Positions 1 to 64,000 of a stretch of 64,000 nucleotides of DNA are shown here, piece after piece; the stretch's first letter is position 1, and each line of letters opens with the position of its first letter. The DNA lies in contig NZ_JAATJM010000001.1 in assembly GCF_011927945.1 (NCBI RefSeq), positions 1,311,501-1,375,500 of the forward strand. Reading direction: 5' to 3'. The notes under the pieces were generated by a model. That model was not told the origin of the DNA and searched no databases. It saw nothing but the letters and a program-made list of their open reading frames with translations. The position numbers and the translations under genes are program-made. This DNA comes from Brevundimonas alba (lineage in GTDB: Bacteria > Pseudomonadota > Alphaproteobacteria > Caulobacterales > Caulobacteraceae).

Positions 1-2
1 TC

Positions 3-557
3 CAGCAACTCGTCGATGAGGCGGCCAAAGACCCGGATGGACTGACTGCCAAGCTCTGCGCCTGGTCTCAGGAGTTCATGGATCGAGCGGGGCTGGCCAA
101 AGCTTCGGGATCCGAGTTCCGAACTGCGAGCCTATTTGCCCTCGTCTATACCGCGGGACGTCTAGCCCAATCATATGGCGTGCTGCCCAAGGGTTGGAAC
201 TGCGGTTCGTCGGCCATGGCCTGCTACGTTCAACACAGGCTAGAAAAATCCCAAGCGCTGGGCGGGCCTCGGGAGATGATCCTGGCGTACAAGACTCTGC
301 CAGGGGTCCTGTCGGGCCATACGTTCACGGCTGATGAGTTCCGAGCGAGCCCCGGCGTTCTGGTTCGTCATCGGGATCACGACGAGCTCATCGTCCACCC
401 GAAGGCCTTGGCCGCCCGCGTACGTGATGCCGTCGCGCTGGTGAAGCAGTTGAAGGCGGTTGGAATCGCAGTGTGTGAGGCGGGAACGCTTCAAACAAAA
501 AGGAGCATCGGGGGTAAGCAGACTCGGGTCCATTGCTTCCGGTTTGAGCGCGGATAG
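3..557 (+). CDS. DUF927-like protein, C-terminal fragment (5' end outside window)
   Basis: The reading frame is open to the left edge, so only the last ~184 residues are visible and the true start lies outside the window. The visible part contains a stretch like the C-terminal section of DUF927 (primase/helicase-like) proteins of mobile elements: a basic entry, an alanine-rich ALVYTAGRLA helix, then a G-W-x-C-G-S turn. No Walker motif is visible because that part would be upstream. DUF927 proteins are common in integrative elements, which fits the integrase and other accessory genes that follow. The family assignment rests on short resemblance only. The remainder could equally belong to another element-borne replication protein. 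Confidence 0.5.
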   Translation, partial: QQLVDEAAKDPDGLTAKLCAWSQEFMDRAGLAKASGSEFRTASLFALVYTAGRLAQSYGVLPKGWNCGSSAMACYVQHRLEKSQALGGPREMILAYKTLPGVLSGHTFTADEFRASPGVLVRHRDHDELIVHPKALAARVRDAVALVKQLKAVGIAVCEAGTLQTKRSIGGKQTRVHCFRFERG

Positions 558-886
558 TTCCGCCTGGTGGTGCCCCGGGGGCCAAACTGACGAGTTAGCC
601 CAGTAGGGCATTTGTTACAGATCACCCCATCGGCCGCCCTGACGTCCCCGGTGGCGTCGCGGTACGATCGTCAGACGGAGACGTCCAGGATGGCTTCGGG
701 AGACAAGGCGGCGCTCTCCCTGACCCCCTTCAGCCCGATGGGGGAGCCGCGCCCCCAGAGGTTCCCGGGACGGGTTTGACGCGTCTGTGGCCTTGCCCGC
801 CGCCGCCGGCCGGCCTTGGTTGACTGGGGTCGCGTGGGCAGTTTTGCGCGCCGCAGGACAGTCCGCAGACAGCGCGGTGGCGCTAA
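558..886. other. Gene-free gap, nothing recognised
   Basis: These 329 bases separate a + strand gene end from a - strand gene end. I see no convincing open frame, no tRNA and no clear U-tailed hairpin. The sequence is GC-rich with C/G runs and could be a remnant of lost element DNA. Confidence 0.5.
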
Positions 887-1441
887 CTAGCCGCTGTCCC
901 CGGAGCCCGTCTTGAGAGGTCGAACGTGGACCAACATGGTCTCCCTTGGCCGGATCCGGTACTCCCCGCGCCGAACCGTGTAGCGGTCCAGGCGGAGCTC
1001 CTTCAGCGTTCCGGAGTCCCTCAGGATGATAGCTTGCGGCGTGATCGACGCGGCCACCGTCCAGTGGTCGTAAATGGGCGTCGATACGTTGAGGACCAGC
1101 GCGGACCGCCCTGACGCCATGATGTCCGCAATCGACTCCAAGAACTCCTCGTTGGTCCGGAATGTCGTCTCCCTGAAGGGACGGCTTACGACCACCGAGC
1201 CTCCGAGCGCCTTCCTGAAGGTAGGGAACGCGTCATCCGCCGCCCTAAGTAGATCCCGGCCGGTCAGGCCGTCCTTTATGGCCCTACGAAGCGTTCCCCC
1301 CGGCAGGGAGCCCGCCAGCTCCTCGAAGATCCTCCGGTGGACGGGTGACCGGCCTAGCCTACAGCCGGCGAGATCAAGGGCGTTGATGAGGGCGTAGAGA
1401 CCGCAAAGGCCGTCAAAGTCGCCTTGTCTTGCGGCCCTCAT
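887..1441 (-). CDS. Putative papain-like cysteine peptidase, 184 aa
   Basis: I do not recognise a named family, but the layout is that of a small papain-fold (C39/C58-like) hydrolase. An N-terminal GDFDGLCGLYALINAL places Cys13 at the head of a helix, YDHWTVA supplies His126, and ILRDS supplies Asp142, giving a plausible Cys-His-Asp triad in the right order. There is no signal peptide or membrane segment, so it should act in the cytoplasm. It lies 37 bp downstream of the DUF3768 gene on the same strand, so the two may be co-transcribed. Its place in an accessory region next to an integrase and a defence locus suggests an element-borne or defence-related protease. That role is inference. Confidence 0.55.
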   Translation of the reverse strand: MRAARQGDFDGLCGLYALINALDLAGCRLGRSPVHRRIFEELAGSLPGGTLRRAIKDGLTGRDLLRAADDAFPTFRKALGGSVVVSRPFRETTFRTNEEFLESIADIMASGRSALVLNVSTPIYDHWTVAASITPQAIILRDSGTLKELRLDRYTVRRGEYRIRPRETMLVHVRPLKTGSGDSG

Positions 1442-1478
1442 GATTGACGCCCCAAGGTGGGGTCCTGATGGCCCGGCA

Positions 1479-1811
1479 TCAGTATTCCTCCGCCAGCATG
1501 ACCGTGAGCACGCGGACGCATTTGTCGGCGTCCGATGGGTCTACGGCTTGGGTTTTGATCCTCTGGTCGTAGTAGTCGATCTTCCAAAATATCCGCTGCG
1601 CGGAGACCGTAACTGCCCCGAAGTCATGCTCGCCGTATGGGTCGTTGGCCTCGTTGAACTCGTTGGCCAGGCTGATCGCCTGAAGCACCGCGGCGACGCC
1701 TTCTGGGCCAGCCGCCATGACTCCCTGGGTGATGAAGATGCGGCCCCCGATATGGTGGCGGCGCAGCTGGTCGTTGAGCGCGCGAATGCGCTCGCGCTTT
1801 TCAGCGGACAT
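1479..1811 (-). CDS. DUF3768 family protein, 110 aa
   Basis: The protein matches the DUF3768 pattern throughout: an N-terminal RIRALND segment, a GGRIFITQGV strand, the central NDPYGEHDFG block, then FWKIDYYD and a C-terminal RVLTVMLAEEY. Members are short cytoplasmic proteins of unknown function, frequent on plasmids and integrative elements of Alphaproteobacteria. An AGGAGGTCTTCC-type ribosome site sits just before the ATG (the + strand reads ggaagacctcct at 1812-1823), which supports this start. It probably forms a two-gene unit with the downstream cysteine-peptidase-like gene. Family identity is good; function is unknown. Confidence 0.8.
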   Translation of the reverse strand: MSAEKRERIRALNDQLRRHHIGGRIFITQGVMAAGPEGVAAVLQAISLANEFNEANDPYGEHDFGAVTVSAQRIFWKIDYYDQRIKTQAVDPSDADKCVRVLTVMLAEEY

Positions 1812-1926
1812 GGAAGACCTCCTGTTTGGACATGAGTCATCGCGCTCTGGCGGGATGCCAGAACGCTGGGGTGGAACTGCTCGTGAGGTAGGCTAGTGGG
1901 ACGGCCCGGAGCCGCCGTGGGGCGCC

Positions 1927-2502
1927 TTAGAGGCTGTGGACCAGTCGACGCTGGGCGTCGCTGTCCCCGTCGATGTAGCGCTGCGTGACCTCGATCGACT
2001 TGTGGCCCGCGAGCAGTTGAACGTCACGCAAAGTGGCTCCGGATCGATGGGCTTTGCGGGCGGCGTTGGTGATGAAGGTTCGACGCCCTGAGTGCGAAGA
2101 ACACCCTGCTGCGCCCACCTCCGCAAACAGCGCCGTGAACCAGTTGACGATGCTGTTGGGGCGAAGGTGGCCGCCCTTGGCCGAAGTCACCACGGGACCG
2201 ATCCGAGCGGTCGGAGCGGCCAGCTGCGTGAGGGCCGTTCGAAGGTCGGGATGCATGGGGATGCGCCTGCCGCTGCCCATCTTCGCTATCGTGTCAGGGA
2301 GGGCGATAGATGAGCCAACGCGGCCGTTGGCATCCAGCACCATGGACCAGTTCAGACCGGCGATTTCACACGCTCGAAGACCGGCCCGTAGGGATAGGAG
2401 GATGATGACTTGGTCGCGTTTGCCGAGACGGCGGGCGTGAGTGACGGAAAGTGTCCGTCTGACAATTGTGTCGGTGAGTGTTCTGGCCTGACGACCAGCC
2501 AT
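1927..2502 (-). CDS. Tyrosine recombinase (phage-type integrase), catalytic core only, 191 aa
   Basis: This is a site-specific DNA recombinase of the tyrosine class, which cuts and rejoins att sites. The catalytic residues are all visible in order: Arg43 (GLRACEI), Lys74 (TIAKMGSG), His137 and Arg140 (HSGRR), His167 (LAGHKSI) and the nucleophile Tyr176 (QRYI). At 191 aa it lacks the usual N-terminal arm- and core-binding domains. A stop codon seven codons upstream and an AAAGGA ribosome site just before the ATG show that this short form is the intended start. Short integrases of this kind are seen in alphaproteobacterial elements. It may mobilise this accessory region, but no att repeat could be identified. 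Confidence 0.85.
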   Translation of the reverse strand: MAGRQARTLTDTIVRRTLSVTHARRLGKRDQVIILLSLRAGLRACEIAGLNWSMVLDANGRVGSSIALPDTIAKMGSGRRIPMHPDLRTALTQLAAPTARIGPVVTSAKGGHLRPNSIVNWFTALFAEVGAAGCSSHSGRRTFITNAARKAHRSGATLRDVQLLAGHKSIEVTQRYIDGDSDAQRRLVHSL

Positions 2503-2802
2503 GAGCCATCCTTTCGCGAGCTAGCCCCCTCGGAAGGACCGGGAGCTCTGGAGTGATTTTGAGGGACATGGGCGGGGCAGCCAAAATGATGCGCAGCGTC
2601 CACCATCTCATTTTTATCACATAACATGTTGATTTGCAAGCAGAAAGTTTGATGCGGCTTGGTTTGGGCCGTGGTTTTCGGCGCTAGCGTTGGGCCGTGA
2701 GCGCGTAGGGTACGCTTGGACCTCAGCTAACTCGACCGCCCCTACTCGCGCCTTTCTGTCGTTATTCGCTTGCCCAGCGCCGACAACCTGAAAGGTTGGG
2801 GA
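2503..2802. promoter_or_regulatory. Divergent intergenic region with AT-rich patch, probable promoter of the effector operon
   Basis: This 300-base gap separates the leftward integrase from the rightward six-gene operon. It contains an AT-rich patch around 2608-2660, unlike the surrounding GC-rich DNA, including the 8-bp palindrome AACATGTT at 2623-2630. Such a patch is where promoters and a repressor site would be expected for both directions. No regulator gene is adjacent and no exact -35/-10 pair was assigned. Confidence 0.35.
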
Positions 2803-3546
2803 ATGCGGCGGCGCTACGCGGGAAAGCATCCCGCCGCGCGACTCAGCTATGACTGCGTCCTCGACCCCTCATACCCACGGGCCCTGATGTCTTTCGACTA
2901 CGAGCACACGTTCCAGTTTCCTTTCGGGGAGCGCTATCAGCACCGTGTCATCCCGTACGCGAAGATCGAGCAGGAAGCGCCGATGGGGCCGGGACTCTAC
3001 AGCTGGCATTTTCGGCTTCCGAGAAATGAGCAGGATCTCGAAAGAGTCCCGGCCTTTCTCCAGGCCCTCTTTCACAGCGGTTCTATCGCCGCCGAGGTGA
3101 CAGGCAATTTGCGCCAGAAGTATCGAGGAGAACTCCCGCTCCAGACGAACGCTTTCGATCAAGGTTTGTCGGCGGCTCTCGCTCCCGCCTTCTTCGCGAT
3201 CGCCTACCCGCTCTACATCGGAATCAGCCGAGGGCTACGCGGACGGCTTGGCTGTCACAAGGAGCAGCTGGAGGCCGCGAAGACCCAGCACCTCTACGAG
3301 CCCGGTCCCGGCGATACGACCGACGACGAGGCGGAGTCTCGGAACTTCGGCCAGCGCCTGGGGGCCGTATTTCGCAAGGCTGAGTTCTTGGACACAAGCT
3401 CCCTGTTCATCAAATGCGTCGCGTATCAGCAAGCTGGATCAGGCACCGAACCTTACGAGGTCTGGTTAGAGCAAGTGATGGTAGACATCGCCGCCGCTGA
3501 ACGAACCTGCAACACTCTATTCCACCCCGTTTTTGGAAGGCGCTGA
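2803..3546 (+). CDS. GIY-YIG-like nuclease, first gene of the phosphorothioation effector operon, 247 aa
   Basis: The protein carries features of the GIY-YIG nuclease fold: GLYSW at residues 64-68, PLYIGISRGLRGRL at 136-149 with the conserved arginine at 148, a late glutamate (WLEQVMV, Glu223) and a terminal asparagine block (CNTLFHP, Asn237) ending in FGRR. These correspond to the two strand motifs, Arg, Glu and Asn of the family. The gap of about 70 residues between GLY and YIG is longer than usual, so the match is probable, not certain. I chose the ATG at 2803, preceded by GAAAGG and GGGGA, over an in-frame TTG at 2770. It ends 3 bp before the DGQHR gene, pointing to co-transcription. The likely role is cutting DNA that lacks the sulfur mark; this is inferred. 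Confidence 0.6.
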   Translation: MRRRYAGKHPAARLSYDCVLDPSYPRALMSFDYEHTFQFPFGERYQHRVIPYAKIEQEAPMGPGLYSWHFRLPRNEQDLERVPAFLQALFHSGSIAAEVTGNLRQKYRGELPLQTNAFDQGLSAALAPAFFAIAYPLYIGISRGLRGRLGCHKEQLEAAKTQHLYEPGPGDTTDDEAESRNFGQRLGAVFRKAEFLDTSSLFIKCVAYQQAGSGTEPYEVWLEQVMVDIAAAERTCNTLFHPVFGRR

Positions 3547-3549
3547 ACA

Positions 3550-5565
3550 ATGGCTCTCACTGGCACCCCGATCGCGAAACCGACGATCAAGGTTTTCGGC
3601 ATGTTCGGTGCCTTCCATGTCGGCGATGCAGCGACGGCGAAGGACAAGGTTCTCGTTCGGTACTTCAACACCGTTGCTTCCGGGAAGCAGACGGCCGCCT
3701 CGGGGGACAGCCTCGGCCTGCTTCGAGAGCTTAAGCCTATGCGGGAACGTGTGAACGTCTCTGACCTGCGCGACCTCTCAAGCTTGCTCCAACGCGAACT
3801 CGATGACGCCCGGGTGGCCGAGGACCTCGTCCCCTACCTTAAGGGCGTCAATTCTGCTGTCGGCTTCTTCCCCGGTATTCTTGTCGCCTTGGTGCCGAAG
3901 GGATTCCTCCGCTCGGAGGAAGGGGTGGCCTATCCGAAGCCAGGAGCGGAGGGTGACGCGAACGGTCAAGTCTCAACCGGGTACGACGAATACTGGACGG
4001 CGAGCCGCTTCAAATTCGACGGCAAAGCCGTGTCGCTGGGCCTTCTGGAGATCGATCCCATGGTCACGGATCTGATCGTCCTCGATGGCCAGCACAGGGC
4101 GAACGCCTTCCGCTTCGCGACAAAGACCTTCGATGCGGTTCAGTCGGGCGAGACCATCTACAGGGCTTTCTACGAAAACGTCTCGGCGCCCAAGGACTTC
4201 GATTCCGAGCTGCCCGTAACGGTCGTTTGGTTCGAAAGCCAAGACGACATCGAGGCGCGCCTGATTTCGCGGAAGCTGTTCGTCGATGTGAATATGAGCG
4301 CACGGGCGGTCAGCGAGTCCCGGCGCGTCCTGCTTGATGACCGGGATCGGCATTCGATCGTCACCGGCAGCGTCTATCGCGGATTGGCTCAGCGCGCGTT
4401 CGATGCAGACCGGCTGTCGCTATTGCACACCGGCTTCGACTGCGAAGAGCAGGAGTTCCATCCCCTGACGTTGATGCTGCCGTCGCGCATGCAGGCGGTC
4501 GTCGCTTATGCGGCCTTCGGCAGGGATTCCCATTCGGGCTGGGAACCGTCTCTGAAGGGATACGCGCCCTATCTGGCGAACTACGGGCGCCTGAAGTCTA
4601 TAGCGCCATCGCTTGACGAGGCGGTCGCCTTGAAGGCGGAGCGCGGTGACAGAAAGGCTTTCGAGGAGACGACCGCGGTCCTTGACGAGGAACTCGCGCC
4701 GAAATGGATCGCCGTCCTAGAAGGCTACAATCTTGTCAGCGCTCACATTGAAGCGTCAGTCGAACTGGACAGCTGGGTCCGCACCCAGGTGGTCGCAATC
4801 GGGCAGGTTTGGGACAAGGTCTTCCGCGGAGGGGAGGGCCTTTACGGCGGATTCGCTCGGGTTTCGGAGGATGGCTCCGGCAGCGCCCACACGTACAAAA
4901 AGGCGATCGACGAGATCTCGGAGAAGTTCATCTCCATCCGAGAAGCCAAGCTATCGGGCTGCGACCCGGATCAGGTCCGCCGGGCCTACGACACCTTCTC
5001 CTCAAAGGCGGGCCTGACCGGCCTGTTCATGGCCGCGCACCTTTATCTTGAGCGGCGAGAGGCCGGCTGGGCTGATGTTTCGGCCTTCGTCGCCGACCTC
5101 AACAAGATTTCGGCTGAGAACTGGGTGCGCCTGCTGTCGACCTACAAGCCGGCGGTGGTCAGGGAACTAGATCCGAAGCAGTGGCCCGTTATGCGGGCCA
5201 TCATTCTGCGCGCTCTTCAAGGAGCCGATCCGTCGTTGAACTTCTTCGATCCGACGCTAGCGCAGCTTTACAATCCGGATATTCGTCTCATCAAACGAGC
5301 GGTTGAGCAGTCCGTGTCAGGCTATATGGACGGTTTGTCGCCGGCGCAGCGGGAGACGAACAGGGTCAGTGAAGAGCAGATCAGATCCTGGGCAACCGAC
5401 GCCATGGCCCTGCTTAAAGATATCCTGGCGGGAGCCGGCCTGCAGCCCCTCAATGACGACCAAGTGTTGCGAAACTTCGCGGTGCAGTGGATCGAGAGCC
5501 TGCTGCCTAAGCAAGGCCTGGCTGCGGCCGAAGCGGAGGACGACGATGATCCGGATGAGGCCTGA
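3550..5565 (+). CDS. DGQHR-domain (DndB-like) protein, 671 aa
   Basis: The defining DGQHR pentapeptide is at residues 179-183 (IVLDGQHRANAF), followed by the LFVDVNMSAR segment typical of DndB and related DGQHR proteins. DndB is known as a transcriptional repressor and modulator in DNA phosphorothioation (dnd) clusters. The DGQHR fold resembles ParB/Srx-like NTP-binding domains. This protein is much longer than DndB (about 350-400 aa), with a helical C-terminal half of unknown role and an acidic tail (EDDDDPDEA). It sits as gene two of the operon, 3 bp after the GIY-YIG-like gene. A regulatory or DNA-sensing function within the sulfur-marking system is likely by context. The exact role of this long form is unknown. 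Confidence 0.8.
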   Translation: MALTGTPIAKPTIKVFGMFGAFHVGDAATAKDKVLVRYFNTVASGKQTAASGDSLGLLRELKPMRERVNVSDLRDLSSLLQRELDDARVAEDLVPYLKGVNSAVGFFPGILVALVPKGFLRSEEGVAYPKPGAEGDANGQVSTGYDEYWTASRFKFDGKAVSLGLLEIDPMVTDLIVLDGQHRANAFRFATKTFDAVQSGETIYRAFYENVSAPKDFDSELPVTVVWFESQDDIEARLISRKLFVDVNMSARAVSESRRVLLDDRDRHSIVTGSVYRGLAQRAFDADRLSLLHTGFDCEEQEFHPLTLMLPSRMQAVVAYAAFGRDSHSGWEPSLKGYAPYLANYGRLKSIAPSLDEAVALKAERGDRKAFEETTAVLDEELAPKWIAVLEGYNLVSAHIEASVELDSWVRTQVVAIGQVWDKVFRGGEGLYGGFARVSEDGSGSAHTYKKAIDEISEKFISIREAKLSGCDPDQVRRAYDTFSSKAGLTGLFMAAHLYLERREAGWADVSAFVADLNKISAENWVRLLSTYKPAVVRELDPKQWPVMRAIILRALQGADPSLNFFDPTLAQLYNPDIRLIKRAVEQSVSGYMDGLSPAQRETNRVSEEQIRSWATDAMALLKDILAGAGLQPLNDDQVLRNFAVQWIESLLPKQGLAAAEAEDDDDPDEA

Positions 5566-5669
5566 GCGCGGGTGAGCGCTTCATTTACAACTTTAAATTT
5601 TAGATGGCTTAGAAGGATAGATGTCGGACGAGCATCTTCGCGGCTCGGACGATGTGCGGGGGACAAATC

Positions 5670-5831
5670 ATGACGGATCAACCGACTACTGACGCAGACA
5701 TCCCGCGCGTCATCGAGCAGATCGTCGAGCTCCAGCGGGAGTATTTCTTCGAGAACAAGGGCAAGGACCACGAACGGCGTAAACGCCTGCGAGACATCAT
5801 CGACCGCGCGACCCCCAATGGGGCCGCTTGA
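5670..5831 (+). CDS. Small protein of the phosphorothioation effector operon, 53 aa
   Basis: A 53-codon frame runs from ATG 5670 to TGA 5829-5831 with a GGGGGA ribosome site 7-8 bases upstream. Its stop lies at the start of the DndD-like gene, as in translationally coupled genes. The product is charged and predicted helical (IVELQREYFFENKGKDHERRKRL). It has no cysteines, membrane segment or motif that I recognise. It is too short to be DndE (about 110 aa). A role as a small adaptor or DNA-binding partner of the neighbouring ATPase is possible but unsupported. Confidence that it is translated comes from spacing and position, not homology. Confidence 0.6.
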   Translation: MTDQPTTDADIPRVIEQIVELQREYFFENKGKDHERRKRLRDIIDRATPNGAA

Positions 5832-5833
5832 GG

Positions 5834-7852
5834 ATGTGGCTCTCACAAATCACGCTGAAGGATTTCCGATGCTTTCCCGGCGAGCACTCGATCGAGTTTT
5901 CTCAGGATCCCGAACGTAACGTCACCCTGATCCATGCCGAAAACGGCGTGGGCAAGACGACCCTCCTGAACGCTCTGCTCTGGTGCTTCTACGGTCAGAC
6001 GACCGAGCGCTTCGAAAAGCGCGATGACCTGGTCAACTACGACGCCAAGGCCGCCGGGGCGCAGCACGCCTTTGTCGAGGTTCTGTTCGAGCACAACGGC
6101 AGCCGCTATCGCGCCCGCCGCTTCACCAAGGGAGGCGGGGGCGAGCGAGAGTTCACTGTCATGCGCATTGACGGCGGAAGCCACACCACCCTGCCCAACG
6201 CCGACGCCTTCATTAATACGGTCATCCCCAAGAGCATGGCCGGCCATTTCCTGTTCGACGGCGAACATGCCGAGTTCTTTCTTGGAGAAGACAACCGCCG
6301 CGCCATCCGCCGCGCCGTCCAAGACATTCTCGGCTGCTCGCTGATCGAGACGGCCATCGCCGATCTCGAGGAGACGGCGACCTGGTATCGCAAGCAGATC
6401 CCCAACACCAAGGCGTCCTCCTCCATGGACGCGCTGAGCTCGCGCATCGACGCATTGACGGGTCAGATCGCGGCCGCCCACGAAGCCAAGGACGGGCTGA
6501 CCGGCGAGATCGAAACGATCGAGCAGCGGATCGCTGACATCGACGACAAGCTGCGCAACTCGTCCGCCGCCAAATCCCTGCAGACCCGACGCGATCGCGC
6601 CAAGGGCGAGCTCGTCCGCGCCCGTACCCGCGAAACCGAAGCTCAAACCGAGGTGCTCAAATGGCTCGGCGAGAACGGACGCTTCCTTGTCTCCACCAAG
6701 ATCACCCAGCTGGCGATGGATCACCTCGATCAGCAGGAGACCAAGGGCAGGCTGCCCTCGCCCTATAACGAGGAGTTTGTGCACGACATCCTCGACATGA
6801 AACGCTGCATCTGCGGCGCCGCCCTAGAGCCCGGCAGCGATGCCCATGTCGCGGTGTCCAGCCTGCTGCAGAAGGCCGCGAACGCCACGCTCCGCAGCCG
6901 GATCAGCAAGGTGAAGGCGCGACTGTCCCAACTGAAGTCGGAGCGCCAGAAGGCTCCCGGTCGGCTCGACGCGGCCAACAAACGCCTGAATGACGCCCGC
7001 CAAGACATCTCCCGTCACGAACAGGAGCTCGACGATGTCTCCGAGAGCCTGAAGGGGATCGATTTCGACGATATCGCCGAGCGGGAGATCAAGCGGAACG
7101 ATCTGCGCCGAGAAGCCAATGCGAAACGCGAGCACCTCGGCAGCCTCGGCGTGCGGATCCAAACGTCCGAAGCCGACAAAGTCAACGCCGAACGGGACCT
7201 CAAGAAACTCGCCGATGAGGACGCCGGCGCAAGGATATTCATGACGCGCTACGCCCTGTGCGAGCGGCTCAAGGGGCAGCTCGAGCTTGAGCTCAAGAAG
7301 GAAGAGGAAGAGGCGCGAGGCGTTCTTCGCGCCTCCATCACCCGGATCCTGGCGGACACCAGCCGCAAGGCCTTCAAGCTTAGCATGAGCAGCGACTATT
7401 CGATCAGCCTAGTCAACGAAGCCGGCACCCAGATGCCGAAATCAAGCGGAGAAAACCAGCTCCTCGGCCTGGCCTTCACCGCCGCCCTGGTCGAGTTCGC
7501 CAAGATCCGCGAGAACGCCTCTGACTACCGGCTGCTGAAGGGCACGGTCGCGCCGCTGGTGCTGGATTCGCCCTTCGGCCAACTCGACGAGGATTACCGG
7601 CGGACGACCGCGTCCTTCATTCCCAAGATGGCCGGACAGGTCGTTCTGATGGTGTCGAAATCGCAGGGCTCTGGCTCGGTCCTGGAAGCGCTGCGTGACC
7701 GTATCGGCGAAGAGGTGGTTCTCATTCGGCACAACCGCGCGGACCGCGACGGCCGCAAACCTGAGATCCGTCAGTTTCACGGCAAGGATGTAGAGACCGC
7801 GGTGTTCGGCGCTCCAAGCGACGGCAGCGCCTTTGTGCGGGTGACCTCCTGA
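5834..7852 (+). CDS. DndD-like SMC/Rad50-type ATPase, 672 aa
   Basis: This is an ABC-class ATPase of the Rad50/SMC/DndD type. It has an N-terminal LSQITLKDFRCF strand, a Walker A ENGVGKTT at residues 36-43, long coiled-coil arms, a hinge with RCICGAAL (Cys325, Cys327) in place of a normal CxxC zinc hook, an ABC signature SSGENQLLGLAF and a Walker B PLVLDSPFGQLDE near residue 580. DndD proteins hydrolyse ATP during phosphorothioation, but here the modification ATPase is SspC, so this one more likely powers DNA scanning or cleavage in the effector complex. I start at ATG 5834; an in-frame TTG at 5828 would add two residues. The gene overlaps or abuts the 53-aa gene upstream and overlaps the next gene by one base. 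Confidence 0.85.
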   Translation: MWLSQITLKDFRCFPGEHSIEFSQDPERNVTLIHAENGVGKTTLLNALLWCFYGQTTERFEKRDDLVNYDAKAAGAQHAFVEVLFEHNGSRYRARRFTKGGGGEREFTVMRIDGGSHTTLPNADAFINTVIPKSMAGHFLFDGEHAEFFLGEDNRRAIRRAVQDILGCSLIETAIADLEETATWYRKQIPNTKASSSMDALSSRIDALTGQIAAAHEAKDGLTGEIETIEQRIADIDDKLRNSSAAKSLQTRRDRAKGELVRARTRETEAQTEVLKWLGENGRFLVSTKITQLAMDHLDQQETKGRLPSPYNEEFVHDILDMKRCICGAALEPGSDAHVAVSSLLQKAANATLRSRISKVKARLSQLKSERQKAPGRLDAANKRLNDARQDISRHEQELDDVSESLKGIDFDDIAEREIKRNDLRREANAKREHLGSLGVRIQTSEADKVNAERDLKKLADEDAGARIFMTRYALCERLKGQLELELKKEEEEARGVLRASITRILADTSRKAFKLSMSSDYSISLVNEAGTQMPKSSGENQLLGLAFTAALVEFAKIRENASDYRLLKGTVAPLVLDSPFGQLDEDYRRTTASFIPKMAGQVVLMVSKSQGSGSVLEALRDRIGEEVVLIRHNRADRDGRKPEIRQFHGKDVETAVFGAPSDGSAFVRVTS

Positions 7853-8328
7853 TGGCTGATCGCGTCCCCAACATTCACCGCAGCAAGCTCTATGAGGATC
7901 TCGTTCAGCGGCTCGCCACCCAGCCCGTTCCAGGGTCGGACCGCAAACTGTTCCCGACCCTGCGCGAAGTGCTTTGCTTCGCCGCCTTGCTCGGCTTCTC
8001 GGAAGGTCGCCGCCTTCCCCTGGATCGCTCGCACGGCACGGAGGACATCTCTTATCAGCAGTTCGAGGCCGATCCGGCCGCCGAAGACCTGCTCTGGACC
8101 TTGGCGGTGGCGGAAAGCCAGGACGTGGAGATCTTGCGCGAAGGCGAGGAAGGCCGATGTGCGGACATCTTCGAAGAATACGCCAACGGCGGCCTGGCGC
8201 TGATTAAGGACTATTTCCTGCGCAATGGCGGCGAGTATCCGGACCGGGCCTTGCTGGCCCTTCTGAGGGAGCGCGGCTACCTGCAACCGGTCGCCGCGGA
8301 GCCCGACCTCGCCGCGGTGACCTTCTAG
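7852..8328 (+). CDS. DNA phosphorothioation-associated small protein (dnd_assoc_4-like), 158 aa
   Basis: This short cytoplasmic protein resembles the phosphorothioation-associated protein 4 family: an N-terminal helix, then PTLREVLCFAALLGFSEGRRLPL, then an acidic middle and a YFLRNGGEYP block near the C terminus. Family members have no known activity but co-occur with dnd or ssp genes. Its ATG overlaps the TGA of the DndD-like ATPase (TGATG), and the PLD-helicase gene starts two bases after its stop, so translation of the three is coupled. That arrangement suggests a subunit of the same complex. The family name is from memory of the pattern and should be tested by profile search. Confidence 0.6.
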   Translation: MADRVPNIHRSKLYEDLVQRLATQPVPGSDRKLFPTLREVLCFAALLGFSEGRRLPLDRSHGTEDISYQQFEADPAAEDLLWTLAVAESQDVEILREGEEGRCADIFEEYANGGLALIKDYFLRNGGEYPDRALLALLRERGYLQPVAAEPDLAAVTF

Positions 8329-8330
8329 GG

Positions 8331-10493
8331 ATGTTGCGAAGCCTCGTCCTCAAGGGCGTCTACAAGTCCGATCAGGACGACATCCTGAGAAGCTTTTACT
8401 TTCCGGCGCTCGCGGCAGCTAATCGCTACGATCGAGCCGTCGGCTATTTCTCCGCTTCGTCCCTCAGCGAGGCCGCCCAAGCTTTGACCGTCTTCATTAA
8501 GGGAGACGGCGTGATCCGGCTCGTCGTCGGAGCCTTCACCGCGCAGAGCGACATCGACGCCGTTCGTGAAGGGCTGCGACTGAAGGAGATATCAGAGCGC
8601 ATTGGTGCCGAGATGGTCGCCGCCGTCAGCGACATCGACGACGAACTCTTCCAGCATCGCTTCAAAGCCCTGGCCTGGTTAATCGCCCATGGCCGCCTCG
8701 AAATCCGCGTGGCGCTGCGCCCCAACGGCATCTACCACGACAAGGTGGGCATTATCAGCGACGCCGACGGCGACGCCGTCGTCTTCTCAGGCTCGGCCAA
8801 TGAAAGCGCCGCCGCGCTTTTGCCGACGCAGAACTATGAATCGATCAACGTCTTTCCCACCTGGCGTCCCGAACTCGCTGACTTCCATGAGCCTCACCGG
8901 GATAGTTTCACCCGGCTATGGGACAACAAGAGCCGGGGCACGGTCGTCATCGATCTGCCGACTGCGCTGAAGGACAATCTTCTGGAGGTCGCCGCATCGC
9001 TTGACGGACCGCCCGACAGCGAACGGGAGGCCCAGATCGCTGAGCGGCTGCGCGCGCTCGAAGCGAGCGATGAAGCCGAGCCCGAGGCTCGCCTTCCCCG
9101 AGCACCGGCGATGATCCACGGGATGCCGTTCAAGATGCGCGAGCATCAGCTCGAGGCGCTGAGGGCCTGGCAGGCGAACGGCTATCGGGGCGTCTTCGAT
9201 CTAGCGACCGGCGCGGGCAAGACCATCACGGCGGTCTACGCCACCGTGCAGATGGCCAAGGGGATTCCCGGGCTCGCCGTGGTCATCGCCGCCCCCTACC
9301 AGAGCCTGGCGGATCAATGGTGCGAGATCCTGGAGGCGTTCAACATACGACCGCTCCAGTGCTACATCTCCAAGGAGAACTGGCACGACGACCTGCAAAA
9401 GCGGGTCCTCGACATGCAAGGCGGCTCGGACGCCTTTCAGGCGCTCGTCGTCGTCAACCGCACCCTCAGAACGCCCGAGTTTCAGGCGGCGTTGGCGCGC
9501 ATCCCCGGTAACCGGCTTCTGTGGATCGGCGACGAGTGTCACCACCACGGCTCGGAGTCCCTCGCGTCAGCCCTGCCGGCGCACGCCCATTACCGTATCG
9601 GGCTGTCCGCGACCCCGCTGCACTATCTCGATGAAGAGCGGAACGCCCGGCTCAAGGCCTACTACGGCGATATCGTCTTCAGCTATACGCTCGCCCAAGC
9701 CATCGCCGACAAGGTGCTCACCCCCTACAACTACTACCCCACCGTGGTTCCGCTCACGGCCGATGAGGCCAGCGAGTTCATCAGCCTGTCCGACGACATC
9801 GCTCGGGCCTTCATGCGCGAAGACAAGGGTTCCGGACCGCCGAGCACCATGCTGACGGCGCTTCTGATGAAGCGGGCGAGGGTCGTCGGCTCGGCCGCCA
9901 ATAAGATGATCGCCCTGCAGAAGACCTTGGCCGGCCGCCCCCCGCAGCAACACGCCTTGTTTTATTGCGGCGACGGCCAAGTCGAGATGGACGGGGTCGA
10001 CGAGGACGATGGGGCGGAGGATGGTCAGCCGACGCGTCAGATCGAGGCGGTCAGCCGGCTGCTCGACGATGAGGGATGGAAGGTCTCGCGTTTCACCGCG
10101 CGCGAAAGTCGGCGCGAGCGAGAGTCCATCCTGCAGTCCTTCAAGACGGGAGCGATCGACGGCCTGGTGGCCATCAAATGCCTCGATGAAGGCATCGACG
10201 TCCCCGCCTGCAGTATCGCCTACATCCTCGCCAGCTCCAAAGACCCGCGCCAGTTCATCCAGCGGCGCGGCCGAATCCTGAGGCGATCGCCCGGCAAGAC
10301 GATCGCCAATATCCACGACTATATCGTCGTCCTGCCCGAGGACGCCGAGGACGTGAGCGGGGCCGCGCGCAAGCTTATCACCGGAGAACTCAAACGCGTC
10401 GCCGAGTTCTCGGGCTTGGCCGAGAACCGCAACGAAGCCTATGCCGCCTTGCGGCCGATCCTGACCGCCTACGATCTGGAACACGTTCTCTGA
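8331..10493 (+). CDS. PLD-nuclease/SF2-helicase fusion, phosphorothioation-linked restriction enzyme, 720 aa
   Basis: The N-terminal ~250 residues form a phospholipase-D-type nuclease domain with one HxK motif (YHDKVGIIS, His136 and Lys138) followed by FSGSANES. The rest is a superfamily 2 helicase: Walker A ATGAGKT at 292-298, a DECH box at 401, a GLSATP motif III and a QRRGR motif VI near 644. This PLD-plus-helicase layout is that of the proteins annotated as DNA phosphorothioation system restriction enzymes. PLD nucleases normally need two HxK motifs or a dimer, so dimerisation is expected. It is the last gene of the + strand operon and ends 15 bp from the convergent sspD gene. The likely job is translocating on and cutting DNA lacking phosphorothioate; inferred from family and context. 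Confidence 0.85.
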   Translation: MLRSLVLKGVYKSDQDDILRSFYFPALAAANRYDRAVGYFSASSLSEAAQALTVFIKGDGVIRLVVGAFTAQSDIDAVREGLRLKEISERIGAEMVAAVSDIDDELFQHRFKALAWLIAHGRLEIRVALRPNGIYHDKVGIISDADGDAVVFSGSANESAAALLPTQNYESINVFPTWRPELADFHEPHRDSFTRLWDNKSRGTVVIDLPTALKDNLLEVAASLDGPPDSEREAQIAERLRALEASDEAEPEARLPRAPAMIHGMPFKMREHQLEALRAWQANGYRGVFDLATGAGKTITAVYATVQMAKGIPGLAVVIAAPYQSLADQWCEILEAFNIRPLQCYISKENWHDDLQKRVLDMQGGSDAFQALVVVNRTLRTPEFQAALARIPGNRLLWIGDECHHHGSESLASALPAHAHYRIGLSATPLHYLDEERNARLKAYYGDIVFSYTLAQAIADKVLTPYNYYPTVVPLTADEASEFISLSDDIARAFMREDKGSGPPSTMLTALLMKRARVVGSAANKMIALQKTLAGRPPQQHALFYCGDGQVEMDGVDEDDGAEDGQPTRQIEAVSRLLDDEGWKVSRFTARESRRERESILQSFKTGAIDGLVAIKCLDEGIDVPACSIAYILASSKDPRQFIQRRGRILRRSPGKTIANIHDYIVVLPEDAEDVSGAARKLITGELKRVAEFSGLAENRNEAYAALRPILTAYDLEHVL

Positions 10494-10508
10494 AGAACGG
10501 TCCGGTCC

Positions 10509-11336
10509 TCACTTGTGACAGGTGAGGCACAGCTTGGCGGCGGATTTGTAGATGTCCTCGATCTCGATCGGCGTGTCTCTGAGCGCGTTGGTCAGGCGGC
10601 GCGCCTTGAGGCGCTCCACCCTGCGGTCATGGTCCGCCCGGATCTGCGCGACCCGCTCGGGCCTGGCGATGTCCTCCAAGGACTCGCCGTGGCTCCAAGT
10701 GAACGGCGACCCGTGCTCGAGCGCATTCTTTTCGTAGCGTTTGGCGTCCTCGAAACTGTCCGGATGCTCATCCATCAACCGGACCCATTCGATCTTCTGC
10801 TGGTAGAAGCAGAAGGTGCAGCCGCTGCGCGACCGCCACCGGTAGTACTCCGGAAGGCCGAGCCCGGCCGCCTCCAGGATCTCCATCACGCCCGCCTTGT
10901 CGATGCCGGCTTCACGGAAGGGAAGGTGGGTCCGAAGTGCGTCCTTTCCGGACACATAGCCTTCGCGATAGTCCTCGTCGGAGCGGATGGCGACATAGCT
11001 ATGGACCGTGACGCCGCTGGCCACCGACGGCTGAACCCAATCCTCGAACGGCTTGATCTTCAGCTGGCGCGTGCACCAGCGCGTCTGGGGCGACGGCAAG
11101 AAATTCTTGTATTCACGGAGCCAGTAATCGAAGTCCCGCTCCGGATTGAGACGCTCGATCGGCTTGTGAAGCACGCCCTCCAGCCGGCCGAGAAATTCGT
11201 AGACCTCCGGCAACTCCTTGCCGGTGTCGGTGAAGAAATACTCGATGTCCAACTCGGGCCGATGGTGGGACATATAGACCGCCAGCGCCGCGCTATCGCG
11301 GCCTCCGGACAGGCCCAGGACGTGCCGTTCAGCCAT
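10509..11336 (-). CDS. sspD: SspD-like ATP pyrophosphatase (PAPS reductase family), 275 aa
   Basis: The enzyme adenylates the DNA backbone phosphate so sulfur can replace oxygen. The PP-loop SGGRDS lies at residues 10-15, with WCTRQLKIKPFE (Cys88) typical of the PAPS-reductase superfamily. Two cysteine pairs, CTFC (173/176) and CLTC (270/273) at the very C terminus, could hold an Fe-S cluster. At 275 aa it is far shorter than DndC (about 500 aa), which favours the single-strand Ssp system. I start at the ATG at 11336 (MAERHVLGLSGG), not an upstream one, because the PP-loop then sits at the normal distance. The start overlaps the end of sspC by 8 bp, and it is the third gene of sspBCD. Confidence 0.88.
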   Translation of the reverse strand: MAERHVLGLSGGRDSAALAVYMSHHRPELDIEYFFTDTGKELPEVYEFLGRLEGVLHKPIERLNPERDFDYWLREYKNFLPSPQTRWCTRQLKIKPFEDWVQPSVASGVTVHSYVAIRSDEDYREGYVSGKDALRTHLPFREAGIDKAGVMEILEAAGLGLPEYYRWRSRSGCTFCFYQQKIEWVRLMDEHPDSFEDAKRYEKNALEHGSPFTWSHGESLEDIARPERVAQIRADHDRRVERLKARRLTNALRDTPIEIEDIYKSAAKLCLTCHK

Positions 11337-14300
11337 GGGCGGTCTCCGTTCGTTTCGCCGTCGCCGCATCGCGCGCGGCTTCGGGCGCGGTGCTCAGGAT
11401 CAGTCCCAAACTGGCGACCGCGGCTAGGGCGACGTCGGGGCTGACGCCTTCGGCGCGAAGCAGGTCATTGATGCGCAGCGCCAAGGCGTCGGCGGTCTCG
11501 CGTTCCGCCGCGGAGACCTGAATCTCATGGGATTGCGGCTCGGGGTAGTCAGGGTCGCTGATATAGACCGCCATGGCCACCCGGCCGCCTTCGCGTCCTT
11601 TCAGACGCTGGAAGATCTCGGCCTTAAGGAACTGGTCGGCCAAGGCCGCGAGTTCGACGGACGCGGCGTCGAGGTCTCGATCGACCCAATCTCGCGTGGG
11701 CTTGTTCGCCGCCAGAACGGCGAACCCTTCCATATCGGCGATGTCGCCTTCGAACGTCGAAAGTCGGGTGGCCAGGGCGTCGAGACGGAAATTGCCGGTC
11801 AATCCCTTCACGTCCAAGGCACGCCGACGCAGTTTCGCCAGGCTGTCGGGATCGCCCTTGACCCGCAGCTCCCGCAGCAAGATCGTCTCGAGGCCCGCGA
11901 GCATCCCGCTATAGGCGCCCTTCAGTTCGTCCAGGGCGGCGATGACATGCCGCGCCAAAACCGGCCCTGCGTAGTTGTCCGCCTCAAGGCCGAAGGCTTT
12001 GGGCACGTCTCGCGTCAAGAACTGGTTCGGGTCGTCCGTGACCTTCGCACGGTCTCGGAACGCGATCGTCGTCGGCGTTAGGCGCGTCGTCCGAAGGGTC
12101 CAGTTCGGTAGATTGACGACGGCGGTGATGAGGCCGCGCGCGACGTCGAACGCCGTGGGCGGCACAGTCGCTTCAGTCGTGGACAGCCGCTCCGCCAAGC
12201 CCGAGATCAGCGCGACATCCACATCCGTCAGAACGATCGAGCGGATCCGCACGCAGCTCGAATCCTGGACCATTCGGTCGATCAGGAAGCTTTCCAGCCC
12301 GGGACGATAGACGCCCTCGAGATAGACTGCGGTCATCCCCGACCGGGTCATCATATAGGCCGCGCCGAGAAGGGTGCAGAGCCCGTCCCTGACTCCGAAG
12401 GGGGCCGCGCGCCAATGGGCGAAGATCTCCGCCATCGTCAGGCCGTCCGGCGCCGCCGCCAGCAGCTCGTCGGTTCGGCGCCAGAGGGCGTGAAGATGGT
12501 GCGGATCGCCTGCTTCAGGGGCCACGAAACGCCAGGTCCCGGTCGCTTCGTCAAGGCGGTGAAGTCCGGTGCTTTCCAGAAGACTCACGTACAAGCCGGC
12601 TTGGGGGGGGAAGCCGACAATGCCGAGGCGCGGCGACGAGGCCTGCCCGACCATGGCCCTGAGCAGGGCTCTGACCGCGGCGGCGGCGTTGGAGGAGGGG
12701 CGGCTGCGGTTGACGAGCTCGTTGGGCAGCCACGGCGCGGCGGGATAGCGCCAATCCGCCAGACGCGACGCGACGACGCTGAGACCGGCCGGCCCGGACA
12801 GCCGAAGCGAGACGCCGCTGTCGAAACCCTCCGGGGCGACCCATTTGACGCCATGAACCGCGTCGGAGAGCCGATCTTCAAGGTCCGCGCTGAGGCGGGC
12901 CACGCGCGCGTCGAGCTCGCGCCGCGCGATCGCATCCCCTTCGAGCTCCGCGCTATGCGCGCGGACATGCTCGAGGGCCGATAGATCGGACGCCATCTCG
13001 CGGATCATGAAGCTGTCCGAGGTCCAGCCGAGCACCACGAGCTGCTCACCCGCCAAGGCGGAGGCTCGCTTTAGGATCGTCTGGGCCTGCGCGGCGCTTT
13101 CGCCCTCTCCGCTGATGGCCAGAAGAAACAGGCCCGCCGCCCCGGGAGCCGGCCGATAAGCGCGCACGCGGTGTTCGACGTCCGCTAGGGCCGCGATCTC
13201 AATCTCAAACCAACGCAGGGCGCCGGTGATCTCATAGTGCCGCTTGGCCAGCACCGGCTGGAGGGCCGCGTGCCGGGCCAGCTGCCGATAGTCGAGGGCG
13301 ACGCCCGCTTCGCGCGCCCGGTCCACGGCGGCGTCGATGTCGAAATCGCTCCCCGCATAGATCGCATAGCTTCCCGCGTGCTTGCGGAAGATGATCACGG
13401 ACCAATCCGCGAGCTCCTCGAGAATGCGCTCGACGGCCTTGGGCGCGAGGCCGCTGACGGCATGCTGAAGGACCTGCGGCGTGGCCTGCAGACCCGATCG
13501 ATCCTTGAACAGATCGATCAGGGCGACGGCCTTGAGAAGCGCGAGATGGTCGGCGCTGGCGGCGCGGCCCTCGGCGCGGACGATCGCCTCAAGGGCCGTC
13601 GACCAACGATGGCCGTCTGGCGAGGCCAAGATCGCCGGCTCCAGATTGGCGTGCAGATAGTCCCACAGGCGAGCGAGCGGGAAGAGGGGTGCGTCCTTGG
13701 CCGGAACCTCTTCAAGATAGGTCTGGAAGCCGTAGGGCTCGATCGAATTCAGGAAGCCGAACAAACTGCGCTGGTTCTGACCGAACCGCCGCCGAGACAC
13801 CGGTCCAATCAGCGCCGCTACCAGCGGATGCAGCGGCCAGCAGGCATGCAGCTTGGCTTCGAGCGTCTGAGCGTCGCCTAGGCGCTGACTGCGCAGCAGC
13901 TCGGCGACGACCGGGGCGGCGGGATTGGATCGCGCGGTGCTCGGGGGGGCCTCGATGGCTCGACCGATCAGGTCGAGTTGTTCCTCGGCGGCCAGGTTGA
14001 TCGGGATATCCAGATAGCGGCCCTGGATCTTGATCCATTCGTCACGGGCCTCGCGCGCGAGGCGGTGGGCGTATTCGTCGAAGGCCTGGTGCAGGATGCC
14101 GACGAGCAAAAGCCTTTGGTTCGACCGGGACGCTGTTTCCGCCAAGTCCTGGAACAGATGCACGTCGCCGTCGGCGCGCGCGGCGTGTTCGAGGAATTTG
14201 CCCATCTCATCGACGAGCAGAAGCAGTCCCGCGTGACGCGGGTCGGCGGAGACCCGCAACGTCCAGGCCGCCAGACTCTCTCGCTTGGCTCGCTCAAGGC

Positions 14301-14724
14301 CGGGAAGGTCCGCCACGGAGGCGGCGAGCGCCTCGCCGATGGCCCGCTCCGGATCGTCGCGGCGACCGACCGCGGCCACCACGAGCCAGGGCGTCTTGTC
14401 GCCACGGAACGCGCCGAGCAGCTCCCGCCGATCAGCGTCTCCGACCTCGGCGAGGAGGCCCTCGGCGGCCTTGCGCGAACCGCCCGCGAGCGCCGCTAGG
14501 GCGATGGCCAGACTCGATTTTCCACACCCATAGGGCCCCGTCCAAGTGAAGGCACCGTGCCCCGTGGCGCCGTGATGCCGGGCCATCAGAAGGAGGGCTT
14601 CGATCGCGGACTGCGAGCAGACATAGCCGTCGAGCGCGCGAGGATCGGTCAGATCGGCGTCGACGCGCACGGCGCGCGTGAACCGGCGCGCGACGCTGAC
14701 GATGTCGGAGAGGCGAGGGGTCAT
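11329..14724 (-). CDS. sspC: SspC-like large P-loop ATPase, 1131 aa
   Basis: This is the ATPase of the SspABCD sulfur-modification machine. Walker A is GPYGCGKSS at residues 63-71 and Walker B is LLLLVDEMGK at about 167-176, followed by a QRLLLVGILHQ strand that could carry the sensor. The remaining ~800 residues are mostly helical without other motifs I recognise, as usual for the family. It overlaps sspB by 4 bp at its start and sspD by 8 bp at its end, so the three are translationally coupled. The order B-C-D and the adjacent cysteine desulfurase support SspC over a generic AAA protein. It has no relation to DndD of double-strand systems. Confidence 0.85.
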   Translation of the reverse strand: MTPRLSDIVSVARRFTRAVRVDADLTDPRALDGYVCSQSAIEALLLMARHHGATGHGAFTWTGPYGCGKSSLAIALAALAGGSRKAAEGLLAEVGDADRRELLGAFRGDKTPWLVVAAVGRRDDPERAIGEALAASVADLPGLERAKRESLAAWTLRVSADPRHAGLLLLVDEMGKFLEHAARADGDVHLFQDLAETASRSNQRLLLVGILHQAFDEYAHRLAREARDEWIKIQGRYLDIPINLAAEEQLDLIGRAIEAPPSTARSNPAAPVVAELLRSQRLGDAQTLEAKLHACWPLHPLVAALIGPVSRRRFGQNQRSLFGFLNSIEPYGFQTYLEEVPAKDAPLFPLARLWDYLHANLEPAILASPDGHRWSTALEAIVRAEGRAASADHLALLKAVALIDLFKDRSGLQATPQVLQHAVSGLAPKAVERILEELADWSVIIFRKHAGSYAIYAGSDFDIDAAVDRAREAGVALDYRQLARHAALQPVLAKRHYEITGALRWFEIEIAALADVEHRVRAYRPAPGAAGLFLLAISGEGESAAQAQTILKRASALAGEQLVVLGWTSDSFMIREMASDLSALEHVRAHSAELEGDAIARRELDARVARLSADLEDRLSDAVHGVKWVAPEGFDSGVSLRLSGPAGLSVVASRLADWRYPAAPWLPNELVNRSRPSSNAAAAVRALLRAMVGQASSPRLGIVGFPPQAGLYVSLLESTGLHRLDEATGTWRFVAPEAGDPHHLHALWRRTDELLAAAPDGLTMAEIFAHWRAAPFGVRDGLCTLLGAAYMMTRSGMTAVYLEGVYRPGLESFLIDRMVQDSSCVRIRSIVLTDVDVALISGLAERLSTTEATVPPTAFDVARGLITAVVNLPNWTLRTTRLTPTTIAFRDRAKVTDDPNQFLTRDVPKAFGLEADNYAGPVLARHVIAALDELKGAYSGMLAGLETILLRELRVKGDPDSLAKLRRRALDVKGLTGNFRLDALATRLSTFEGDIADMEGFAVLAANKPTRDWVDRDLDAASVELAALADQFLKAEIFQRLKGREGGRVAMAVYISDPDYPEPQSHEIQVSAAERETADALALRINDLLRAEGVSPDVALAAVASLGLILSTAPEAARDAATAKRTETAHG

Positions 14725-15719
14725 GCCGCGAGCCGTCCCATGTCGCGCGCGTACATGGCGCGCAGAACGGCGTCGGCCTGAAGCTGCTCAAGGCCCGGCG
14801 CATAGAGTTGACGCATGCCGGAGGATTCATCCCAGCGAAGCGCGCCCCCGGTCAAATCATCGAGCCTCACCAGCCGTTCGGCGACCGCGTCTTCGTCGAG
14901 GAGAAAGACCTGTCCCGGCGAGCCTCGCTCGAAGGTGAGGAAGTCGACCGAGAAGGACCGGCGAGTGTCAAACAGCGTCCGCCAGAAATCGATCAGGGCA
15001 TAGAGGAAGACCTCATCCGGCAGGGACGGCTTGGGCCCGCGTCGAAAGCGATACTGCTCGCCCACGCCGGCCTTCTGGATCAAACCCAGCTCGGCCAGGG
15101 GCGACTCGATGCTGTCCTCGGGGGCCCGGCGCCCCCCCGCGGCCGCGGCGTGATAGGTCCGGATGATGCACTCCACATCCCGCTTCAGGGTCACGCCGGC
15201 GATCGGCCGGTCGCGACTGAGCCGACCCGATTCCTGAAGCTCCTCGCAGCGACGAACCAGGCGCCGGGTCATCAATTCTCGATCAAAGGCCGGCTCGTGG
15301 AACTCGTTGAACGCCCAGTGCCAGGCTGACGCCCGACCGGGCCGGCTGGCCAGCGTCCAGTGCAGCAGCCAAAGCGATCCGGGGTGCTCCAGAAACGGAT
15401 CGTTCGATTCACCGAACAGGAGGTCGCCGATGGGCCCCAAGGTCACCCGGCTTGTCCGTTCGCCCGGCGCGTCATGAGAAGAAAGAATATCGGTCGCCAA
15501 AGCCCAGTGTCTCATAGAAAGGACCATGTTCTTGCCTACGCCGAATCTCGCGATTGCTGCGTCGTCCAAGAAGACGGAAGCGCCTGTTGCCGAATCGACG
15601 CGCAGTTGTTCACTAACCGCGTCATAGGCTTTCTTCAGCCATCCGTAGCGGAGCGGAAACGTTTCGTGTCCGGCGAACTGTAGTTTGTAATCGTCGTTGG
15701 CGAGGAGGCTGCGGGTCAT
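14721..15719 (-). CDS. sspB: SspB-like DUF4007 protein (phosphorothioation nickase), 332 aa
   Basis: The N terminus carries the DUF4007 signature: FAGHETFPLRYGWLKKAYD from about residue 14, followed by FGVGKNMVLSMRHWA near residue 60. SspB is the DUF4007 member of SspABCD, reported as the DNA nickase that opens the strand for sulfur insertion. The length is normal for the family. It is the first gene of the leftward sspBCD operon, divergent from sspA, with about 100 bp between the two start codons. The DUF4007 signature is the best single argument that this locus is Ssp (single-strand phosphorothioation) and not Dnd. Catalytic residues cannot be assigned from sequence alone. Confidence 0.88.
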   Translation of the reverse strand: MTRSLLANDDYKLQFAGHETFPLRYGWLKKAYDAVSEQLRVDSATGASVFLDDAAIARFGVGKNMVLSMRHWALATDILSSHDAPGERTSRVTLGPIGDLLFGESNDPFLEHPGSLWLLHWTLASRPGRASAWHWAFNEFHEPAFDRELMTRRLVRRCEELQESGRLSRDRPIAGVTLKRDVECIIRTYHAAAAGGRRAPEDSIESPLAELGLIQKAGVGEQYRFRRGPKPSLPDEVFLYALIDFWRTLFDTRRSFSVDFLTFERGSPGQVFLLDEDAVAERLVRLDDLTGGALRWDESSGMRQLYAPGLEQLQADAVLRAMYARDMGRLAA

Positions 15720-15820
15720 TGGTCCTGGAATGTCCTTCCAGTTGATGACACCCGGTCTTATGGCCTATGTCAACGGTCCTGGTGATCGTCACCAGCCCGA
15801 CTTTGGAGGGATTCGCACAG
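15720..15820. promoter_or_regulatory. Divergent sspB/sspA promoter region
   Basis: This 101-bp gap separates the start of sspB (leftward) from the preferred start of sspA (rightward). It holds a short inverted repeat TGGAA-TGTCC-TTCCA (15726-15740) and two copies of GGTCCTGG, either of which could be an operator. A strong GGAGGG ribosome site for sspA is at 15805-15810. No exact promoter hexamers were assigned. Confidence 0.45.
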
Positions 15821-16990
15821 GTGCGCATCGAGGACGCCATCTATCTCGATTATCAGGCTGCCACGCCGGTCGATCCGCGTGTGGCCGAGGCCATGCGCGA
15901 GACGATGCTCACGGACTTCGCAAACCCGAGTTCGGACGATCACGCCCTCGGCTGGAAAGCCCATCAGCGCGTTGAGCTCGCACGCGCCGCCATCGCCGAC
16001 GCCTTCGGCGCTGCGTGGGGAGGCCTCATCTTCACGAGCGGCGCGACCGAAGGCAACAATATCGCGATCTTGGGCGGCGCGCGCAATGCCCCGCCCGAGC
16101 GGCGGCGGGTTCTGATCAGCGCCATAGAGCACAAGGCCGTCCTCGAAGCCGCCTCGGCGCTCGCGGCCGAGGGCTACGACATTGAGCGCCTTCCAGTCGA
16201 CACCAGCGGGTGCCTCGACCTCGACGTCTTGGAGGCGTTGGAAGGAACGACCGTCGCAGTGATTTCGGTCATGGCCGTCAACAATGAGACAGGCGTTGTC
16301 CAACCGGTGCGAGCAGTTGCGCAGTGGGCCAAGCGCCACGGCGTCTTTTTTCATTGCGACGCGACCCAAGCGCCGCTCGCCATGGAAGTCGATCTTTCGT
16401 CATGGGGCGTGGATGCGGCCAGCCTTTCGAGTCACAAGATTTATGGGCCCAAGGGAATAGGTGTCCTGTACCTCGCTGATGATCGTCCTTGGACCCCCCG
16501 ACCCTTAACGTTCGGCGGGGGACAGGAGCAGTCGATTCGGCCCGGGACCTTGCCCACTCCGCTCTGCGTGGGCTTCGCGACAGCCTCCATGCTGGTGAGT
16601 CGCGAAGGGGCAGCGGAACGCGAGCGCGTCGCTTCCCTTCGCGACTCCTTCGTAGCCTCGTTAAGAGACCTTGATCCCGGACTTCGGCTTACTGCTCCCT
16701 CGGGTGATCGTCATCCTGGCAACGCCCACGTCGTATTTTCTCGAGCCGACGCCGCCGATCTTCTGGCGCTTCTCCAGCCGGTCGTGGCCGCGTCCTTGGG
16801 GTCAGCCTGCACCTCGGGCGTCATCGGCCCTTCGCACGTTCTTACCGCGATGGGAGTAAGCGACAGCGACGCCAGCCGATGCGTTCGGTTTTCACTAGGT
16901 CGGTTCAGTGACGCGGCGCAATTGGCCGAAGCGAGTCACGCCATAGCAAAGGCGCTAAATAAGCAGCGGGGTCGAGCTCTGCCGGCGTAG
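15821..16990 (+). CDS. sspA: SspA-like cysteine desulfurase (NifS/IscS family), 389 aa
   Basis: This PLP enzyme takes sulfur from L-cysteine as a protein persulfide and passes it to the DNA-modifying subunits. The landmarks are YLDYQAATPVDPR at the N terminus, TSGATEGNN, the IEHKAV histidine, VNNETG, the PLP lysine in SSHKIYGPKG (Lys206) and the nucleophile Cys330 in SLGSACTSG. I chose GTG 15821 because GGAGGG ends 10 bases before it and the protein then begins like IscS/DndA. An in-frame ATG at 15767 would add 18 residues with no resemblance to the family. It diverges from sspBCD and is the last gene before the tRNA. A housekeeping IscS is possible in principle, but no isc or suf genes adjoin it. 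Confidence 0.88.
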   Translation: MRIEDAIYLDYQAATPVDPRVAEAMRETMLTDFANPSSDDHALGWKAHQRVELARAAIADAFGAAWGGLIFTSGATEGNNIAILGGARNAPPERRRVLISAIEHKAVLEAASALAAEGYDIERLPVDTSGCLDLDVLEALEGTTVAVISVMAVNNETGVVQPVRAVAQWAKRHGVFFHCDATQAPLAMEVDLSSWGVDAASLSSHKIYGPKGIGVLYLADDRPWTPRPLTFGGGQEQSIRPGTLPTPLCVGFATASMLVSREGAAERERVASLRDSFVASLRDLDPGLRLTAPSGDRHPGNAHVVFSRADAADLLALLQPVVAASLGSACTSGVIGPSHVLTAMGVSDSDASRCVRFSLGRFSDAAQLAEASHAIAKALNKQRGRALPA

Positions 16991-17175
16991 CCCGCAGAGG
17001 GCGTTTATCGACGAACGTCGAGCCTCGCCTATTCCCATTGAGAGATTGCGGGAGGCAGCCGAACCCCCGGCTAGCGCTGGCCTTCGCGCGCATTTCTGGG
17101 AGTTATGAAAGGCTGTATGAAGCGTCAGATTTGACGAATACTTCTTCAGCATAAACAGCAGCTTGGAAGAAGAAA

Positions 17176-17252
17176 TGGCGCGCCCGGAACGATTCGAACG
17201 TCCGACCCTCAGATTCGTAGTCTGATGCTCTATCCAGCTGAGCTACGGGCGC
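17176..17252 (-). tRNA. tRNA-Arg (anticodon ACG)
   Basis: Read on the - strand, the 77-base sequence folds as a complete tRNA. The acceptor stem GCGCCCG pairs with CGGGCGC, the D arm contains AGCTCAGCTGGATAGAGC, the anticodon arm CAGACTACGAATCTG has anticodon ACG, and the T arm contains GTTCGAATC. CCA is encoded at 17176-17178. It borders the accessory region on its right side, and tRNA 3' ends are usual integration sites for tyrosine recombinases. I found no second copy of the 3' end inside the window, so use as an att site is unproven. Confidence 0.97.
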
Positions 17253-17415
17253 GCTTGGCCGCGAACGGCGAGGGCGGGTCTTTAGCGGACGAGGGACGGT
17301 GGGGCAAGACCCGGTTGGCGGCTTTCCTGCGGTGATTTCGCGACCGGGGGTTTCGCCGTGGCGCCGGGCGCGCCAAGTTGGGGCTCTCCCCGCCGTTCGC
17401 CGTCCCGGAACCCTC

Positions 17416-19179
17416 ATGCGCCACGCCTCGCTCACCGCCCTGCGTCCCCTGCTCGCGCTCGCCGTCGGGGCGGGCCTGATGCTGGCGGGCTGCGCGGGCG
17501 GGGCCGGGATCGCGCCTGCTCCCGGGTCGGCCGCGTCGGCCGTAGCGGCCGCCCCGCAGGCTCGCGGGCCCTTCGTGGCTGCCGCCAATCCTCTGGCCGT
17601 CGAGGCGGGGCTGAAGGTGCTGCGGCAGGGCGGCTCGGCCGTCGACGCAGCGGTGGCCGTGCAGGCCGTGCTGGGTCTGGTCGAGCCGCAATCCTCCGGC
17701 CTCGGCGGCGGCGCCTTCATGATGGTGTTCGACGCGGCGACCGGCGAGGTCACCAGCTACGACGGCCGCGAGACGGCGCCTAACGCCGCGACGCCGGAAC
17801 TGTTCTACGAGAACGGCAGGCCGCTGGGCTTCGGCGACGCGGTGCTGAGCGGCCGCTCCACCGGCGCGCCCGGGGCGGTGGCCCTGCTGGCCATGGCCCA
17901 AGGCGAACATGGCCAGCTGGCGTGGCGCGATCTGTTCGGCGACGCCGAGCGGCTGGCCCGCGACGGCTTCGTCGTCAGCCCCCGCCTCGCCGGCATGATC
18001 GCCGCCCGCTCGGGTCAGGCGCGGACCCGCTGGGCCAACGCCTATTTCACCAAGGCCGACGGGAGCCGCTATGTCGCCGGCGACGTGCTGCGCAACCCCG
18101 CCTACGCCGACACCCTGGCCGAGATCGCGGCGGGCGGAGCCGACGCCTTCTATCACGGCCGGATCGCACGCGAGATCGCCTCGACCGTCGCCGAGGGGCC
18201 GCGGCCCGGCGCCCTGACCGAGGCGGACATCGCCGCCTATCAGCCTATCGAGCGCGGCGCCCTGTGCCGGCCCTACCGGATCTATGTCGTCTGCGTGCCG
18301 CCGCCCCCGTCCAGCGGCGTGGCGGTGCTTCAGCTGCTGGCCATGGCCGAGCTGACGCCGGACATCCTCGAGGGTCCGGCCAGCGCCGACGCCTGGACCG
18401 CCTTCGCCCAACTGCAGCGGCTGATGTACGCCGACCGCGACCGCTACGTCGGCGACCCGGCCTTCGTCGGCGTGCCGGTGCAGGGGCTGCTCGACCCTGA
18501 CTATGTCGCCGCCCGCGCGGTGCAGGCGCCGACCCTCGTCGGGGCGGCCGAGCCCGGCTTTCCGCCCGGGGGCGTCTTCGCCGGCCCGGACGCGACGCAG
18601 GAGCCCGCCGGCACCTCCCACTTCGTCATCGTCGACGCGGCGGGCAACGCCGTCAGCATGACCACGACGGTCGAGAGCGTGTTCGGGTCCGGCCGGATGG
18701 CGGCGGGCTTCTTCCTCAACAACCAGCTGACCGACTTCTCCTTCGAGCCGCTGCGGGCGGACGGCCAGCCCGCAGCCAACGCCGTGGCCGCGGGCAAGCG
18801 GCCGCGCTCCTCGATGTCGCCGGTCATCATCCTTGACCGGCAGGGCCGGCTCGTCGGCGCGCTGGGCTCGCCGGGCGGGTCGGCCATTCTCGCCTACAAC
18901 ACCAAGGCGCTGGTGGCCGTGCTGGACTGGGGCTTGCCGATGGCCGAGGCCTTCGCCCTGCCGAACCTGGTGGCCAAGGGCGACGATTTCGGCGCGGACA
19001 CCGACCGGTTCACCCCCGACCTGCAGGCGGCGCTGGCTGCACGGGGTATTCAGTTGCGCCCGAACGCCAGCGAGAACTCCGGCCTGCACGGCGCCATCTG
19101 GCGGCAGGCGTCCGATGGAACATGGCGCTGGGACGGCGCGGCCGACGACCGGCGCGAGGGCGTGGCGAGGACCGACTAG
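17416..19179 (+). CDS. ggt: Gamma-glutamyltransferase (glutathione hydrolase), 587 aa lipoprotein
   Basis: The enzyme cleaves the gamma-glutamyl bond of glutathione and transfers or hydrolyses the glutamyl group in the periplasm. I start at ATG 17416 because it gives a lipoprotein signal peptide ending in LAGC. Family marks are the N-terminal AANPLAVEAGLKVLRQGGSAVDAA block (two shorter pieces of the large subunit), the ETAP segment, then SHFVIVDAAGN followed by MTTTVESVFGSG. The threonine of the TTTVES run is the autoprocessing nucleophile that splits large and small subunits. The C-terminal SPGG and MSPVI motifs are also present. It stands alone, beginning 163 bp after the tRNA-Arg gene on the opposite strand. 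The length fits the family. Confidence 0.93.
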   Translation: MRHASLTALRPLLALAVGAGLMLAGCAGGAGIAPAPGSAASAVAAAPQARGPFVAAANPLAVEAGLKVLRQGGSAVDAAVAVQAVLGLVEPQSSGLGGGAFMMVFDAATGEVTSYDGRETAPNAATPELFYENGRPLGFGDAVLSGRSTGAPGAVALLAMAQGEHGQLAWRDLFGDAERLARDGFVVSPRLAGMIAARSGQARTRWANAYFTKADGSRYVAGDVLRNPAYADTLAEIAAGGADAFYHGRIAREIASTVAEGPRPGALTEADIAAYQPIERGALCRPYRIYVVCVPPPPSSGVAVLQLLAMAELTPDILEGPASADAWTAFAQLQRLMYADRDRYVGDPAFVGVPVQGLLDPDYVAARAVQAPTLVGAAEPGFPPGGVFAGPDATQEPAGTSHFVIVDAAGNAVSMTTTVESVFGSGRMAAGFFLNNQLTDFSFEPLRADGQPAANAVAAGKRPRSSMSPVIILDRQGRLVGALGSPGGSAILAYNTKALVAVLDWGLPMAEAFALPNLVAKGDDFGADTDRFTPDLQAALAARGIQLRPNASENSGLHGAIWRQASDGTWRWDGAADDRREGVARTD

Positions 19180-19183
19180 TCCC

Positions 19184-20053
19184 CTACTCCGGCTTGATCG
19201 ACAGCTGGAAGGCGATCAGGCCTTCCGAGACGTCGGTGTCTACGCCGTTGCCGGCGCGCAGCCCCTCGGCCTCGATCTCGCGATATACGAGGCCGATCGA
19301 GCTGTGCACCGGACCGCGCCGCAGGGCCACGCCCAGCGAGGCGTCGCCCATGAAGGCTCCGGAATCGTGGCTGACGCCCGAGCGGGCATAGTCGCCGTCG
19401 CGGTTGCGGGCCCAGTTATAGCCCACCGCCCGGCCCGAGCCCGCGGCATAGACATACCAACGCGACCGCTCTCCAAACTCGTCTTCACCGTCCGGCACAA
19501 GCCGGTCGAGGTCGCGCCCGATCCGCAGGGTGGCTCCGGCTTCCGTGACGTCGCCGCGGCTGCCCACGCCGACGCCCACGTGCGGCGTCAGGGTGACGTC
19601 CAGGCCGTTCTCCGTCTGGCCCAGCGTCTCAGTCCAGCCGCGCGTATAGGTGACGTCATAGTGTTCCGCGTCGTAGGCGGCGGCGTCGAGCGGGCCGGGC
19701 GGCAGAGGCGCCCCGTCGGCGCGGCGCACGCGGCCCTCGGTGCGCAGACGCAGCCGGTCGCTATAGGCGTCGCCCTCGTACCAGATGTCGCGGTTCGAAA
19801 CGGCGCGGGTCGAGGCCGTGTCCCGGGCGGGATCGTAGCCGATCCAGCCGTCGGCGCCCGCGCGGTCGCCGGCGTCGAAGCGCGCGTCGCGGTCCAGACG
19901 GGTCAGAAGATCGGAAACATTGGTGGGGCGCTCACGCTCGACCCGCCAGGGATCGACGACGGCTTGCTGCGGCGAGGGCGGCTCCATAGCGGACGCGGAC
20001 GACGCGATGGCCGCCAGACTCACTACGCCCGCACTAAACGCCCTCAGACGCAT
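19184..20053 (-). CDS. Putative outer-membrane beta-barrel protein, 289 aa
   Basis: The ATG at 20053 gives a signal peptide (RAFSAGVVSLAAIASSASA) and a mature protein rich in alternating-hydrophobicity strands, such as VTLTPHVGVGVG, RWYVYAAGSGRAVGYNW and SSIGLVYREIEAEG. This suggests an outer-membrane or periplasmic beta-rich protein. The arrangement recalls LpxR-like (DUF2219) lipid A deacylases, but I cannot point to their catalytic residues, so no activity is assigned. It is transcribed leftward and ends 4 bp from the end of the gamma-glutamyltransferase gene. The open frame continues upstream to 20233, but that extension overlaps the dCTP deaminase gene and lacks a signal peptide. Confidence 0.65.
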   Translation of the reverse strand: MRLRAFSAGVVSLAAIASSASAMEPPSPQQAVVDPWRVERERPTNVSDLLTRLDRDARFDAGDRAGADGWIGYDPARDTASTRAVSNRDIWYEGDAYSDRLRLRTEGRVRRADGAPLPPGPLDAAAYDAEHYDVTYTRGWTETLGQTENGLDVTLTPHVGVGVGSRGDVTEAGATLRIGRDLDRLVPDGEDEFGERSRWYVYAAGSGRAVGYNWARNRDGDYARSGVSHDSGAFMGDASLGVALRRGPVHSSIGLVYREIEAEGLRAGNGVDTDVSEGLIAFQLSIKPE

Positions 20054-20162
20054 CAACGGTCCCCTCAGTCCGTTAACGTGCCCGACCCTCTCACGCGCGA
20101 GCCGGAACGCCAACCGACATTTTCCTGTCCGTCGAACGTCCCCCGCCGGGCACGGTTCCTCT

Positions 20163-21194
20163 TCAGCCCCAGGGGCGGAAATGCTTGGACAGCTTGAGGC
20201 CCTGCCGCTGGTAGTGGCTGCCGCCCTCGCCATAGAGACGCGACGGCCGCTCGGTCAGCGGCTCATAGACCAGCCGGGCGACGATCTGGCCGTGCTCCAG
20301 CAGGAAGGGCGTGTCGTGGGTGCGCACCTCCAGCACCCCCTTCGAGCCCTTGCCGTGCGCCTCGTCGGTGCCGAAGCCCGGATCGAAGAAGCCGGCGTAA
20401 TGGACCCGGAACTCGCCCACCGACGGGTCGATGGGCGTCATCTCCGCCGCCTGCATGACCGGGATTTCCACGGCCTCGCGCGACGCCAGGATGTAGAACT
20501 CGCCCGGATCCAGCAGCAGCTCGCCGCGCCGCACGCTCAGCGGTTCCCAGAAGTCGCGCGGGTCGTGGCCGTCGATCCGGTCCAGATCGACGACGCCCGC
20601 ATGCCGCCGTCCGCGATAGCCGACGATGGTGCCGTCCGCGCCTTCCAGATCGACGCCGACGCTGCGGGTCTCCAGCTTCGGCGGCTCCCCGGCCTTGAGC
20701 CGCAGCTGGTTCAGCCGCGTCCCCGGACGCACGAGGATGGAGAAGGTCTGGGGCGCGATCTCGAGATACAGCGGCCCGTCGTAGCCCTCTTCCACGTCGT
20801 CGAAGCTCGCGCCGCGGTCCGTCAGCAGGCGCACGAAGACGTCGACCCGGCCGGTCGAGCTCTTGGGATTGGCCCGGGCGATCAACCCCTTGGGCAGGGT
20901 CAGCCGCTCCTGCAGCCTGGCGATGTAGACGCAGCCCTTCTCCAGCACATAGCCGGCCGACAGGTCGATCGAGTGCATGGCCACGTCGGCGATGCGATCC
21001 TCGACCTTGCGCTGCCCCGGCAGGAAGGAGGCGCGCACCCGCCACGCCCGGTCCGACAGCCGCAGGTCCAGGCTGGCCGGCTGCACCTGGTCCGCGTCGA
21101 ACGGCGTGTCCGAGGCGATCGCGCCGCCGGCGATCAGGGCCTCGATGGATTGCGATGGCAGGATGCCGGGGAGGGAGGTCGAATAGCTCTGCAT
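20163..21194 (-). CDS. dcd: 2'-deoxycytidine 5'-triphosphate deaminase, twin-domain form, 343 aa
   Basis: The enzyme deaminates dCTP to dUTP, the main route to dUMP for thymidylate. The protein is almost twice the size of the ~190-aa Dcd subunit and appears to contain two related halves. The first has PASLDLRLSD and NPKSSTGRVDVFVR around residue 115. The second has AGFFDPGFG followed by VLEVRTHDTPFLLEHGQIVARLVYE, the classic Dcd core strand pair. This long form is known from Alphaproteobacteria. The gene is monocistronic, running leftward with 109 bp to the next start. It is a confident assignment at family level; which half carries the active site is not decided here. Confidence 0.88.
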   Translation of the reverse strand: MQSYSTSLPGILPSQSIEALIAGGAIASDTPFDADQVQPASLDLRLSDRAWRVRASFLPGQRKVEDRIADVAMHSIDLSAGYVLEKGCVYIARLQERLTLPKGLIARANPKSSTGRVDVFVRLLTDRGASFDDVEEGYDGPLYLEIAPQTFSILVRPGTRLNQLRLKAGEPPKLETRSVGVDLEGADGTIVGYRGRRHAGVVDLDRIDGHDPRDFWEPLSVRRGELLLDPGEFYILASREAVEIPVMQAAEMTPIDPSVGEFRVHYAGFFDPGFGTDEAHGKGSKGVLEVRTHDTPFLLEHGQIVARLVYEPLTERPSRLYGEGGSHYQRQGLKLSKHFRPWG

Positions 21195-21307
21195 CGCCCC
21201 CGATTACACGATTTCGCGTCGCGTCTCCCCCAAACTGTTCGGCGTCGCGGGCCTCGCCTCGTCGGCGCCACCCTTGACCTGCGGGCCGTGAGGGCGACCA
21301 TGGGCGG

Positions 21308-21715
21308 ATGCACGATACGCCCGCCTATGAAGCCGAGACCGAGGGCGTCCTCGTCCGCGTCCGCCCCAGCTATCTGGCGGGCCAGTCGGACCCCGAAGGG
21401 GGGCGCTGGGTCTGGGCCTATCAGGTCGAGATCGTCAATCTGACGACCACCACGGTCCAGCTGATGGCGCGGCGCTGGGTCATCACCGATGGTCAGGGCC
21501 GGGTGGAGGAAGTGCGCGGCGCGGGCGTCGTCGGCGAGCAGCCGGTGATCAAGCCGGGCGACAGCTATTCCTACGCCTCGGGCTGTCCGCTCGGCACGCC
21601 GACGGGCTCGATGGTCGGCGGCTACTATATGACGGACGCTTCCGGCCGCTCGTTCGAGGCGGCCATCCCCGCCTTCAGCCTCGACGTCCCGGGGCAGCGG
21701 CGGGTGCTGAACTAG
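21308..21715 (+). CDS. apaG: ApaG protein, 135 aa
   Basis: ApaG proteins are small beta-sandwich proteins linked to cobalt/magnesium tolerance and Ap4A metabolism; their biochemical role is unsettled. The sequence follows the family from end to end: [23 protein letters not shown] is split by the usual loop, then [29 protein letters not shown] and [22 protein letters not shown]. The length is normal for the family. The gene is single, on the + strand, and its end faces the gcrA terminator. The RBS before the ATG is weak. The divergent dcd gene starts 113 bp upstream on the other strand. Confidence 0.93.
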
Positions 21716-21726
21716 GGCCCGCCAAC

Positions 21727-21750
21727 AAAAAACCCGCCCGGAAGGGCGGG
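21727..21750 (-). terminator. Rho-independent terminator of gcrA
   Basis: A 7-bp stem CCCGCCC-GGAA-GGGCGGG (21733-21750) is preceded on the + strand by AAAAAA, which is a U-run downstream of the hairpin for leftward transcription. It lies beyond the 3' end of gcrA and also just past apaG, but the U-run polarity fits gcrA. Confidence 0.8.
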
Positions 21751-21934
21751 GGAGAGGGGGCTGCGTCAACCCGGAGAACCGCAGCCCCGCCCCTGACTCA
21801 CCACCGCATGCGGGTGCGGCGGCGAGGCGGACGGCGGCTCCATAGGAGCCATTCGTGACAGCCATGTGGCTGAAAACATCAACGGTCGCCCGCGCTCAAA
21901 CAGCGAGCGACCGTGTCGTGAGCGGTAGCGCTTG

Positions 21935-22453
21935 TCAGATGTAGCGGCGCAGGCTGCGGGCCAGTTCGGACGCGCCGTCCTTGCCGCCCTTGCGGACCTG
22001 CGGCTGGTAGGCGACGCGGGCATGCTCGACGCAGTAGACGCCTTCCGAGGACCGGCGGCCGCAGAAGCTGAACTCGTTCGAGGACGGGTCGCCGATGGGC
22101 CATTTGCACATGTGGGCGCCGAGCGTCATCACCGTGGCGGTGCCGGGCAGGTCGGGCATCGGCGCGGGCACAGAGGCCTGAACCGGACGCGGCTGGACCG
22201 CCTCGATGCGGCGCGGGGCCGACGGAGCCTGGGTCGGCTGGGCCGCCGGGCGCGGACGCGACGGGCGGAAGGTGGCGCGAGCCGGCTGCGACGGGGCGGC
22301 CCGCCCCGACAAGCCGAGGCGGTGCACCTTGCCGATGACGGCGTTGCGGGTGACCCCGCCGCCGAGCTGTTTGGCGATCTGGCTCGCCGACTGGCCTTCC
22401 AGCCAGAGCTTCTTCAGCGCGCCGACGCGGTCTTCGGTCCAGCCTGCGGTCAT
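21935..22453 (-). CDS. gcrA: GcrA cell-cycle regulator, 172 aa
   Basis: GcrA is a sigma-70-binding transcription activator that reads CcrM-methylated GANTC sites and drives S-phase genes in Caulobacterales. The N terminus is diagnostic: MTAGWTEDRVGALKKLW, then EGQSASQIAKQLGG and TRNAVIGKVHRLGLSGR, a helix-turn-helix DNA-binding segment. A disordered proline/alanine linker follows, and the C-terminal sigma-binding region holds CKWPIGDP and FCGRRS. I start at ATG 22453, which begins exactly at the family N terminus; an upstream frame to 22498 has no support. Two GANTC sites lie 5' of the gene. It is a single gene with its own terminator. Confidence 0.95.
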   Translation of the reverse strand: MTAGWTEDRVGALKKLWLEGQSASQIAKQLGGGVTRNAVIGKVHRLGLSGRAAPSQPARATFRPSRPRPAAQPTQAPSAPRRIEAVQPRPVQASVPAPMPDLPGTATVMTLGAHMCKWPIGDPSSNEFSFCGRRSSEGVYCVEHARVAYQPQVRKGGKDGASELARSLRRYI

Positions 22454-22473
22454 AGCCACCCTCCGGGGTCTCG

Positions 22474-22565
22474 GATTCAATATATGGGGTCGAGCCATCC
22501 CTCCCGGGCTCTCGACCTACCACTAATCGTAAACGAGGCCCTAACGGACGCAAGATGTGCGAATC
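22474..22565 (-). promoter_or_regulatory. gcrA upstream region with GANTC sites and a CtrA-like box
   Basis: The 5' region of gcrA contains GATTC at 22474-22478 and GAATC at 22561-22565, both CcrM methylation sites. On the - strand a TTAG-N7-TTTAC sequence (22529-22544) resembles the CtrA box TTAA-N7-TTAAC with two mismatches. In Caulobacter, gcrA is repressed by CtrA. Site identity here is by pattern only. Confidence 0.5.
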
Positions 22566-22670
22566 AGTCCGTCCACAGAAACCAGATGTAGACGTGGTTA
22601 ACGGCGCGGCGGCCGGAAGGGCCTTTCAGCGCCCCTTGCGAACCGGGCGGCGCCAGCGCATCTGCGGCCC

Positions 22671-23492
22671 ATGACCGATCTGAGCTCGACCCGCCCCGCC
22701 GGACTGCCGCAGCCGCGCCGCTACGACGGCGTCAACTGGGTGGGGGTGAAGACCCTCTATCTTCGCGAGGTGCGCCGCTTCTGGAAGGTCGGGGCCCAGA
22801 CCGTCGCGGCGCCGGTGGTCACTACGCTTCTCTACATGCTGGTCTTTGTGGTCGCCCTGAAGGGGGCACGGCCGCCGCTGCACGGCACGCCCTTCGCCGA
22901 GTTCGTGGCCCCCGGCCTGATCATGATGGCGGTGCTGAACAACGCCTTCGCCAACGCCTCGTCCAGCCTGATCCAGGCCAAGATCATGGGCACCTCGACG
23001 GACTTCCTGACGCCGCCGCTCAGTCCGCTGGAGCTGACCATCGGCTTCTCGCTCGGCGCCGCCACCCGCGGCATCGTCGTCGGACTGGTGACCGCCGTCT
23101 GCGTCCTGCCCTTCGCGCGCCTCGGCGTGGCCAATGTCGCGGCCATCGTCTGGTTCGCCCTCACGGCCTCGCTGATGATGGGAATGATCGGCGTCTTCGC
23201 CGGCCTCTGGGCCGAGAAATTCGACCAGCTCGCCGCCGTTCAGAACTTTCTGATCATGCCGATGACCTTCCTGAGCGGCACCTTCTATCTGGTCGACAAC
23301 CTGCCCGAGCCGTTCGCGACGATCAGCCACTTCAACCCGATCTTCTACATGATCGACGGCTTCCGTTACGGCTTCATCGGCCACGCCGAGGGCAGCCTCT
23401 GGATCGGCGTGATCATGAGCGCCGTGCTGACGCTAGCCATGTCGTACGCCTGCTGGCGCGTCTTCAAGTCCGGCTGGCGGCTGAAGAGCTAG
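22671..23492 (+). CDS. ABC-2 type transporter permease, 273 aa
   Basis: This is an integral inner-membrane permease of the ABC-2 (YadH/DrrB-like) exporter family. About six hydrophobic segments are visible, beginning with APVVTTLLYMLVFVVAL near residue 45 and ending with IMSAVLTLAMSYACW. The FVAPGLIMMAVLNNAF and PMTFLSGTFY segments are characteristic of the family. No ATP-binding partner gene is adjacent; the ATPase must be encoded elsewhere, or this is an orphan. The substrate cannot be told from sequence. The ATG start is preceded by a poor ribosome site. The gene end overlaps by 4 bp the end of the convergent 69-aa gene. Confidence 0.88.
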   Translation: MTDLSSTRPAGLPQPRRYDGVNWVGVKTLYLREVRRFWKVGAQTVAAPVVTTLLYMLVFVVALKGARPPLHGTPFAEFVAPGLIMMAVLNNAFANASSSLIQAKIMGTSTDFLTPPLSPLELTIGFSLGAATRGIVVGLVTAVCVLPFARLGVANVAAIVWFALTASLMMGMIGVFAGLWAEKFDQLAAVQNFLIMPMTFLSGTFYLVDNLPEPFATISHFNPIFYMIDGFRYGFIGHAEGSLWIGVIMSAVLTLAMSYACWRVFKSGWRLKS

Positions 23493-23698
23493 CGGTTCTC
23501 CCGGCCCCGGTCGTCCGGGTCCACTGCTCCGCCCGGGCCGGCGTTGTTCTCGACATCGCCCTCGACGGTGCTGTCGCCCTCGATCTCGTCCAGTCCCTCG
23601 CTCCGGTTCAGGCCCGGAGACTGGCCGATGCCCGGGTTGCGCTCCAGATCGTCGGGCCCCTTCACGGGCTGGTCCTGCGGGTCTGGGTGGTTGGACAT
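23489..23698 (-). CDS. Small acidic disordered protein, 69 aa, unknown function
   Basis: The product is rich in Asp, Glu, Pro and Gly with no hydrophobic core (MSNHPDPQDQPVKGPDDLE at the start), so it is likely intrinsically disordered. A good GAAAGGAG ribosome site precedes the ATG (the + strand reads ctcctttc at 23703-23710), which favours translation. I do not recognise a family. Similar short hydrophilic proteins in Caulobacterales are often stress-induced, but nothing here shows that. It is convergent with the ABC permease and lies upstream of the argD promoter region. Confidence 0.6.
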   Translation of the reverse strand: MSNHPDPQDQPVKGPDDLERNPGIGQSPGLNRSEGLDEIEGDSTVEGDVENNAGPGGAVDPDDRGRENR

Positions 23699-23865
23699 GG
23701 CGGTCTCCTTTCGTGCGCCGTCAACCAGCCGTTTCGCGGCCGGTTCCGGTCGTCGGGCCGTGGTGTTGACTAACCCCGCCCCCCGTCCGACAAGGCCTGA
23801 CCCTTTTTCAAGCGGTCCCGACGCCTTCCGCGCCGGGGCCGTCTCGCTTTTGGAGGTCTGCTCCC

Positions 23866-25059
23866 GTGTCCACTGAACATCTGATGGGTGTCTACAACCG
23901 CGCGCCGCTGGAGGTGGATCGTGGTCAGGGCGCGCGTCTGTGGGCGAAGGACGGGACCGAATACCTCGACTGCGTCATGGGCATCTCGACCAATGCGCTC
24001 GGACACGCCAATCCGATCCTCGTCCAGGCCGTCAAGGATCAGGCGGAGAAGCTCTGGCACGTCTCCAACATCTTCAAGATTCCCGGTCAGGAAGCGCTCG
24101 CGGATGCGCTCTGCGACAAGTCGTTCGCCGACGTGGTCTTCTTCACCAATTCCGGCACGGAAGCCGTCGAGTGCGCCCTGAAGACGGCGCGCCGCCACCA
24201 CGTCGCCAACGGCCAGCCCGAGCGGATCGACATCTACGGCTTCGACGGCTCGTTCCACGGCCGCACCTATGGCGCGATCAACGCCGCGGCCAACCCCAGC
24301 TACACCGAGGGCTTCGGACCGAAGATGGAGGGGTTCCACCAGCTGGTCTGGGGCGACAAGGAGGCCCTTGAGGCCGCGTTCCGCAATCCGACCACCTGCG
24401 CCGTCATCCTCGAACCCGTGCAGGGTGAGGGCGGCTGCCGCGCAACGCCCGACGAGGACCTGCGCTGGATGCGCCAGATGGCCGACGAGACCGGCGTCCT
24501 GATCATCTTCGACGAGGTCCAGTGCGGCATGGGCCGGACCGGCAAGCTTTGGGCCCACGAATGGGCCGGCATGACGCCCGACATCATGGCCGTGGCGAAA
24601 GCCCTCGGCGGCGGCTTCCCGATCGGCGCCTGCCTCGCCACCGCCCACGCGGCCAAGGGCATGACGGTCGGGGTGCACGGCTCGACCTTCGGCGGCAACC
24701 CGCTGGCCATGGCCGTCGGCGGCGCGGCCTTCGGCGAAATCTCCAAGCCGGAGACCCTGGCCCACGTCAACGAGATCGCCGGCTATCTGAAGCAGCAGCT
24801 GCACGGCCTCGCCCAGCGCTTCCCCGACATCATCGTCGACGTGCGGGGCAAGGGCCTGCTGCTCGGCGTCAAGCTGGTGCCGAACAACCGCGAATTCATG
24901 GGCTGGGCCCGCGACACGCAGCAGCTGCTGGTCGCCGGCGGCGGCGACAACTGCGTCCGCATCCTGCCGCCCCTGAACCTGACCCTCGAAGAGGCCCGCG
25001 AGGCCGTCGAACGCTTCGAGAAGACCTGCGAAGTCGCACGCGGCAAGCTGGCGGCCTGA
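23866..25059 (+). CDS. argD: Acetylornithine aminotransferase, 397 aa
   Basis: This is a class III PLP aminotransferase that converts N-acetylglutamate semialdehyde to N-acetylornithine in arginine synthesis; it often doubles as the diaminopimelate-pathway aminotransferase. Family marks are [15 protein letters not shown], the EPVQGEGG loop, [15 protein letters not shown] and the PLP lysine in [13 protein letters not shown]. Translation begins at GTG 23866, with GGAGG about nine bases upstream. The ornithine carbamoyltransferase gene follows two bases after the stop, so argD and argF form an operon. The length matches ArgD. An ornithine aminotransferase role is less likely because of the argF neighbour. 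Confidence 0.95.
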
Positions 25060-25061
25060 CC

Positions 25062-25976
25062 ATGGTCCGCCACTTCCTCGACCTGTACCGCCTCGAAGCC
25101 GAGGAACTGCGCGCCATCCTCGACGACGCCCACGCCCGCAAACAGGCGCGCAAGGGCTGGCCCAAGGGCCGCGTCGACGCCGATGCGCCCGCTCGCGACC
25201 GCGTCCTCGCCATGGTGTTCGAGAAGAACTCGACCCGCACCCGCTTCAGCTTCGACGCGGCCATCCGCCAGCTGGGCGGGGCCTCGATCATCGCCAATGC
25301 CGACGATATGCAGCTGGGCCGCGGCGAGCCGGTCGAGGACACCTCCCGCGTCCTGTCGCGCATGGTCGACGCCGTGATGATCCGCGCCAACAGCCACGAG
25401 GACGTCGAACGTTTCGCCCGCGTCGCAACCGTACCGGTGATCAACGGCCTGACGGACCGCTCGCACCCCTGCCAGATCCTCGCCGACATCCTGACCATCG
25501 AGGAGGCCCGCGGCCCCATCGCCGGCAAGACGATCGCGTGGGTCGGGGACGGCAACAACGTCTGCCACAGCTTCATGCACGCCGCGCCCAAGCTCGGCTT
25601 CCACCTGCAGGTCGCCTGCCCGGCGGACTACCATCCCGATCTGCACGACCTCGCCCGCGGCGGAAACCACGTCAGCCTGACCAGTGACCCGCGCGAGGCG
25701 GTGCAGGGCGCCGACGTCGTCGTCACCGACACCTGGGTGTCGATGGGCGATCAGGACTATGAAGCCCGGCTCGAGGCCTTCGACGGCTACGGCGTAGATG
25801 ACGGCCTGATGGAGGCCGCCGCCGCCGATGCGGTCTTCCTCCACTGCCTCCCCGCCCACCGCGGCGAGGAAGTCACCGACGCCGTCATCGACGGCCCCAG
25901 CTCCCTCGTCTGGGACGAGGCCGAAAACCGCATCCACGCCCAGAAGGCCGTGCTGGCCTGGTGTTTCGCCGGCTGA
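25062..25976 (+). CDS. argF: Ornithine carbamoyltransferase, 304 aa
   Basis: The enzyme joins carbamoyl phosphate to ornithine to give citrulline. The carbamoyl-phosphate loop STRTRFSF is near residue 55, the HPCQ motif near 135 and the ornithine-side [11 protein letters not shown] near residue 265. The length is normal for the trimeric anabolic enzyme. It begins two bases after argD and shares its promoter. The 3' end lies 3 bp from the convergent pyridoxamine-oxidase-like gene, leaving no room for a separate terminator. Confidence 0.96.
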
Positions 25977-25979
25977 CGC

Positions 25980-26489
25980 CTACTGCAGGTTCACATCCGC
26001 CACGCCGCCCGAATCCGGCAGAGTCTTCGTCGCATTGGCCTTGGCGATCTCGTAGGCGAATTTGAAGAAGCCGCCCTCGTTGACCCAGACCCGGCCGTCG
26101 TCGGCGTCGAACTTCAGGATGGTCAGCTTCGGATCGTCCTTTCCCTCAGGATACCAGGCGGCCAGCACCGGGTTCCAGTAGCGGTCGACGATCTCGCGGT
26201 CATGGCCGTGCACCGACAGCTCGCCGTGGATGCAGGCCCAGACGTTCTGGTCCTTCGAGCCATAGTGGAACATGGCGCTCTGCCCCGTTCCCACCGCCGC
26301 GTCCTTCGCCAGATCGGTATCGTCGCGGGTGAAGAACCAGATCGTGCCCGTCTCCTGCTCGCGGAAGGCGGTCATCGGCTGGGCGTGGTAGCCCGGCTGG
26401 TCTAGGCCCAGCAGGCCGGTGTTCGACTTCTTGAGGCTGTCCCAGAAGGCGTCCTCGGCTTCGGCGGCGGTCAGAGTCTTGTCGGCCAT
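25980..26489 (-). CDS. Pyridoxamine 5'-phosphate oxidase-like general stress protein, 169 aa
   Basis: The protein has the split-barrel flavin-binding fold of general stress protein 26-type family members: AFWDSLKKSNTGLLGL, MTAFREQETGTIWFFT and a CIHGELSVHGH strand, then a PVLAAWYPEGKDDP segment. Such proteins bind FMN or FAD but usually lack the PLP-forming activity of PdxH. It is a cytoplasmic, single-gene unit with a GAGACG ribosome-like site before ATG 26489. The 3' end abuts argF. A role in oxidative stress is the family norm and is not shown by this sequence. Confidence 0.88.
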   Translation of the reverse strand: MADKTLTAAEAEDAFWDSLKKSNTGLLGLDQPGYHAQPMTAFREQETGTIWFFTRDDTDLAKDAAVGTGQSAMFHYGSKDQNVWACIHGELSVHGHDREIVDRYWNPVLAAWYPEGKDDPKLTILKFDADDGRVWVNEGGFFKFAYEIAKANATKTLPDSGGVADVNLQ

Positions 26490-26547
26490 GTCGGCGTCTC
26501 CTGATCTTGGGGGTCGATCAGGAATGGCTCGGCCTGTCGCCGGTTCC

Positions 26548-26754
26548 CTAGCGGCCCCGCTGCGGCAGGCCCGCGAGCGCGGCCAGATGCACCAGCAGCA
26601 GCACGACCACCGCGGCCGACAGGATCATGATGAAGCGCCACGGGACCATGCGCACGCCGAGGTGCGGCTGGGCCGGCCTTGCGCCTCGCCAGCCCGCGAA
26701 CACGGCGGCGGCTATGAAGGCGGCGATCAGGCCGAGGGTCACGGACATGGTCAT
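26548..26754 (-). CDS. Small two-helix membrane protein, 68 aa
   Basis: The product has two hydrophobic segments, VTLGLIAAFIAAAVFAG and FIMILSAAVVVLLLVHLAAL, joined by a basic loop. It is therefore probably a small inner-membrane protein. I start at ATG 26754; an ATG two codons on is also possible, and a longer frame to 26823 lacks support. I do not recognise a named family, though hairpin proteins of this kind next to stress genes are common in Caulobacterales. It runs leftward away from podJ. Confidence 0.6.
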   Translation of the reverse strand: MTMSVTLGLIAAFIAAAVFAGWRGARPAQPHLGVRMVPWRFIMILSAAVVVLLLVHLAALAGLPQRGR

Positions 26755-26847
26755 GGCCGCTGACTGGCGCGCCCCGGGCGTACGCGCAAGCGCCAAACTC
26801 CTTTCGGAGGCGTTAATCTTCACGCCCCGTTAACGCTTCCGGCGCGA

Positions 26848-26971
26848 GACTCCGGAGCGGTGTGAGGGCTTTCCACAGGAAGATGGTCGGCCCCTACATC
26901 TTGGGGTTAACCGCGCGTTTACACCCCTGATCTGGATGAGTAGCCTTGAGTCAAAGGTCGGGAGGCGAATC
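26848..26971 (+). promoter_or_regulatory. podJ promoter region with three GANTC sites and a CtrA-like box
   Basis: Three CcrM methylation sites lie within 125 bp upstream of podJ: GACTC 26848-26852, GAGTC 26948-26952 and GAATC 26967-26971. TTAA-N7-TTTAC at 26907-26922 matches the CtrA box with one mismatch. In Caulobacter podJ is a GcrA-activated, CtrA-repressed gene, so the pattern fits. The sites were found by eye. Confidence 0.6.
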
Positions 26972-26972
26972 A

Positions 26973-29846
26973 GTGAGCGCAGCCGCGCCGTGGAGCGTAA
27001 AGGGGATCGAGCCCCGGGCGCGTGAGATCGCCAAGGACCTCGCCCGCCGCTCCGGCATGACCCTGGGCGAGTGGCTCAACACCATGATCATGGAAGACGG
27101 CGACGATGACGAGGGCGTCGTGCCCCTGTCGCGCCGTCCCCACGCCGCCGAAAGCTTCGATCGCCGTGGCCGCAGCCGCCGCGTCGATGACGCCTATGGC
27201 GGCGCCGAGGAGCCGTGGCACCGTCTCGGCGCCTCCATCGACGCCATCGCCAGCCGCCTCGAGGCGGCCGAGCGCCGCTCGACCGTGGCGATCCAGGGCG
27301 TGGACCAGGCCGTCTCCGGCCTCGTTCGCCGCCTCGACGGCCAGGAAGAGACGGACCGCTCGACCGGCCGCCGCATCGACGACATCGCCGAGGAACTGCG
27401 CGAGGGCCATCGCCGCCTGCGCCGCTTCGAGCAGGAAGTCGGGCCCAAGACCGCCGAAACCTTCGGCAAGGTCGAGACCACCCTCGGCGCGCTCGCCGGT
27501 CGGCTCTACGACATCGAGGAGCGCCAGCGCGGCAGCGTCAACGAACTGCGCCAGCGTATGGATGCGGTTGAAAAGGTCGCCGGTCCCGGCGTCGGCTCGG
27601 ACATGCTGGCCCAGGTCGGCCAGCGTCTCGATCAGGCCCAGACCCGCACCACCGAGGCCCTGCGCGGGCTGGAGCGCTCCTTCGCTGATCTGGACCAGCG
27701 CCTCCGCGCCGCCGAGTCCCGCGTCGAGCCGGAAAGCGTCCGCGAGGCCGCGCGTTTCGAGAAACTCGCCGAAACCCTCAGCCGTCAGGTCGAGGCCAAT
27801 CGCGCCGAGATGATGCGCCGGATGGACACGGCCGAGACCGAAGGCCGGATGGACCGCATCGAGCGCGCCGTCCTCGCCATCGGCGATCAGGTCAAGGCGT
27901 CCGAGGAACGCTCCGCCCGGGCCGTCGAGGCCATGGGCCACGAAGTCCTGCGCATCGCCCAGAACCTCAACGGCCGCGTCGGCGCCATCGAGACCGACGG
28001 CGCCGCCCGTCTGGAACAACTCACCGAAGTCGTCAGCCGCAAGGTCGAAACCGACATGGGCCGTCTGGCCCAGGGTCTGGAGCAGCGCCTCGTCGCCGCC
28101 GACGACCGTCATGCCCTCGCCCTCGAGAAGCTTGGCGGCGAGATCACCCGCATCTCCGACCGGCTCAGCGAGCGCATCGCCCAGTCCGAGCGCCGCTCGC
28201 AGCAGGCGCTGGAAGACATCGGCCGCCGCCTCGTCGACAGCTCCAGCCGCATCGAGCAGCACTACGACCGCGCCTCGGGCGAACTGGCCGAGCGCATGCG
28301 TATGTCGGAAGAGCGCACCGCCGCCCTGATCGCCGAGGCCCGCCAGAACATCGGCCGCCGCGCCGAGCCCACGCCTGCGCCCCCGCCCGAGACGGCTCAG
28401 CCGGACTGGCGCGCCGCGGCCTTCCCCGACGCTGCATTCCCCGACGCCGCCTTCCCTGAGGCGTCCTACGCCGAACCGGCCTATCCGGAGCCCGCCGCCT
28501 TCGACCCGGCCGACGCCGGCTACGACGATCCGGTGTTCGCGGAACAGCAGGCCTGGTCCGCCGAGCTCGCCCCGCCCGATCCGGAGCCGGAACCCGCAGC
28601 CCGCTCGGGCGACGAACCGCTGACGGCCGACGCCGTCTTCGACGCCATCATGCGCGGTCCGCTCGCCGCCGGCGCCCAGCCCGCGACTCCGTTCGGCAGC
28701 CGCGCGCCCGAACCCACCTTCGCCGAGCCGACGTTCGCGGAGGAGGTGAGCGCGCCGCCGGCCCACCCCCAAGCCCAGCCGCAGCCGCAGACCTTCACCC
28801 CGCCGCCGGTCGCGGCCCAGCCCGCCTTCGGTCAGGGCTTCGGCGGCGCCGACGTCTCCGACGCACTGGCCGCCACCGCGCCCGAGGCCTTCGATTCCGG
28901 CCACGAGGACTTCGCCGCCGAGACCGATTTCGTCGATCCGCGCGCCCTTCGCGCCGCCGCTGCCCAGGGCCGCGCCTCCTCGACGCGTCAGGCCATCGAC
29001 GCTGCTCGCGCCGCCATGGCCGCGCCGGAGGAAGCTCCCGCCCGCTCCGGCTTCGGCCTCAAGCGCGGCGGCAAGTCCAGGCTGCAGGAGCGGCTCGACA
29101 AACAGGCCAAGGGTGGCGACACCGTTCGCAAGGCGCTCGGCGCGTCGGCCGTGGCCGTGCTGCTGACCGCCGGCGGCGCCGCAGCCTTCGGCGAACTGAC
29201 CGGCATGGGGATCAACATTCCCGGTCTGGGCGGATCGGCCGGCGATAACGAGGCCCAGCCGATCGCCGCCCTCGCCATCACCCCGACCGACGCGGTCGCC
29301 GTCGATCCGGTCAAAGGCGCCGACCTGTATCGTCAGGCCGTCGAACTGCTCGACGCCGACGACGCGACGGGGATCGACGTGCTGAAACAGGCCGCCGGTC
29401 TCGGCAACGCTCCGGCCCAGCTGCACCTCGCCGGCCTGTATCAGGAAGGCGGCAAGGGTCTGACGGCCAGCCCCCGCGAAGCCCGCGTCTGGGCGCGCAA
29501 GGCGGCCGACAGCGGCGACGCCCGCGGCATGCACGCCTACGGCATGTATCTGTTCGACGGCGTCGGCGGCGCGCAGGATCGCGGCGAGGCGCTCAACTGG
29601 CTCCGCAAGGCGGCCGAGCGCGGCCTCGTCGACAGCCAGTTCAACGTCGCCAAACTCTATGAGAGTGGCGACGAAGGCATCCAGCCCGACCTCGGCGAAG
29701 CCTACAAATGGTACCTGATCGCGGCGCGCGCCGGCGACGGCGACGCCCAGGCGGCGGTCGAGCGGCTGCGCATCGCCATCCCGGCGCCCGAGCGCGGCGC
29801 GGCCCGTGCGGCGGCGGACGCCTTCCAGGTCGAGCCGCTCGCCTGA
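26973..29846 (+). CDS. podJ: PodJ-like polar localisation factor, 957 aa
   Basis: PodJ organises the new cell pole in Caulobacter. The N terminus matches the PodJ family (APWSVKGIEPRAREIAKD, then SGMTLGEWLN). A long coiled coil covers roughly residues 80-460, a proline/alanine-rich linker with PDAAFPDAAFPEA repeats follows, and one membrane segment (ASAVAVLLTAGGAAAF) lies near residue 725. Beyond it are Sel1/TPR-like repeats (AQLHLAGLYQEGGKG, then MYLFDGVGGAQDRGEAL and FNVAKLYESGDEG) for the periplasm. I start at GTG 26973, preceded by GGGAGG, rather than a TTG at 26946. The C-terminal peptidoglycan-binding domain of Caulobacter PodJ is not evident; the protein ends soon after the last repeat. 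Confidence 0.8.
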   Translation: MSAAAPWSVKGIEPRAREIAKDLARRSGMTLGEWLNTMIMEDGDDDEGVVPLSRRPHAAESFDRRGRSRRVDDAYGGAEEPWHRLGASIDAIASRLEAAERRSTVAIQGVDQAVSGLVRRLDGQEETDRSTGRRIDDIAEELREGHRRLRRFEQEVGPKTAETFGKVETTLGALAGRLYDIEERQRGSVNELRQRMDAVEKVAGPGVGSDMLAQVGQRLDQAQTRTTEALRGLERSFADLDQRLRAAESRVEPESVREAARFEKLAETLSRQVEANRAEMMRRMDTAETEGRMDRIERAVLAIGDQVKASEERSARAVEAMGHEVLRIAQNLNGRVGAIETDGAARLEQLTEVVSRKVETDMGRLAQGLEQRLVAADDRHALALEKLGGEITRISDRLSERIAQSERRSQQALEDIGRRLVDSSSRIEQHYDRASGELAERMRMSEERTAALIAEARQNIGRRAEPTPAPPPETAQPDWRAAAFPDAAFPDAAFPEASYAEPAYPEPAAFDPADAGYDDPVFAEQQAWSAELAPPDPEPEPAARSGDEPLTADAVFDAIMRGPLAAGAQPATPFGSRAPEPTFAEPTFAEEVSAPPAHPQAQPQPQTFTPPPVAAQPAFGQGFGGADVSDALAATAPEAFDSGHEDFAAETDFVDPRALRAAAAQGRASSTRQAIDAARAAMAAPEEAPARSGFGLKRGGKSRLQERLDKQAKGGDTVRKALGASAVAVLLTAGGAAAFGELTGMGINIPGLGGSAGDNEAQPIAALAITPTDAVAVDPVKGADLYRQAVELLDADDATGIDVLKQAAGLGNAPAQLHLAGLYQEGGKGLTASPREARVWARKAADSGDARGMHAYGMYLFDGVGGAQDRGEALNWLRKAAERGLVDSQFNVAKLYESGDEGIQPDLGEAYKWYLIAARAGDGDAQAAVERLRIAIPAPERGAARAAADAFQVEPLA

Positions 29847-29968
29847 GGCGGGTGGGCGCCTAGCCTTTCTGGCGCGTGCGGTGGCGGTCTCCGCCGCATG
29901 AGTCTAGGACACACAGTCACCGTCGCCTTTCCGGCGCCTAGCCTCAGTTCCAGCCGAAGGCGCGTCCT

Positions 29969-30892
29969 TTGGATATCTATCTGCCGATCGCCGAGGTTTC
30001 GGTGAACTGGCCGCTCCTGGTCCTGCTGGGAGCGACGGTCGGATTCGTGTCCGGGCTATTCGGCATCGGCGGCGGCTTCCTGATGGCCCCGATCCTGATC
30101 TTCCTCGGCATCCCGCCCTCGGTCGCCGTGGCCAGCCAGGCCAGCCATGTCGTCGCCTCCTCGACCTCCGGCGTGATCAGCTACACCAAACAGAAGGCGG
30201 TCGATTACCGCATCGGCGGCGTCATGGCCCTGGGCGGGGTCATCGGCGCGCTGCTCGGGGTCGAGCTGTTCCGCTATCTGCGCCTGCTCGGCCAGGCCGA
30301 TCTGGCCGTCGCCCTGTCATACCTGCTGTTCCTCGGCGCCATCGGCACGCTCATGCTCTATGAGAGCCTCGGCCAGATCCTGCGCCGGGTGCGCGGGGAG
30401 GTCATCCCGCACAAGGAACGGCGCCGGCCGCTGTGGCTCTACGGCCTGCCGCTGCGCATGCGCTTCCCGCGCTCCGGCCTCTACATCAGCGCCATTCCGC
30501 CATTCGCCCTCGGCGCCTTCGCCGGCGTGCTCTCTGCCATCATGGGGGTCGGCGGCGGCTTCATCCTCGTCCCCGCCATGCTCTATGTGCTGCGGATGCG
30601 CGCCAGCGTCGTGGTCGGCACCAGCCTGTTCCAGATCATCGTCACCACCGCCATGACGACCATCCTGCAGGCGGGCCGCAACCAGACCGTGGACATCGTC
30701 CTGTCGACCATCCTGCTGCTGGGCGGCGTCGTCGGGGCCCAGTACGGCGCCCGGCTGTCGGGCCGTTTCCGCGCCGAGGAACTGCGCGCCGTGCTCGGCC
30801 TGATCGTGCTGCTGGTCGGCATCCAGATGGGGCTGGAACTGTTCGTACGCCCGTCGGACCTGTTCGCCTTCGCCCCCGGGATCGCGGGATGA
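29969..30892 (+). CDS. TauE/SafE family sulfite exporter-like permease, 307 aa
   Basis: This inner-membrane permease family moves sulfite, sulfoacetate or other organic anions. Seven to eight hydrophobic segments are visible, with the duplicated half motif: SGLFGIGGGFLMAPILIF near residue 30 and AIMGVGGGFILVPAML near 190. Translation starts at TTG 29969, with GAAGG nine bases upstream; no in-frame ATG exists near the beginning of the first membrane segment. Its last codons overlap the ATG of the next gene (ATGA), so the two are coupled. This pair with a TIGR02186-type protein is recurrent in Alphaproteobacteria. The substrate is not known. Confidence 0.88.
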   Translation: MDIYLPIAEVSVNWPLLVLLGATVGFVSGLFGIGGGFLMAPILIFLGIPPSVAVASQASHVVASSTSGVISYTKQKAVDYRIGGVMALGGVIGALLGVELFRYLRLLGQADLAVALSYLLFLGAIGTLMLYESLGQILRRVRGEVIPHKERRRPLWLYGLPLRMRFPRSGLYISAIPPFALGAFAGVLSAIMGVGGGFILVPAMLYVLRMRASVVVGTSLFQIIVTTAMTTILQAGRNQTVDIVLSTILLLGGVVGAQYGARLSGRFRAEELRAVLGLIVLLVGIQMGLELFVRPSDLFAFAPGIAG

Positions 30893-31698
30893 TCGCCGCC
30901 CTGCCGCCGCCCCCGCCGACGATTCAGGCCCCGGCGCCCGAGCGGTCCGCCGCGACCACCGGGCAGGTCCGCGTCGCCGCCGCCATGACCGACGCGCAGG
31001 TCCGGGTGGACTCGAGCTTCCGCGGCGCCACGATCGTCCTCTACGGCGCGGTCTTCAATCCGACCGATGCGCCCACCGACGTCGTCGTCGTGGTGCGCGG
31101 ACCGGACGCTCCCGTCCGACTGGTCAAGAAGACCCGCAACATGGGCGTCTGGCTGAACAGCCGCCCCGTCCTGTTCGAGGGCGCGCCCGGCTTCTACATG
31201 ACCGCCTCGACACGGTCGCTCGGCGACATCGCCGACTTCGGCCAGCTGCGCCGGCTCGGCGTCGGCGTCGACCACCTGCGCATCAACGCCCCGCAGGAAA
31301 GCCGCACCGTCACCCGCTACGGCGTGCGCGACGTCGTCGTCAGCCGGCTGGGCGAGGACTATCTGGACTGGCGCCGCGCGGTCATCCGCCTGCGCGAGGC
31401 GGCGGCGCTCTACAACACCGATCCGGATGGCGTGGAGTTCGTCGACCAAGGCCTGTTCCGGGCCGAGATCGACCTGCCCGCGGTCGCCCCCACCGGCCAG
31501 TATTTCGCCGAGGTCTGGCTGTTCCAGGACGGCGAACCCGTCTCTGTTTCCAACCTCACCCTGACCGTCGAAAAGGTCGGCATCGAGCGCGACATCTTCG
31601 AGTTCGCGCATAACCGGCCGTGGACCTACGGCATCCTCTGCGTGCTTCTGGCGGCGCTGACGGGATGGCTCGCCAGCCGCATCTTCCGGCGCTCCTGA
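30889..31698 (+). CDS. TIGR02186-type conserved membrane-anchored protein, 269 aa
   Basis: The protein is largely periplasmic: a proline-rich N terminus, a beta-rich middle (VRVDSSFRGATIVLYGAVF, then VVVVVRGPDAPVRLVKKTRN) and a single C-terminal membrane helix (YGILCVLLAALTGWLAS) with a short basic tail. It matches the conserved family that accompanies TauE/SafE permeases, function unknown. Its ATG lies inside the last codons of the permease gene, so it is translated together with it and probably works with it. The N-terminal region has no clear signal peptide, and an export mechanism is not visible. Confidence 0.78.
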   Translation: MIAALPPPPPTIQAPAPERSAATTGQVRVAAAMTDAQVRVDSSFRGATIVLYGAVFNPTDAPTDVVVVVRGPDAPVRLVKKTRNMGVWLNSRPVLFEGAPGFYMTASTRSLGDIADFGQLRRLGVGVDHLRINAPQESRTVTRYGVRDVVVSRLGEDYLDWRRAVIRLREAAALYNTDPDGVEFVDQGLFRAEIDLPAVAPTGQYFAEVWLFQDGEPVSVSNLTLTVEKVGIERDIFEFAHNRPWTYGILCVLLAALTGWLASRIFRRS

Positions 31699-31778
31699 TC
31701 CTCTCGCGGGTTAACCACCCTGCCCGGGAACTTCCCCGCAAAGGCCAAGGTTATGCCTCCGCAATGGAGGGTTCCGTC

Positions 31779-31985
31779 ATGCGTAAGCTGTTCAGCCTCA
31801 CTGTTCTCGCCGCCGCCATGGCGACCGCCACCGCGGCCCAGGCGCCCAACGCTCCGGTGCAGCGGAACGACCTCTGCTACATCGAATGCCAGTACCGCTG
31901 CTACGCCCAGTATCCGGGCGGCGGACCGGCCTGGACCCAGTGCTACATCGCCTGCGCCCAGACCAAATGCTCGTCGGGGGGCTGA
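31779..31985 (+). CDS. Small secreted cysteine-rich protein, 68 aa
   Basis: A clear signal peptide (RKLFSLTVLAAAMATATAAQA) is followed by a short mature part with six cysteines (CYIECQYRCYAQY, then CYIACAQTKC), likely paired in disulfides in the periplasm. GGAGGG lies 8-9 bases before ATG 31779, which fixes the start. I do not recognise a family. It is a single gene followed by the convergent hisC. Caulobacterales genomes carry many such lineage-specific peptides; no function can be proposed from sequence. Confidence 0.72.
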   Translation: MRKLFSLTVLAAAMATATAAQAPNAPVQRNDLCYIECQYRCYAQYPGGGPAWTQCYIACAQTKCSSGG

Positions 31986-31989
31986 TCCG

Positions 31990-33084
31990 TCAGCCGGCGG
32001 CGAACTCGCTGAGGGCGTCCAGCACCGCACGATTCTGATCCTCGGTGCCGATGGTGATGCGCAGGCAGTCGGGAAGGCCGTAGCCGCCGACCGGGCGCAC
32101 GATCACCCCCTTCGAGTTCAGATAGTCGTTGGCGCCCTGCGCCTGCGCCGCATCGCTGAAGCGGACCAGCACGAAATTCCCCGCGCTGGGCAGCACCTCG
32201 AAGCCGAAGCCCCGGATGGCCTGCGTCATCCGCGGCCGCCAGGTCTGAATCAGGTCGCGCGACGCCTGCTGGTGCGCCTCGTCGCCCAGCGCCGCCACCG
32301 CCGCCTCGATGCCCGGCACCGAGACGTTGAACGGAAGGCGGATGCGGTCGACCGCTTCGGCCACCTTCAGCGGCGCATAGCCGAAGCCGATGCGCAGCCC
32401 GCCCAGCCCATGGATCTTGGAGAAGGTGCGGGTGACGACGATGTTCTCGCTGTCGCGCGCCAGCGGGAAGCTGGTCTCCCAGTCCGGCTCGGTGACGTAT
32501 TCGGCATAGGCCTCGTCGATGACCAGCAGGATGTCTGGCCGCAGCCCCTCGTGCAGCCGCCGGATTTCCTCGGCCGTGTTGTAGCTGCCGGTCGGGTTGG
32601 ACGGGCTCGAGACGTAAACGATGCGGGTCCGCTCATCGACCTCGGCCAGCAGCGCCTCGGGCGTCGCCTTGAACTGCGGCTCCGGCGCCAGCTTGACCGA
32701 CGCCTGATTGGCAAGGGCGCTGATGCGATAGGCGAGGAAGCCGTACTGGCCCGTCACGATGTTGTCGCCCGGCGTCAGATAGGTCTGGTTCAGCAGGGCG
32801 AAGACCTCGTCCGAGCCGTTGCCGAAGATCAGCCGCTCCGGCTCCAGCCCGTGATGATCCGCCACCGCCCCGCGCAGCTTGGTCGCCCGGCCGTCGGGAT
32901 AAATGTGGATGTTGCGGACCGCCGCCTCGAACGCCTCGCGCGCCTTCTGGCCCGCCCCCAGCATATTCTCGTTGGACGACAACTTCATCGGTTCGGCCAC
33001 GCCCTCGATGCGCGACTTGCCGCCGACATAGGGGGCGATGTCGAGGATTCCGGGCTTGGGCGCGGGCGCGGTTGCGTCGGTCAT
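31990..33084 (-). CDS. hisC: Histidinol-phosphate/aromatic aminotransferase, 364 aa
   Basis: This class I/II PLP aminotransferase makes histidinol phosphate and, in many bacteria, also acts on phenylalanine and tyrosine precursors. Landmarks are LSSNENMLGAG, IYPDGRATKLR, FGNGSDEV, SPSNPTGSYN, the Asp-Ala-Tyr motif VIDEAYAEYV and the PLP lysine in TRTFSKIHGLGGLRIG. The length is normal. It is the third and last gene of a leftward cluster with two conserved genes upstream. No other his gene is nearby, so an aromatic aminotransferase role (HisC2) is quite possible. Confidence 0.9.
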   Translation of the reverse strand: MTDATAPAPKPGILDIAPYVGGKSRIEGVAEPMKLSSNENMLGAGQKAREAFEAAVRNIHIYPDGRATKLRGAVADHHGLEPERLIFGNGSDEVFALLNQTYLTPGDNIVTGQYGFLAYRISALANQASVKLAPEPQFKATPEALLAEVDERTRIVYVSSPSNPTGSYNTAEEIRRLHEGLRPDILLVIDEAYAEYVTEPDWETSFPLARDSENIVVTRTFSKIHGLGGLRIGFGYAPLKVAEAVDRIRLPFNVSVPGIEAAVAALGDEAHQQASRDLIQTWRPRMTQAIRGFGFEVLPSAGNFVLVRFSDAAQAQGANDYLNSKGVIVRPVGGYGLPDCLRITIGTEDQNRAVLDALSEFAAG

Positions 33085-33098
33085 GAAGGTCCTCGAAA

Positions 33099-33782
33099 TC
33101 AGAACAGGGGCGCGGCGCCGATGACGCCGGTCAGCGATCCGGGCGCGTCGTGCAGCCGCCCGTCCTCCGCCTGCACATAGCCCGCCAGGGCGAACAGCTT
33201 CAACCCGCCGCTCTCGATCAGCGGACTGGCCGCCAGTCCCGCCTCTCCCAGCGCCGCCACGATCCGCCCCGCCGTCATCGGACTGTCGGTGACCCAGAAG
33301 GTCCGGTCGTCGCCGGTCGGCCCCGGCGCCGCCCGCTCCACCATCAGCGCCCTCGGCTGCCCCGCGCCATGGTCAGGCAGGGCGGCGGTGACGTGCAGGT
33401 CCCGCTCCGCCAGCAGCCGCCCCCACCAGGCCGAGGCCGGCGTCACATCCATCAGCGCCCGCGCCCCGTCCCGCGCCGCCGCCAGCCCCGCCTCGGGCTT
33501 GGCCGCAAGCCGCGCCGCCAGCCCGAACCGGTCCGCGGCCAGCACCTGACTCGCCGGACCCCAGACGATCAGCGGCCCGCCGTGCGCGGTCTCGATCCGG
33601 CCCAGCACCGACCGCACCGCCGCCGCCTCGGCCGGCGTCAGGCCCTGCAAGACATCCCTCTGGGCGATGGCGTCCGCGTCCGGCGACGCGCGCCGTCCCC
33701 CCGCCAGCCGCGCCCGCACGGCCGCGACGACGGCGCGGTCCTGCGCCAGCCGCGTCGGGTCCTCGGCGGGTTCCTGCAGCAT
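33099..33782 (-). CDS. Conserved protein between hisC and DUF2125 gene, 227 aa, function uncertain
   Basis: I do not recognise this protein with certainty. The N-terminal half is helical (AQDRAVVAAVRARLAGG, then QGLTPAEAAAVRSVLGRIE) and faintly recalls AroQ-type chorismate mutase. The C-terminal part (DRTFWVTDSPMTAGRIVAAL, then SPLIESGGLKLFALAGY) has the spacing of an ACT-like domain as in prephenate dehydratases. Together with the adjacent hisC-type aminotransferase this would fit aromatic amino-acid synthesis, but no catalytic residue is convincing. Its ATG overlaps the stop of the upstream DUF2125 gene (TGATG), and hisC follows 14 bp downstream, so the three genes form an operon. Confidence 0.55.
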   Translation of the reverse strand: MLQEPAEDPTRLAQDRAVVAAVRARLAGGRRASPDADAIAQRDVLQGLTPAEAAAVRSVLGRIETAHGGPLIVWGPASQVLAADRFGLAARLAAKPEAGLAAARDGARALMDVTPASAWWGRLLAERDLHVTAALPDHGAGQPRALMVERAAPGPTGDDRTFWVTDSPMTAGRIVAALGEAGLAASPLIESGGLKLFALAGYVQAEDGRLHDAPGSLTGVIGAAPLF

Positions 33783-34831
33783 CAGAACAGCTTCGGCGCG
33801 GGGGCGAGGGCGAACGGCCCCAGCCAGGTCCGGCCATTGTCGAACCGCAGCACCAGATCCATCGGCCGGGCGCCCTGTGCGCTCGCCGCCGCCGCCGCGC
33901 CCGCCGCCGCCACCCGGTTCACCGCCCCCGAGCGCGAGCCCGCCAGCCCCGCCATGGCCTCGCCGGGCCGTTCGGCGGTCAGGGCCAGCCGCCCCTCCAG
34001 CCTTCCGTCCGCCCGCGCCGACAGCGCCTCGCTGGAAATCCGCGCGCTGCTGTGTCCCGCCAGCAGCCGGCCCCGCACCGCCGTGAACCGTCCGCCCGCC
34101 TCGGTCCAGTTGGCGAACACCCCGGCGCTATCCACCCCGCGCAGCCGGCTGGCCTGTTCGATGGTCGTCTCCAGCTCGATGCTCATATGCCCCGACCGCG
34201 AGGCCGCCTCGACCGGCCCGTCCGCCCGCCCCCGCGCCTCCAGCAGGCGGAACAGCACGTCCAGCTCGTCGGTCGTCGCCGCCCCGTTCGTCAGGTGCGG
34301 CCGCATCTCGAACTGGACTCGCTCGGCCGAGGCGATGGGGAAGGGCTCCGCCCCCTGGCGCGGCGTGAAGGTCGGCCGGATCAGCTCGGCCCTCAGGTCG
34401 GGGAAGCGGTCGCGCAGATGGCTGACGCTCAGCCGGGCCCCGTCCCCGCCGATGTCGATCTGGCCCTTGCCCGCCCGGGTCAGCGTCAGCCCGTCCGGGG
34501 CGATCATCACCCAGTGTCCGGGGTTCCAGGCGTTGGCCTCCGCCACCAGTTCCGGCGCCGCGACCCCATGCCCCGACGGCGCCACGATCACCGCCTCCGG
34601 GAAGGCCAGCCGCGTCCGGAACGGCCATCCGCCCACCGACACCGGCTCGTGCGTGATCCGCCATCCGGCCCCGCGCAGCGCCTCTTCCTGCACCACCAGC
34701 CGCGTCTCGATCTGCCCGGCCAGATAGAACCACCACCCACTCCACACGGCCAGCAGCACGCCCAGCAGGACGAACGGAATGATCAGACCGCGGCGGGAAT
34801 GGCGAACGGGCGGGGCGGCGGGATCGGTCAT
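33782..34831 (-). CDS. DUF2125 family protein, membrane-anchored, 349 aa
   Basis: One N-terminal hydrophobic helix (LIIPFVLLGVLLAVWSGWWFYLA) anchors a large periplasmic part. The segments VQEEALRGAGWRIT and VGGWPFRTRLAFPEA are typical for DUF2125, an alphaproteobacterial family of unknown function with an AsmA-like repeating beta pattern. I start at ATG 34831; the open frame extends to 34906 without a better site. It is the first gene of the leftward cluster ending in hisC. A role in envelope lipid handling is suggested only by the remote AsmA-like character. Confidence 0.8.
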   Translation of the reverse strand: MTDPAAPPVRHSRRGLIIPFVLLGVLLAVWSGWWFYLAGQIETRLVVQEEALRGAGWRITHEPVSVGGWPFRTRLAFPEAVIVAPSGHGVAAPELVAEANAWNPGHWVMIAPDGLTLTRAGKGQIDIGGDGARLSVSHLRDRFPDLRAELIRPTFTPRQGAEPFPIASAERVQFEMRPHLTNGAATTDELDVLFRLLEARGRADGPVEAASRSGHMSIELETTIEQASRLRGVDSAGVFANWTEAGGRFTAVRGRLLAGHSSARISSEALSARADGRLEGRLALTAERPGEAMAGLAGSRSGAVNRVAAAGAAAAASAQGARPMDLVLRFDNGRTWLGPFALAPAPKLF

Positions 34832-34968
34832 GATGGTCCGGGGCGGAGCAGGGGCGGGAGCCGGGTGTATCGCGTGGACTTCGCCACTGTCGAGGAACGC
34901 CCACAAGGAACGCCGGATGCTCCCGTTCCGTTCGTACGGAAGCGGAACCGGCGGAAAGGAGCCCCGGA

Positions 34969-35403
34969 ATGGAAACCCAGTCCCTGCATCGCGGCCGTCT
35001 TATCGATCATGTCCAGCTGGTGGTCGCCGACCTCGCCGCCAGCCGCCGCTTCTACGAGGCGGTGTTCGAGGTTCTGGGCGTGCCCTTGGGCGGGGAGGGC
35101 GACAGCTGGTTCTGGGCCGACGAACTGTTCATCTCATCGGTCGACAGCGAAGCCGCGGCCGGCCGGCCCACCGGCCGCTGCCACCTCGCCTTCCAGGCCG
35201 GCGACCGCGCGGCCGTCGAGGCCTTCCACAGGGCGGGACTGGCCGCGGGCGGCAAGGACAACGGCGCGCCGGGCGAGCGGCCCTACCATCCCGGCTACTA
35301 CGCCGCCTTCCTGCTCGATCCCGACGGCAACAACATCGAGGCCGTCTTCCACGGCGACGCCGACCGCTCGGCGCCGAGCGTTGAGATCACTTTTCAGGCC
35401 TGA
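34969..35403 (+). CDS. VOC-family (glyoxalase/bleomycin-resistance fold) protein, 144 aa
   Basis: A single vicinal-oxygen-chelate domain is visible: IDHVQLVVADLAASRRFYEA at the start and the family end pattern YYAAFLLDPDGNNIEAVFH. His at position 10 or so and the final Glu (NNIEAV) are positioned like VOC metal ligands. Such proteins act as dimers on varied small molecules; the substrate is not predictable here. GGAAAGGAG lies before ATG 34969, a good ribosome site. The 3' end overlaps the dinG-like gene by 10 bp on the opposite strand. The gene is monocistronic. Confidence 0.9.
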   Translation: METQSLHRGRLIDHVQLVVADLAASRRFYEAVFEVLGVPLGGEGDSWFWADELFISSVDSEAAAGRPTGRCHLAFQAGDRAAVEAFHRAGLAAGGKDNGAPGERPYHPGYYAAFLLDPDGNNIEAVFHGDADRSAPSVEITFQA

Positions 35404-38270
35404 GTCCCGGTCAGCTGCAGGAAGCTTCCCACCAGCTCCACGGCTTCCGCCAGTCCCATCCGCTGCACCTCGGTTCCCGGCGGCAGGCTGCCGAACAGCC
35501 GGGTGGGGCAGGCGGCGTCCAGCATGACGAACACCCCCTTGTCGTCGGCCCGCCGGATCAGCCGCCCGAAGGCCTGCGCCATCCGCGCCCGCGCCAGCGC
35601 ATCGTCGAAGTTTCGCCCGCCCGCGCCTTCGCCGCCGAACCGCGCCCGCCGCGCCTTGTGCAACAGGTCGGGTCGCGGCCACGGCACCCGGTCGAACGCC
35701 AGAATCCGCAGCGACCGCCCGGGCACATCCACCCCGTCCCGCACCGCGTCGGTGCCCAGCAGACAGCTGTCCTGCTCGGCCCGGAATACATCGACCAGCG
35801 CCCCCACCTCCAGCGGATCGACGTGCTGGGCGTAGAGCGGCAGCCCCGCCTTCGCCAGATCGGGTCCCAGCCGTTCATAGACCGCCTTCAGCCGCCGGAT
35901 GGCGGTGAACAGACCCAGCCCTCCGCCGCCGGCCGCGAGAAACAGCTCCCGCATCGCCGCCGCCGTCTGGCGCGTGTCGTCCTTGATCAGATCGTTGACG
36001 ACGATGACCCGCGCATTGGCCGCATAGTCGAACGGGCTCTCCACCTTCAGCGTCCGCGCCGGCTCGATCAGCCGCGCCGAGCCGGTCCTCAGCCGCGCCA
36101 TGTCGAATGGATCGTCGCTGTCCGGATCGGACAGGGTCGCCGACGTCACCAGCACCCCATGCGCCGGCATCACCACCGCCGCTTCCAGCGGCACGGTCGG
36201 GTCGATCCAGTGCCGCCGCAGCGCCACGTCCATGATCCGCCCGAACGCCGCCTCTGCCGACAGCCAGTCCACGAAGTCCGGGTCCGGCTCGTCCGACGAC
36301 ACCTCCAGCGCCGCCAGCATCGACCGCCACCCCGGCAGGGTCATCCGCGCGCGCCGGTCCAGCCCGCGCAGCGCCCCCTCGATCCGCGACCGCTGCGAGC
36401 CATCCAGCTCCGCCGCCTCGTCGTCAAGGATGTCCTCCAGATGACGCGCCAGCGCCAGCAGCGGCGCCTCCACCGCGGCCAGCGCCTGCGCCGCCTCCCG
36501 CGCGGTCTCCAGCACCGGATCGGTCACCGGCCGCAGGGCGCACTCCATGCCGAACTCGACGCCGGAGCCGGAGGCGTTCTCGCTCGTCCGGGCCCTCAGT
36601 TGCTCCAGCCCCGCCAGCAGGAACCGCTCGATCGGCCCGACCGGATTGACCTCGCCCGAGGCCGGCGCGATCCGCCCGGACACGCCTTCGCCCGGCAGTT
36701 GCGCCGCCGCCCGCACCGCATCTTGCAGCGCCTTGGTCGCGGCCTCGTTGTCGGCGCACAGGTCGCCCAGCCTCTGCTCCAGCCCGCGTCCGCGCCGCCC
36801 GCGCCCCTCCGGTCCCCGGATCCAGCGCCTCAGCTCCGCCGCCTCCTGCCCCGACAGGCAGGCCGAAAACGCGCTGTCCGCCGCGTCGAACAGATGGTGG
36901 CCCTCGTCGAACACGATCCGCTTTAGAGCCGCCGTCTCGCCGTCCTGCTTCAGCCCCCGCGCCGACCGTGCCCCGTCGAACGCCGCCTGGGTCATGACCA
37001 GCGCATGGTTGGCCACCACCAGATCGGCGCGGCGGCTGGCGCGGATGGTCTTCTCGACGAAACAGGTGCGGTAGTGCGGGCAGGCGGCGTGGACGCACTC
37101 GCCGCGCCGGTCGACCAGATTGGCCGCGCTCGCCTGATGGCTCGTCCCGACCGCGAACAGCCCCGGCAGCCAGCCCGGATAATCGCCCCCGGTCATGTCG
37201 CCGTCGCGCGTGTGCAGCGCCCAGCGGCTGGACAGCGCCATGCCGATCAGGTCGCCGTTCCCCAGCTGCGCCGCCTGCACCATGTCCTGCAGGTTCAGCA
37301 GGCACAGGTAGTTCTCCCGTCCCTTGCGCACGACCGTCTTGCGCTTGCGTTCGACCGGATCGGGCCACAGGGCCGCGCTCTCGCGGTCGATCTGCCGCTG
37401 CAGGGCGCGGGTATAGGTCGACACCCAGGCCGCCCCCTGATTGCGCTCGGCCCACAACGACGCCGGCGCCAGATAGCCCAGCGTCTTGCCCGTCCCGGTC
37501 CCCGCCTCGGCCAGCAGCACCCGCGGCCGCCCCTCTTCGTTGCGCGGCGAAAAGGCGTAGGCGGCCTCGGCGGCGTAGTCGCTCTGCGTCGGCCGCGTCT
37601 CGTCCAGCCCCGACGCCTGCAGCAGCTTTTCCAAGCGGATGCGCGCGCTCTCGGAATCGACCGGCGCCGACCCCGCCTCGCCGCGCGGCGCCTCGTCCTC
37701 CCACTCGGGCAGCCGCGACCAGGCGTCCAGCCCCGATCCCCTCAGGTTCCGCTCCCGCACCGGCTGATGCTGCAGCGCTCCGCTGACCCGCCACGCCCAC
37801 GCCCAGCCCGCCCGCCCCAGCGTCTCCGCCAGGGTGAAGGCCTCCTCCCGTCCCGGATAGGCCGGCTCCGCCAGTTCCCTCAGCAGCCCGTCCGCGGCCT
37901 TGCGCAACGCGTCTGCCTGCGCCTCCGCCCCCTTGGGCTCGCTCATCCCCATGGCCAGCGCCAGCCCGCTCGGCGACGGCGCGCAGAACTTTGCCGGCCG
38001 CACGAAGGCGAACAGCTCCAGCACATCCAGCAGATCGCTCGACCGCCCCGGCGGCGCGATCCCCAGCCTCCGCGCGGTCAGTGACGCATGCGCCACCAGC
38101 ACCGGCCCGGTCGTGAAAGCCCCCTCTGCCGCCCCCCGCCCGATCTTCCTCGGGCCCTCGTCATCGCAGATAGCCCCCGCCCCCGGCGGCACGGCCAGCG
38201 CCGCCGGCAGCACGAGCCAGGGCTCGGCGCCGGTCAGGCCTGCGGAGGAGGAGAGGGTGGTGGTGGACAC
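35394..38270 (-). CDS. DinG/XPD-type ATP-dependent DNA helicase, 958 aa
   Basis: This is a superfamily 2 5'-3' helicase of the DinG/YoaA/XPD type involved in resolving recombination and R-loop structures. Walker A AGTGTGKT is near residue 260, the DEGHHLFDAADSAF motif II follows, and the Fe-S cluster region lies between them: a cysteine in ENYLCLLN, then CVHAACPHYRTC. QAFGRLIRRADDKG is motif VI. The first ~200 residues are an alpha-proteobacterial extension with no known motif. The annotated ATG gives the full frame, but a later start cannot be excluded. It is monocistronic and overlaps the VOC gene tail to tail. Confidence 0.88.
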   Translation of the reverse strand: MSTTTLSSSAGLTGAEPWLVLPAALAVPPGAGAICDDEGPRKIGRGAAEGAFTTGPVLVAHASLTARRLGIAPPGRSSDLLDVLELFAFVRPAKFCAPSPSGLALAMGMSEPKGAEAQADALRKAADGLLRELAEPAYPGREEAFTLAETLGRAGWAWAWRVSGALQHQPVRERNLRGSGLDAWSRLPEWEDEAPRGEAGSAPVDSESARIRLEKLLQASGLDETRPTQSDYAAEAAYAFSPRNEEGRPRVLLAEAGTGTGKTLGYLAPASLWAERNQGAAWVSTYTRALQRQIDRESAALWPDPVERKRKTVVRKGRENYLCLLNLQDMVQAAQLGNGDLIGMALSSRWALHTRDGDMTGGDYPGWLPGLFAVGTSHQASAANLVDRRGECVHAACPHYRTCFVEKTIRASRRADLVVANHALVMTQAAFDGARSARGLKQDGETAALKRIVFDEGHHLFDAADSAFSACLSGQEAAELRRWIRGPEGRGRRGRGLEQRLGDLCADNEAATKALQDAVRAAAQLPGEGVSGRIAPASGEVNPVGPIERFLLAGLEQLRARTSENASGSGVEFGMECALRPVTDPVLETAREAAQALAAVEAPLLALARHLEDILDDEAAELDGSQRSRIEGALRGLDRRARMTLPGWRSMLAALEVSSDEPDPDFVDWLSAEAAFGRIMDVALRRHWIDPTVPLEAAVVMPAHGVLVTSATLSDPDSDDPFDMARLRTGSARLIEPARTLKVESPFDYAANARVIVVNDLIKDDTRQTAAAMRELFLAAGGGGLGLFTAIRRLKAVYERLGPDLAKAGLPLYAQHVDPLEVGALVDVFRAEQDSCLLGTDAVRDGVDVPGRSLRILAFDRVPWPRPDLLHKARRARFGGEGAGGRNFDDALARARMAQAFGRLIRRADDKGVFVMLDAACPTRLFGSLPPGTEVQRMGLAEAVELVGSFLQLTGTQA

Positions 38271-38313
38271 GGGTTGTAGATAGCGGTTCCGGCGCGGAAA
38301 CGGAACGGGAACA

Positions 38314-39120
38314 TTACCCCACCGCGCCCGCCCGGATGTTCGCCCTCAACGCCGGTTCCAGAAGCTTCGGCGGAGGCAGGGTCTCGTCCCGCGCCCGCCG
38401 CATGGCGGTGAAGTCCGCCTCTGTTGCGCCGCCGCCGACGTGGACATTCCCCTCGCGCTCGGCCCCGATCGTCGTCTCCCAGCGGAAGTCGCGGCGCCCG
38501 TCCTTCGGCAGATAATCGTGGCCGACGAACACCCGCGTCTCCGGCGGCAATGACAGCAGCCTCTGGATCGATCGATACAGCGTCGTCGCATCCCCGCCCG
38601 GGAAGTCCGCCCGCGCCGTGCCGAAATCCGGCATGAACAGGGTGTCGCCGACGAACACCGCATCGCCGATCCGGTAGCTGATGCAGGCCGGCGTATGACC
38701 CGGCGTGTGCAGCACCTCGACCTCGAGGCTCCCCAGCGCGAACCGGTCGCCATCCGCGAACAACTGGTCGAACACCGCCGCCTCCGGAACCGGCAGGCCG
38801 AAGCGCTCTGCGAAGGTCGACTGCACCTCGGTGATACGATCTCCGACGCCGATCGGCGCCCCGGTCAGTCCGCGCAGATAATCGCCGGCCGACAGATGAT
38901 CGGCATGGGCGTGGGTCTCCAGCAGCCAGACCACTTCCAGCCCCTGCGCCCGCGCCGCCGCCAGCACGGCGTCCGCCGAGGCCGTCGAGGTCCCACCGCT
39001 CTCCGCGTCGTAGTCCAGCACCGGATCGATGATGGCCGCCGCCCCGGTCGCGGGGTCGTTGACCAGATAGGTCACGGTATTGGTCGCGTCGTCGAAGAAG
39101 GCCTGCACCGTCGGGTTCAT
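38314..39120 (-). CDS. MBL-fold hydrolase, persulfide-dioxygenase/Blh-like, 268 aa
   Basis: This is a metallo-beta-lactamase-fold enzyme with the metal motif THAHADHLSAGDYL near residue 70, HTPGHTPACISY supplying the next histidine, and VGDTLFMPDFGTARADFPGG, then FVGHDYLP. The DFGTARADFPGG stretch is characteristic of the ETHE1/Blh (persulfide dioxygenase-like) subgroup, which oxidises glutathione persulfide. A sulfur-detoxifying function is likely by family. It has no signal peptide and acts in the cytoplasm. A GGAGGTGAGC ribosome site precedes ATG 39120. The gene is divergent from the Lhr-type helicase gene, with 99 bp between. Confidence 0.88.
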   Translation of the reverse strand: MNPTVQAFFDDATNTVTYLVNDPATGAAAIIDPVLDYDAESGGTSTASADAVLAAARAQGLEVVWLLETHAHADHLSAGDYLRGLTGAPIGVGDRITEVQSTFAERFGLPVPEAAVFDQLFADGDRFALGSLEVEVLHTPGHTPACISYRIGDAVFVGDTLFMPDFGTARADFPGGDATTLYRSIQRLLSLPPETRVFVGHDYLPKDGRRDFRWETTIGAEREGNVHVGGGATEADFTAMRRARDETLPPPKLLEPALRANIRAGAVG

Positions 39121-39219
39121 CGCTCACCTCCTGCCCGGCGATGATACCGGCGACGTCACGTCGGGACCAGCAACGCTGTGGGGAGGTGAAACGGAACGGG
39201 AACATGCTATAGGCGCGGT

Positions 39220-41913
39220 GTGACGCCGCCGCCCGCTCCTGCAACGCTTTCGCCGCTTTTCGCCGACTGGTTCGCGCGTCGCGGCTGGGCGCCCCGGCGT
39301 CACCAGCTGGAGATGATCGCGGCCGCCCAGGCGGGCTCCCATGCCCTGCTCGTCGCCCCGACCGGCGGCGGCAAGACCCTCGCCGGTTTCCTGCCGTCCC
39401 TGATCGAACTCGCCGAGCGCGCGCCCAAGCCCGAGACCGGCCCCGGCGCGGGCGTCCACACCCTCTACCTCTCGCCGCTCAAGGCGCTGACCACCGACGT
39501 CGAGCGCAACCTGATGACGCCGATCCGCGAGATCGGGCTGAACATCCACGTCGAGAGCCGCACAGGGGATACGAAGCAGTCCAAGCGCCAGCGCCAGCGC
39601 GACTTCCCGCCCGACATCCTCCTGACGACGCCGGAGCAGCTCGCCCTGTTCTGCGCCTGGGACGGCGCGCGATCCTATTTCGCCGACCTGAAATGCGTCG
39701 TCCTCGACGAGGTCCACGCCATCTGGAGCGGCAAGCGCGGAGACCTTCTCTCGTTGGGGCTGGGCCGGTTGCAGAAATACGCGCCGGAGATGCGGAGGGT
39801 GGCCCTGTCCGCCACGGTGGACGACCCGCAGATGATCGCGGACTGGCTGGCGCCTTCTCCCAACGCTCCTCTTCCTTCTCCCCTTGAGGGAGAAGGTGGC
39901 CCGGAGGGCCGGATGAGGGGGCTGCCCGCCCCACGCTCATCCCCTGAAAGTCAGCCTGAGGACACAGCCCCCTCATCCGAGTTGCTTCGCAACCCACCTT
40001 CTCCCTCGGGGGGAGAAGGAAGCGATGTGCCCGCCGCCTCCACCGTCACCATCGTCCGCGGCGACCCCGGCGCTCCGCCCGTCGTCGATGTCCTCGTCTC
40101 CGAGGGCAAGGTCCCGTGGGCCGGCCATACCGGCCAGCACGCCATCCCCGAGGTCTACGACGCCCTGCGCCGCTCGGGCATGACCCTGATCTTCGTCAAC
40201 ACCCGCTGGCAGGCCGAGTTCGTCTTCCAGCAGCTCTGGGCGATCAACGACGAGAACCTGCCCATCGGCCTGCACCACGGCTCCCTCGCCGCCGAGCAGC
40301 GCCGCAAGGTCGAGGCGGCCATGGCGCGGGGCGACCTGCGCGCCGTCGTCTGCACCTCGACCCTCGATCTTGGCATCGACTGGGGCGACGTCGACCTCGT
40401 CATCCAGCTCGCCGCTCCGAAGGGCGCCTCCCGCCTCGTCCAGCGCATCGGCCGCGCCAACCACCGCCTCGACGAGCCCTCCCGCGCCCTCATGGTTCCC
40501 GCCAGCCGCTTTGAGATGCTGGAGTGCCAGGCCGCCCGCGAGGCCGTGGCCGAGAACGCGTTCGACTGGGAGCCGGTCCACACCGGCACCCTCGACACTC
40601 TCGCCCAGCACGTCATGGGCTGCGCCTGCTCCGAGCCCTTCCTGATGGAGGACCTCTATGCCGAGATCACAGGCTGCGGCCCCTATCGCGGCCTGACGTA
40701 CGACCAGTTCGAGGAGGTGGTCGATCTGGTCGCCACCGGCGGCTATGCGCTCCGCACCTACGAGCGGTTCGCCCGCATCGTCCGCGACGCCAAGGGCCGC
40801 TGGAAGGTGCGCAACGCCCAGACCGCCCAGCGCCACCGCATGAACGTCGGCGCCATCGTCGCCGCCGCCACCCTCAACGTCCGCATCGCCTCCCGCCGCG
40901 GTCAGCGCCTCATGGGCGGCCGCAAGGTCGGGGAGGCCGAGGAGAGCTATTTCGAGCAGATGACGCCCGGCGACACCTTCGTCTTCGCCGGTCAGGTCTG
41001 GGCCTTCCAGGCCATCGCCGGCATGGACGCCCTCGTCACCCACGCCCAGCACAGCGACCCCAAGATCCCCTCCTGGGGCGGCTCGAAATTCCCAATGTCG
41101 ACCTCGCTGGCCGACCGCGTCCGAGCCATGGTCCAGGACCGCGACCACTGGCGCGTCCTGCCACCCGATGTGCAGGAGTGGCTGGAGCTGCAGGAGGCGA
41201 AATCCGTCATTCCGCAGGCCGACACCATGCTGGTGGAGACCTTCCCGCGCGGCTCCCGCCACTTCCTCGTCGCCTATCCGTTCGAGGGCGGCCTGGCCCA
41301 CGCCACTCTGTGCATGCTGCTGACACGCCGCCTCGACCGGCTCGGCGTCGGCCCGCTCGGCTTCGTCGTCACCGACTATTCCCTCGCCATCTGGTCGATC
41401 CGGCCGATGGACGGCCTCGACCTCGACCGGCTGTTCGAGCCCGACATGCTCGGCGACGATCTCGAAACCTGGCTGGAGGAGAGCTTCATGATGAAGCGCA
41501 CCTTCCGCAATTGCGCCCTGATCTCCGGCTTGATCGAGAAACGCCAGCCGGGGAACGAGAAGACCGGGCGGCAGGTGACCTTCTCGACCGACCTGATCTA
41601 CGACGTGCTCCGCCGCCATCAGCCCGATCATCTGCTGCTCAAGACCGCTCGCGCCGACGCCGCCGCCGGCCTGCTCGACGTCGCCCGTCTCGGCCAGCTG
41701 CTCGCCCGCATCCAGGGCCATATCCAGCATGTGCATCTGGACCGCCCCTCGCCCTTCTGCGTCCCCGTGCTGGTCCAGATCGGGCGCGAGCGCGTCGGCG
41801 GCGGTCAGGCGGCCGAGATGATCCTCGACGCCAGCGCCTACGGCTTCGACGAGGAAGACCTGATCGCTGAGGTCATGTCCGACGCCCCGCCCGAACTCGC
41901 GGGAGCCCAATGA
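39220..41913 (+). CDS. Ligase-associated DExH helicase (Lhr-type), 897 aa, with in-frame palindromic insertion
   Basis: This is a superfamily 2 helicase of the short Lhr kind that is usually linked to ATP-dependent DNA ligase and PdeM. Walker A is APTGGGKT, motif II DEVH (VVLDEVHAIWSGK), motif III LSATVDD, and LVQRIGRANHR is motif VI. Unusually, residues ~219-267 are encoded by a repeat element (39874-40020) that reads LPSPLEGEGG and PPSPSGGEGS, low-complexity sequence between motif III and the second RecA domain. The start is GTG 39220; no better in-frame ATG exists before the conserved PLFADWFARRGW. Its stop overlaps the pdeM start (ATGA). The partner ligase gene is not in this neighbourhood. 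Confidence 0.88.
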   Translation: MTPPPAPATLSPLFADWFARRGWAPRRHQLEMIAAAQAGSHALLVAPTGGGKTLAGFLPSLIELAERAPKPETGPGAGVHTLYLSPLKALTTDVERNLMTPIREIGLNIHVESRTGDTKQSKRQRQRDFPPDILLTTPEQLALFCAWDGARSYFADLKCVVLDEVHAIWSGKRGDLLSLGLGRLQKYAPEMRRVALSATVDDPQMIADWLAPSPNAPLPSPLEGEGGPEGRMRGLPAPRSSPESQPEDTAPSSELLRNPPSPSGGEGSDVPAASTVTIVRGDPGAPPVVDVLVSEGKVPWAGHTGQHAIPEVYDALRRSGMTLIFVNTRWQAEFVFQQLWAINDENLPIGLHHGSLAAEQRRKVEAAMARGDLRAVVCTSTLDLGIDWGDVDLVIQLAAPKGASRLVQRIGRANHRLDEPSRALMVPASRFEMLECQAAREAVAENAFDWEPVHTGTLDTLAQHVMGCACSEPFLMEDLYAEITGCGPYRGLTYDQFEEVVDLVATGGYALRTYERFARIVRDAKGRWKVRNAQTAQRHRMNVGAIVAAATLNVRIASRRGQRLMGGRKVGEAEESYFEQMTPGDTFVFAGQVWAFQAIAGMDALVTHAQHSDPKIPSWGGSKFPMSTSLADRVRAMVQDRDHWRVLPPDVQEWLELQEAKSVIPQADTMLVETFPRGSRHFLVAYPFEGGLAHATLCMLLTRRLDRLGVGPLGFVVTDYSLAIWSIRPMDGLDLDRLFEPDMLGDDLETWLEESFMMKRTFRNCALISGLIEKRQPGNEKTGRQVTFSTDLIYDVLRRHQPDHLLLKTARADAAAGLLDVARLGQLLARIQGHIQHVHLDRPSPFCVPVLVQIGRERVGGGQAAEMILDASAYGFDEEDLIAEVMSDAPPELAGAQ
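39874..40020. repeat. Palindromic repeat element, copy 1, inside the Lhr helicase gene
   Basis: The element begins CCTTCTCCCCTTGAGGGA and ends TCCCTCGGGGGGAGAAGG; the two 23-bp ends are inverted copies with two mismatches. Inner blocks GTGGCCCGGAGGGCCGGATG and CCCCCTCATCCGAG are also shared with copy 2 at 47.7 kb. The length, 147 bp, is a multiple of three and contains no stop in the helicase frame, so it is translated. Confidence 0.9.
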
Positions 41914-42641
41914 ACGCAGCCCTTAAACAGGCCCTGTCACCCGCGCGCTGCCCCAGCGGCGGCCTGCGCGTCTCTATCGAGGGCGAGCCCTGCGTGCTGC
42001 GCTGCTCCGGCGCCCTGTGGGTGCTGAACCACTGCACCCTGATCGCCGCCGATCTGCATCTGGAGAAGGGCTCCGCCTTCGCCGCCCGCGGCCAGATGCT
42101 GCCGCCCTACGACAGCCGCGCCACCCTCGACCGGCTCGAGGCCGAGATCGACGCCCTGCAGCCGGCCACCGTCATCCTCCTCGGCGACAGCTTCCACGAT
42201 TCCAAATCCGTCGGCCGCATGGCCCCCGACGACGCCGCCCGCCTGCACCGGCTCGCCGCCGGCCGCGACTGGATCTGGCTCGAGGGCAACCACGACATCC
42301 GCGCGCTCGCCGACGCCATGGACGCCCTGCCGGGGCAGGTCATCGAAACCCTGTCGCTCGGCTCGCTCCGCCTGATCCACGAACCACAGCCGGGCGTTCA
42401 GCCGGGAGAGGTCGCCGGCCACCTCCATCCCGCCGCCCGCGTCGCCGCCCACGGCCGGGGCGTCCGCCGCCCCGCCTTCGTCACCGACGGCCGCCGCGCC
42501 GTCCTGCCGGCCTTCGGCGCCTTCACCGGCGGTCTGGATGTGCGCGACCCGGCCATCGCCGGCCTGTTCGAACACCCCCCGCTCGCCGCCGCCCTCGGCC
42601 GCGACAAGGTTCACGCCCTGCCGTGGGAGACGCTGCGCTAG
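41910..42641 (+). CDS. pdeM: Ligase-associated DNA damage response endonuclease PdeM, 243 aa
   Basis: PdeM is a metallophosphoesterase-fold nuclease that travels with Lhr-type helicases and ATP-dependent ligases in bacterial DNA repair. Metal-site motifs are all visible: DLHLEKGSAF near residue 48, LLGDSFHDSKS near 90, LEGNHDIRA near 127 and AGHLHPAARV near 170. The length is normal. It overlaps the helicase stop by 4 bp, so the two are co-translated. The third member, a LigD-like or exonuclease gene, is not adjacent. The downstream gene is convergent, 4 bp away. Confidence 0.92.
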   Translation: MNAALKQALSPARCPSGGLRVSIEGEPCVLRCSGALWVLNHCTLIAADLHLEKGSAFAARGQMLPPYDSRATLDRLEAEIDALQPATVILLGDSFHDSKSVGRMAPDDAARLHRLAAGRDWIWLEGNHDIRALADAMDALPGQVIETLSLGSLRLIHEPQPGVQPGEVAGHLHPAARVAAHGRGVRRPAFVTDGRRAVLPAFGAFTGGLDVRDPAIAGLFEHPPLAAALGRDKVHALPWETLR

Positions 42642-42645
42642 CCGG

Positions 42646-43173
42646 TCAGGGCGCGGCCTCGAAGGTCACATCGGTCAGCCGGGGCCGGAAGCGCTTGCCG
42701 GTCGGCGACCGGTCGTCGTCCACGCCGGAGAACGAGGCCACGCGCCCCGTCACCCGCACCTTGTCCCGCACCGTATGGGCGACACCCGCCGTGTCCTGGA
42801 ATTTCGCGTTCTTGAGGTCCACCAGCAGGATCTCCCCGGCGCCCGGCATCTGGGGAATGCTTCGCTGGCTGATCAGCGGCGTGTCGACCTGATTGGCCGC
42901 CGTCCCGCGCTCCGCCTCGAACAGGATCAGGTCGTCGCCCTGCCCCCGGGGCCGGCTGGTCAGGGTGTAGAGGATGGCGATGCCGCCCTCCTCGTCCGGG
43001 CCGTCGTCGATATGGATATAACCGTCGAGCATGACGCGCTTCCCGTCCAGCTCGTCCGAGAACTCCAGCAGCGGCTTGACCTGCGAGGCCTCGATCAGAA
43101 CCGGCGGCGCCTCGGGTGCTCCGCAGGCCGAAAGCCACAAGGCCGCCGCCGCGACCACCACCCCGATCCGCAT
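42646..43173 (-). CDS. Conserved OB-fold-like lipoprotein, 175 aa
   Basis: A lipoprotein signal peptide with lipobox LSAC (Cys17) leads a mature protein with two small beta-rich units, one around KRVMLDGYIHIDDG and the other RDKVRVTGRVASFSG, both resembling OB-fold strands. The protein should be anchored at the periplasmic face of a membrane. I do not recognise a named family. It is transcribed leftward as a single gene, its end 4 bp from pdeM. No substrate or partner can be inferred. Confidence 0.68.
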   Translation of the reverse strand: MRIGVVVAAAALWLSACGAPEAPPVLIEASQVKPLLEFSDELDGKRVMLDGYIHIDDGPDEEGGIAILYTLTSRPRGQGDDLILFEAERGTAANQVDTPLISQRSIPQMPGAGEILLVDLKNAKFQDTAGVAHTVRDKVRVTGRVASFSGVDDDRSPTGKRFRPRLTDVTFEAAP

Positions 43174-43239
43174 ATCCTGCCTCCCTCGCTGGAGAGGCCA
43201 GAATGTCCCCGGATGATGAAGCGCTCGCGAACGCGCCGG

Positions 43240-43968
43240 TTACTTCAGCGCGGGCCGGGTCTCCGTCGTCAGCATCGCCCCCGAAGCCCCCTCGATCCGC
43301 GCCTCCAGCTGGTTCATGAACTCCGCCCGCTTCAGCCCCGCCGGGATCGCCGGCAGGAACTCATAAACCACCGTCCCGGGATAGCGCCGGAACCCGTGCG
43401 CCGGCCAGTGCACGCCCGAGTTGGTGGCCATCGGCACGCAGGGCGCCTCCAGATCGCGGTACAGGGCTGCGATGCCCGGCTTGTAGTCCGGCGCCGCGCC
43501 CACCGGGGCCCGCGTCCCCTCCGGGAAGATCAGGATCTGCCGCCCCTCGGCGAACCGCGTCCGCGCCTGTTTGACCATGTCCTTCAGCGCCTTCGAATGC
43601 GCCGACCGATCGACCGCGATCATCCCGGTCTTCCAGGCGAACCAGCCGAAGAAGGGCAGGGGCCGCAGCTCCTTCTTCATGATGAAACAATTGTCCGGCA
43701 GCACCGCGAACGGCGCGATCACGTCCAGCATGCTCTGGTGCTTGCCCGCGATCAGGGCCGCGCCGGTCGGACGGTGCTCCAGCCCGCGGAACTCGACCTT
43801 CACCCCCGCGATCCAGCGCAGGCCGAACAGCACGAACCGCGACCAGCCGCGGATCACCCACATGGCCTGCCGGTACGGCATCAGAAGCGCGGGCGACAGG
43901 CCGACGGCGAACAGGGCCATCGACAGATACAGCCAGGCGACGAACAGCAGCGAACGCAGGGTGGTCAC
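43240..43968 (-). CDS. plsC: 1-acyl-sn-glycerol-3-phosphate acyltransferase, 242 aa
   Basis: The enzyme acylates lysophosphatidic acid to phosphatidic acid at the inner membrane. The catalytic H-x4-D motif is KHQSMLD near residue 75, and the acceptor-binding motif FPEGTR is near residue 147. A hydrophobic N-terminal helix (LLFVAWLYLSMALFAVGL) anchors it. I chose GTG 43968, one base after the stop of the YdcF gene; a longer frame to 44037 would give an Arg/Pro-rich head overlapping that gene. It is the last gene of the leftward ftsE-ftsX-ydcF-plsC run. Confidence 0.9.
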   Translation of the reverse strand: MTTLRSLLFVAWLYLSMALFAVGLSPALLMPYRQAMWVIRGWSRFVLFGLRWIAGVKVEFRGLEHRPTGAALIAGKHQSMLDVIAPFAVLPDNCFIMKKELRPLPFFGWFAWKTGMIAVDRSAHSKALKDMVKQARTRFAEGRQILIFPEGTRAPVGAAPDYKPGIAALYRDLEAPCVPMATNSGVHWPAHGFRRYPGTVVYEFLPAIPAGLKRAEFMNQLEARIEGASGAMLTTETRPALK

Positions 43969-43969
43969 G

Positions 43970-44614
43970 TCAGCCGGCCTTTCCGGCCACGGCGGCCTTC
44001 CCCGCGGGCGCGGCCTCGGTCGCGGAACGCTCCGCATCGCCGCCTCCGACCAGCGCCCGACCCAGCGCCGCGAGATATTTCATATACTCCAGCGTCATCC
44101 GCCGCGCCGTCACCGCCGCCCGCCACCAGCGCGAATCATCCAGCGACGGCGTCTCGACGGCATAGGGAGTCAGTTCCAGCTCCGGCGAGGCCGCCCGGAT
44201 CTCGGTCAGGGCCCGGGGCATATGATAGTCCGAAGTCACCACGATCAGGCTGTCATAGCCCTTGGCCTTGGCCCATGCGGCGATCTCCTGCGCGTTGCCG
44301 ACCGTGTCCTCGGCCTCGAAGCCCAGATCGACGCAGCAGTTGAACAGCTTGTTCGAGCCCGGAGTCAGGGCCCGCAGCTCCTGCCGGCGCACCTCCCGGT
44401 TGACGCCCGAGATCAGCACCCGCTGGCCCTTGTCCTGCTCCAGCAGGCGGATGGCGGCGTTGACGCGCTCGGCCGACGGGCCGGTGAGGGCCACGATCGC
44501 ATCGGCCCGCGCGGGCTCCACAGCGGGCGTGAAGCTGCGCACCCGGTCGGCGAAGGCGAACAGGCCGACAAGCCAGATCACGGCCACGATGGCGACGAAG
44601 GTCAGAAACTTCAT
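43970..44614 (-). CDS. YdcF/ElyC-family (DUF218) protein, 214 aa
   Basis: One N-terminal membrane helix (FLTFVAIVAVIWLVGLFAF) precedes a DUF218 domain: DAIVALTGPSAERVNAAIRL, then VLISGVNREV, FEAEDTVGNAQEIAAWA and VVTSDYHMPRAL. Family members (YdcF, SanA, ElyC) are linked to envelope integrity and peptidoglycan precursor or polysaccharide handling. It follows ftsX by 9 bp and precedes plsC by one base, so it is within the same transcript and may support envelope growth. The C-terminal tail is Ala/Lys-rich and variable. Confidence 0.88.
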   Translation of the reverse strand: MKFLTFVAIVAVIWLVGLFAFADRVRSFTPAVEPARADAIVALTGPSAERVNAAIRLLEQDKGQRVLISGVNREVRRQELRALTPGSNKLFNCCVDLGFEAEDTVGNAQEIAAWAKAKGYDSLIVVTSDYHMPRALTEIRAASPELELTPYAVETPSLDDSRWWRAAVTARRMTLEYMKYLAALGRALVGGGDAERSATEAAPAGKAAVAGKAG

Positions 44615-44623
44615 GGCGTTAAC

Positions 44624-45505
44624 CTAGTGTCCGCCCCGCAATCGCGCCAGCGCGGTCATCCGCGCGGCCACAAGCGCTACCGTAGCGGCCAGCAGCGGGC
44701 ATGGCGAGAGCATCGCCACGTCCGTCCACGACACGGGCAGGGCGGCCGTCACGCCTTCCGCCCCGCCGAGGAACCTCAGCCCGGCCGTCAGCGCCATCGC
44801 CGCCAGCGCCCCGGCCGCCCCCGCGCCCGCCGCCAGCAGGCCGTAGCGGGTCTGGTACAGCCCCGCGATCCGCCCGTCCGAAGCCCCGTTCAGGCTCAGG
44901 GTCTCGATGATCGTTCGCTGCGCCGCCATGCCCGCCTGGGTGGCATAGACGATCGCCGCCCCCGCGCCCCCCGCCGTCAGCAGGAATGCCGCGACGGCCA
45001 GCGCCGTGATCAGCGCCGCCGACCGTTCCACCTCGCCACGCCACAGGCTGTGATCGTCCACGGTCGCATCCACCCCCGCCTCGGCCAGCGCCCGGCTCAG
45101 GCTTACCGCGCTGGCCGGTGCGTTCCGGTCCAGCCGCACGGTGACCAGATGGGGCAGCGGCAGGTCCGGCAGCACCGCATCCCCGACCCACGGTCGCAGC
45201 AGGGCCTCGGCGGTGGCGCGATCCATCGCCTCCGCCTCCTCGACTCCGGTCACGCCCGCCAAAGTCTGCGCCGCCCGCGCAGCCGCCTCGGCGCCCGTCT
45301 CATTGACGCGTGGTCGCACCTGAACCGTCGCCTCGCTGCGCAACTGCCGCGCCCAGCCGTGCGCCGCCCGGTCCGCCGCCACGGCCCCGACCGCCGACAG
45401 GCAGGCGAGGAAACACAGCACCGCCACCACCGCCGCCAGCCACGGCTCGCCGCCGCCGTCCCGCGGCAGGATCGTCGACCGGCCCGAGGTCAGCCGCCGG
45501 ATCAC
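44624..45505 (-). CDS. ftsX: Cell-division protein FtsX (permease of FtsEX), 293 aa
   Basis: FtsX is the membrane subunit of FtsEX, which couples septal peptidoglycan hydrolysis to ATP hydrolysis. The protein has the expected layout: a first hydrophobic helix (LAAVVAVLCFLACLSAVGAV), a periplasmic loop (EATVQVRPRVNETGAEA, then AMDRATAEALLRPW), and three C-terminal membrane segments (ITALAVAAFLLTAGGAGA, then LLAAGAGAAGALAAMAL and CPLLAATVALVAARM). It overlaps ftsE by 4 bp. The length is normal. The sequence is divergent from the E. coli protein, as usual in Caulobacterales. Confidence 0.9.
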   Translation of the reverse strand: MIRRLTSGRSTILPRDGGGEPWLAAVVAVLCFLACLSAVGAVAADRAAHGWARQLRSEATVQVRPRVNETGAEAAARAAQTLAGVTGVEEAEAMDRATAEALLRPWVGDAVLPDLPLPHLVTVRLDRNAPASAVSLSRALAEAGVDATVDDHSLWRGEVERSAALITALAVAAFLLTAGGAGAAIVYATQAGMAAQRTIIETLSLNGASDGRIAGLYQTRYGLLAAGAGAAGALAAMALTAGLRFLGGAEGVTAALPVSWTDVAMLSPCPLLAATVALVAARMTALARLRGGH

Positions 45506-46212
45506 GCCGCGCCTCCCGACAGCCGCCCGCCTTCGAGCCGCAGAACGGACGCGCCCGACGCGGCCGCCAGCGTCTCGTCATGGCTGGCGATCAGCACCGT
45601 GGTGCCCAATCGGTTCAGCGACTGGAACAGCTTCAGCAGCCGCTCGCCCATGGCCGCATCGACGCTGCCGGTCGGCTCGTCGGCCAGAATCAGGTCCGGC
45701 CGGTTCACCACCGCACGTGCGATGGCCAGCCTCTGCTTCTCCCCGCCCGACAGGGTCGGCGGCCGGTCATCCATCCGCTCGCCCAGCCCGACCCAGTCCA
45801 GCATTTCCACGACGTTGTCCGCGTAGCTGTCCCGCTTCGCCCCCGCCAGCCGCAGCGGCAGAGCGACATTGTCGAACGCCGACAGATGATCCAGCAGGCG
45901 GAAATCCTGGAACACCACCCCCATCCGGCTGCGGAAGCGGGGCAGGGCGGACCGCGGCGCCTCGCCCGCATCCTCGCCGAAAAGCGTCAGCCGGCCCGCC
46001 GTCGGCCGCTCCGCCAGCGTCAGAACCTTGAGCAATGTCGACTTTCCGGCTCCCGACGGCCCGGTAAGGAAGTGGAAAGAGCCCGCTGCCAGAATGAGGT
46101 TAATGTCCCGGAGCACGCCCGGGCCGTCCGCATAGCCGAAGCCCACGCCCGAAAGGCGGACGGTCTCGGTCGCGGAGTCGGTCAAGGCGGCGCGGCGGGG
46201 CTGAACGGGCAT
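45502..46212 (-). CDS. ftsE: Cell-division ATP-binding protein FtsE, 236 aa
   Basis: FtsE is the ABC ATPase of FtsEX. Visible motifs are Walker A GPSGAGKST near residue 50, Q-loop VFQDFRLLDHL, signature LSGGEKQRLAIARA and Walker B LILADEPTGSVD, followed by the switch histidine ASHDE. It begins the leftward operon ftsE-ftsX-ydcF-plsC. The ATG at 46212 is used; an internal start a few codons later would not remove any motif. The upstream intergenic space is shared with a divergent zinc-ribbon gene, a usual arrangement in this lineage. Confidence 0.93.
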   Translation of the reverse strand: MPVQPRRAALTDSATETVRLSGVGFGYADGPGVLRDINLILAAGSFHFLTGPSGAGKSTLLKVLTLAERPTAGRLTLFGEDAGEAPRSALPRFRSRMGVVFQDFRLLDHLSAFDNVALPLRLAGAKRDSYADNVVEMLDWVGLGERMDDRPPTLSGGEKQRLAIARAVVNRPDLILADEPTGSVDAAMGERLLKLFQSLNRLGTTVLIASHDETLAAASGASVLRLEGGRLSGGAA

Positions 46213-46281
46213 CGATTTTGGGTCAGGACGCGGCCGTGAAGCCGCGACGGGAGGGGGCGGAACGCCTCTCAGTCAGCGCAC

Positions 46282-47211
46282 ATGATACTGACCTGCCCGT
46301 CCTGCGCCACCAGCTATTTCACCCCTGACGAGGCGATCGGCGCTGGCGGCCGCACGGTCCGCTGCAAGACCTGCAAACACACGTGGCGGGCCACGCTGGA
46401 AGAGCCGCTCGAGCTCTCCGTCTCGCCGCCGGGTCCCGAGCCCTCGACCTTCGCGCGCCGTGAAGACCCCGCCGAGAGCGCCGAATCACTCGCCGAGACA
46501 CCGGCGCCCGAACTGCCTCGCGCCTTCCGGGCCCGCGCCGAACAGCAGCGCCGGCTGCGACGCGCCGCCGCCCATGGCGTCGTCTGGGCCGGCATCGCCT
46601 CCGGTTTCGCCGCCCTGCTGGGCGCCGCATGGCTGTTCCGCGTCGAAGTGGTCGAGATGGCCCCCCGCGCCGCCGCCGCCTATGCCGCCGTCGGCCTGAC
46701 CGTGAACCCCACCGGCCTGGAGTTCGAGGCCGTTTCGGCTCGCGCCGCCCCCAACGATCCCGGCAAGGTGATCGTCTCGGGCGCCCTGCGGAACGTCCGC
46801 GAGAACGAGCGTATCGCGCCGCCGGTCCGCGTCGCCCTGCTCGACGCCTCCGGCGCCGAGATCGGCCACGCGATCGTCCGCATCGACGCCGCCCCGGTCC
46901 TGCCCGGCAAGGTTCAGGGTTTCGCCGCCACCATCGCCGATCCCGGCGGCAAGGGTCAGGGCGTCGGCGTCGCCTTCGTGCTCGACGGTTCCGCCCCGGC
47001 GCCTGAGCCCGCGGTGCATCACGCCGCCCCGGCCGTTCAGCGCCCGCTGCCGACAGCCGACATCGGCGGCCTGCGCCCCGCCATCTCGCCCGGCGCGTCC
47101 GCCCCGCTGGACATGCAGCCGATCGATGCGGTGCCGGTCTCGACGCCCGTCGCGACGCCTGTGGCTATCGACTCCCACGGTCCCGAGGCGGTATCCGCCT
47201 CGCATGGCTGA
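46282..47211 (+). CDS. Zinc-ribbon (MJ0042-type) membrane protein, 309 aa
   Basis: The N terminus is a zinc ribbon with two CxxC pairs: ILTCPSCATSYFTPDE and VRCKTCKHTW. A proline-rich linker, a basic segment (AEQQRRLRRAAAHG) and one membrane helix (GIASGFAALLGAAWLFRV) follow, then a periplasmic FxxR-type beta domain (VIVSGALRNVRENERI) like DUF3426. Proteins of this layout are frequent next to ftsE in Caulobacterales, but their role is unknown. The gene overlaps the downstream phosphoribosyltransferase by 8 bp, so they are co-transcribed. Confidence 0.85.
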   Translation: MILTCPSCATSYFTPDEAIGAGGRTVRCKTCKHTWRATLEEPLELSVSPPGPEPSTFARREDPAESAESLAETPAPELPRAFRARAEQQRRLRRAAAHGVVWAGIASGFAALLGAAWLFRVEVVEMAPRAAAAYAAVGLTVNPTGLEFEAVSARAAPNDPGKVIVSGALRNVRENERIAPPVRVALLDASGAEIGHAIVRIDAAPVLPGKVQGFAATIADPGGKGQGVGVAFVLDGSAPAPEPAVHHAAPAVQRPLPTADIGGLRPAISPGASAPLDMQPIDAVPVSTPVATPVAIDSHGPEAVSASHG

Positions 47212-47734
47212 CACCCCGACACCCACCGTCCTTCTGCCCGAGGCCGAGGTCGCCCGCATCGTCGCCGATCTGGCGCGCCAGATTGCGCCCGTCACCGATG
47301 ACGAGACCGTCGCCGCCGTCCTGCTGACCGGCGGCCTGTGGTTCGCCGCCGACCTGACCCGCGCCCTGTCGCGCGTGGGCCGCAACGTCCGATTCGACGC
47401 CCTGTGGCTGGCCTCCTACGGCGACGAACAGTCCAGCCGCGGCAAGATCGACGTCTACGCTCCCTTCCAGCGCTCCATCGCCGGCAAGAAGGTGCTGATC
47501 CTCGACGACGTCTTCGACACCGGCCTGTCGCTGGCCGAGGCCGTGCGCATTGGGAAAGAGGCCGGCGCCGCCGAGGTCCTCACCTGCGTCTTCGCCAAAA
47601 AGCCCTGGCCGCTGCCCCGCGCCCCCGAGCCCGACTTCGTCGGCTGGGACGCCCCCAACCGCTTCCTCGTCGGCTACGGCCTCGACCACGCCGGCGCCCT
47701 CCGCGGCCTCCCCGACATCTGCGCCCTGGATTAG
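47204..47734 (+). CDS. hpt: Hypoxanthine phosphoribosyltransferase-like protein, 176 aa
   Basis: This type I phosphoribosyltransferase salvages hypoxanthine or guanine with PRPP. The PRPP-binding motif is VLILDDVFDTGLSL near residue 100, preceded by the flexible-loop SYG segment (ASYGDEQSSRG), and the base-specificity hood is FVGWDAPNRFLVGYGLD at the end. The pattern fits Hpt better than other PRTases. I start at ATG 47204, overlapping the zinc-ribbon gene by 8 bp; the frame to 47126 has no support. The palindromic repeat copy 2 begins 5 bp after the stop and could act as its terminator. Confidence 0.88.
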   Translation: MADTPTPTVLLPEAEVARIVADLARQIAPVTDDETVAAVLLTGGLWFAADLTRALSRVGRNVRFDALWLASYGDEQSSRGKIDVYAPFQRSIAGKKVLILDDVFDTGLSLAEAVRIGKEAGAAEVLTCVFAKKPWPLPRAPEPDFVGWDAPNRFLVGYGLDHAGALRGLPDICALD

Positions 47735-47738
47735 GTGT

Positions 47739-47881
47739 CCTTCTCCCCTTGAGGGAGAAGGTGGCCCGGAGGGCCGGATGAGGGGTAAGCCCGCTCCATT
47801 CCGGCTGACAGCCGGCTCGCCCCGGTCAGCCCCCTCATCCGAGCGGCTCCGCCGCCCACCTTCTCCCTCAAGGGGAGAAGG
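47739..47881. repeat. Palindromic repeat element, copy 2, intergenic
   Basis: The 143-bp element has perfect 23-bp inverted ends (CCTTCTCCCCTTGAGGGA at the left, mirrored at the right) and the inner blocks GGTGGCCCGGAGGGCCGGAT and CCCCTCATCCGAG shared with copy 1. The middle differs from copy 1. It can fold into one long hairpin and lies between the hpt and lysA 3' ends. Confidence 0.92.
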
Positions 47882-48213
47882 AAGCCGTGACGCTGTGCTG
47901 ACAATCCGCGTTTCTATAGTCGGATAGCGCCGTCAAACCCTCGCGACTTCAACGACATCGGTTTTTCTCAACCCGATCTTCTGCGCACGCTATCCGGCGG
48001 CCGTATAATGCTGGCGTTCGTTTCCGCCGCCGGTCTTTGACAATCGAAACCCGCCCGCCCCATCAGAGGAGCGGCAATCGCTGCACCAGCCTGAACGTGC
48101 TGAGAAAACCGCGCCAAAGCGCACGCTTCGGACGGAGCGCACTCTACGGCCTCTACGCACTCTACGGCCTCTTCGGACGCAGTTTTTCAGGTTATACCCG
48201 GATAAAACCGACC
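47882..48213. other. Gap between repeat element and lysA end, with an 18-bp tandem repeat
   Basis: This convergent gap has no gene I can support. It contains two adjacent 18-bp copies of GCACTCTACGGCCTCTAC/TC at 48139-48174, flanked by CTTCGGAC on both sides (48126 and 48171). A TTGACA-like hexamer occurs near 48037 without a clear partner. Function unknown. Confidence 0.55.
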
Positions 48214-49491
48214 TCAGCCCAGCCAGTCCGCCTTCGGCTCCCGCGCCCACATTTCTTCGTAGGACGGCCGCCCCCGCACCACGGCCCAGCGCTCGCCGTC
48301 GACCAGAACCTCGGGGACCAGCGCCCGCGAATTATACTCGCTCGACAGCACCGCCCCATAGGCGCCCGCGCCCATGAAGGCCACCAGATCGCCGGCCTCC
48401 AGCGCCGCCAGACGCCGGTCCCGCGCGAACACGTCCGTCGACTCGCAGATCGGCCCGACCAGATCGTAGGCGCCGGCCTCGCCGTCCCGCTCCCGCACCG
48501 GCACGACATCGTGGAAGGCGTCGTAGAGGGCCGGCCGCATCAGGTCGTTCATCCCCGCGTCCAGCACCAGGAAGGTCCGGCCGTCGCTCCTTGCATTGAC
48601 CTGGATCACCCGGCTCAGCAGCACCCCGGCGTTGGCGGCGAGCAGCCGCCCCGGCTCGAATGCCGCCTCGACCTCCAGCCCGTCCAGCACCCGCGCGGTC
48701 ATGGCGACATAGTCGGCGATCGACGGCAGGTCGGCCTGACCGTGGTATGGGACCCCCAGCCCGCCGCCGAGGTCCAGCCGACTGACTGTCAGCCCGTCGG
48801 CCCGCAGCGCCAGCGTCATCTCGCGCAGCGCCCGGAACGCCGCCTCCAGCGGCTCCAGCGTCGTGATCTGGCTGCCGATATGACAGGCCAGCCCGACCGG
48901 CGTCACATGCGGCGAGGCCGCCGCCCGGGCATACAGCGCCGGCGCCTCCTCCGCCGGCACGCCGAACTTGTCCGTCGCCCCGCCGGTGGTGATCTTCGCA
49001 TGTCCCCCGGCCCCGATCTTCGGATTGACCCGGATGGCGATCTCCGGCGCCGCGCCCTTGGCCGCCGCCACCGCAATCAGCCGGTCCAGCTCGACCGCAC
49101 TCTCGACATTGATCTGGCGCACACCGGCCTCGATGGCGAAGGCCAGCTCGGCGTCCGTCTTGCCCACGCCCGAGAAGATGATCCGCGACGCCGGCACGCC
49201 CGCCGCCAGCGCGCGCCGGATCTCGCCTTCCGACACCGTGTCCGCCCCGCAGCCCAGCCGCGCCAACGTCGCCAGCACCGACAGGTTGGAATTGGCCTTC
49301 ACCGCAAAGGCGATCAGGGCATCCCCGAGGGAGGTCCGATGCGCGTCCACCGCCTCCCGCAGCAGGCCGTAGTGCCGGGTCAGGGTCGCTGTCGAATAGA
49401 CATAGACCGGCGTGCCGACGGCGTCGGCGATAGCTTCCAGCGGCACGCCCTCGGCGTGGAGCGCGCCGTCGATCCGGTCGAAATGGTGCAA
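48214..49491 (-). CDS. lysA: Diaminopimelate decarboxylase, 425 aa
   Basis: This PLP enzyme (fold III) decarboxylates meso-diaminopimelate to lysine, the last step of the pathway. Landmarks are the PLP lysine AFAVKANSNL near residue 63, GEIRRALAAG, HIGSQITTLEP, DLGGGLGVPY and the C-terminal substrate segment GPICESTDVFARD with GAYGAVLSSEYN. The length is normal. It is the last gene of argH-lipoprotein-lysA, starting 4 bp after the small lipoprotein stop. The dapD gene of the same pathway is at 55.4 kb. Confidence 0.95.
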   Translation of the reverse strand: MHHFDRIDGALHAEGVPLEAIADAVGTPVYVYSTATLTRHYGLLREAVDAHRTSLGDALIAFAVKANSNLSVLATLARLGCGADTVSEGEIRRALAAGVPASRIIFSGVGKTDAELAFAIEAGVRQINVESAVELDRLIAVAAAKGAAPEIAIRVNPKIGAGGHAKITTGGATDKFGVPAEEAPALYARAAASPHVTPVGLACHIGSQITTLEPLEAAFRALREMTLALRADGLTVSRLDLGGGLGVPYHGQADLPSIADYVAMTARVLDGLEVEAAFEPGRLLAANAGVLLSRVIQVNARSDGRTFLVLDAGMNDLMRPALYDAFHDVVPVRERDGEAGAYDLVGPICESTDVFARDRRLAALEAGDLVAFMGAGAYGAVLSSEYNSRALVPEVLVDGERWAVVRGRPSYEEMWAREPKADWLG

Positions 49492-49495
49492 GGCT

Positions 49496-49732
49496 CTAGC
49501 GGGGGCTGGAACCCGAACCGCCGAACGGGTTCGAGCTGGGCCCGCCGTCGATCGGCGCCTGGCTGGGCGGACGATAGACCGTCGCCGGCTCGACCGGCCC
49601 CGGGCCCCGGCCGTCCGGCATGCTGCGCTCGGTGCGCTTGGCCGGCGGGGCGTCCAGGTCGGCCATGCGCCCGCAACCCGCGGCGGAGACGGCGATCAGG
49701 GCGGCGGCGCCCATGAGAACGATCTTTTTCAT
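49496..49732 (-). CDS. Small lipoprotein between argH and lysA (LptM/LppL-like), 78 aa
   Basis: A lipoprotein signal peptide with lipobox AAGC (Cys20) is followed by a short Pro-rich, disordered tail. A small lipoprotein in this position (argH-lipoprotein-lysA) is conserved in Proteobacteria, and the E. coli relative LptM assists LPS transport assembly. The length and tail here are lineage-specific. ATG 49732 overlaps the end of argH by 4 bp; a slightly longer frame to 49750 would spoil the signal peptide. The identity rests more on position than on sequence. Confidence 0.75.
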
Positions 49733-51096
49733 GGCAGACGGCTCTTCCACTCGGCGATACGGGCCCGGACCTGTTCCGGCGCCGTGCCCCCGAAGCTCTG
49801 GCGGCTGGCGCAGGAAGCCTCGGGGGTGAGCACCTTGTAAACCGCTTCCGTCACGCCCGCCTCAAGCGATTGCAGTTCGGCCAGCGGCAGTTGCGACAAA
49901 TCCACGCCCAGCGCCTCCGCCCGCTTTACCGCCGCCCCCGTCACATGGTGCGCCTTGCGGAACGGAAGGTTCAGCTCTCGCACGAGCCAGTCGGCCAGAT
50001 CGGTCGCCGTCGAGAAGCCCGATCCCGCCGCCGCCCGCATCCGCTCCGTGTCCGGCTGCAGCGCCGCGACCATGGCCGTCATCGCCCCCAGCGCCAGCGT
50101 CAGCGCGTCGAAGGCCTCGAACACCGGCGGTTTGTCCTCCTGCATGTCCTTCGAATAGGCCAGCGGCAGGCCCTTCATCACCGTCGACAGCGCCACCAGC
50201 GAGCCCATGATCCGGCCCGTCTTGGCCCGCACCAGCTCCGCCGCATCCGGGTTGCGCTTCTGCGGCATGATCGAACTGCCGGTGGTCAGGTCATCCGGCA
50301 GGCTGACGAAGCCGAATTGCGGCGTCATCCAGACCACGATCTCCTCCGCCAGCCGCGACAGATGCCCCGCGCAGATCGACGCCGCCGCCAGGCTCTCCAG
50401 CGCGAAGTCCCGGTCCGACACGGCGTCCAGCGAATTGCCCATCGGCCGGTCGAAGCCCAGCTCCGCCGCCGTCATGTGCCGGTCGATGGGGAAGGGCGAC
50501 CCCGCCAGCGCCGCCGCCCCCAGCGGGTTCTCGTTCATCCGCGCCCGCGCATCCGCGAACCGCGAGGCGTCCCGCCCGAACATCTCGACATAGGCCATCA
50601 GGTGGTGGCCGAACGTCACCGGCTGGGCCGGCTGCAGATGGGTGAAACCCGGCATCAGGTCCGCCGCGTGCTGTTCCGCCCGCGCCAGCAGCGCCCGCTG
50701 CAGCCCCTGAAGCTGCCCTGCCGCCGCGTCGCAGGCGTCCCGCACCCACAGCCGGAAGTCGGTCGCCACCTGATCGTTGCGGCTCCGCGCCGTATGCAGC
50801 CGCCCCGACGGCTCGCCGATCAGCTCAGACAGCCGGGCCTCCACATTCATGTGAATGTCCTCGAACTGCTCCCGGAACGGAAAGCTGCCCTCCCGCATCT
50901 CAGCGTCGATCGCGTCCAGCCCGGCGAGGATCGCCTCCGCATCCGCCTGTGTGACGATCCCCTGCGCCGCCAGCATCCGGCAATGGGCGCGCGATCCCGC
51001 CAGATCCTGCGCCCACAGCCGCCGGTCCACGCCGATGGAGACGTTGATCGCCTGCATGATGTCCGCCGGCCTCGCCGAGAAGCGTCCGCCCCACAT
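49729..51096 (-). CDS. argH: Argininosuccinate lyase, 455 aa
   Basis: The enzyme cleaves argininosuccinate to arginine and fumarate. The fumarase-superfamily signature [17 protein letters not shown] near residue 275 holds the catalytic serine, and [13 protein letters not shown] near residue 100 and [17 protein letters not shown] near 145 are the other conserved blocks. I chose ATG 51096 (MWGGRFS) because GGAAGG lies seven bases upstream; the next in-frame ATG at 51159 overlaps the divergent gene start. The gene opens the leftward argH-lipoprotein-lysA operon. Confidence 0.95.
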
Positions 51097-51157
51097 GTCT
51101 TGACCTTCCGCGTTCGGGGAAGTCTTAACTGTCGCAACGGGGGCGGAAGGCTGTGTC

Positions 51158-51781
51158 ATGAAGGGCTCGAAGACGGCGGGGATAGCGATCGCGGGCGCGC
51201 TGGTGATCGGCATGATCGTGGGCGCCGGGCTGCTATACGCCAATCGCGACGCCTTCTTCAAAGCCGCGGCGCCCGAACCTCCCGCCAAGAGCGAACTGGC
51301 CCGCTTCGCCAAGGGCTCCTTGGCGCGGCTCGAGACCCCGGCGGCCCTCACGCCCGCGCCCGCCTATGCCTTCAAGACCCGCGACGGCGCCGCCGCCAAC
51401 TTCGCCCAGTTCCGCGGCAAGGTCGTCGTGGTCAATCTCTGGGCCATGTGGTGCGCGCCCTGCCGCACCGAGATGCCGACCCTCGCACGGCTGGCCGAGG
51501 CATATGCCGGCAAGGACCTTGTGGTCCTGCCGATCAACGTGGACGCCACCGAGGACGGCCTCGCCGACGCCCGCAGCTTCATCGATGTCCACGAGCCTCT
51601 GCCGCTCTACAGCGACATGAAGTTCCAGCTGCCCTTCGAACTGCCCGGCGAGGGCAAGATGCCCCAGACGGTGCTGCTCGACCGGCAGGGCCGCATCCGG
51701 GCTCATTTCTCCGGCGAGGCGGACTGGGCCAGCCCCGAGGCGCGGGCGCTGATCGACGCCCTGCTGGCGGAACCGGCCTGA
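51158..51781 (+). CDS. TlpA-family membrane-anchored thioredoxin, 207 aa
   Basis: This is a thiol-disulfide oxidoreductase facing the periplasm. An N-terminal helix ([21 protein letters not shown]) acts as uncleaved anchor. The thioredoxin domain has the redox motif WCAPC ([14 protein letters not shown], near residue 105) and cis-proline in [10 protein letters not shown]. Such proteins keep cytochrome c or other periplasmic thiols reduced. No ccm or resA-type genes adjoin it, so the partner is unknown. It is divergent from argH, 61 bp apart. Confidence 0.9.
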
Positions 51782-51791
51782 GCCGCCAGGC

Positions 51792-52088
51792 CTAGTTGCC
51801 CTTGGTGTCGGCCTTGGTCTCGGCCTTCTGCTCGTCGGCTTCCTCGGCCAGACGATCGGTGCCCTCGTCGATCTCCTGAGCGACCTCGCTGGCGCCCGCC
51901 TTGACCGCGGACCCGATCTGGGCGGCCTCTTCCTTGAGCGAGGCGCCGGCTTCCTCGGTCGCCTGACCGGTGTCGGCGGCGGCCTCGTTGGCGCTGGCCT
52001 GGGCATTGTCCTGCTCCGCCTCGGAGCAGGCGGCGGCGGTGAGCGCGAGAGCAGAGAAGGCGGCGACGACAGCGATACGGGTGCGCAT
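51792..52088 (-). CDS. Small alanine/glutamate-rich lipoprotein, 98 aa
   Basis: A signal peptide with lipobox TAAAC (Cys21) is followed by a highly charged, low-complexity helix (Ala, Glu, Lys; for example SLKEEAAQIGSAVKAG) ending EQKAETKADTKGN. It should be a lipid-anchored periplasmic coiled coil. The pattern is reminiscent of entericidin- or Lpp-like peptides, but I do not recognise a specific family. It runs leftward, 10 bp from the convergent TlpA gene end, and GGGGGATATCCC-like sequence precedes the ATG. Confidence 0.7.
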   Translation of the reverse strand: MRTRIAVVAAFSALALTAAACSEAEQDNAQASANEAAADTGQATEEAGASLKEEAAQIGSAVKAGASEVAQEIDEGTDRLAEEADEQKAETKADTKGN

Positions 52089-52206
52089 GGGATATCCCCC
52101 TTCAGCGTGGAACCTTGGCCGCTAACGCCGCGCGTGGCGGGAGGTTGCGATTTGCCCGCCCGGCCTCGCGTGATACGATCAGGCAATCACACCGGGGAAG
52201 ACCTCA

Positions 52207-52569
52207 ATGATCTGCAAAGCCATTTTGAGCGGGGCCCTGGCTCTCGCGCTCCTCACGCCCGCCGCCGCGCTGGCCCAGCAGTCGCCCCCGGCGAACAATG
52301 GAAGCTCCGGCGGCGTCGGCGTCGGCGCCTACGGCCGGATGACCGAGCAACAGGAAGGCTGGCGCTTCGAGAGCGAAGAGATGCGCCGCCGCAACTCCAT
52401 GACGCCCGAGGAAGCCGAGGCAGAATACGGGCCGGAGCGGGTCGAGCTGGCGAACCGGGTCCAGGCCCTGATCGATGCGGGCAAATGCCGCGAGGCGCGC
52501 GCCATGGCCAATGACGCCGGCGAGCGCCTGATGGCTCTGCGCATCCGTCAGACCTGCCGCGCTCGATGA
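52207..52569 (+). CDS. Small secreted protein, 120 aa, unknown function
   Basis: A signal peptide (ICKAILSGALALALLTPAAALAQ) is followed by a Gly/Ser-rich linker and a helical C-terminal part (MTPEEAEAEYGPERVELANRV, shown in part, then CREARAMANDAGERL and a last RQTCRAR). Two cysteines in that part could form a disulfide. GGGGAAGAC precedes ATG 52207. I do not recognise a family. The gene stands alone, upstream of the tRNA-Met gene, which is on the other strand. Confidence 0.7.
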   Translation: MICKAILSGALALALLTPAAALAQQSPPANNGSSGGVGVGAYGRMTEQQEGWRFESEEMRRRNSMTPEEAEAEYGPERVELANRVQALIDAGKCREARAMANDAGERLMALRIRQTCRAR

Positions 52570-52579
52570 CCTGAGAAGG

Positions 52580-52656
52580 TGGTGGCTGGAGGCGGGCTCG
52601 AACCGCCGACCTGTGGGTTATGAATCCACCGCTCTAACCAGCTGAGCTACCCAGCC
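52580..52656 (-). tRNA. tRNA-Met (anticodon CAT, elongator type)
   Basis: On the - strand the 77-base sequence gives a complete tRNA: acceptor GGCTGGG pairs with TCCAGCC (one G-U), the D arm is AGCTCAGCTGGTTAGAGC, the anticodon arm GTGGATTCATAACCCAC has anticodon CAT, and the T arm GTTCGAGCC. CCA is encoded. The 5' end pairs fully (G1-C72), unlike initiator tRNA-fMet, so it is the elongator Met tRNA or possibly an Ile-lysidine type (CAT); the former is more likely. Confidence 0.93.
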
Positions 52657-52838
52657 CCGATCCTTCGGGTCCGACGGGAACTGGTCTGTCCGCCGGAAGA
52701 GGCGTGCCTATAGAGGGGGGCGCGGGCGGTTTCAAGTCGTCGCAGCGGCCTTCTTGCACCTTGCGGCCCGGGTCGGCGGCGGGAACCCTCGGGCCCATTG
52801 CTTCGCTTCTCCACCACCAGGTCACAGGGGTTTCCGCC

Positions 52839-54071
52839 ATGCGTCTCGTCGCTCTCGCCGTCTCCGTCTCCGCCATGGCTCTCGCCGCAGCCTGCGGAGC
52901 GCAGGGACAGCATCAGACCTCCGCGGCGGCGGCCGCCGGCGCCCCGCTCGAAAGCCGTCCCGCCAACGGCGCAGGCCAGCAACCTGCCTTCGCCGGCCAG
53001 ACCCGCGCGCCGGGCGTTCGGACGGAGCAGGCTCTGACGCATGCGGTCGTCGCCTCCGGGCTGGAGCATCCCTGGGGGCTGGCCCTGCTACCCGACGGCC
53101 GCTGGCTCGTCACCGAACGCCCCGGCCGCCTGCGCATCATCACGGCGGAGGGCGGCGTGGGTGAGCCCATCACCGGACTGCCGGCCGTCGATGCGCGAGG
53201 GCAGGGCGGTCTGCTGGACGTCGTCGCCGGTCCGACCTTCGCTGCAGACCGGCTGATCTACTGGAGCTATGCCGAGCCTCGCGAGGGCGGCAACGCCACC
53301 TCCGTCGCCTGCGGCCGCCTGTCCGATGACGGAACCCGGGTCGAGGCGGTGCAGGTCCTCTTCCGCGCCCTGCCGACCTACGATGGCGACAAGCATTTCG
53401 GCTCCTCGCTGGCCTTCGACCGCCAGGGTCATCTGTTCATCACTCTCGGTGAGCGATCCGATGCGCCGATGCGTCCGCAGGCGCAGGACCTGGGCTCCCA
53501 CATGGGCAAGGTCATCCGCATCAACTCGGACGGCTCGGTCCCGCGGGACAACCCGTTCGTCGGACGAGCCGGCGCCCTGCCGGAAATCTGGTCGCTGGGC
53601 CACCGCAACGTTCAGGGCGTCGCCGTTGCGTCCAATGGCGATGTCTGGACTGTCGAGCACGGCACCCGCGGGGGCGACGAGATCAACCTTGACCGCGCCG
53701 GTCTCAACTACGGCTGGCCGGTGATCGCCTATGGCGTCGAATACCGTGGCGGGCCGATCAACGAGGGCGTCACCGCCCGCCAGGGGATGGAGCAGCCCGT
53801 CTACTACTGGGACCCGGTCATCGCCCCGGGCGGCATGGTCGTCTACGACGGAGCCATGTTCCCCGGCTGGCGCGGCAACCTTCTGGTCGCCGGTCTCAAG
53901 GAAAAGCACATCGCGCGTCTGGTGCTCGAGGGAAACCGCGTGGTCGGCGAGGAGCGGTTGCTGACGGACCTTGGCGAGCGGGTCCGCGACGTGGCCGTCG
54001 CCTCCGATGGCGCGGTCTGGGCGATCACCGACGAGCAGAACGGAAAGCTGGTCCGGCTGGCGACGCGCTGA
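52839..54071 (+). CDS. PQQ-dependent sugar dehydrogenase (Asd/YliI-like), periplasmic, 410 aa
   Basis: The protein belongs to the six-bladed soluble aldose/glucose sugar dehydrogenase family, which oxidises sugars in the periplasm with PQQ. A lipoprotein-like signal (VSAMALAAACG) starts it. Family blocks are VASGLEHPWGLALLPDGRWL near residue 70, HFGSSLAFDRQGHLFITLGE, EIWSLGHRNVQG, VEHGTRGGDEINL and NYGWPVIAYG, all standard. I start at ATG 52839, where the signal peptide begins; the frame to 52704 runs back towards the tRNA. No pqq genes are in the window. Confidence 0.92.
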   Translation: MRLVALAVSVSAMALAAACGAQGQHQTSAAAAAGAPLESRPANGAGQQPAFAGQTRAPGVRTEQALTHAVVASGLEHPWGLALLPDGRWLVTERPGRLRIITAEGGVGEPITGLPAVDARGQGGLLDVVAGPTFAADRLIYWSYAEPREGGNATSVACGRLSDDGTRVEAVQVLFRALPTYDGDKHFGSSLAFDRQGHLFITLGERSDAPMRPQAQDLGSHMGKVIRINSDGSVPRDNPFVGRAGALPEIWSLGHRNVQGVAVASNGDVWTVEHGTRGGDEINLDRAGLNYGWPVIAYGVEYRGGPINEGVTARQGMEQPVYYWDPVIAPGGMVVYDGAMFPGWRGNLLVAGLKEKHIARLVLEGNRVVGEERLLTDLGERVRDVAVASDGAVWAITDEQNGKLVRLATR

Positions 54072-54151
54072 CCCCCGCTCATCTTAAGGGTGTGCCGGGC
54101 CTCGAAACGTGCTCAGGTTCACTTGTCAGGGGTGGGCGCGGAGTGAACGTC

Positions 54152-54985
54152 ATGTCGATCGGATGGGTCAGGCTCTCGACGGGCCTCTCGATTGCGGCCT
54201 TTCTCGCCATGGCTCCCGCTGCTTACGGGCAGATGCCGCCTCAGGATGGAACGACCATCACCTTGGGTGGTCAGGGCCGATTGTCGCGCGCCGAATCCGA
54301 GGATCTCGCTGTCTATGAGGCCGCCATGCGGGACTTCGAGTGCCGCGGCTTCGCGGGTCTCGAGGCCAACCGGACCAAGCTGATGCGGTCGCTGGACCGG
54401 GCTCCCGCCACTTACCCGGTGGTCGAACGGACCCGCGACCGTATCATCGTGCGGGTCGCCGACCAGGCGGACGCCCTGATGATGTCTCTGATGGCCGGCG
54501 CAATGGGCGGGGCCGATGACGGCCGCCCGCGGCAGGTCGTGACCCAGGCCAACGTCTACCCGATGATCGCTCTGGTATTGGGCAGCGCCGCGGTGGAGCG
54601 GCAGGACTATGAGGGCGCCATCGTCCTGCTGGATCGCGGTCTCGCGCTTCAGCCGCTGGATCGTTTGTTGCTGGCCGAACGGATCACCGCCCTGCACGGT
54701 CTCGGCAAGTGGGAAGAGGGCCTTCGGGCCGCCGACGAGGCTCTCGCGTCGCAGGACCTGCTCATCGCCAGCCATGCTGCGATGTTCCATCGCAAGCGCG
54801 GTTTCAGCCTGGTCGAACTGGGTCGGCTGGACGAGGCGCAGGCGGCCTACGAGGAATCACTGACGACCGAGCCCGACAACGCCGCGGCGCTTCGCGAGAT
54901 CGCCTACATCGCGGAACTCCGTCAGGGCGCGAAGCCGACCGAGGCTCAGTTCATCGCTCCCGGGGCGGCGCCTTCGGCTCAGTAG
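54152..54985 (+). CDS. TPR-repeat periplasmic protein, 277 aa
   Basis: A signal peptide (VRLSTGLSIAAFLAMAPAAYGQ) leads a helical protein with two to three tetratricopeptide-like repeats (AVERQDYEGAIVLLDRGLAL, then HGLGKWEEGLRAADEAL and VELGRLDEAQAAYEESLTTE). TPR domains hold protein partners. The partner is unknown. I start at ATG 54152, which has GGAG eight bases upstream; longer frames begin inside unrelated sequence. The gene is on the + strand and convergent with dapD, 4 bp between their ends. Confidence 0.82.
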   Translation: MSIGWVRLSTGLSIAAFLAMAPAAYGQMPPQDGTTITLGGQGRLSRAESEDLAVYEAAMRDFECRGFAGLEANRTKLMRSLDRAPATYPVVERTRDRIIVRVADQADALMMSLMAGAMGGADDGRPRQVVTQANVYPMIALVLGSAAVERQDYEGAIVLLDRGLALQPLDRLLLAERITALHGLGKWEEGLRAADEALASQDLLIASHAAMFHRKRGFSLVELGRLDEAQAAYEESLTTEPDNAAALREIAYIAELRQGAKPTEAQFIAPGAAPSAQ

Positions 54986-54989
54986 GGCG

Positions 54990-55847
54990 TCAGTCCCGCA
55001 GCAGTTCGTTCACCCCGGTCTTGGCCCGCGTCTGCGCATCCACGCGTTTGACGATCACGGCGCAATACAGAGACGGCCCGCCATTCGGATCGGCCAGGGC
55101 GCCCGGCACCACGACCGACCAGGCCGGCACCTCGCCGCGGAACACCTCGCCGGTGGCCCGGTCGACGATCTTCGTCGAGCCGGACAGATACACGCCCATG
55201 GCCAGCACCGCCCCTTCGCGGACGATGACGCCCTCGGCGACTTCGGCCCGGGCGCCGATGAAGCAGCCGTCCTCGATGATCGTCGGATTGGCCTGCAGGG
55301 GTTCAAGCACGCCGCCGATGCCGGCGCCGCCGGACAGGTGCACGTTCTTGCCGATCTGTGCGCAGGAGCCGACCGTGGCCCAGGCATCGACCATCGACCC
55401 CTCGTCGACATAGGCGCCGATGTTCACGAAGCTGGGCATCAGCACGGCGTTGCGGCCAATGAAGGCCCCGCGGCGGACGATCGAACCGGGCACCGAGCGG
55501 AAGCCGGCGTCCTGGTAGTGGTTGGCGGTCCAGTCGCCGAACTTGTTGGGCACCTTGTCCCACCAGGGGCCGACGCCCGGCGCATGGCTGGCCGCTCCCC
55601 GGTCGCCGCCACGGACGAGAGTGTTGTCGTTCAGCCGGAACGACAGCAGCACCGCCTTCTTCAGCCACTGATGGGTGGTCCAGACGCCCTCTGCATCCCG
55701 GGACGCCACCCTGGCCTCGCCCGAGTCCAGCATGTCGACGGCCGCTTCCACGGCCTTGCGGGTCTCGCCATGGGTCGAGGACGAGACGTTCGCCCGATCC
55801 TCCCACGCGGCCTCGATCACGGATTCCAGATGGGCGCAGTCGGTCAC
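54990..55847 (-). CDS. dapD: Tetrahydrodipicolinate N-succinyltransferase, 285 aa
   Basis: DapD succinylates tetrahydrodipicolinate in the succinylase branch of lysine and diaminopimelate synthesis. The C-terminal half is a left-handed beta helix of hexapeptide repeats ([20 protein letters not shown], then [20 protein letters not shown] and [15 protein letters not shown]). The N-terminal domain has [10 protein letters not shown]. The length is normal. Its ATG overlaps the stop of the upstream pyrimidine 5'-nucleotidase gene by 4 bp, so argB, nucleotidase and dapD form an operon. Confidence 0.95.
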
Positions 55848-56539
55848 GTCGGGTCTCCCGGCAGGATGGCGGTGGCGAGGAACGGTCCCAGCGCGGCGGC
55901 CCGGTGATCGACGAACGGCGCTTCCGCGTCGAAGGCGTGGGCGCCGACGAGAACGGTGGTCATGCCGATCGCCTTCGCCGGCTGCAGGTTGCGCGCCGTG
56001 TCCTCGAAGAATGCGGCGGACGCGGGCTCCACGCCGAAGCGCTGCGTCATGCGCGCAAAGGTTCTTGGGTCCGGTTTCGGTATCAGGTCGGCGTCCTCGA
56101 GCGAGAACAGGCCGTGGAAGAGGTCGCCCAAGCCCAGTTTCCCGACGACCCGCTCGGCATGCGTCTTGGCCCCGTTCGTGAAGACGATGCGGGGCCCCTG
56201 CAGCCGCTCGATGGCCGCGCGCAGCCCGGGGTCAGGGGTCAGCAGGTCCAGCGGTACGTCGTGGACCTCGGCCAGGAAGTCGACAGGGTCGATCTGATAG
56301 TGCGCCATCAGACCGGCGAGGGAGGTGCCATACTCCCGCAGATAGCTCTTCTGAACCGTCAGGGCTTCATCGGCGGGCAGGCCCACGGTGCGCACGACGT
56401 AGTCGTTGATCCGCTGCTGGATCAGACCCATGAACTGCGACTCGGGCGGATACAGGGTGTCGTCCAAGTCGAAGATCCAGCTGCGCACGTGGCGCAGGTC
56501 CGCGCCGATCTCGGTCGGCTGCGCAGGCTCGGCGGTCAT
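55844..56539 (-). CDS. Pyrimidine 5'-nucleotidase (HAD superfamily), 231 aa
   Basis: This is a haloacid-dehalogenase-type phosphatase. Motif I is [11 protein letters not shown] near residue 23, motif [16 protein letters not shown] near 120, motif III lysine IPKPDPRTF, and motif [19 protein letters not shown]. The LDDTLYP form is typical of the SDT1-like pyrimidine 5'-nucleotidases, which clear UMP/CMP and their oxidised analogues. It lies between argB and dapD with overlaps of 4 bp on each side; the cluster in this order is seen in many Alphaproteobacteria. Confidence 0.88.
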
Positions 56540-57480
56540 CCTTCGGCCTTCACCAGCGTGCCGGCGCCATGCTCCGTGAACAGCTCCACCAGCATGGCGT
56601 GGGGACGCCGGCCATCGAGGATCACGACCGCCTCGACGCCGTCCCGCACCGCCGCCATCGCGGTCTGCAGCTTGGGTATCATCCCGCCGGTCGCGACGCC
56701 GTCCTCGATCAGCTTCGAGGCCTCGCCAACCGTCATCTGGCGGATGATCTCGCCGTCCGCGCCCTTGACCCCCGGTACGTCGGTCAGCAGCAGCATGCGC
56801 TTGGCGTTCAGGGACCCGGCCAGGGCGCCCGCTACGGTGTCGGCGTTGACGTTGAAGGTCTGTCCATCGTCGGCCACGCCGATCGGCGCGATCACCGGCA
56901 CCCAGTCGGCATCCGATTCCAGCAGCCGCACGATCAGCTTCGGATCCACCCGGGTCGGCTCTCCGACGAAGCCCAGATCGACCTCATGCTCGATCATGCT
57001 GTCGGGGTCCTTGCGCGTCCGCCGGGTCTTTTCGACCGTCAGCAGGCCCGCGTCCTTGCCCGACAAGCCGATGCCGCGCACGTCCGCCTTGCGCCCGGCC
57101 ATGGTGATCCAGTGGGCGATCTCCTTGTTGACCGCGCCGGACAGAACCATTTCGGCGACCTGCATGGTATCAGCGTCCGTGACCCGCAGGCCGTCGACGA
57201 AGCTCGACTTCACCCCGGCCTTTTCCAGCATGGCGCTGATCTGCGGTCCGCCGCCGTGGACCACGACCGGGTTCACCCCCATCAGCTTCAGCAGCACGAC
57301 GTCGGCCGCGAACTGTTTCGCCACGGCGCTCTCGCCCATGGCATGGCCGCCGTATTTGATGACCACGGTCTTGCGATCGTAAATCTGGATATACGGCAGC
57401 GCCTCGGCCAGCGTCTTCGCCGTGTCCCAGCCCTGCGCGTCTCCGGCGCGATCTGCGGATTGCCGTTCTGTCTCGTCCAT
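56536..57480 (-). CDS. argB: Acetylglutamate kinase, 314 aa
   Basis: ArgB phosphorylates N-acetylglutamate, the second step of arginine synthesis and its usual feedback-control point. Motifs are [12 protein letters not shown] near residue 30, [13 protein letters not shown] near 65, [13 protein letters not shown] and LLLTDVPGV, all standard for the amino-acid kinase fold. I start at ATG 57480, where the family N terminus begins; ATGs at 57522 and earlier are also in frame. It opens the leftward argB-nucleotidase-dapD operon, divergent from a small zinc-finger-like gene. Confidence 0.93.
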
Positions 57481-57555
57481 CACCCGCGGGTCCGTAAAGC
57501 CAAGCCGTGGCCCTGTCATCATGAAACCGGACCCTTGCGTGACCGTTCCGCCACG

Positions 57556-57741
57556 ATGAACGAGCATGACATCGACGACCGCGACCTGACGCCGTCCGAT
57601 CCGGTCGATCCCGCGACACAGCAGCATCCCGACCCGACTCTCTGTCCTGAATGCCTCGGGGCGGGCGCGCTGCCGTCGGGAGAGGTCTGTCCGGTCTGCG
57701 AAGGGACAGGCAAGGCGACCAACCGCACAGGCGGTGGCTGA
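57556..57741 (+). CDS. Small protein with DnaJ-type CxxCxGxG repeats, 61 aa
   Basis: A 61-codon frame (ATG 57556) has a disordered acidic head and two copies of the DnaJ cysteine motif: CPECLGAG and CPVCEGTG. One zinc could be held by the four cysteines. Small free-standing proteins with this module occur in Caulobacterales and Rhodobacterales, function unknown. It is divergent from argB; the ATG is 75 bp from argB's start and the ribosome site is weak. The protein would be a zinc-binding partner of an unknown factor. Confidence 0.65.
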
Positions 57742-57905
57742 CCTCTGCGGGCCGAACCCCGCGGCTTGTCGTTTCCCTCTGCGCCGCTACGCTGACGGTC
57801 GGATTCGTCGGCTGAGTCGTCGCCCGGTCCGGCTCTCCCGCGCAGGATTGCGCGAGGCGAGCTGACCGCGGGGGGTGTCTCGACCGTCGCCACGGAGCAG
57901 GCGGC

Positions 57906-58583
57906 ATGATCGGAGATCGGCGAATCCTGGCCATAGTGCCGGCACGGGGCGGATCGCAGCGGCTGATTTCCAAGAACGCCCTGTCCCTCGCGGGACGCCC
58001 CATGGTGGCGTGGACGCTCGAGGCGGCGCGAGGATCGACGCTGATCGATCATCTGGTTGTCTCCACGGACGACCCGGCCGTGGCGGCCACAGCGACCGAG
58101 CTGGGATGGCCGCCGCCCTTTATGCGACCAGATTATCTGTCCGGCGCCACCGCCTCGGTCATCGACGCCATCGAACACGCGCTGGAGCAGGTCGGCGGCC
58201 GCTGGGACTACATCGTTCTGCTTCAGCCGACATCGCCGCTGCGCACTGCCCGGGACATCGACGCCGCCATCCGGCTTTGCGACGAGACCGGCGCTCCGTC
58301 GGTGATCGGCGTGTCGCCGCTGCCGAAGCCGGCGAATTTCTACGGACGGGTGGACGGGGCCGGTTGCTTCATGCCCGGCGGCGTCGATCTGGAGCGGACT
58401 GTCGTCATCAACGGCGCCGTCTATGTAGGGCGACCCGACATCCTCATGCGCGACCGCACCTTCCAGTCCGAGGGCACGCGAGCCTTCCCGATGCCGTTCG
58501 AGCGCAGCTGGGATGTCGACACGCCCGCCGAGTTCGCTGTTTGCGAGGCGCTTTTCCCGTTCCAGACGACAAACGTCACATAA
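57906..58583 (+). CDS. CMP-acylneuraminate synthetase-like cytidylyltransferase, 225 aa
   Basis: The enzyme activates a nonulosonic sugar (sialic, pseudaminic or legionaminic type) with CTP. The nucleotide motif is IVPARGGSQRLISKN near residue 10, followed by VVSTDD, VVLLQPTSPLRTA (read IVLLQPTSPLRTARD) and the C-terminal ERSWDVDTPAEF. This fits NeuA/PseF-type enzymes. The gene stands alone, with no aminotransferase, sugar synthase or flagellin gene beside it, so the sugar made cannot be told. In Caulobacterales such enzymes often serve flagellin glycosylation. The start has GGAGCAGGCGG upstream of the ATG. Confidence 0.85.
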   Translation: MIGDRRILAIVPARGGSQRLISKNALSLAGRPMVAWTLEAARGSTLIDHLVVSTDDPAVAATATELGWPPPFMRPDYLSGATASVIDAIEHALEQVGGRWDYIVLLQPTSPLRTARDIDAAIRLCDETGAPSVIGVSPLPKPANFYGRVDGAGCFMPGGVDLERTVVINGAVYVGRPDILMRDRTFQSEGTRAFPMPFERSWDVDTPAEFAVCEALFPFQTTNVT

Positions 58584-58753
58584 CGACGTCCCGATCGGCG
58601 CCCGGTTTGAGCCGCTGTAACCGAATGGCCACGCTTGTGTCCGTTTGGACCTTCTTCGTCTCGACCTGGGCCAGCGGGGCTGTTATGAGGGTGCAAGCGG
58701 CGGCTCGTGCGCCGCCTTGAGCAATTCACCTGGGCTGCGGAGGGCATCCACCC

Positions 58754-59926
58754 ATGCGCGTTAAGACTTTCATTCTGGCGTCCAGCGCCGCGGGGGCTCT
58801 GGCCCTTTCGGCCGGCGTCGCGGCTGCCGAGCCGAACGGCTGGTACGGCGCGGTCGATGTGGGCTACCACACGATCGACGACCTGGAACTGGTTTCGCAG
58901 ACCACGGGCCCCCAGTGGGACTTCGAGGTCGATGACGACTGGGCGGCGTTCGCCCGTCTGGGCTACCGTTTCACGCCCAACTGGCGCGTGGAACTCGAAG
59001 GCGGCTACCGCAGCGGTGAAATCGGCACCGTCGTGAACCCGGGCGGCAACGTGCCGACCGGCGTTTGCAACGCCATCCCGGCCGCCGGCCCCTGCGAAAA
59101 CCCCGAAGGCGACATCAGCGCCACCACGCTGATGGCCAACGTCATCTATGACTTCGGCAACGAAGACTCGATGCTGCGTCCGTTCATCGGCCTCGGCGCC
59201 GGTGTCGCGCGGGTCAACACCGAGTTCCTCGGCACCCTCGGCGGCCGTCGCACGACCGCGGTCGGCGCCGACGACAGCTCGACCAAGCTGGCGGCGCAAG
59301 CCATCGCCGGTCTGGCGTGGCAGCTGTCGGACCGGGCTCACCTGGACCTGACCTACCGCTACCTGATGACGAACATGGAGTTCAACACGTTCGTCTCGGT
59401 GGCCGCTGACGCCCCGCTGGTCGGCCCGTTCGCCGGCCGTTACGACGACAGCCACACCATCAGCCTGGGCCTGCGCTATGCGTTCGGCGCCGACGAGCCG
59501 GTCTACACCGCGCCGCCGCCCCCGCCGCCCCCGCCGCCCCCGCCTCCGCCCCCGCCGCCTCCCCCGCCGCCGCCGCCGCCTGCGCGTCCGGTTGCGCGTG
59601 AGTTCGTGGTCTACTTCGACTGGGATCGTTCGGACCTCACGGCCGAAGCCCGCTCGGTGGTCACGCAGGCCGCCAACTACGCCAAGTCGGGCCGTCCGAC
59701 CCGCGTTCTGGTCGTCGGCCACGCCGACACCTCGGGTTCGGCTGCCTACAACGTCGGCCTGTCCAACCGCCGCGCCCGCACCGTTGCGGACGCGCTGGTC
59801 GCCCAGGGCGTCAACGGCGGCGTGATCTCGCTGGACGGCAAGGGTGAAACCGCCCTGGCCCGCCCGACCGCCGACGGCGTTCGCGAGCCTCTGAACCGCC
59901 GCGCCACCATCGGCATCAACTTCTAG
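58754..59926 (+). CDS. OmpA-family outer-membrane protein with 23-proline hinge, 390 aa
   Basis: A signal peptide (TFILASSAAGALALSAGVAAA) leads an eight-stranded beta-barrel domain (YGAVDVGYHTIDDLELV, then RPFIGLGAGVARVN and HTISLGLRYAFGAD). A hinge of 23 consecutive prolines (59513-59581) follows, and then a C-terminal OmpA peptidoglycan-binding domain: EFVVYFDWDRSDLTAEA, VGHADTSGSAAYN and LSNRRARTVADALV. The domain order is standard; the uninterrupted proline run is remarkable. The gene is monocistronic and ends at a strong terminator. Confidence 0.95.
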   Translation: MRVKTFILASSAAGALALSAGVAAAEPNGWYGAVDVGYHTIDDLELVSQTTGPQWDFEVDDDWAAFARLGYRFTPNWRVELEGGYRSGEIGTVVNPGGNVPTGVCNAIPAAGPCENPEGDISATTLMANVIYDFGNEDSMLRPFIGLGAGVARVNTEFLGTLGGRRTTAVGADDSSTKLAAQAIAGLAWQLSDRAHLDLTYRYLMTNMEFNTFVSVAADAPLVGPFAGRYDDSHTISLGLRYAFGADEPVYTAPPPPPPPPPPPPPPPPPPPPPPPARPVAREFVVYFDWDRSDLTAEARSVVTQAANYAKSGRPTRVLVVGHADTSGSAAYNVGLSNRRARTVADALVAQGVNGGVISLDGKGETALARPTADGVREPLNRRATIGINF

Positions 59927-59998
59927 GACGGTTTTCGGGCGCTGCACGAAGCGCCCGGACAACCACCTGGAAGGCCGAACGGCCTGCGACACGACAGC

Positions 59999-60034
59999 AC
60001 CGCCGGTCCCTCACGGGGCCGGCGGTCTTGTTTT
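59999..60034 (+). terminator. Rho-independent terminator of the ompA-family gene
   Basis: A 12-bp stem ACCGCCGGTCCC-TCAC-GGGGCCGGCGGT with a T-run (CTTGTTTT) lies 70 bp after the stop codon of the OmpA gene. It is GC-rich with the loop TCAC and right polarity for rightward transcription. Confidence 0.88.
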
Positions 60035-60108
60035 AGGCGCACGTCGGGTGAACCATCCGACCGCGGCCACCGTATGCTTCAGGTGCGGCGTCCGCGCGGA
60101 GTCTCCCC

Positions 60109-60753
60109 ATGACCAGCCGTCCTCTCGTCAGTTTTGTCTTCCTTGGCCTCGTCGCCTGCTCCCCCGGATCCGCCGAAAGCGCTCCGAACTCACCCCAGGC
60201 GGGCGACACGGGCCGGCGCGAGACGGCCGTGTTCGCCGGCGGATGCTTCTGGTCCGTCGAAGCGAATTTCGAGCGGATCCCCGGCGTGGTCGCCGCGGTG
60301 TCCGGCTTCGCCGGAGGCTCCACGGCCAATCCCTCCTACGAACAGGTCGTCCGCGGCGGGACGGGGCATGTCGAAGCCGTCCAGGTGACCTTCGACCCGG
60401 GCCGGATCAGCTACCGCCAGCTGGTGGACCGCTTCTGGTTGACCATCGACCCCACGGATCCGGACGGCCAGTTCTGCGATCAGGGCCCGTCCTATGCGAC
60501 GGCCGTCTTCGCCAGCCGGACCCAGAAGTCCGTGGCCGAGGCCTCGCGCCGGGCCGCCGCCTCACGCCTCGGTCAGGCGCGGTTTGTCACGCCTGTGCGG
60601 GACGCCGCCCGGTTCTGGCCTGCCGAGGCCTATCATCAGGACTTCGCTCGCCGGAATCCCGCGCGCTATGGGGGCTACAGCCAGTTCTGTGGCAGGACTG
60701 CGAGGCTCCGCGCGGTGTGGGGTGAGGCCGCCGCTTCGTCCGATCACGGATAA
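60109..60753 (+). CDS. msrA: Peptide methionine sulfoxide reductase MsrA, exported, 214 aa
   Basis: The enzyme reduces methionine-S-sulfoxide in oxidised proteins. The catalytic motif is FAGGCFWSVEANF (Cys near residue 46), followed by VSGFAGG, YEQVVRGGTGHVEAVQV and the C-terminal AEAYHQDFARRN, all conserved. An N-terminal hydrophobic stretch ending near LVACSPG is like a lipoprotein signal, so this copy is probably periplasmic. The gene is single. Resolving cysteines typical of cytosolic MsrA are not clearly placed at the C terminus, though one (QFC) near the end is a candidate. Confidence 0.92.
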   Translation: MTSRPLVSFVFLGLVACSPGSAESAPNSPQAGDTGRRETAVFAGGCFWSVEANFERIPGVVAAVSGFAGGSTANPSYEQVVRGGTGHVEAVQVTFDPGRISYRQLVDRFWLTIDPTDPDGQFCDQGPSYATAVFASRTQKSVAEASRRAAASRLGQARFVTPVRDAARFWPAEAYHQDFARRNPARYGGYSQFCGRTARLRAVWGEAAASSDHG

Positions 60754-60933
60754 AGCCAACCATCCACAGACAATCCACCCACAGCGGTGTGTCTCCCGCG
60801 CCACCCGGCCGGACTGTCATATCACTGTCACACGAATGTCGTCCCAGTTTCCGATGGGGCCCGTAGAGGGAGCGGGATTTCAGCCGGCCGAGGCCGGACG
60901 GTGGGCGTTCGCGCTCTTCTTCATCGGGGATAG

Positions 60934-63624
60934 ATGACAATGATGAACCGCAAACGCGTGTTCTGGGCGACGACCGCCCTCTTCACCGGCCTGTTGGCCG
61001 CCGGCGCCGCTTCGGCCCAGTCGTCGGGCACCGTCGCGACCGAGGCCACGGAAGTCGATACCGTTGTCATCACCGGCGTGCGCGGGCCGCGCGAAGTCGG
61101 CGGGGCCGTCGCCCAGAACGTCGACAAGACGCGTTCGACCATCGGTCAGGAACTGATCGCCCGTCAGAACCCCGGCCAGACCATCCTGCAGACCCTGAAC
61201 CTGGTCCCGGGCCTGAACTTCACCAATTCGGACCCTTACGGCAACTCGGGCGGCAACATCCGTCTGCGCGGCTTCGACGGTAACCGCGTCGGCCTGGCCT
61301 TCGACGGCGTGCCGCTGAACGACACCGGCAACTATGCGACCTTCACCAACCAGCAGCTCGATCCGGAGCTGATCGAGCGCGCCAGCGTCAGCCAGGGCAC
61401 GACCGACGTCGACAGCCCGACCGCGGCGGCCCTCGGCGGCATCATCAACTACACCAGCGCCCGTCCGTACGATGAAGCGGGTCTGACGGTGAACGGCTCG
61501 GCCGGCGAGTTCAACTACCTCCGCGGCTTCGTGCGCGCAGACACCGGCGCCTTCGGCCCGTGGGGCACGACGGCCTACGCCACCTACTCCTATACGAACT
61601 ATGACAAGTTCAAGGGCCCGGGCGAGCTCGAGAAGAAGCAGGTCAACGGCCGTATCTACCAGGACCTGGGCGACGGCGATTTCGCCAGCCTGTCCGGCCA
61701 CTGGAACGTCAACCGCAACGCCTTCTACAACAACTTCATCAACCTCGCTCAGTTCGAGTCGGGCAACTACCTCGAGAACGACATCGCCTGCATCCGTCCG
61801 CTGGCGGTCAACGGCACCGTCCAGAACGAAAACACCCAGGCGGTTCGCGTCCAGTCTGACGGCAGCCTCGCCAACGGCAGTTGCACCAACTACGCCGGCC
61901 TGCGCATCAACCCGTCGAACACGGGCAACATCCGCGGCCAGTTCAGCTACGGCCTGACCGACAACCTGCGCTTCACCTTCGATCCGTCGTACCAGTTCAC
62001 CATGGCCAACGGCGGCGGTTTCACCGTCGTGTCCGAGCGTGACGACCGTCTGGACCTCGGCGGCGCGACCGGCGTCGACCTGAACGGCGACACCGACACG
62101 CTCGACAGCGTCACCCTCTACACGCCGTCGAACACCAACACGAACCGCTACGGCGTTCTGAGCTCGCTCATCTGGGATCTGAACGACGATCACCGCCTGC
62201 GCGCGTCGTACACGCTGGACTACGGCATCCACCGCCAGACCGGTGAAGCCGTCCGCACCGACCGCTTCGCCAACCCGATCGACGTCTTCGGCGGCTCGAA
62301 GAACTGGGGCTCGCCGGAAGACCGTGTCTTCGCCTTCAACAACAACTCGTGGTTCCGGACCCGCGACCGTCGCTCGGTCGCCATCCTGAACCAGCTGACC
62401 CTCGATTACCGCGGTCAGTTCTTCAACGACGCCCTGACCATCTCGATCGGCGCCCGCGCCCCGATGTTCAAGCGTGAACTGGATCAGTTCTGCTACACGC
62501 AGAACGGCACCAACACCGTGCTCTGCACCGCCCAGACCCCGGTCGGCTTCACCACCACGACCAACCCGGGCACCGGCGTCGTCACGACCACCCCGAACGC
62601 CGGCATGACCACGGGCGCCAACGGCAACGTCGCCTTCATCGGCAACACCAACCAGTACGTCGCCCCGTATCAGTCCGAGTTCAAATACGACGACATCCTG
62701 CCCAACATCGCCATCGGCTATGACTTCGGCGACAGCAGCGTCTACGCCAGCTACTCCGAGCAGATCGCGGTTCCGCGGACCGACAACCTCTACACCGCCT
62801 ACCGTGTGCCGAACGCCACGACCGTCCAGCCGATCGCGCTGAACGACGTGGATCCGGAGTTCACCAAGAACTACGAAGTCGGCTACCGCTACACGACCTC
62901 GTCGGTTGTGGCCTCGGTCGCCGCCTACATGAACCAGTACAGCAACCGCGTCGTGTCGACCCTCGACAACGACCCGACCTCGGAAACCTTCAACACCACC
63001 ATCGACCGCAACATCGGTGAAGTTGAAACCCGCGGCGTCGAAGGTTCGATCGGCTGGCAGGTTCTGGAGAGCTTCTCGCTCTACGGCGCCTTCACCTACA
63101 CGGACTCGGAACTGCAGGAAGACCAGATCGTCGGCCAGTTCACCTGCCCGGCCGTCTCCCCGGTCCCGCCGGCCAACGGCGCTGGCTGCGTGCCCGGCGA
63201 GCGTTCGCCGCTGCTCATCCCGACCAAGGGCAAGCAGGTCGTCGAGACCCCGGAATGGCAAGTCTCGCTGCGCGCCGACTGGCAGGTCACCGACGCCTTC
63301 TCGGTGGGTCTGCAAGGCAAGTGGGTCGACGAGCGCTTCACCACGGACGTCAACGACGAAGTGGTCCCGTCCTACACGGTCGTCGATTTCGACGCCCGCT
63401 ACGACCTGACCGACACCTTCGGCATCAAGGACGCCTTCGTTCAGCTGAACGTGAGCAACCTGTTCGACGAGCAGTACCCGATCAACATCTCCTCGGGTCA
63501 GCACGCGCTGAACCTGGCCGATGTGAACCCGGGCCCGGGCGTGAACCCGCGCACCGGCTCGCCGCGCACCTTCGGCGTCGCCGCTCCGCGCACCGCCGTC
63601 ATCACCATCGGCACGCGCTTCTAA
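60934..63624 (+). CDS. TonB-dependent outer-membrane receptor, 896 aa
   Basis: This is a large substrate importer of the outer membrane. A signal peptide (RVFWATTALFTGLLAAGAASA) is followed by a TonB box-like VDTVVITG, the plug domain (LQTLNLVPGLNFTNSDPYG, then IRLRGFDGNRVGLAFDGVPL) and a C-terminal barrel ending in the aromatic ITIGTRF. The substrate cannot be read from sequence. It has no neighbouring transporter or regulator in the window, though Caulobacterales carry many such receptors for sugars and iron complexes. The gene is followed by a strong terminator. Confidence 0.93.
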   Translation: MTMMNRKRVFWATTALFTGLLAAGAASAQSSGTVATEATEVDTVVITGVRGPREVGGAVAQNVDKTRSTIGQELIARQNPGQTILQTLNLVPGLNFTNSDPYGNSGGNIRLRGFDGNRVGLAFDGVPLNDTGNYATFTNQQLDPELIERASVSQGTTDVDSPTAAALGGIINYTSARPYDEAGLTVNGSAGEFNYLRGFVRADTGAFGPWGTTAYATYSYTNYDKFKGPGELEKKQVNGRIYQDLGDGDFASLSGHWNVNRNAFYNNFINLAQFESGNYLENDIACIRPLAVNGTVQNENTQAVRVQSDGSLANGSCTNYAGLRINPSNTGNIRGQFSYGLTDNLRFTFDPSYQFTMANGGGFTVVSERDDRLDLGGATGVDLNGDTDTLDSVTLYTPSNTNTNRYGVLSSLIWDLNDDHRLRASYTLDYGIHRQTGEAVRTDRFANPIDVFGGSKNWGSPEDRVFAFNNNSWFRTRDRRSVAILNQLTLDYRGQFFNDALTISIGARAPMFKRELDQFCYTQNGTNTVLCTAQTPVGFTTTTNPGTGVVTTTPNAGMTTGANGNVAFIGNTNQYVAPYQSEFKYDDILPNIAIGYDFGDSSVYASYSEQIAVPRTDNLYTAYRVPNATTVQPIALNDVDPEFTKNYEVGYRYTTSSVVASVAAYMNQYSNRVVSTLDNDPTSETFNTTIDRNIGEVETRGVEGSIGWQVLESFSLYGAFTYTDSELQEDQIVGQFTCPAVSPVPPANGAGCVPGERSPLLIPTKGKQVVETPEWQVSLRADWQVTDAFSVGLQGKWVDERFTTDVNDEVVPSYTVVDFDARYDLTDTFGIKDAFVQLNVSNLFDEQYPINISSGQHALNLADVNPGPGVNPRTGSPRTFGVAAPRTAVITIGTRF

Positions 63625-63647
63625 AACGCGTTCCACACCAAGACGCG

Positions 63648-63678
63648 AAGGGCGGCCCGGTGATGGGCCGCCCTTTTG
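63648..63678 (+). terminator. Rho-independent terminator of the TonB-dependent receptor gene
   Basis: An 11-bp stem AAGGGCGGCCC-GGTGAT-GGGCCGCCCTT is followed by TTTTGCG, 24 bp after the stop codon of the receptor gene. Its polarity fits rightward transcription. Confidence 0.88.
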
Positions 63679-63764
63679 CGTTGCGGAGAACGTTGAAGTC
63701 GCGGCCCCCGGTGTCTATCTGGCGCGGCTGGCCCTTCGCTCCTGCCCGAGGACACCTCCGCTCC

Positions 63765-64000
63765 ATGACCACGCCCGTCCCCGCCGAATGGTCGCCGCAC
63801 CGCGCCATGTGGGTCGGCTGGCCCAGTCACGGCGAACTCTGGGAGGACAACCTCGAACCGGCCCAGGCCGAGGTCGAGGCGCTGGTCCGCGCCCTGACGG
63901 GACCCGGCCGCGAGACCGTCAAACTCATGGGGGGCAAGCCCGAGGCCCTGGACGAGGCCCGCGCCCGCTTCGACGGCGTCGCCAACCTCGAGATCGTCGA
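63765..64000 (+). CDS. aguA: Agmatine deiminase, N-terminal fragment (3' end outside window)
   Basis: Only the first 78 residues are in the window. The start MTTPVPAEWSPHRAMWVGWP is the typical head of agmatine deiminase (peptidylarginine deiminase family), which converts agmatine to N-carbamoylputrescine. The catalytic residues lie beyond the right edge and cannot be checked. The ATG at 63765 is preceded by a weak GAGGACACC ribosome site. It follows the terminator of the TonB-dependent receptor, so it is a separate unit. Confidence 0.85.
   Translation, partial: MTTPVPAEWSPHRAMWVGWPSHGELWEDNLEPAQAEVEALVRALTGPGRETVKLMGGKPEALDEARARFDGVANLEIV

Follow-up and report, generated by a model that had tools for sequence, protein, structure and literature searches.

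The stretch of DNA analysed here (in the following called the window) comprises 64,000 nucleotides of the Brevundimonas alba genome. Near its start a long ORF encoding a DGQHR protein lies directly behind a putative nuclease gene and is followed by a Pbe cassette and by the genes of an Ssp system for phosphorothioate (PT) modification. The features of this region are:

2890–3546, + strand: predicted GIY-YIG nuclease subunit, 218 aa (ORF open from TTG 2770; ATG 2890 chosen by homology to the Erythrobacter locus L009)
2992–3000 (G35/Y37), 3214–3222 (Y109–G111), 3244 (R119), 3256 (H123) and 3499 (E204), + strand: catalytic-type residues of the nuclease, from the alignment
3550–5565, + strand: long DGQHR protein, 671 aa, ATG start (87 family members of at least 600 aa)
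3550–4539, + strand: N-terminal alpha/beta DGQHR (ParB/Srx-like) domain, approximately residues 1–330 (invariant motifs, hhalign to DndB, AF2)
3790–3795 (QR pair), 4084–4098 (DGQHR) and 4279–4293 (FxxxN), + strand: motifs in the N-terminal domain
4582–5514, + strand: C-terminal all-helical domain, approximately residues 345–655 (about 310 residues), with no known domain and no DndB counterpart (AF2)
5521–5562, + strand: disordered acidic C-terminal tail (translation, AF2, family charge)
5652–5831, + strand: probable PbeB-like small protein, unannotated, 59 aa, or 53 aa from ATG 5670 (small ORF directly before PbeC)
5834–7852, + strand: PbeC, CxC-type ABC ATPase (PADLOC PDLC02750, 892.6 bits; CIC motif; ORF open from 5828)
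7852–8328, + strand: PbeD (DndE cognate), TIGR04062 dnd_assoc_4 (81.1 bits, cut-off 74.25)
8331–10493, + strand: PbeA, PLD/HKD nuclease and SF2 helicase (PADLOC PDLC02704, 804.7 bits; PLDc_2, ResIII)
10509–11369, − strand: SspD (PADLOC, 438.8 bits)
11329–14724, − strand: SspC (PADLOC, 1181.4 bits)
14721–15719, − strand: SspB (DUF4007; PADLOC, 332.9 bits; PF13182, 279.5 bits)
15767–16990, + strand: SspA/DndA cysteine desulfurase (PADLOC SspA, 402.9 bits)

SspA, SspB, SspC and SspD were all identified by PADLOC, so that the locus is classified as SspABCD, in agreement with the initial annotation. The ATPase that had been described there as DndD-like is PbeC, and the downstream effector genes form a Pbe cassette with homologues of PbeA, PbeC and PbeD and a small PbeB candidate. 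According to PMC10853773, TIGR04062/PbeD is the cognate of DndE. The ORF at 5652–5831 has counterparts at the same position in other Pbe loci, where small ORFs showing an ER/QR..(L/Y/F) pattern precede PbeC.

The region is bordered by a tRNA-Arg(acg) at 17176–17252, with a GC content of about 0.60–0.68 to its left and 0.68–0.72 to its right, and contains a tyrosine recombinase gene at 1927–2502. Positions 1–17100 of the window look like a tRNA-targeted defence island. A second copy of the tRNA-Arg end was not found in the genome, and therefore no att site could be assigned. Near the integrase a 184-aa ORF (887–1441, − strand) contains a stretch, DGLCGLYALINAL, which resembles a cysteine-peptidase-like motif. 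A promoter scan yielded nothing, and no convincing operator repeats were found between 2500 and 2900.

Domain architecture of the long DGQHR protein

The ORF at 3550–5565 is a real gene whose DGQHR/DndB core lies in the N-terminal half of the product. In an even sample of 398 genomes of the phylum a long DGQHR protein was present in the window genome alone (1/398). We therefore took relatives from a scan of GTDB contigs with a six-sequence alignment, in addition to a plasmid tblastn search. Together these yielded 87 long DGQHR proteins, none of them shorter than 600 aa; the family ranges from about 650 to 800 aa. A relative from Erythrobacter is 54% identical to the window protein. Phage and PHROG searches found nothing. 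Three relatives on viral contigs were fetched, one of them (L089) an actinobacterial-type Dnd locus and the other two with little context.

Similarity to DndB is restricted to the core. The Pfam DndB model (PF14072) matches residues 158–276 only (30.7 bits, cut-off 29.1), the DGQHR model TIGR03187 stays under its cut-off (37.6 bits versus 58.85), and the DndB equivalog TIGR03233 reaches 24.8 bits with a cut-off of 328, so a full-length match to DndB is not obtained. Likewise, an hhalign comparison of the long DGQHR profile with canonical DndB (probability 94.9, E 4.5e-8) aligns the core alone. Within it, Q81 R82, D179–R183, F244 and N248 are invariant in 55 sequences. The protein is indeed longer than DndB, as had been pointed out initially; the factor is 1.6–1.8 rather than almost two, since canonical DndB proteins in related loci measure 363–428 aa.

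Structure prediction (AF2; mean pLDDT 88.7, pTM 0.87 for the whole 671-aa protein), proposed earlier for parsing the domains, indeed separated an alpha/beta N-terminal half, an all-helical part at residues 345–655 and a disordered tail. The acidic tail noted before is present (EAEDDDDPDEA, pLDDT 40–50), and a negative C-terminal end is the norm in the family (median net charge −5 over the last 20 residues). For the helical domain no Pfam domain consistent across the 55 members was found, and the C-terminal half showed no sign of a DNA-binding domain. None of the 55 members has a Pfam HNH/DUF1524 match; GmrSD_N (DUF262-type) matches occur in five (best E 0.0062), the motif variant being DGQHR and not DGQQR. 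Searching the PDB with the protein (phmmer/hmmsearch) gave nothing meaningful. Foldseek runs with the AF2 models of this protein and of the nuclease against the PDB were uninformative, with no match at E<0.001 and only high-rmsd alignments.

The upstream gene for a predicted nuclease and its co-inheritance with the DGQHR gene

The gene at 2890–3546, which the initial annotation had overlooked, is the constant and key partner of the long DGQHR gene. In the window its stop codon is separated from the DGQHR start codon by 3 nt. Its product is predicted to be a divergent GIY-YIG nuclease. In an alignment of 47 diverged sequences (A3) G35, Y37, Y109, G111, R119, H123, E204, P213 and G216 are invariant, and the catalytic set of GIY, YIG, Arg, His/Tyr and Glu is kept in all 47. 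Pfam PF01541 scores the window protein at 14.5 bits, below the gathering cut-off of 22.6, and matches 26 of the 47 members weakly (E<0.1, best E 1.2e-4). When the nuclease profile was compared with the PDB, the GIY-YIG domains of UvrC and T4 endonuclease II ranked first. In the AF2 model the secondary-structure elements come in the order expected of GIY-YIG, strands 1 and 2 being separated by an insert (GLY strand, insert, YIG strand, R/H helix, helices, strand, E helix). Against a viral library Foldseek gave no match at E<0.001 for this model and only high-rmsd alignments.

A homologue of this nuclease gene is located directly upstream on the same strand of 59 of the 87 long DGQHR genes, with a spacing of −122 to +7 nt in all pairs but one. 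The pair occurs in 11 named phyla, loci with no recorded phylum not being counted, among them Pseudomonadota, Actinomycetota, Cyanobacteriota, Poribacteria and Bacteroidota. Long ORFs of 987 aa (L027) and 581 aa (L013) had raised the suspicion of a fusion between the two proteins; the former most likely reflects an overlapping upstream start.

Twelve actinobacterial-type loci that do not contain the usual nuclease gene carry an unrelated, compact GIY-YIG gene upstream in the same operon (GTYVLY...RYVGRSDTDIRRRLLRH...E; Pfam GIY-YIG 20.4 bits). In L021 this gene (7508–7900) is preceded by a small conserved protein and followed by an MzaB-like HATPase gene and then by the long DGQHR gene; L023, L025, L026, L029, L030, L036, L041, L047, L048, L067 and L089 are arranged in the same way. 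Neither type of GIY-YIG gene was found in the fetched DNA of about 16 of the 87 family members, some of these loci being located at contig ends. The replacement of one GIY-YIG by another suggests that nuclease action belongs to the function of the DGQHR protein, and we consider this the best argument from genomic context.

We further compared pairwise distances across 23 Ssp loci. The correlation between DGQHR protein and nuclease was 0.74, with none of 300 permutations as high. It amounted to 0.10 between DGQHR protein and SspD (43/300 permutations as high), 0.22 between DGQHR protein and SspC (17/300) and 0.66 between SspD and SspC. Because the distances of the DGQHR protein co-vary with those of the nuclease and hardly with those of SspD or SspC, the pair moves as a cassette of its own, and the modification genes form another module. 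On the DGQHR tree the window protein falls into a strongly supported clade of six with members from Erythrobacter, Comamonadaceae, Peregrinibacteria, Saprospiraceae and Deltaproteobacteria. The nuclease gene is common to all six. Ssp genes lie within the locus in five of them, whereas in the sixth, from Erythrobacter (L009), SspB is found outside the fetched stretch at a distance of about 25 kb. Ssp and Dnd labels require only two changes on the tree.

These data also bear on the question of whether the long protein is a DndB-type regulator, enlarged and ATP-responsive, that represses the transcription of ssp/pbe, in which case the GIY-YIG gene would be a bystander. The DGQHR core common to both proteins and the 36 Ssp-type loci with no canonical DndB above 150 bits are in line with a regulator. 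We nevertheless regard this reading as quite improbable, as a separate full-length DndB already accompanies the long protein in 29 of 31 Dnd-type loci (363–428 aa, at least 466 bits with a two-seed model; Pfam check on two), co-variation is seen with the nuclease and not with the modification genes that the long protein would regulate, and the similarity to DndB ends at the core, with no DNA-binding domain seen beyond it. This supports the initial proposal of something other than a simple DndB, with an effector function suggested by the additional residues; close homologues of the same length that act as simple DndB repressors did not appear. The window genome itself contains one DndB-family gene.

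Association with phosphorothioate modification and with other effectors

Ssp or Dnd modification genes are present in 67 of the 89 tabulated loci, the partners of the long DGQHR gene being SspABCD or DndCDE. When loci with no modification genes were checked genome-wide, SspB or DndC was found elsewhere in 11 of 16. As background, SspB is present in 11 of the 398 genomes of the phylum. From these co-occurrence counts, and from the 11 genomes with SspB compared with the single one with a long DGQHR gene, it follows that there is a strong tie between the pair and PT, but that most Ssp systems do without the pair.

The initial annotation had suggested that the extra residues may link the DGQHR module to the ATPase or the nuclease. 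Tied in this way to PbeC or to the HKD helicase-nuclease, the long protein would be an accessory component of Pbe (CxC ATPase). In the window the gene is indeed located on the same strand directly upstream of PbeBCDA. Among the 59 pair loci, as far as covered by the fetched flanks, Pbe genes were found in 16, a helicase/HATPase/PLD cassette in 12 and neither in 32. With 43 of 59 loci devoid of Pbe genes, the Pbe ATPase is not the usual partner and the proposed link is not general. Furthermore, the published PbeABCD system functions with four genes and no such protein (PMC6459918). We thus consider a Pbe subunit very unlikely.

A plain order of sspBCD, nuclease and DGQHR gene was observed in seven Ssp loci (L075, L083, L012, L020, L039, L059 and L011). 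Among the selected neighbouring genes that were scanned in L075 and L012 there is no known PT effector. L020 and L059 have a HATPase-type gene further downstream, and the contigs of some of these loci stop shortly after the pair. The plain loci are informative with regard to a back-up suicide effector, in which the DGQHR protein would deplete nucleotides or the GIY-YIG nuclease would attack host DNA once the main PT system is blocked. Such roles have been proposed in PMC10853773 for stand-alone URI/GIY-YIG nucleases at the edges of Dnd loci and for DndB. Since no non-modification component other than the pair is visible next to the ssp genes in plain loci, a back-up role is hard to claim there. 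Moreover, the close linkage and common inheritance of the two genes imply that they act jointly and not as two unrelated back-ups. This explanation is in our opinion unlikely. In several loci further effectors could be the real restriction part.

Some loci contain additional genes. A cassette of SF2 helicase, MzaB-like HATPase and PLD protein is located beside SspBCD and the pair in L006 (11355–15912) as well as in L005, L010, L014, L049 and L084, and may be a further effector module linked to PT. Some Ssp loci (L022:7599–9026, L035:862–2178, L050:15259–16521, L080:12235–13662) contain a second DGQHR protein, which is shorter (420–475 aa), reaches only 35–51 bits to DndB and could be an Ssp-type regulator. 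In Pseudomonas graminis (L075) the ssp-pair operon is flanked by a Thoeris ThsA macro-domain gene (12736–13572) and a NucS-like candidate defence gene (2685–3767).

Proposed function and comparison with known systems

We consider it moderately probable that the 671-aa protein and the GIY-YIG nuclease are the two subunits of a PT-linked restriction effector encoded by two genes. Binding and hydrolysis of NTP as well as recognition of the sulfur mark are probably tasks of the N-terminal DGQHR (ParB/Srx-like) domain, and the helical C-terminal domain probably serves as the docking site for the nuclease encoded at 2890–3546, which would result in a physical complex. Where the DNA carries the SspABCD mark, the NTPase would keep the nuclease in check or release the complex; invading DNA that lacks the mark would be nicked or cut by the nuclease. 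Gated in this way, the pair would work like SspE/DndI, with the nuclease as a separate subunit from a different superfamily. PbeBCDA beside the pair in this genome would be a second, independent PT-linked effector.

A wider reading, to which we give an even chance, is that the pair represents an exchangeable, previously unnamed module of DGQHR NTPase and GIY-YIG nuclease that uses Ssp or Dnd PT marks, has recruited a GIY-YIG at least twice and is one of several missing restriction partners for those sspBCD loci, the large majority, that have neither SspE nor SspFGH. Of 2,678 sspBCD occurrences 2,211 lack sspE/sspFGH (PMC8092258), leaving most with no identified restriction partner. For such loci the pair is a concrete candidate with a predicted nuclease active site, and the cassette is common to single-strand (Ssp) and double-strand (Dnd) PT systems. 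This suggests that ParB-like NTPases may be a general PT-reading gate taking different nucleases. Automatic "DndB" labels in PT loci would hide a second, functionally different family.

In the main texts of open-licence papers we found no description of such a pair (GIY-YIG with DndB or phosphorothioation), and priority is not certain. Rakesh et al. (2024, PMC10853773) noted URI/GIY-YIG nucleases near PT genes, on the margins of Dnd loci; the main text of that paper mentions neither a pairing with a long DGQHR partner nor Ssp loci in this context. In Rhodococcus qingshengii RL1 a GIY-YIG gene is listed near the dnd cluster with no comment (PMC8416521).

Among known PT-linked effectors, PbeABCD is separate from the pair: PbeBCDA is located immediately downstream in the window and is absent from most pair loci. 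SspFGH, like the pair as proposed here, is a restriction partner of SspABCD; it differs in having no PADLOC family in common with the pair, a Walker A motif in SspF and an FtsK-like end in SspH (PMC8092258). DndB has the same core of QR, DGQHR and FxxxN, yet is a repressor of 363–428 aa, whereas the long protein carries about 310 extra helical residues and co-occurs with DndB. The motifs QR, DGQxR and FxxxN are common to DGQHR/DndB and GmrS/DUF262 domains (PMC4619093). The pair also resembles SspE and DndI, which act in the systems SspABCD-SspE and IscS-DndBCDE-DndI and share with the long protein a ParB/Srx-like N-terminal domain (predicted in the latter), a DGQxR motif, the link to PT genes and the coupling to a nuclease. 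In these proteins a DGQQR ParB-like domain is combined with an HNH nuclease, with PT binding acting as a stimulus for the NTPase and as a switch of the protein (PMC9646914; PMC11662687). In contrast to this single chain of DUF262 and a DUF1524 HNH nickase, the pair combines a DGQHR domain (PF14072), followed by a helical C-terminal domain, with a GIY-YIG nuclease that has a gene of its own.
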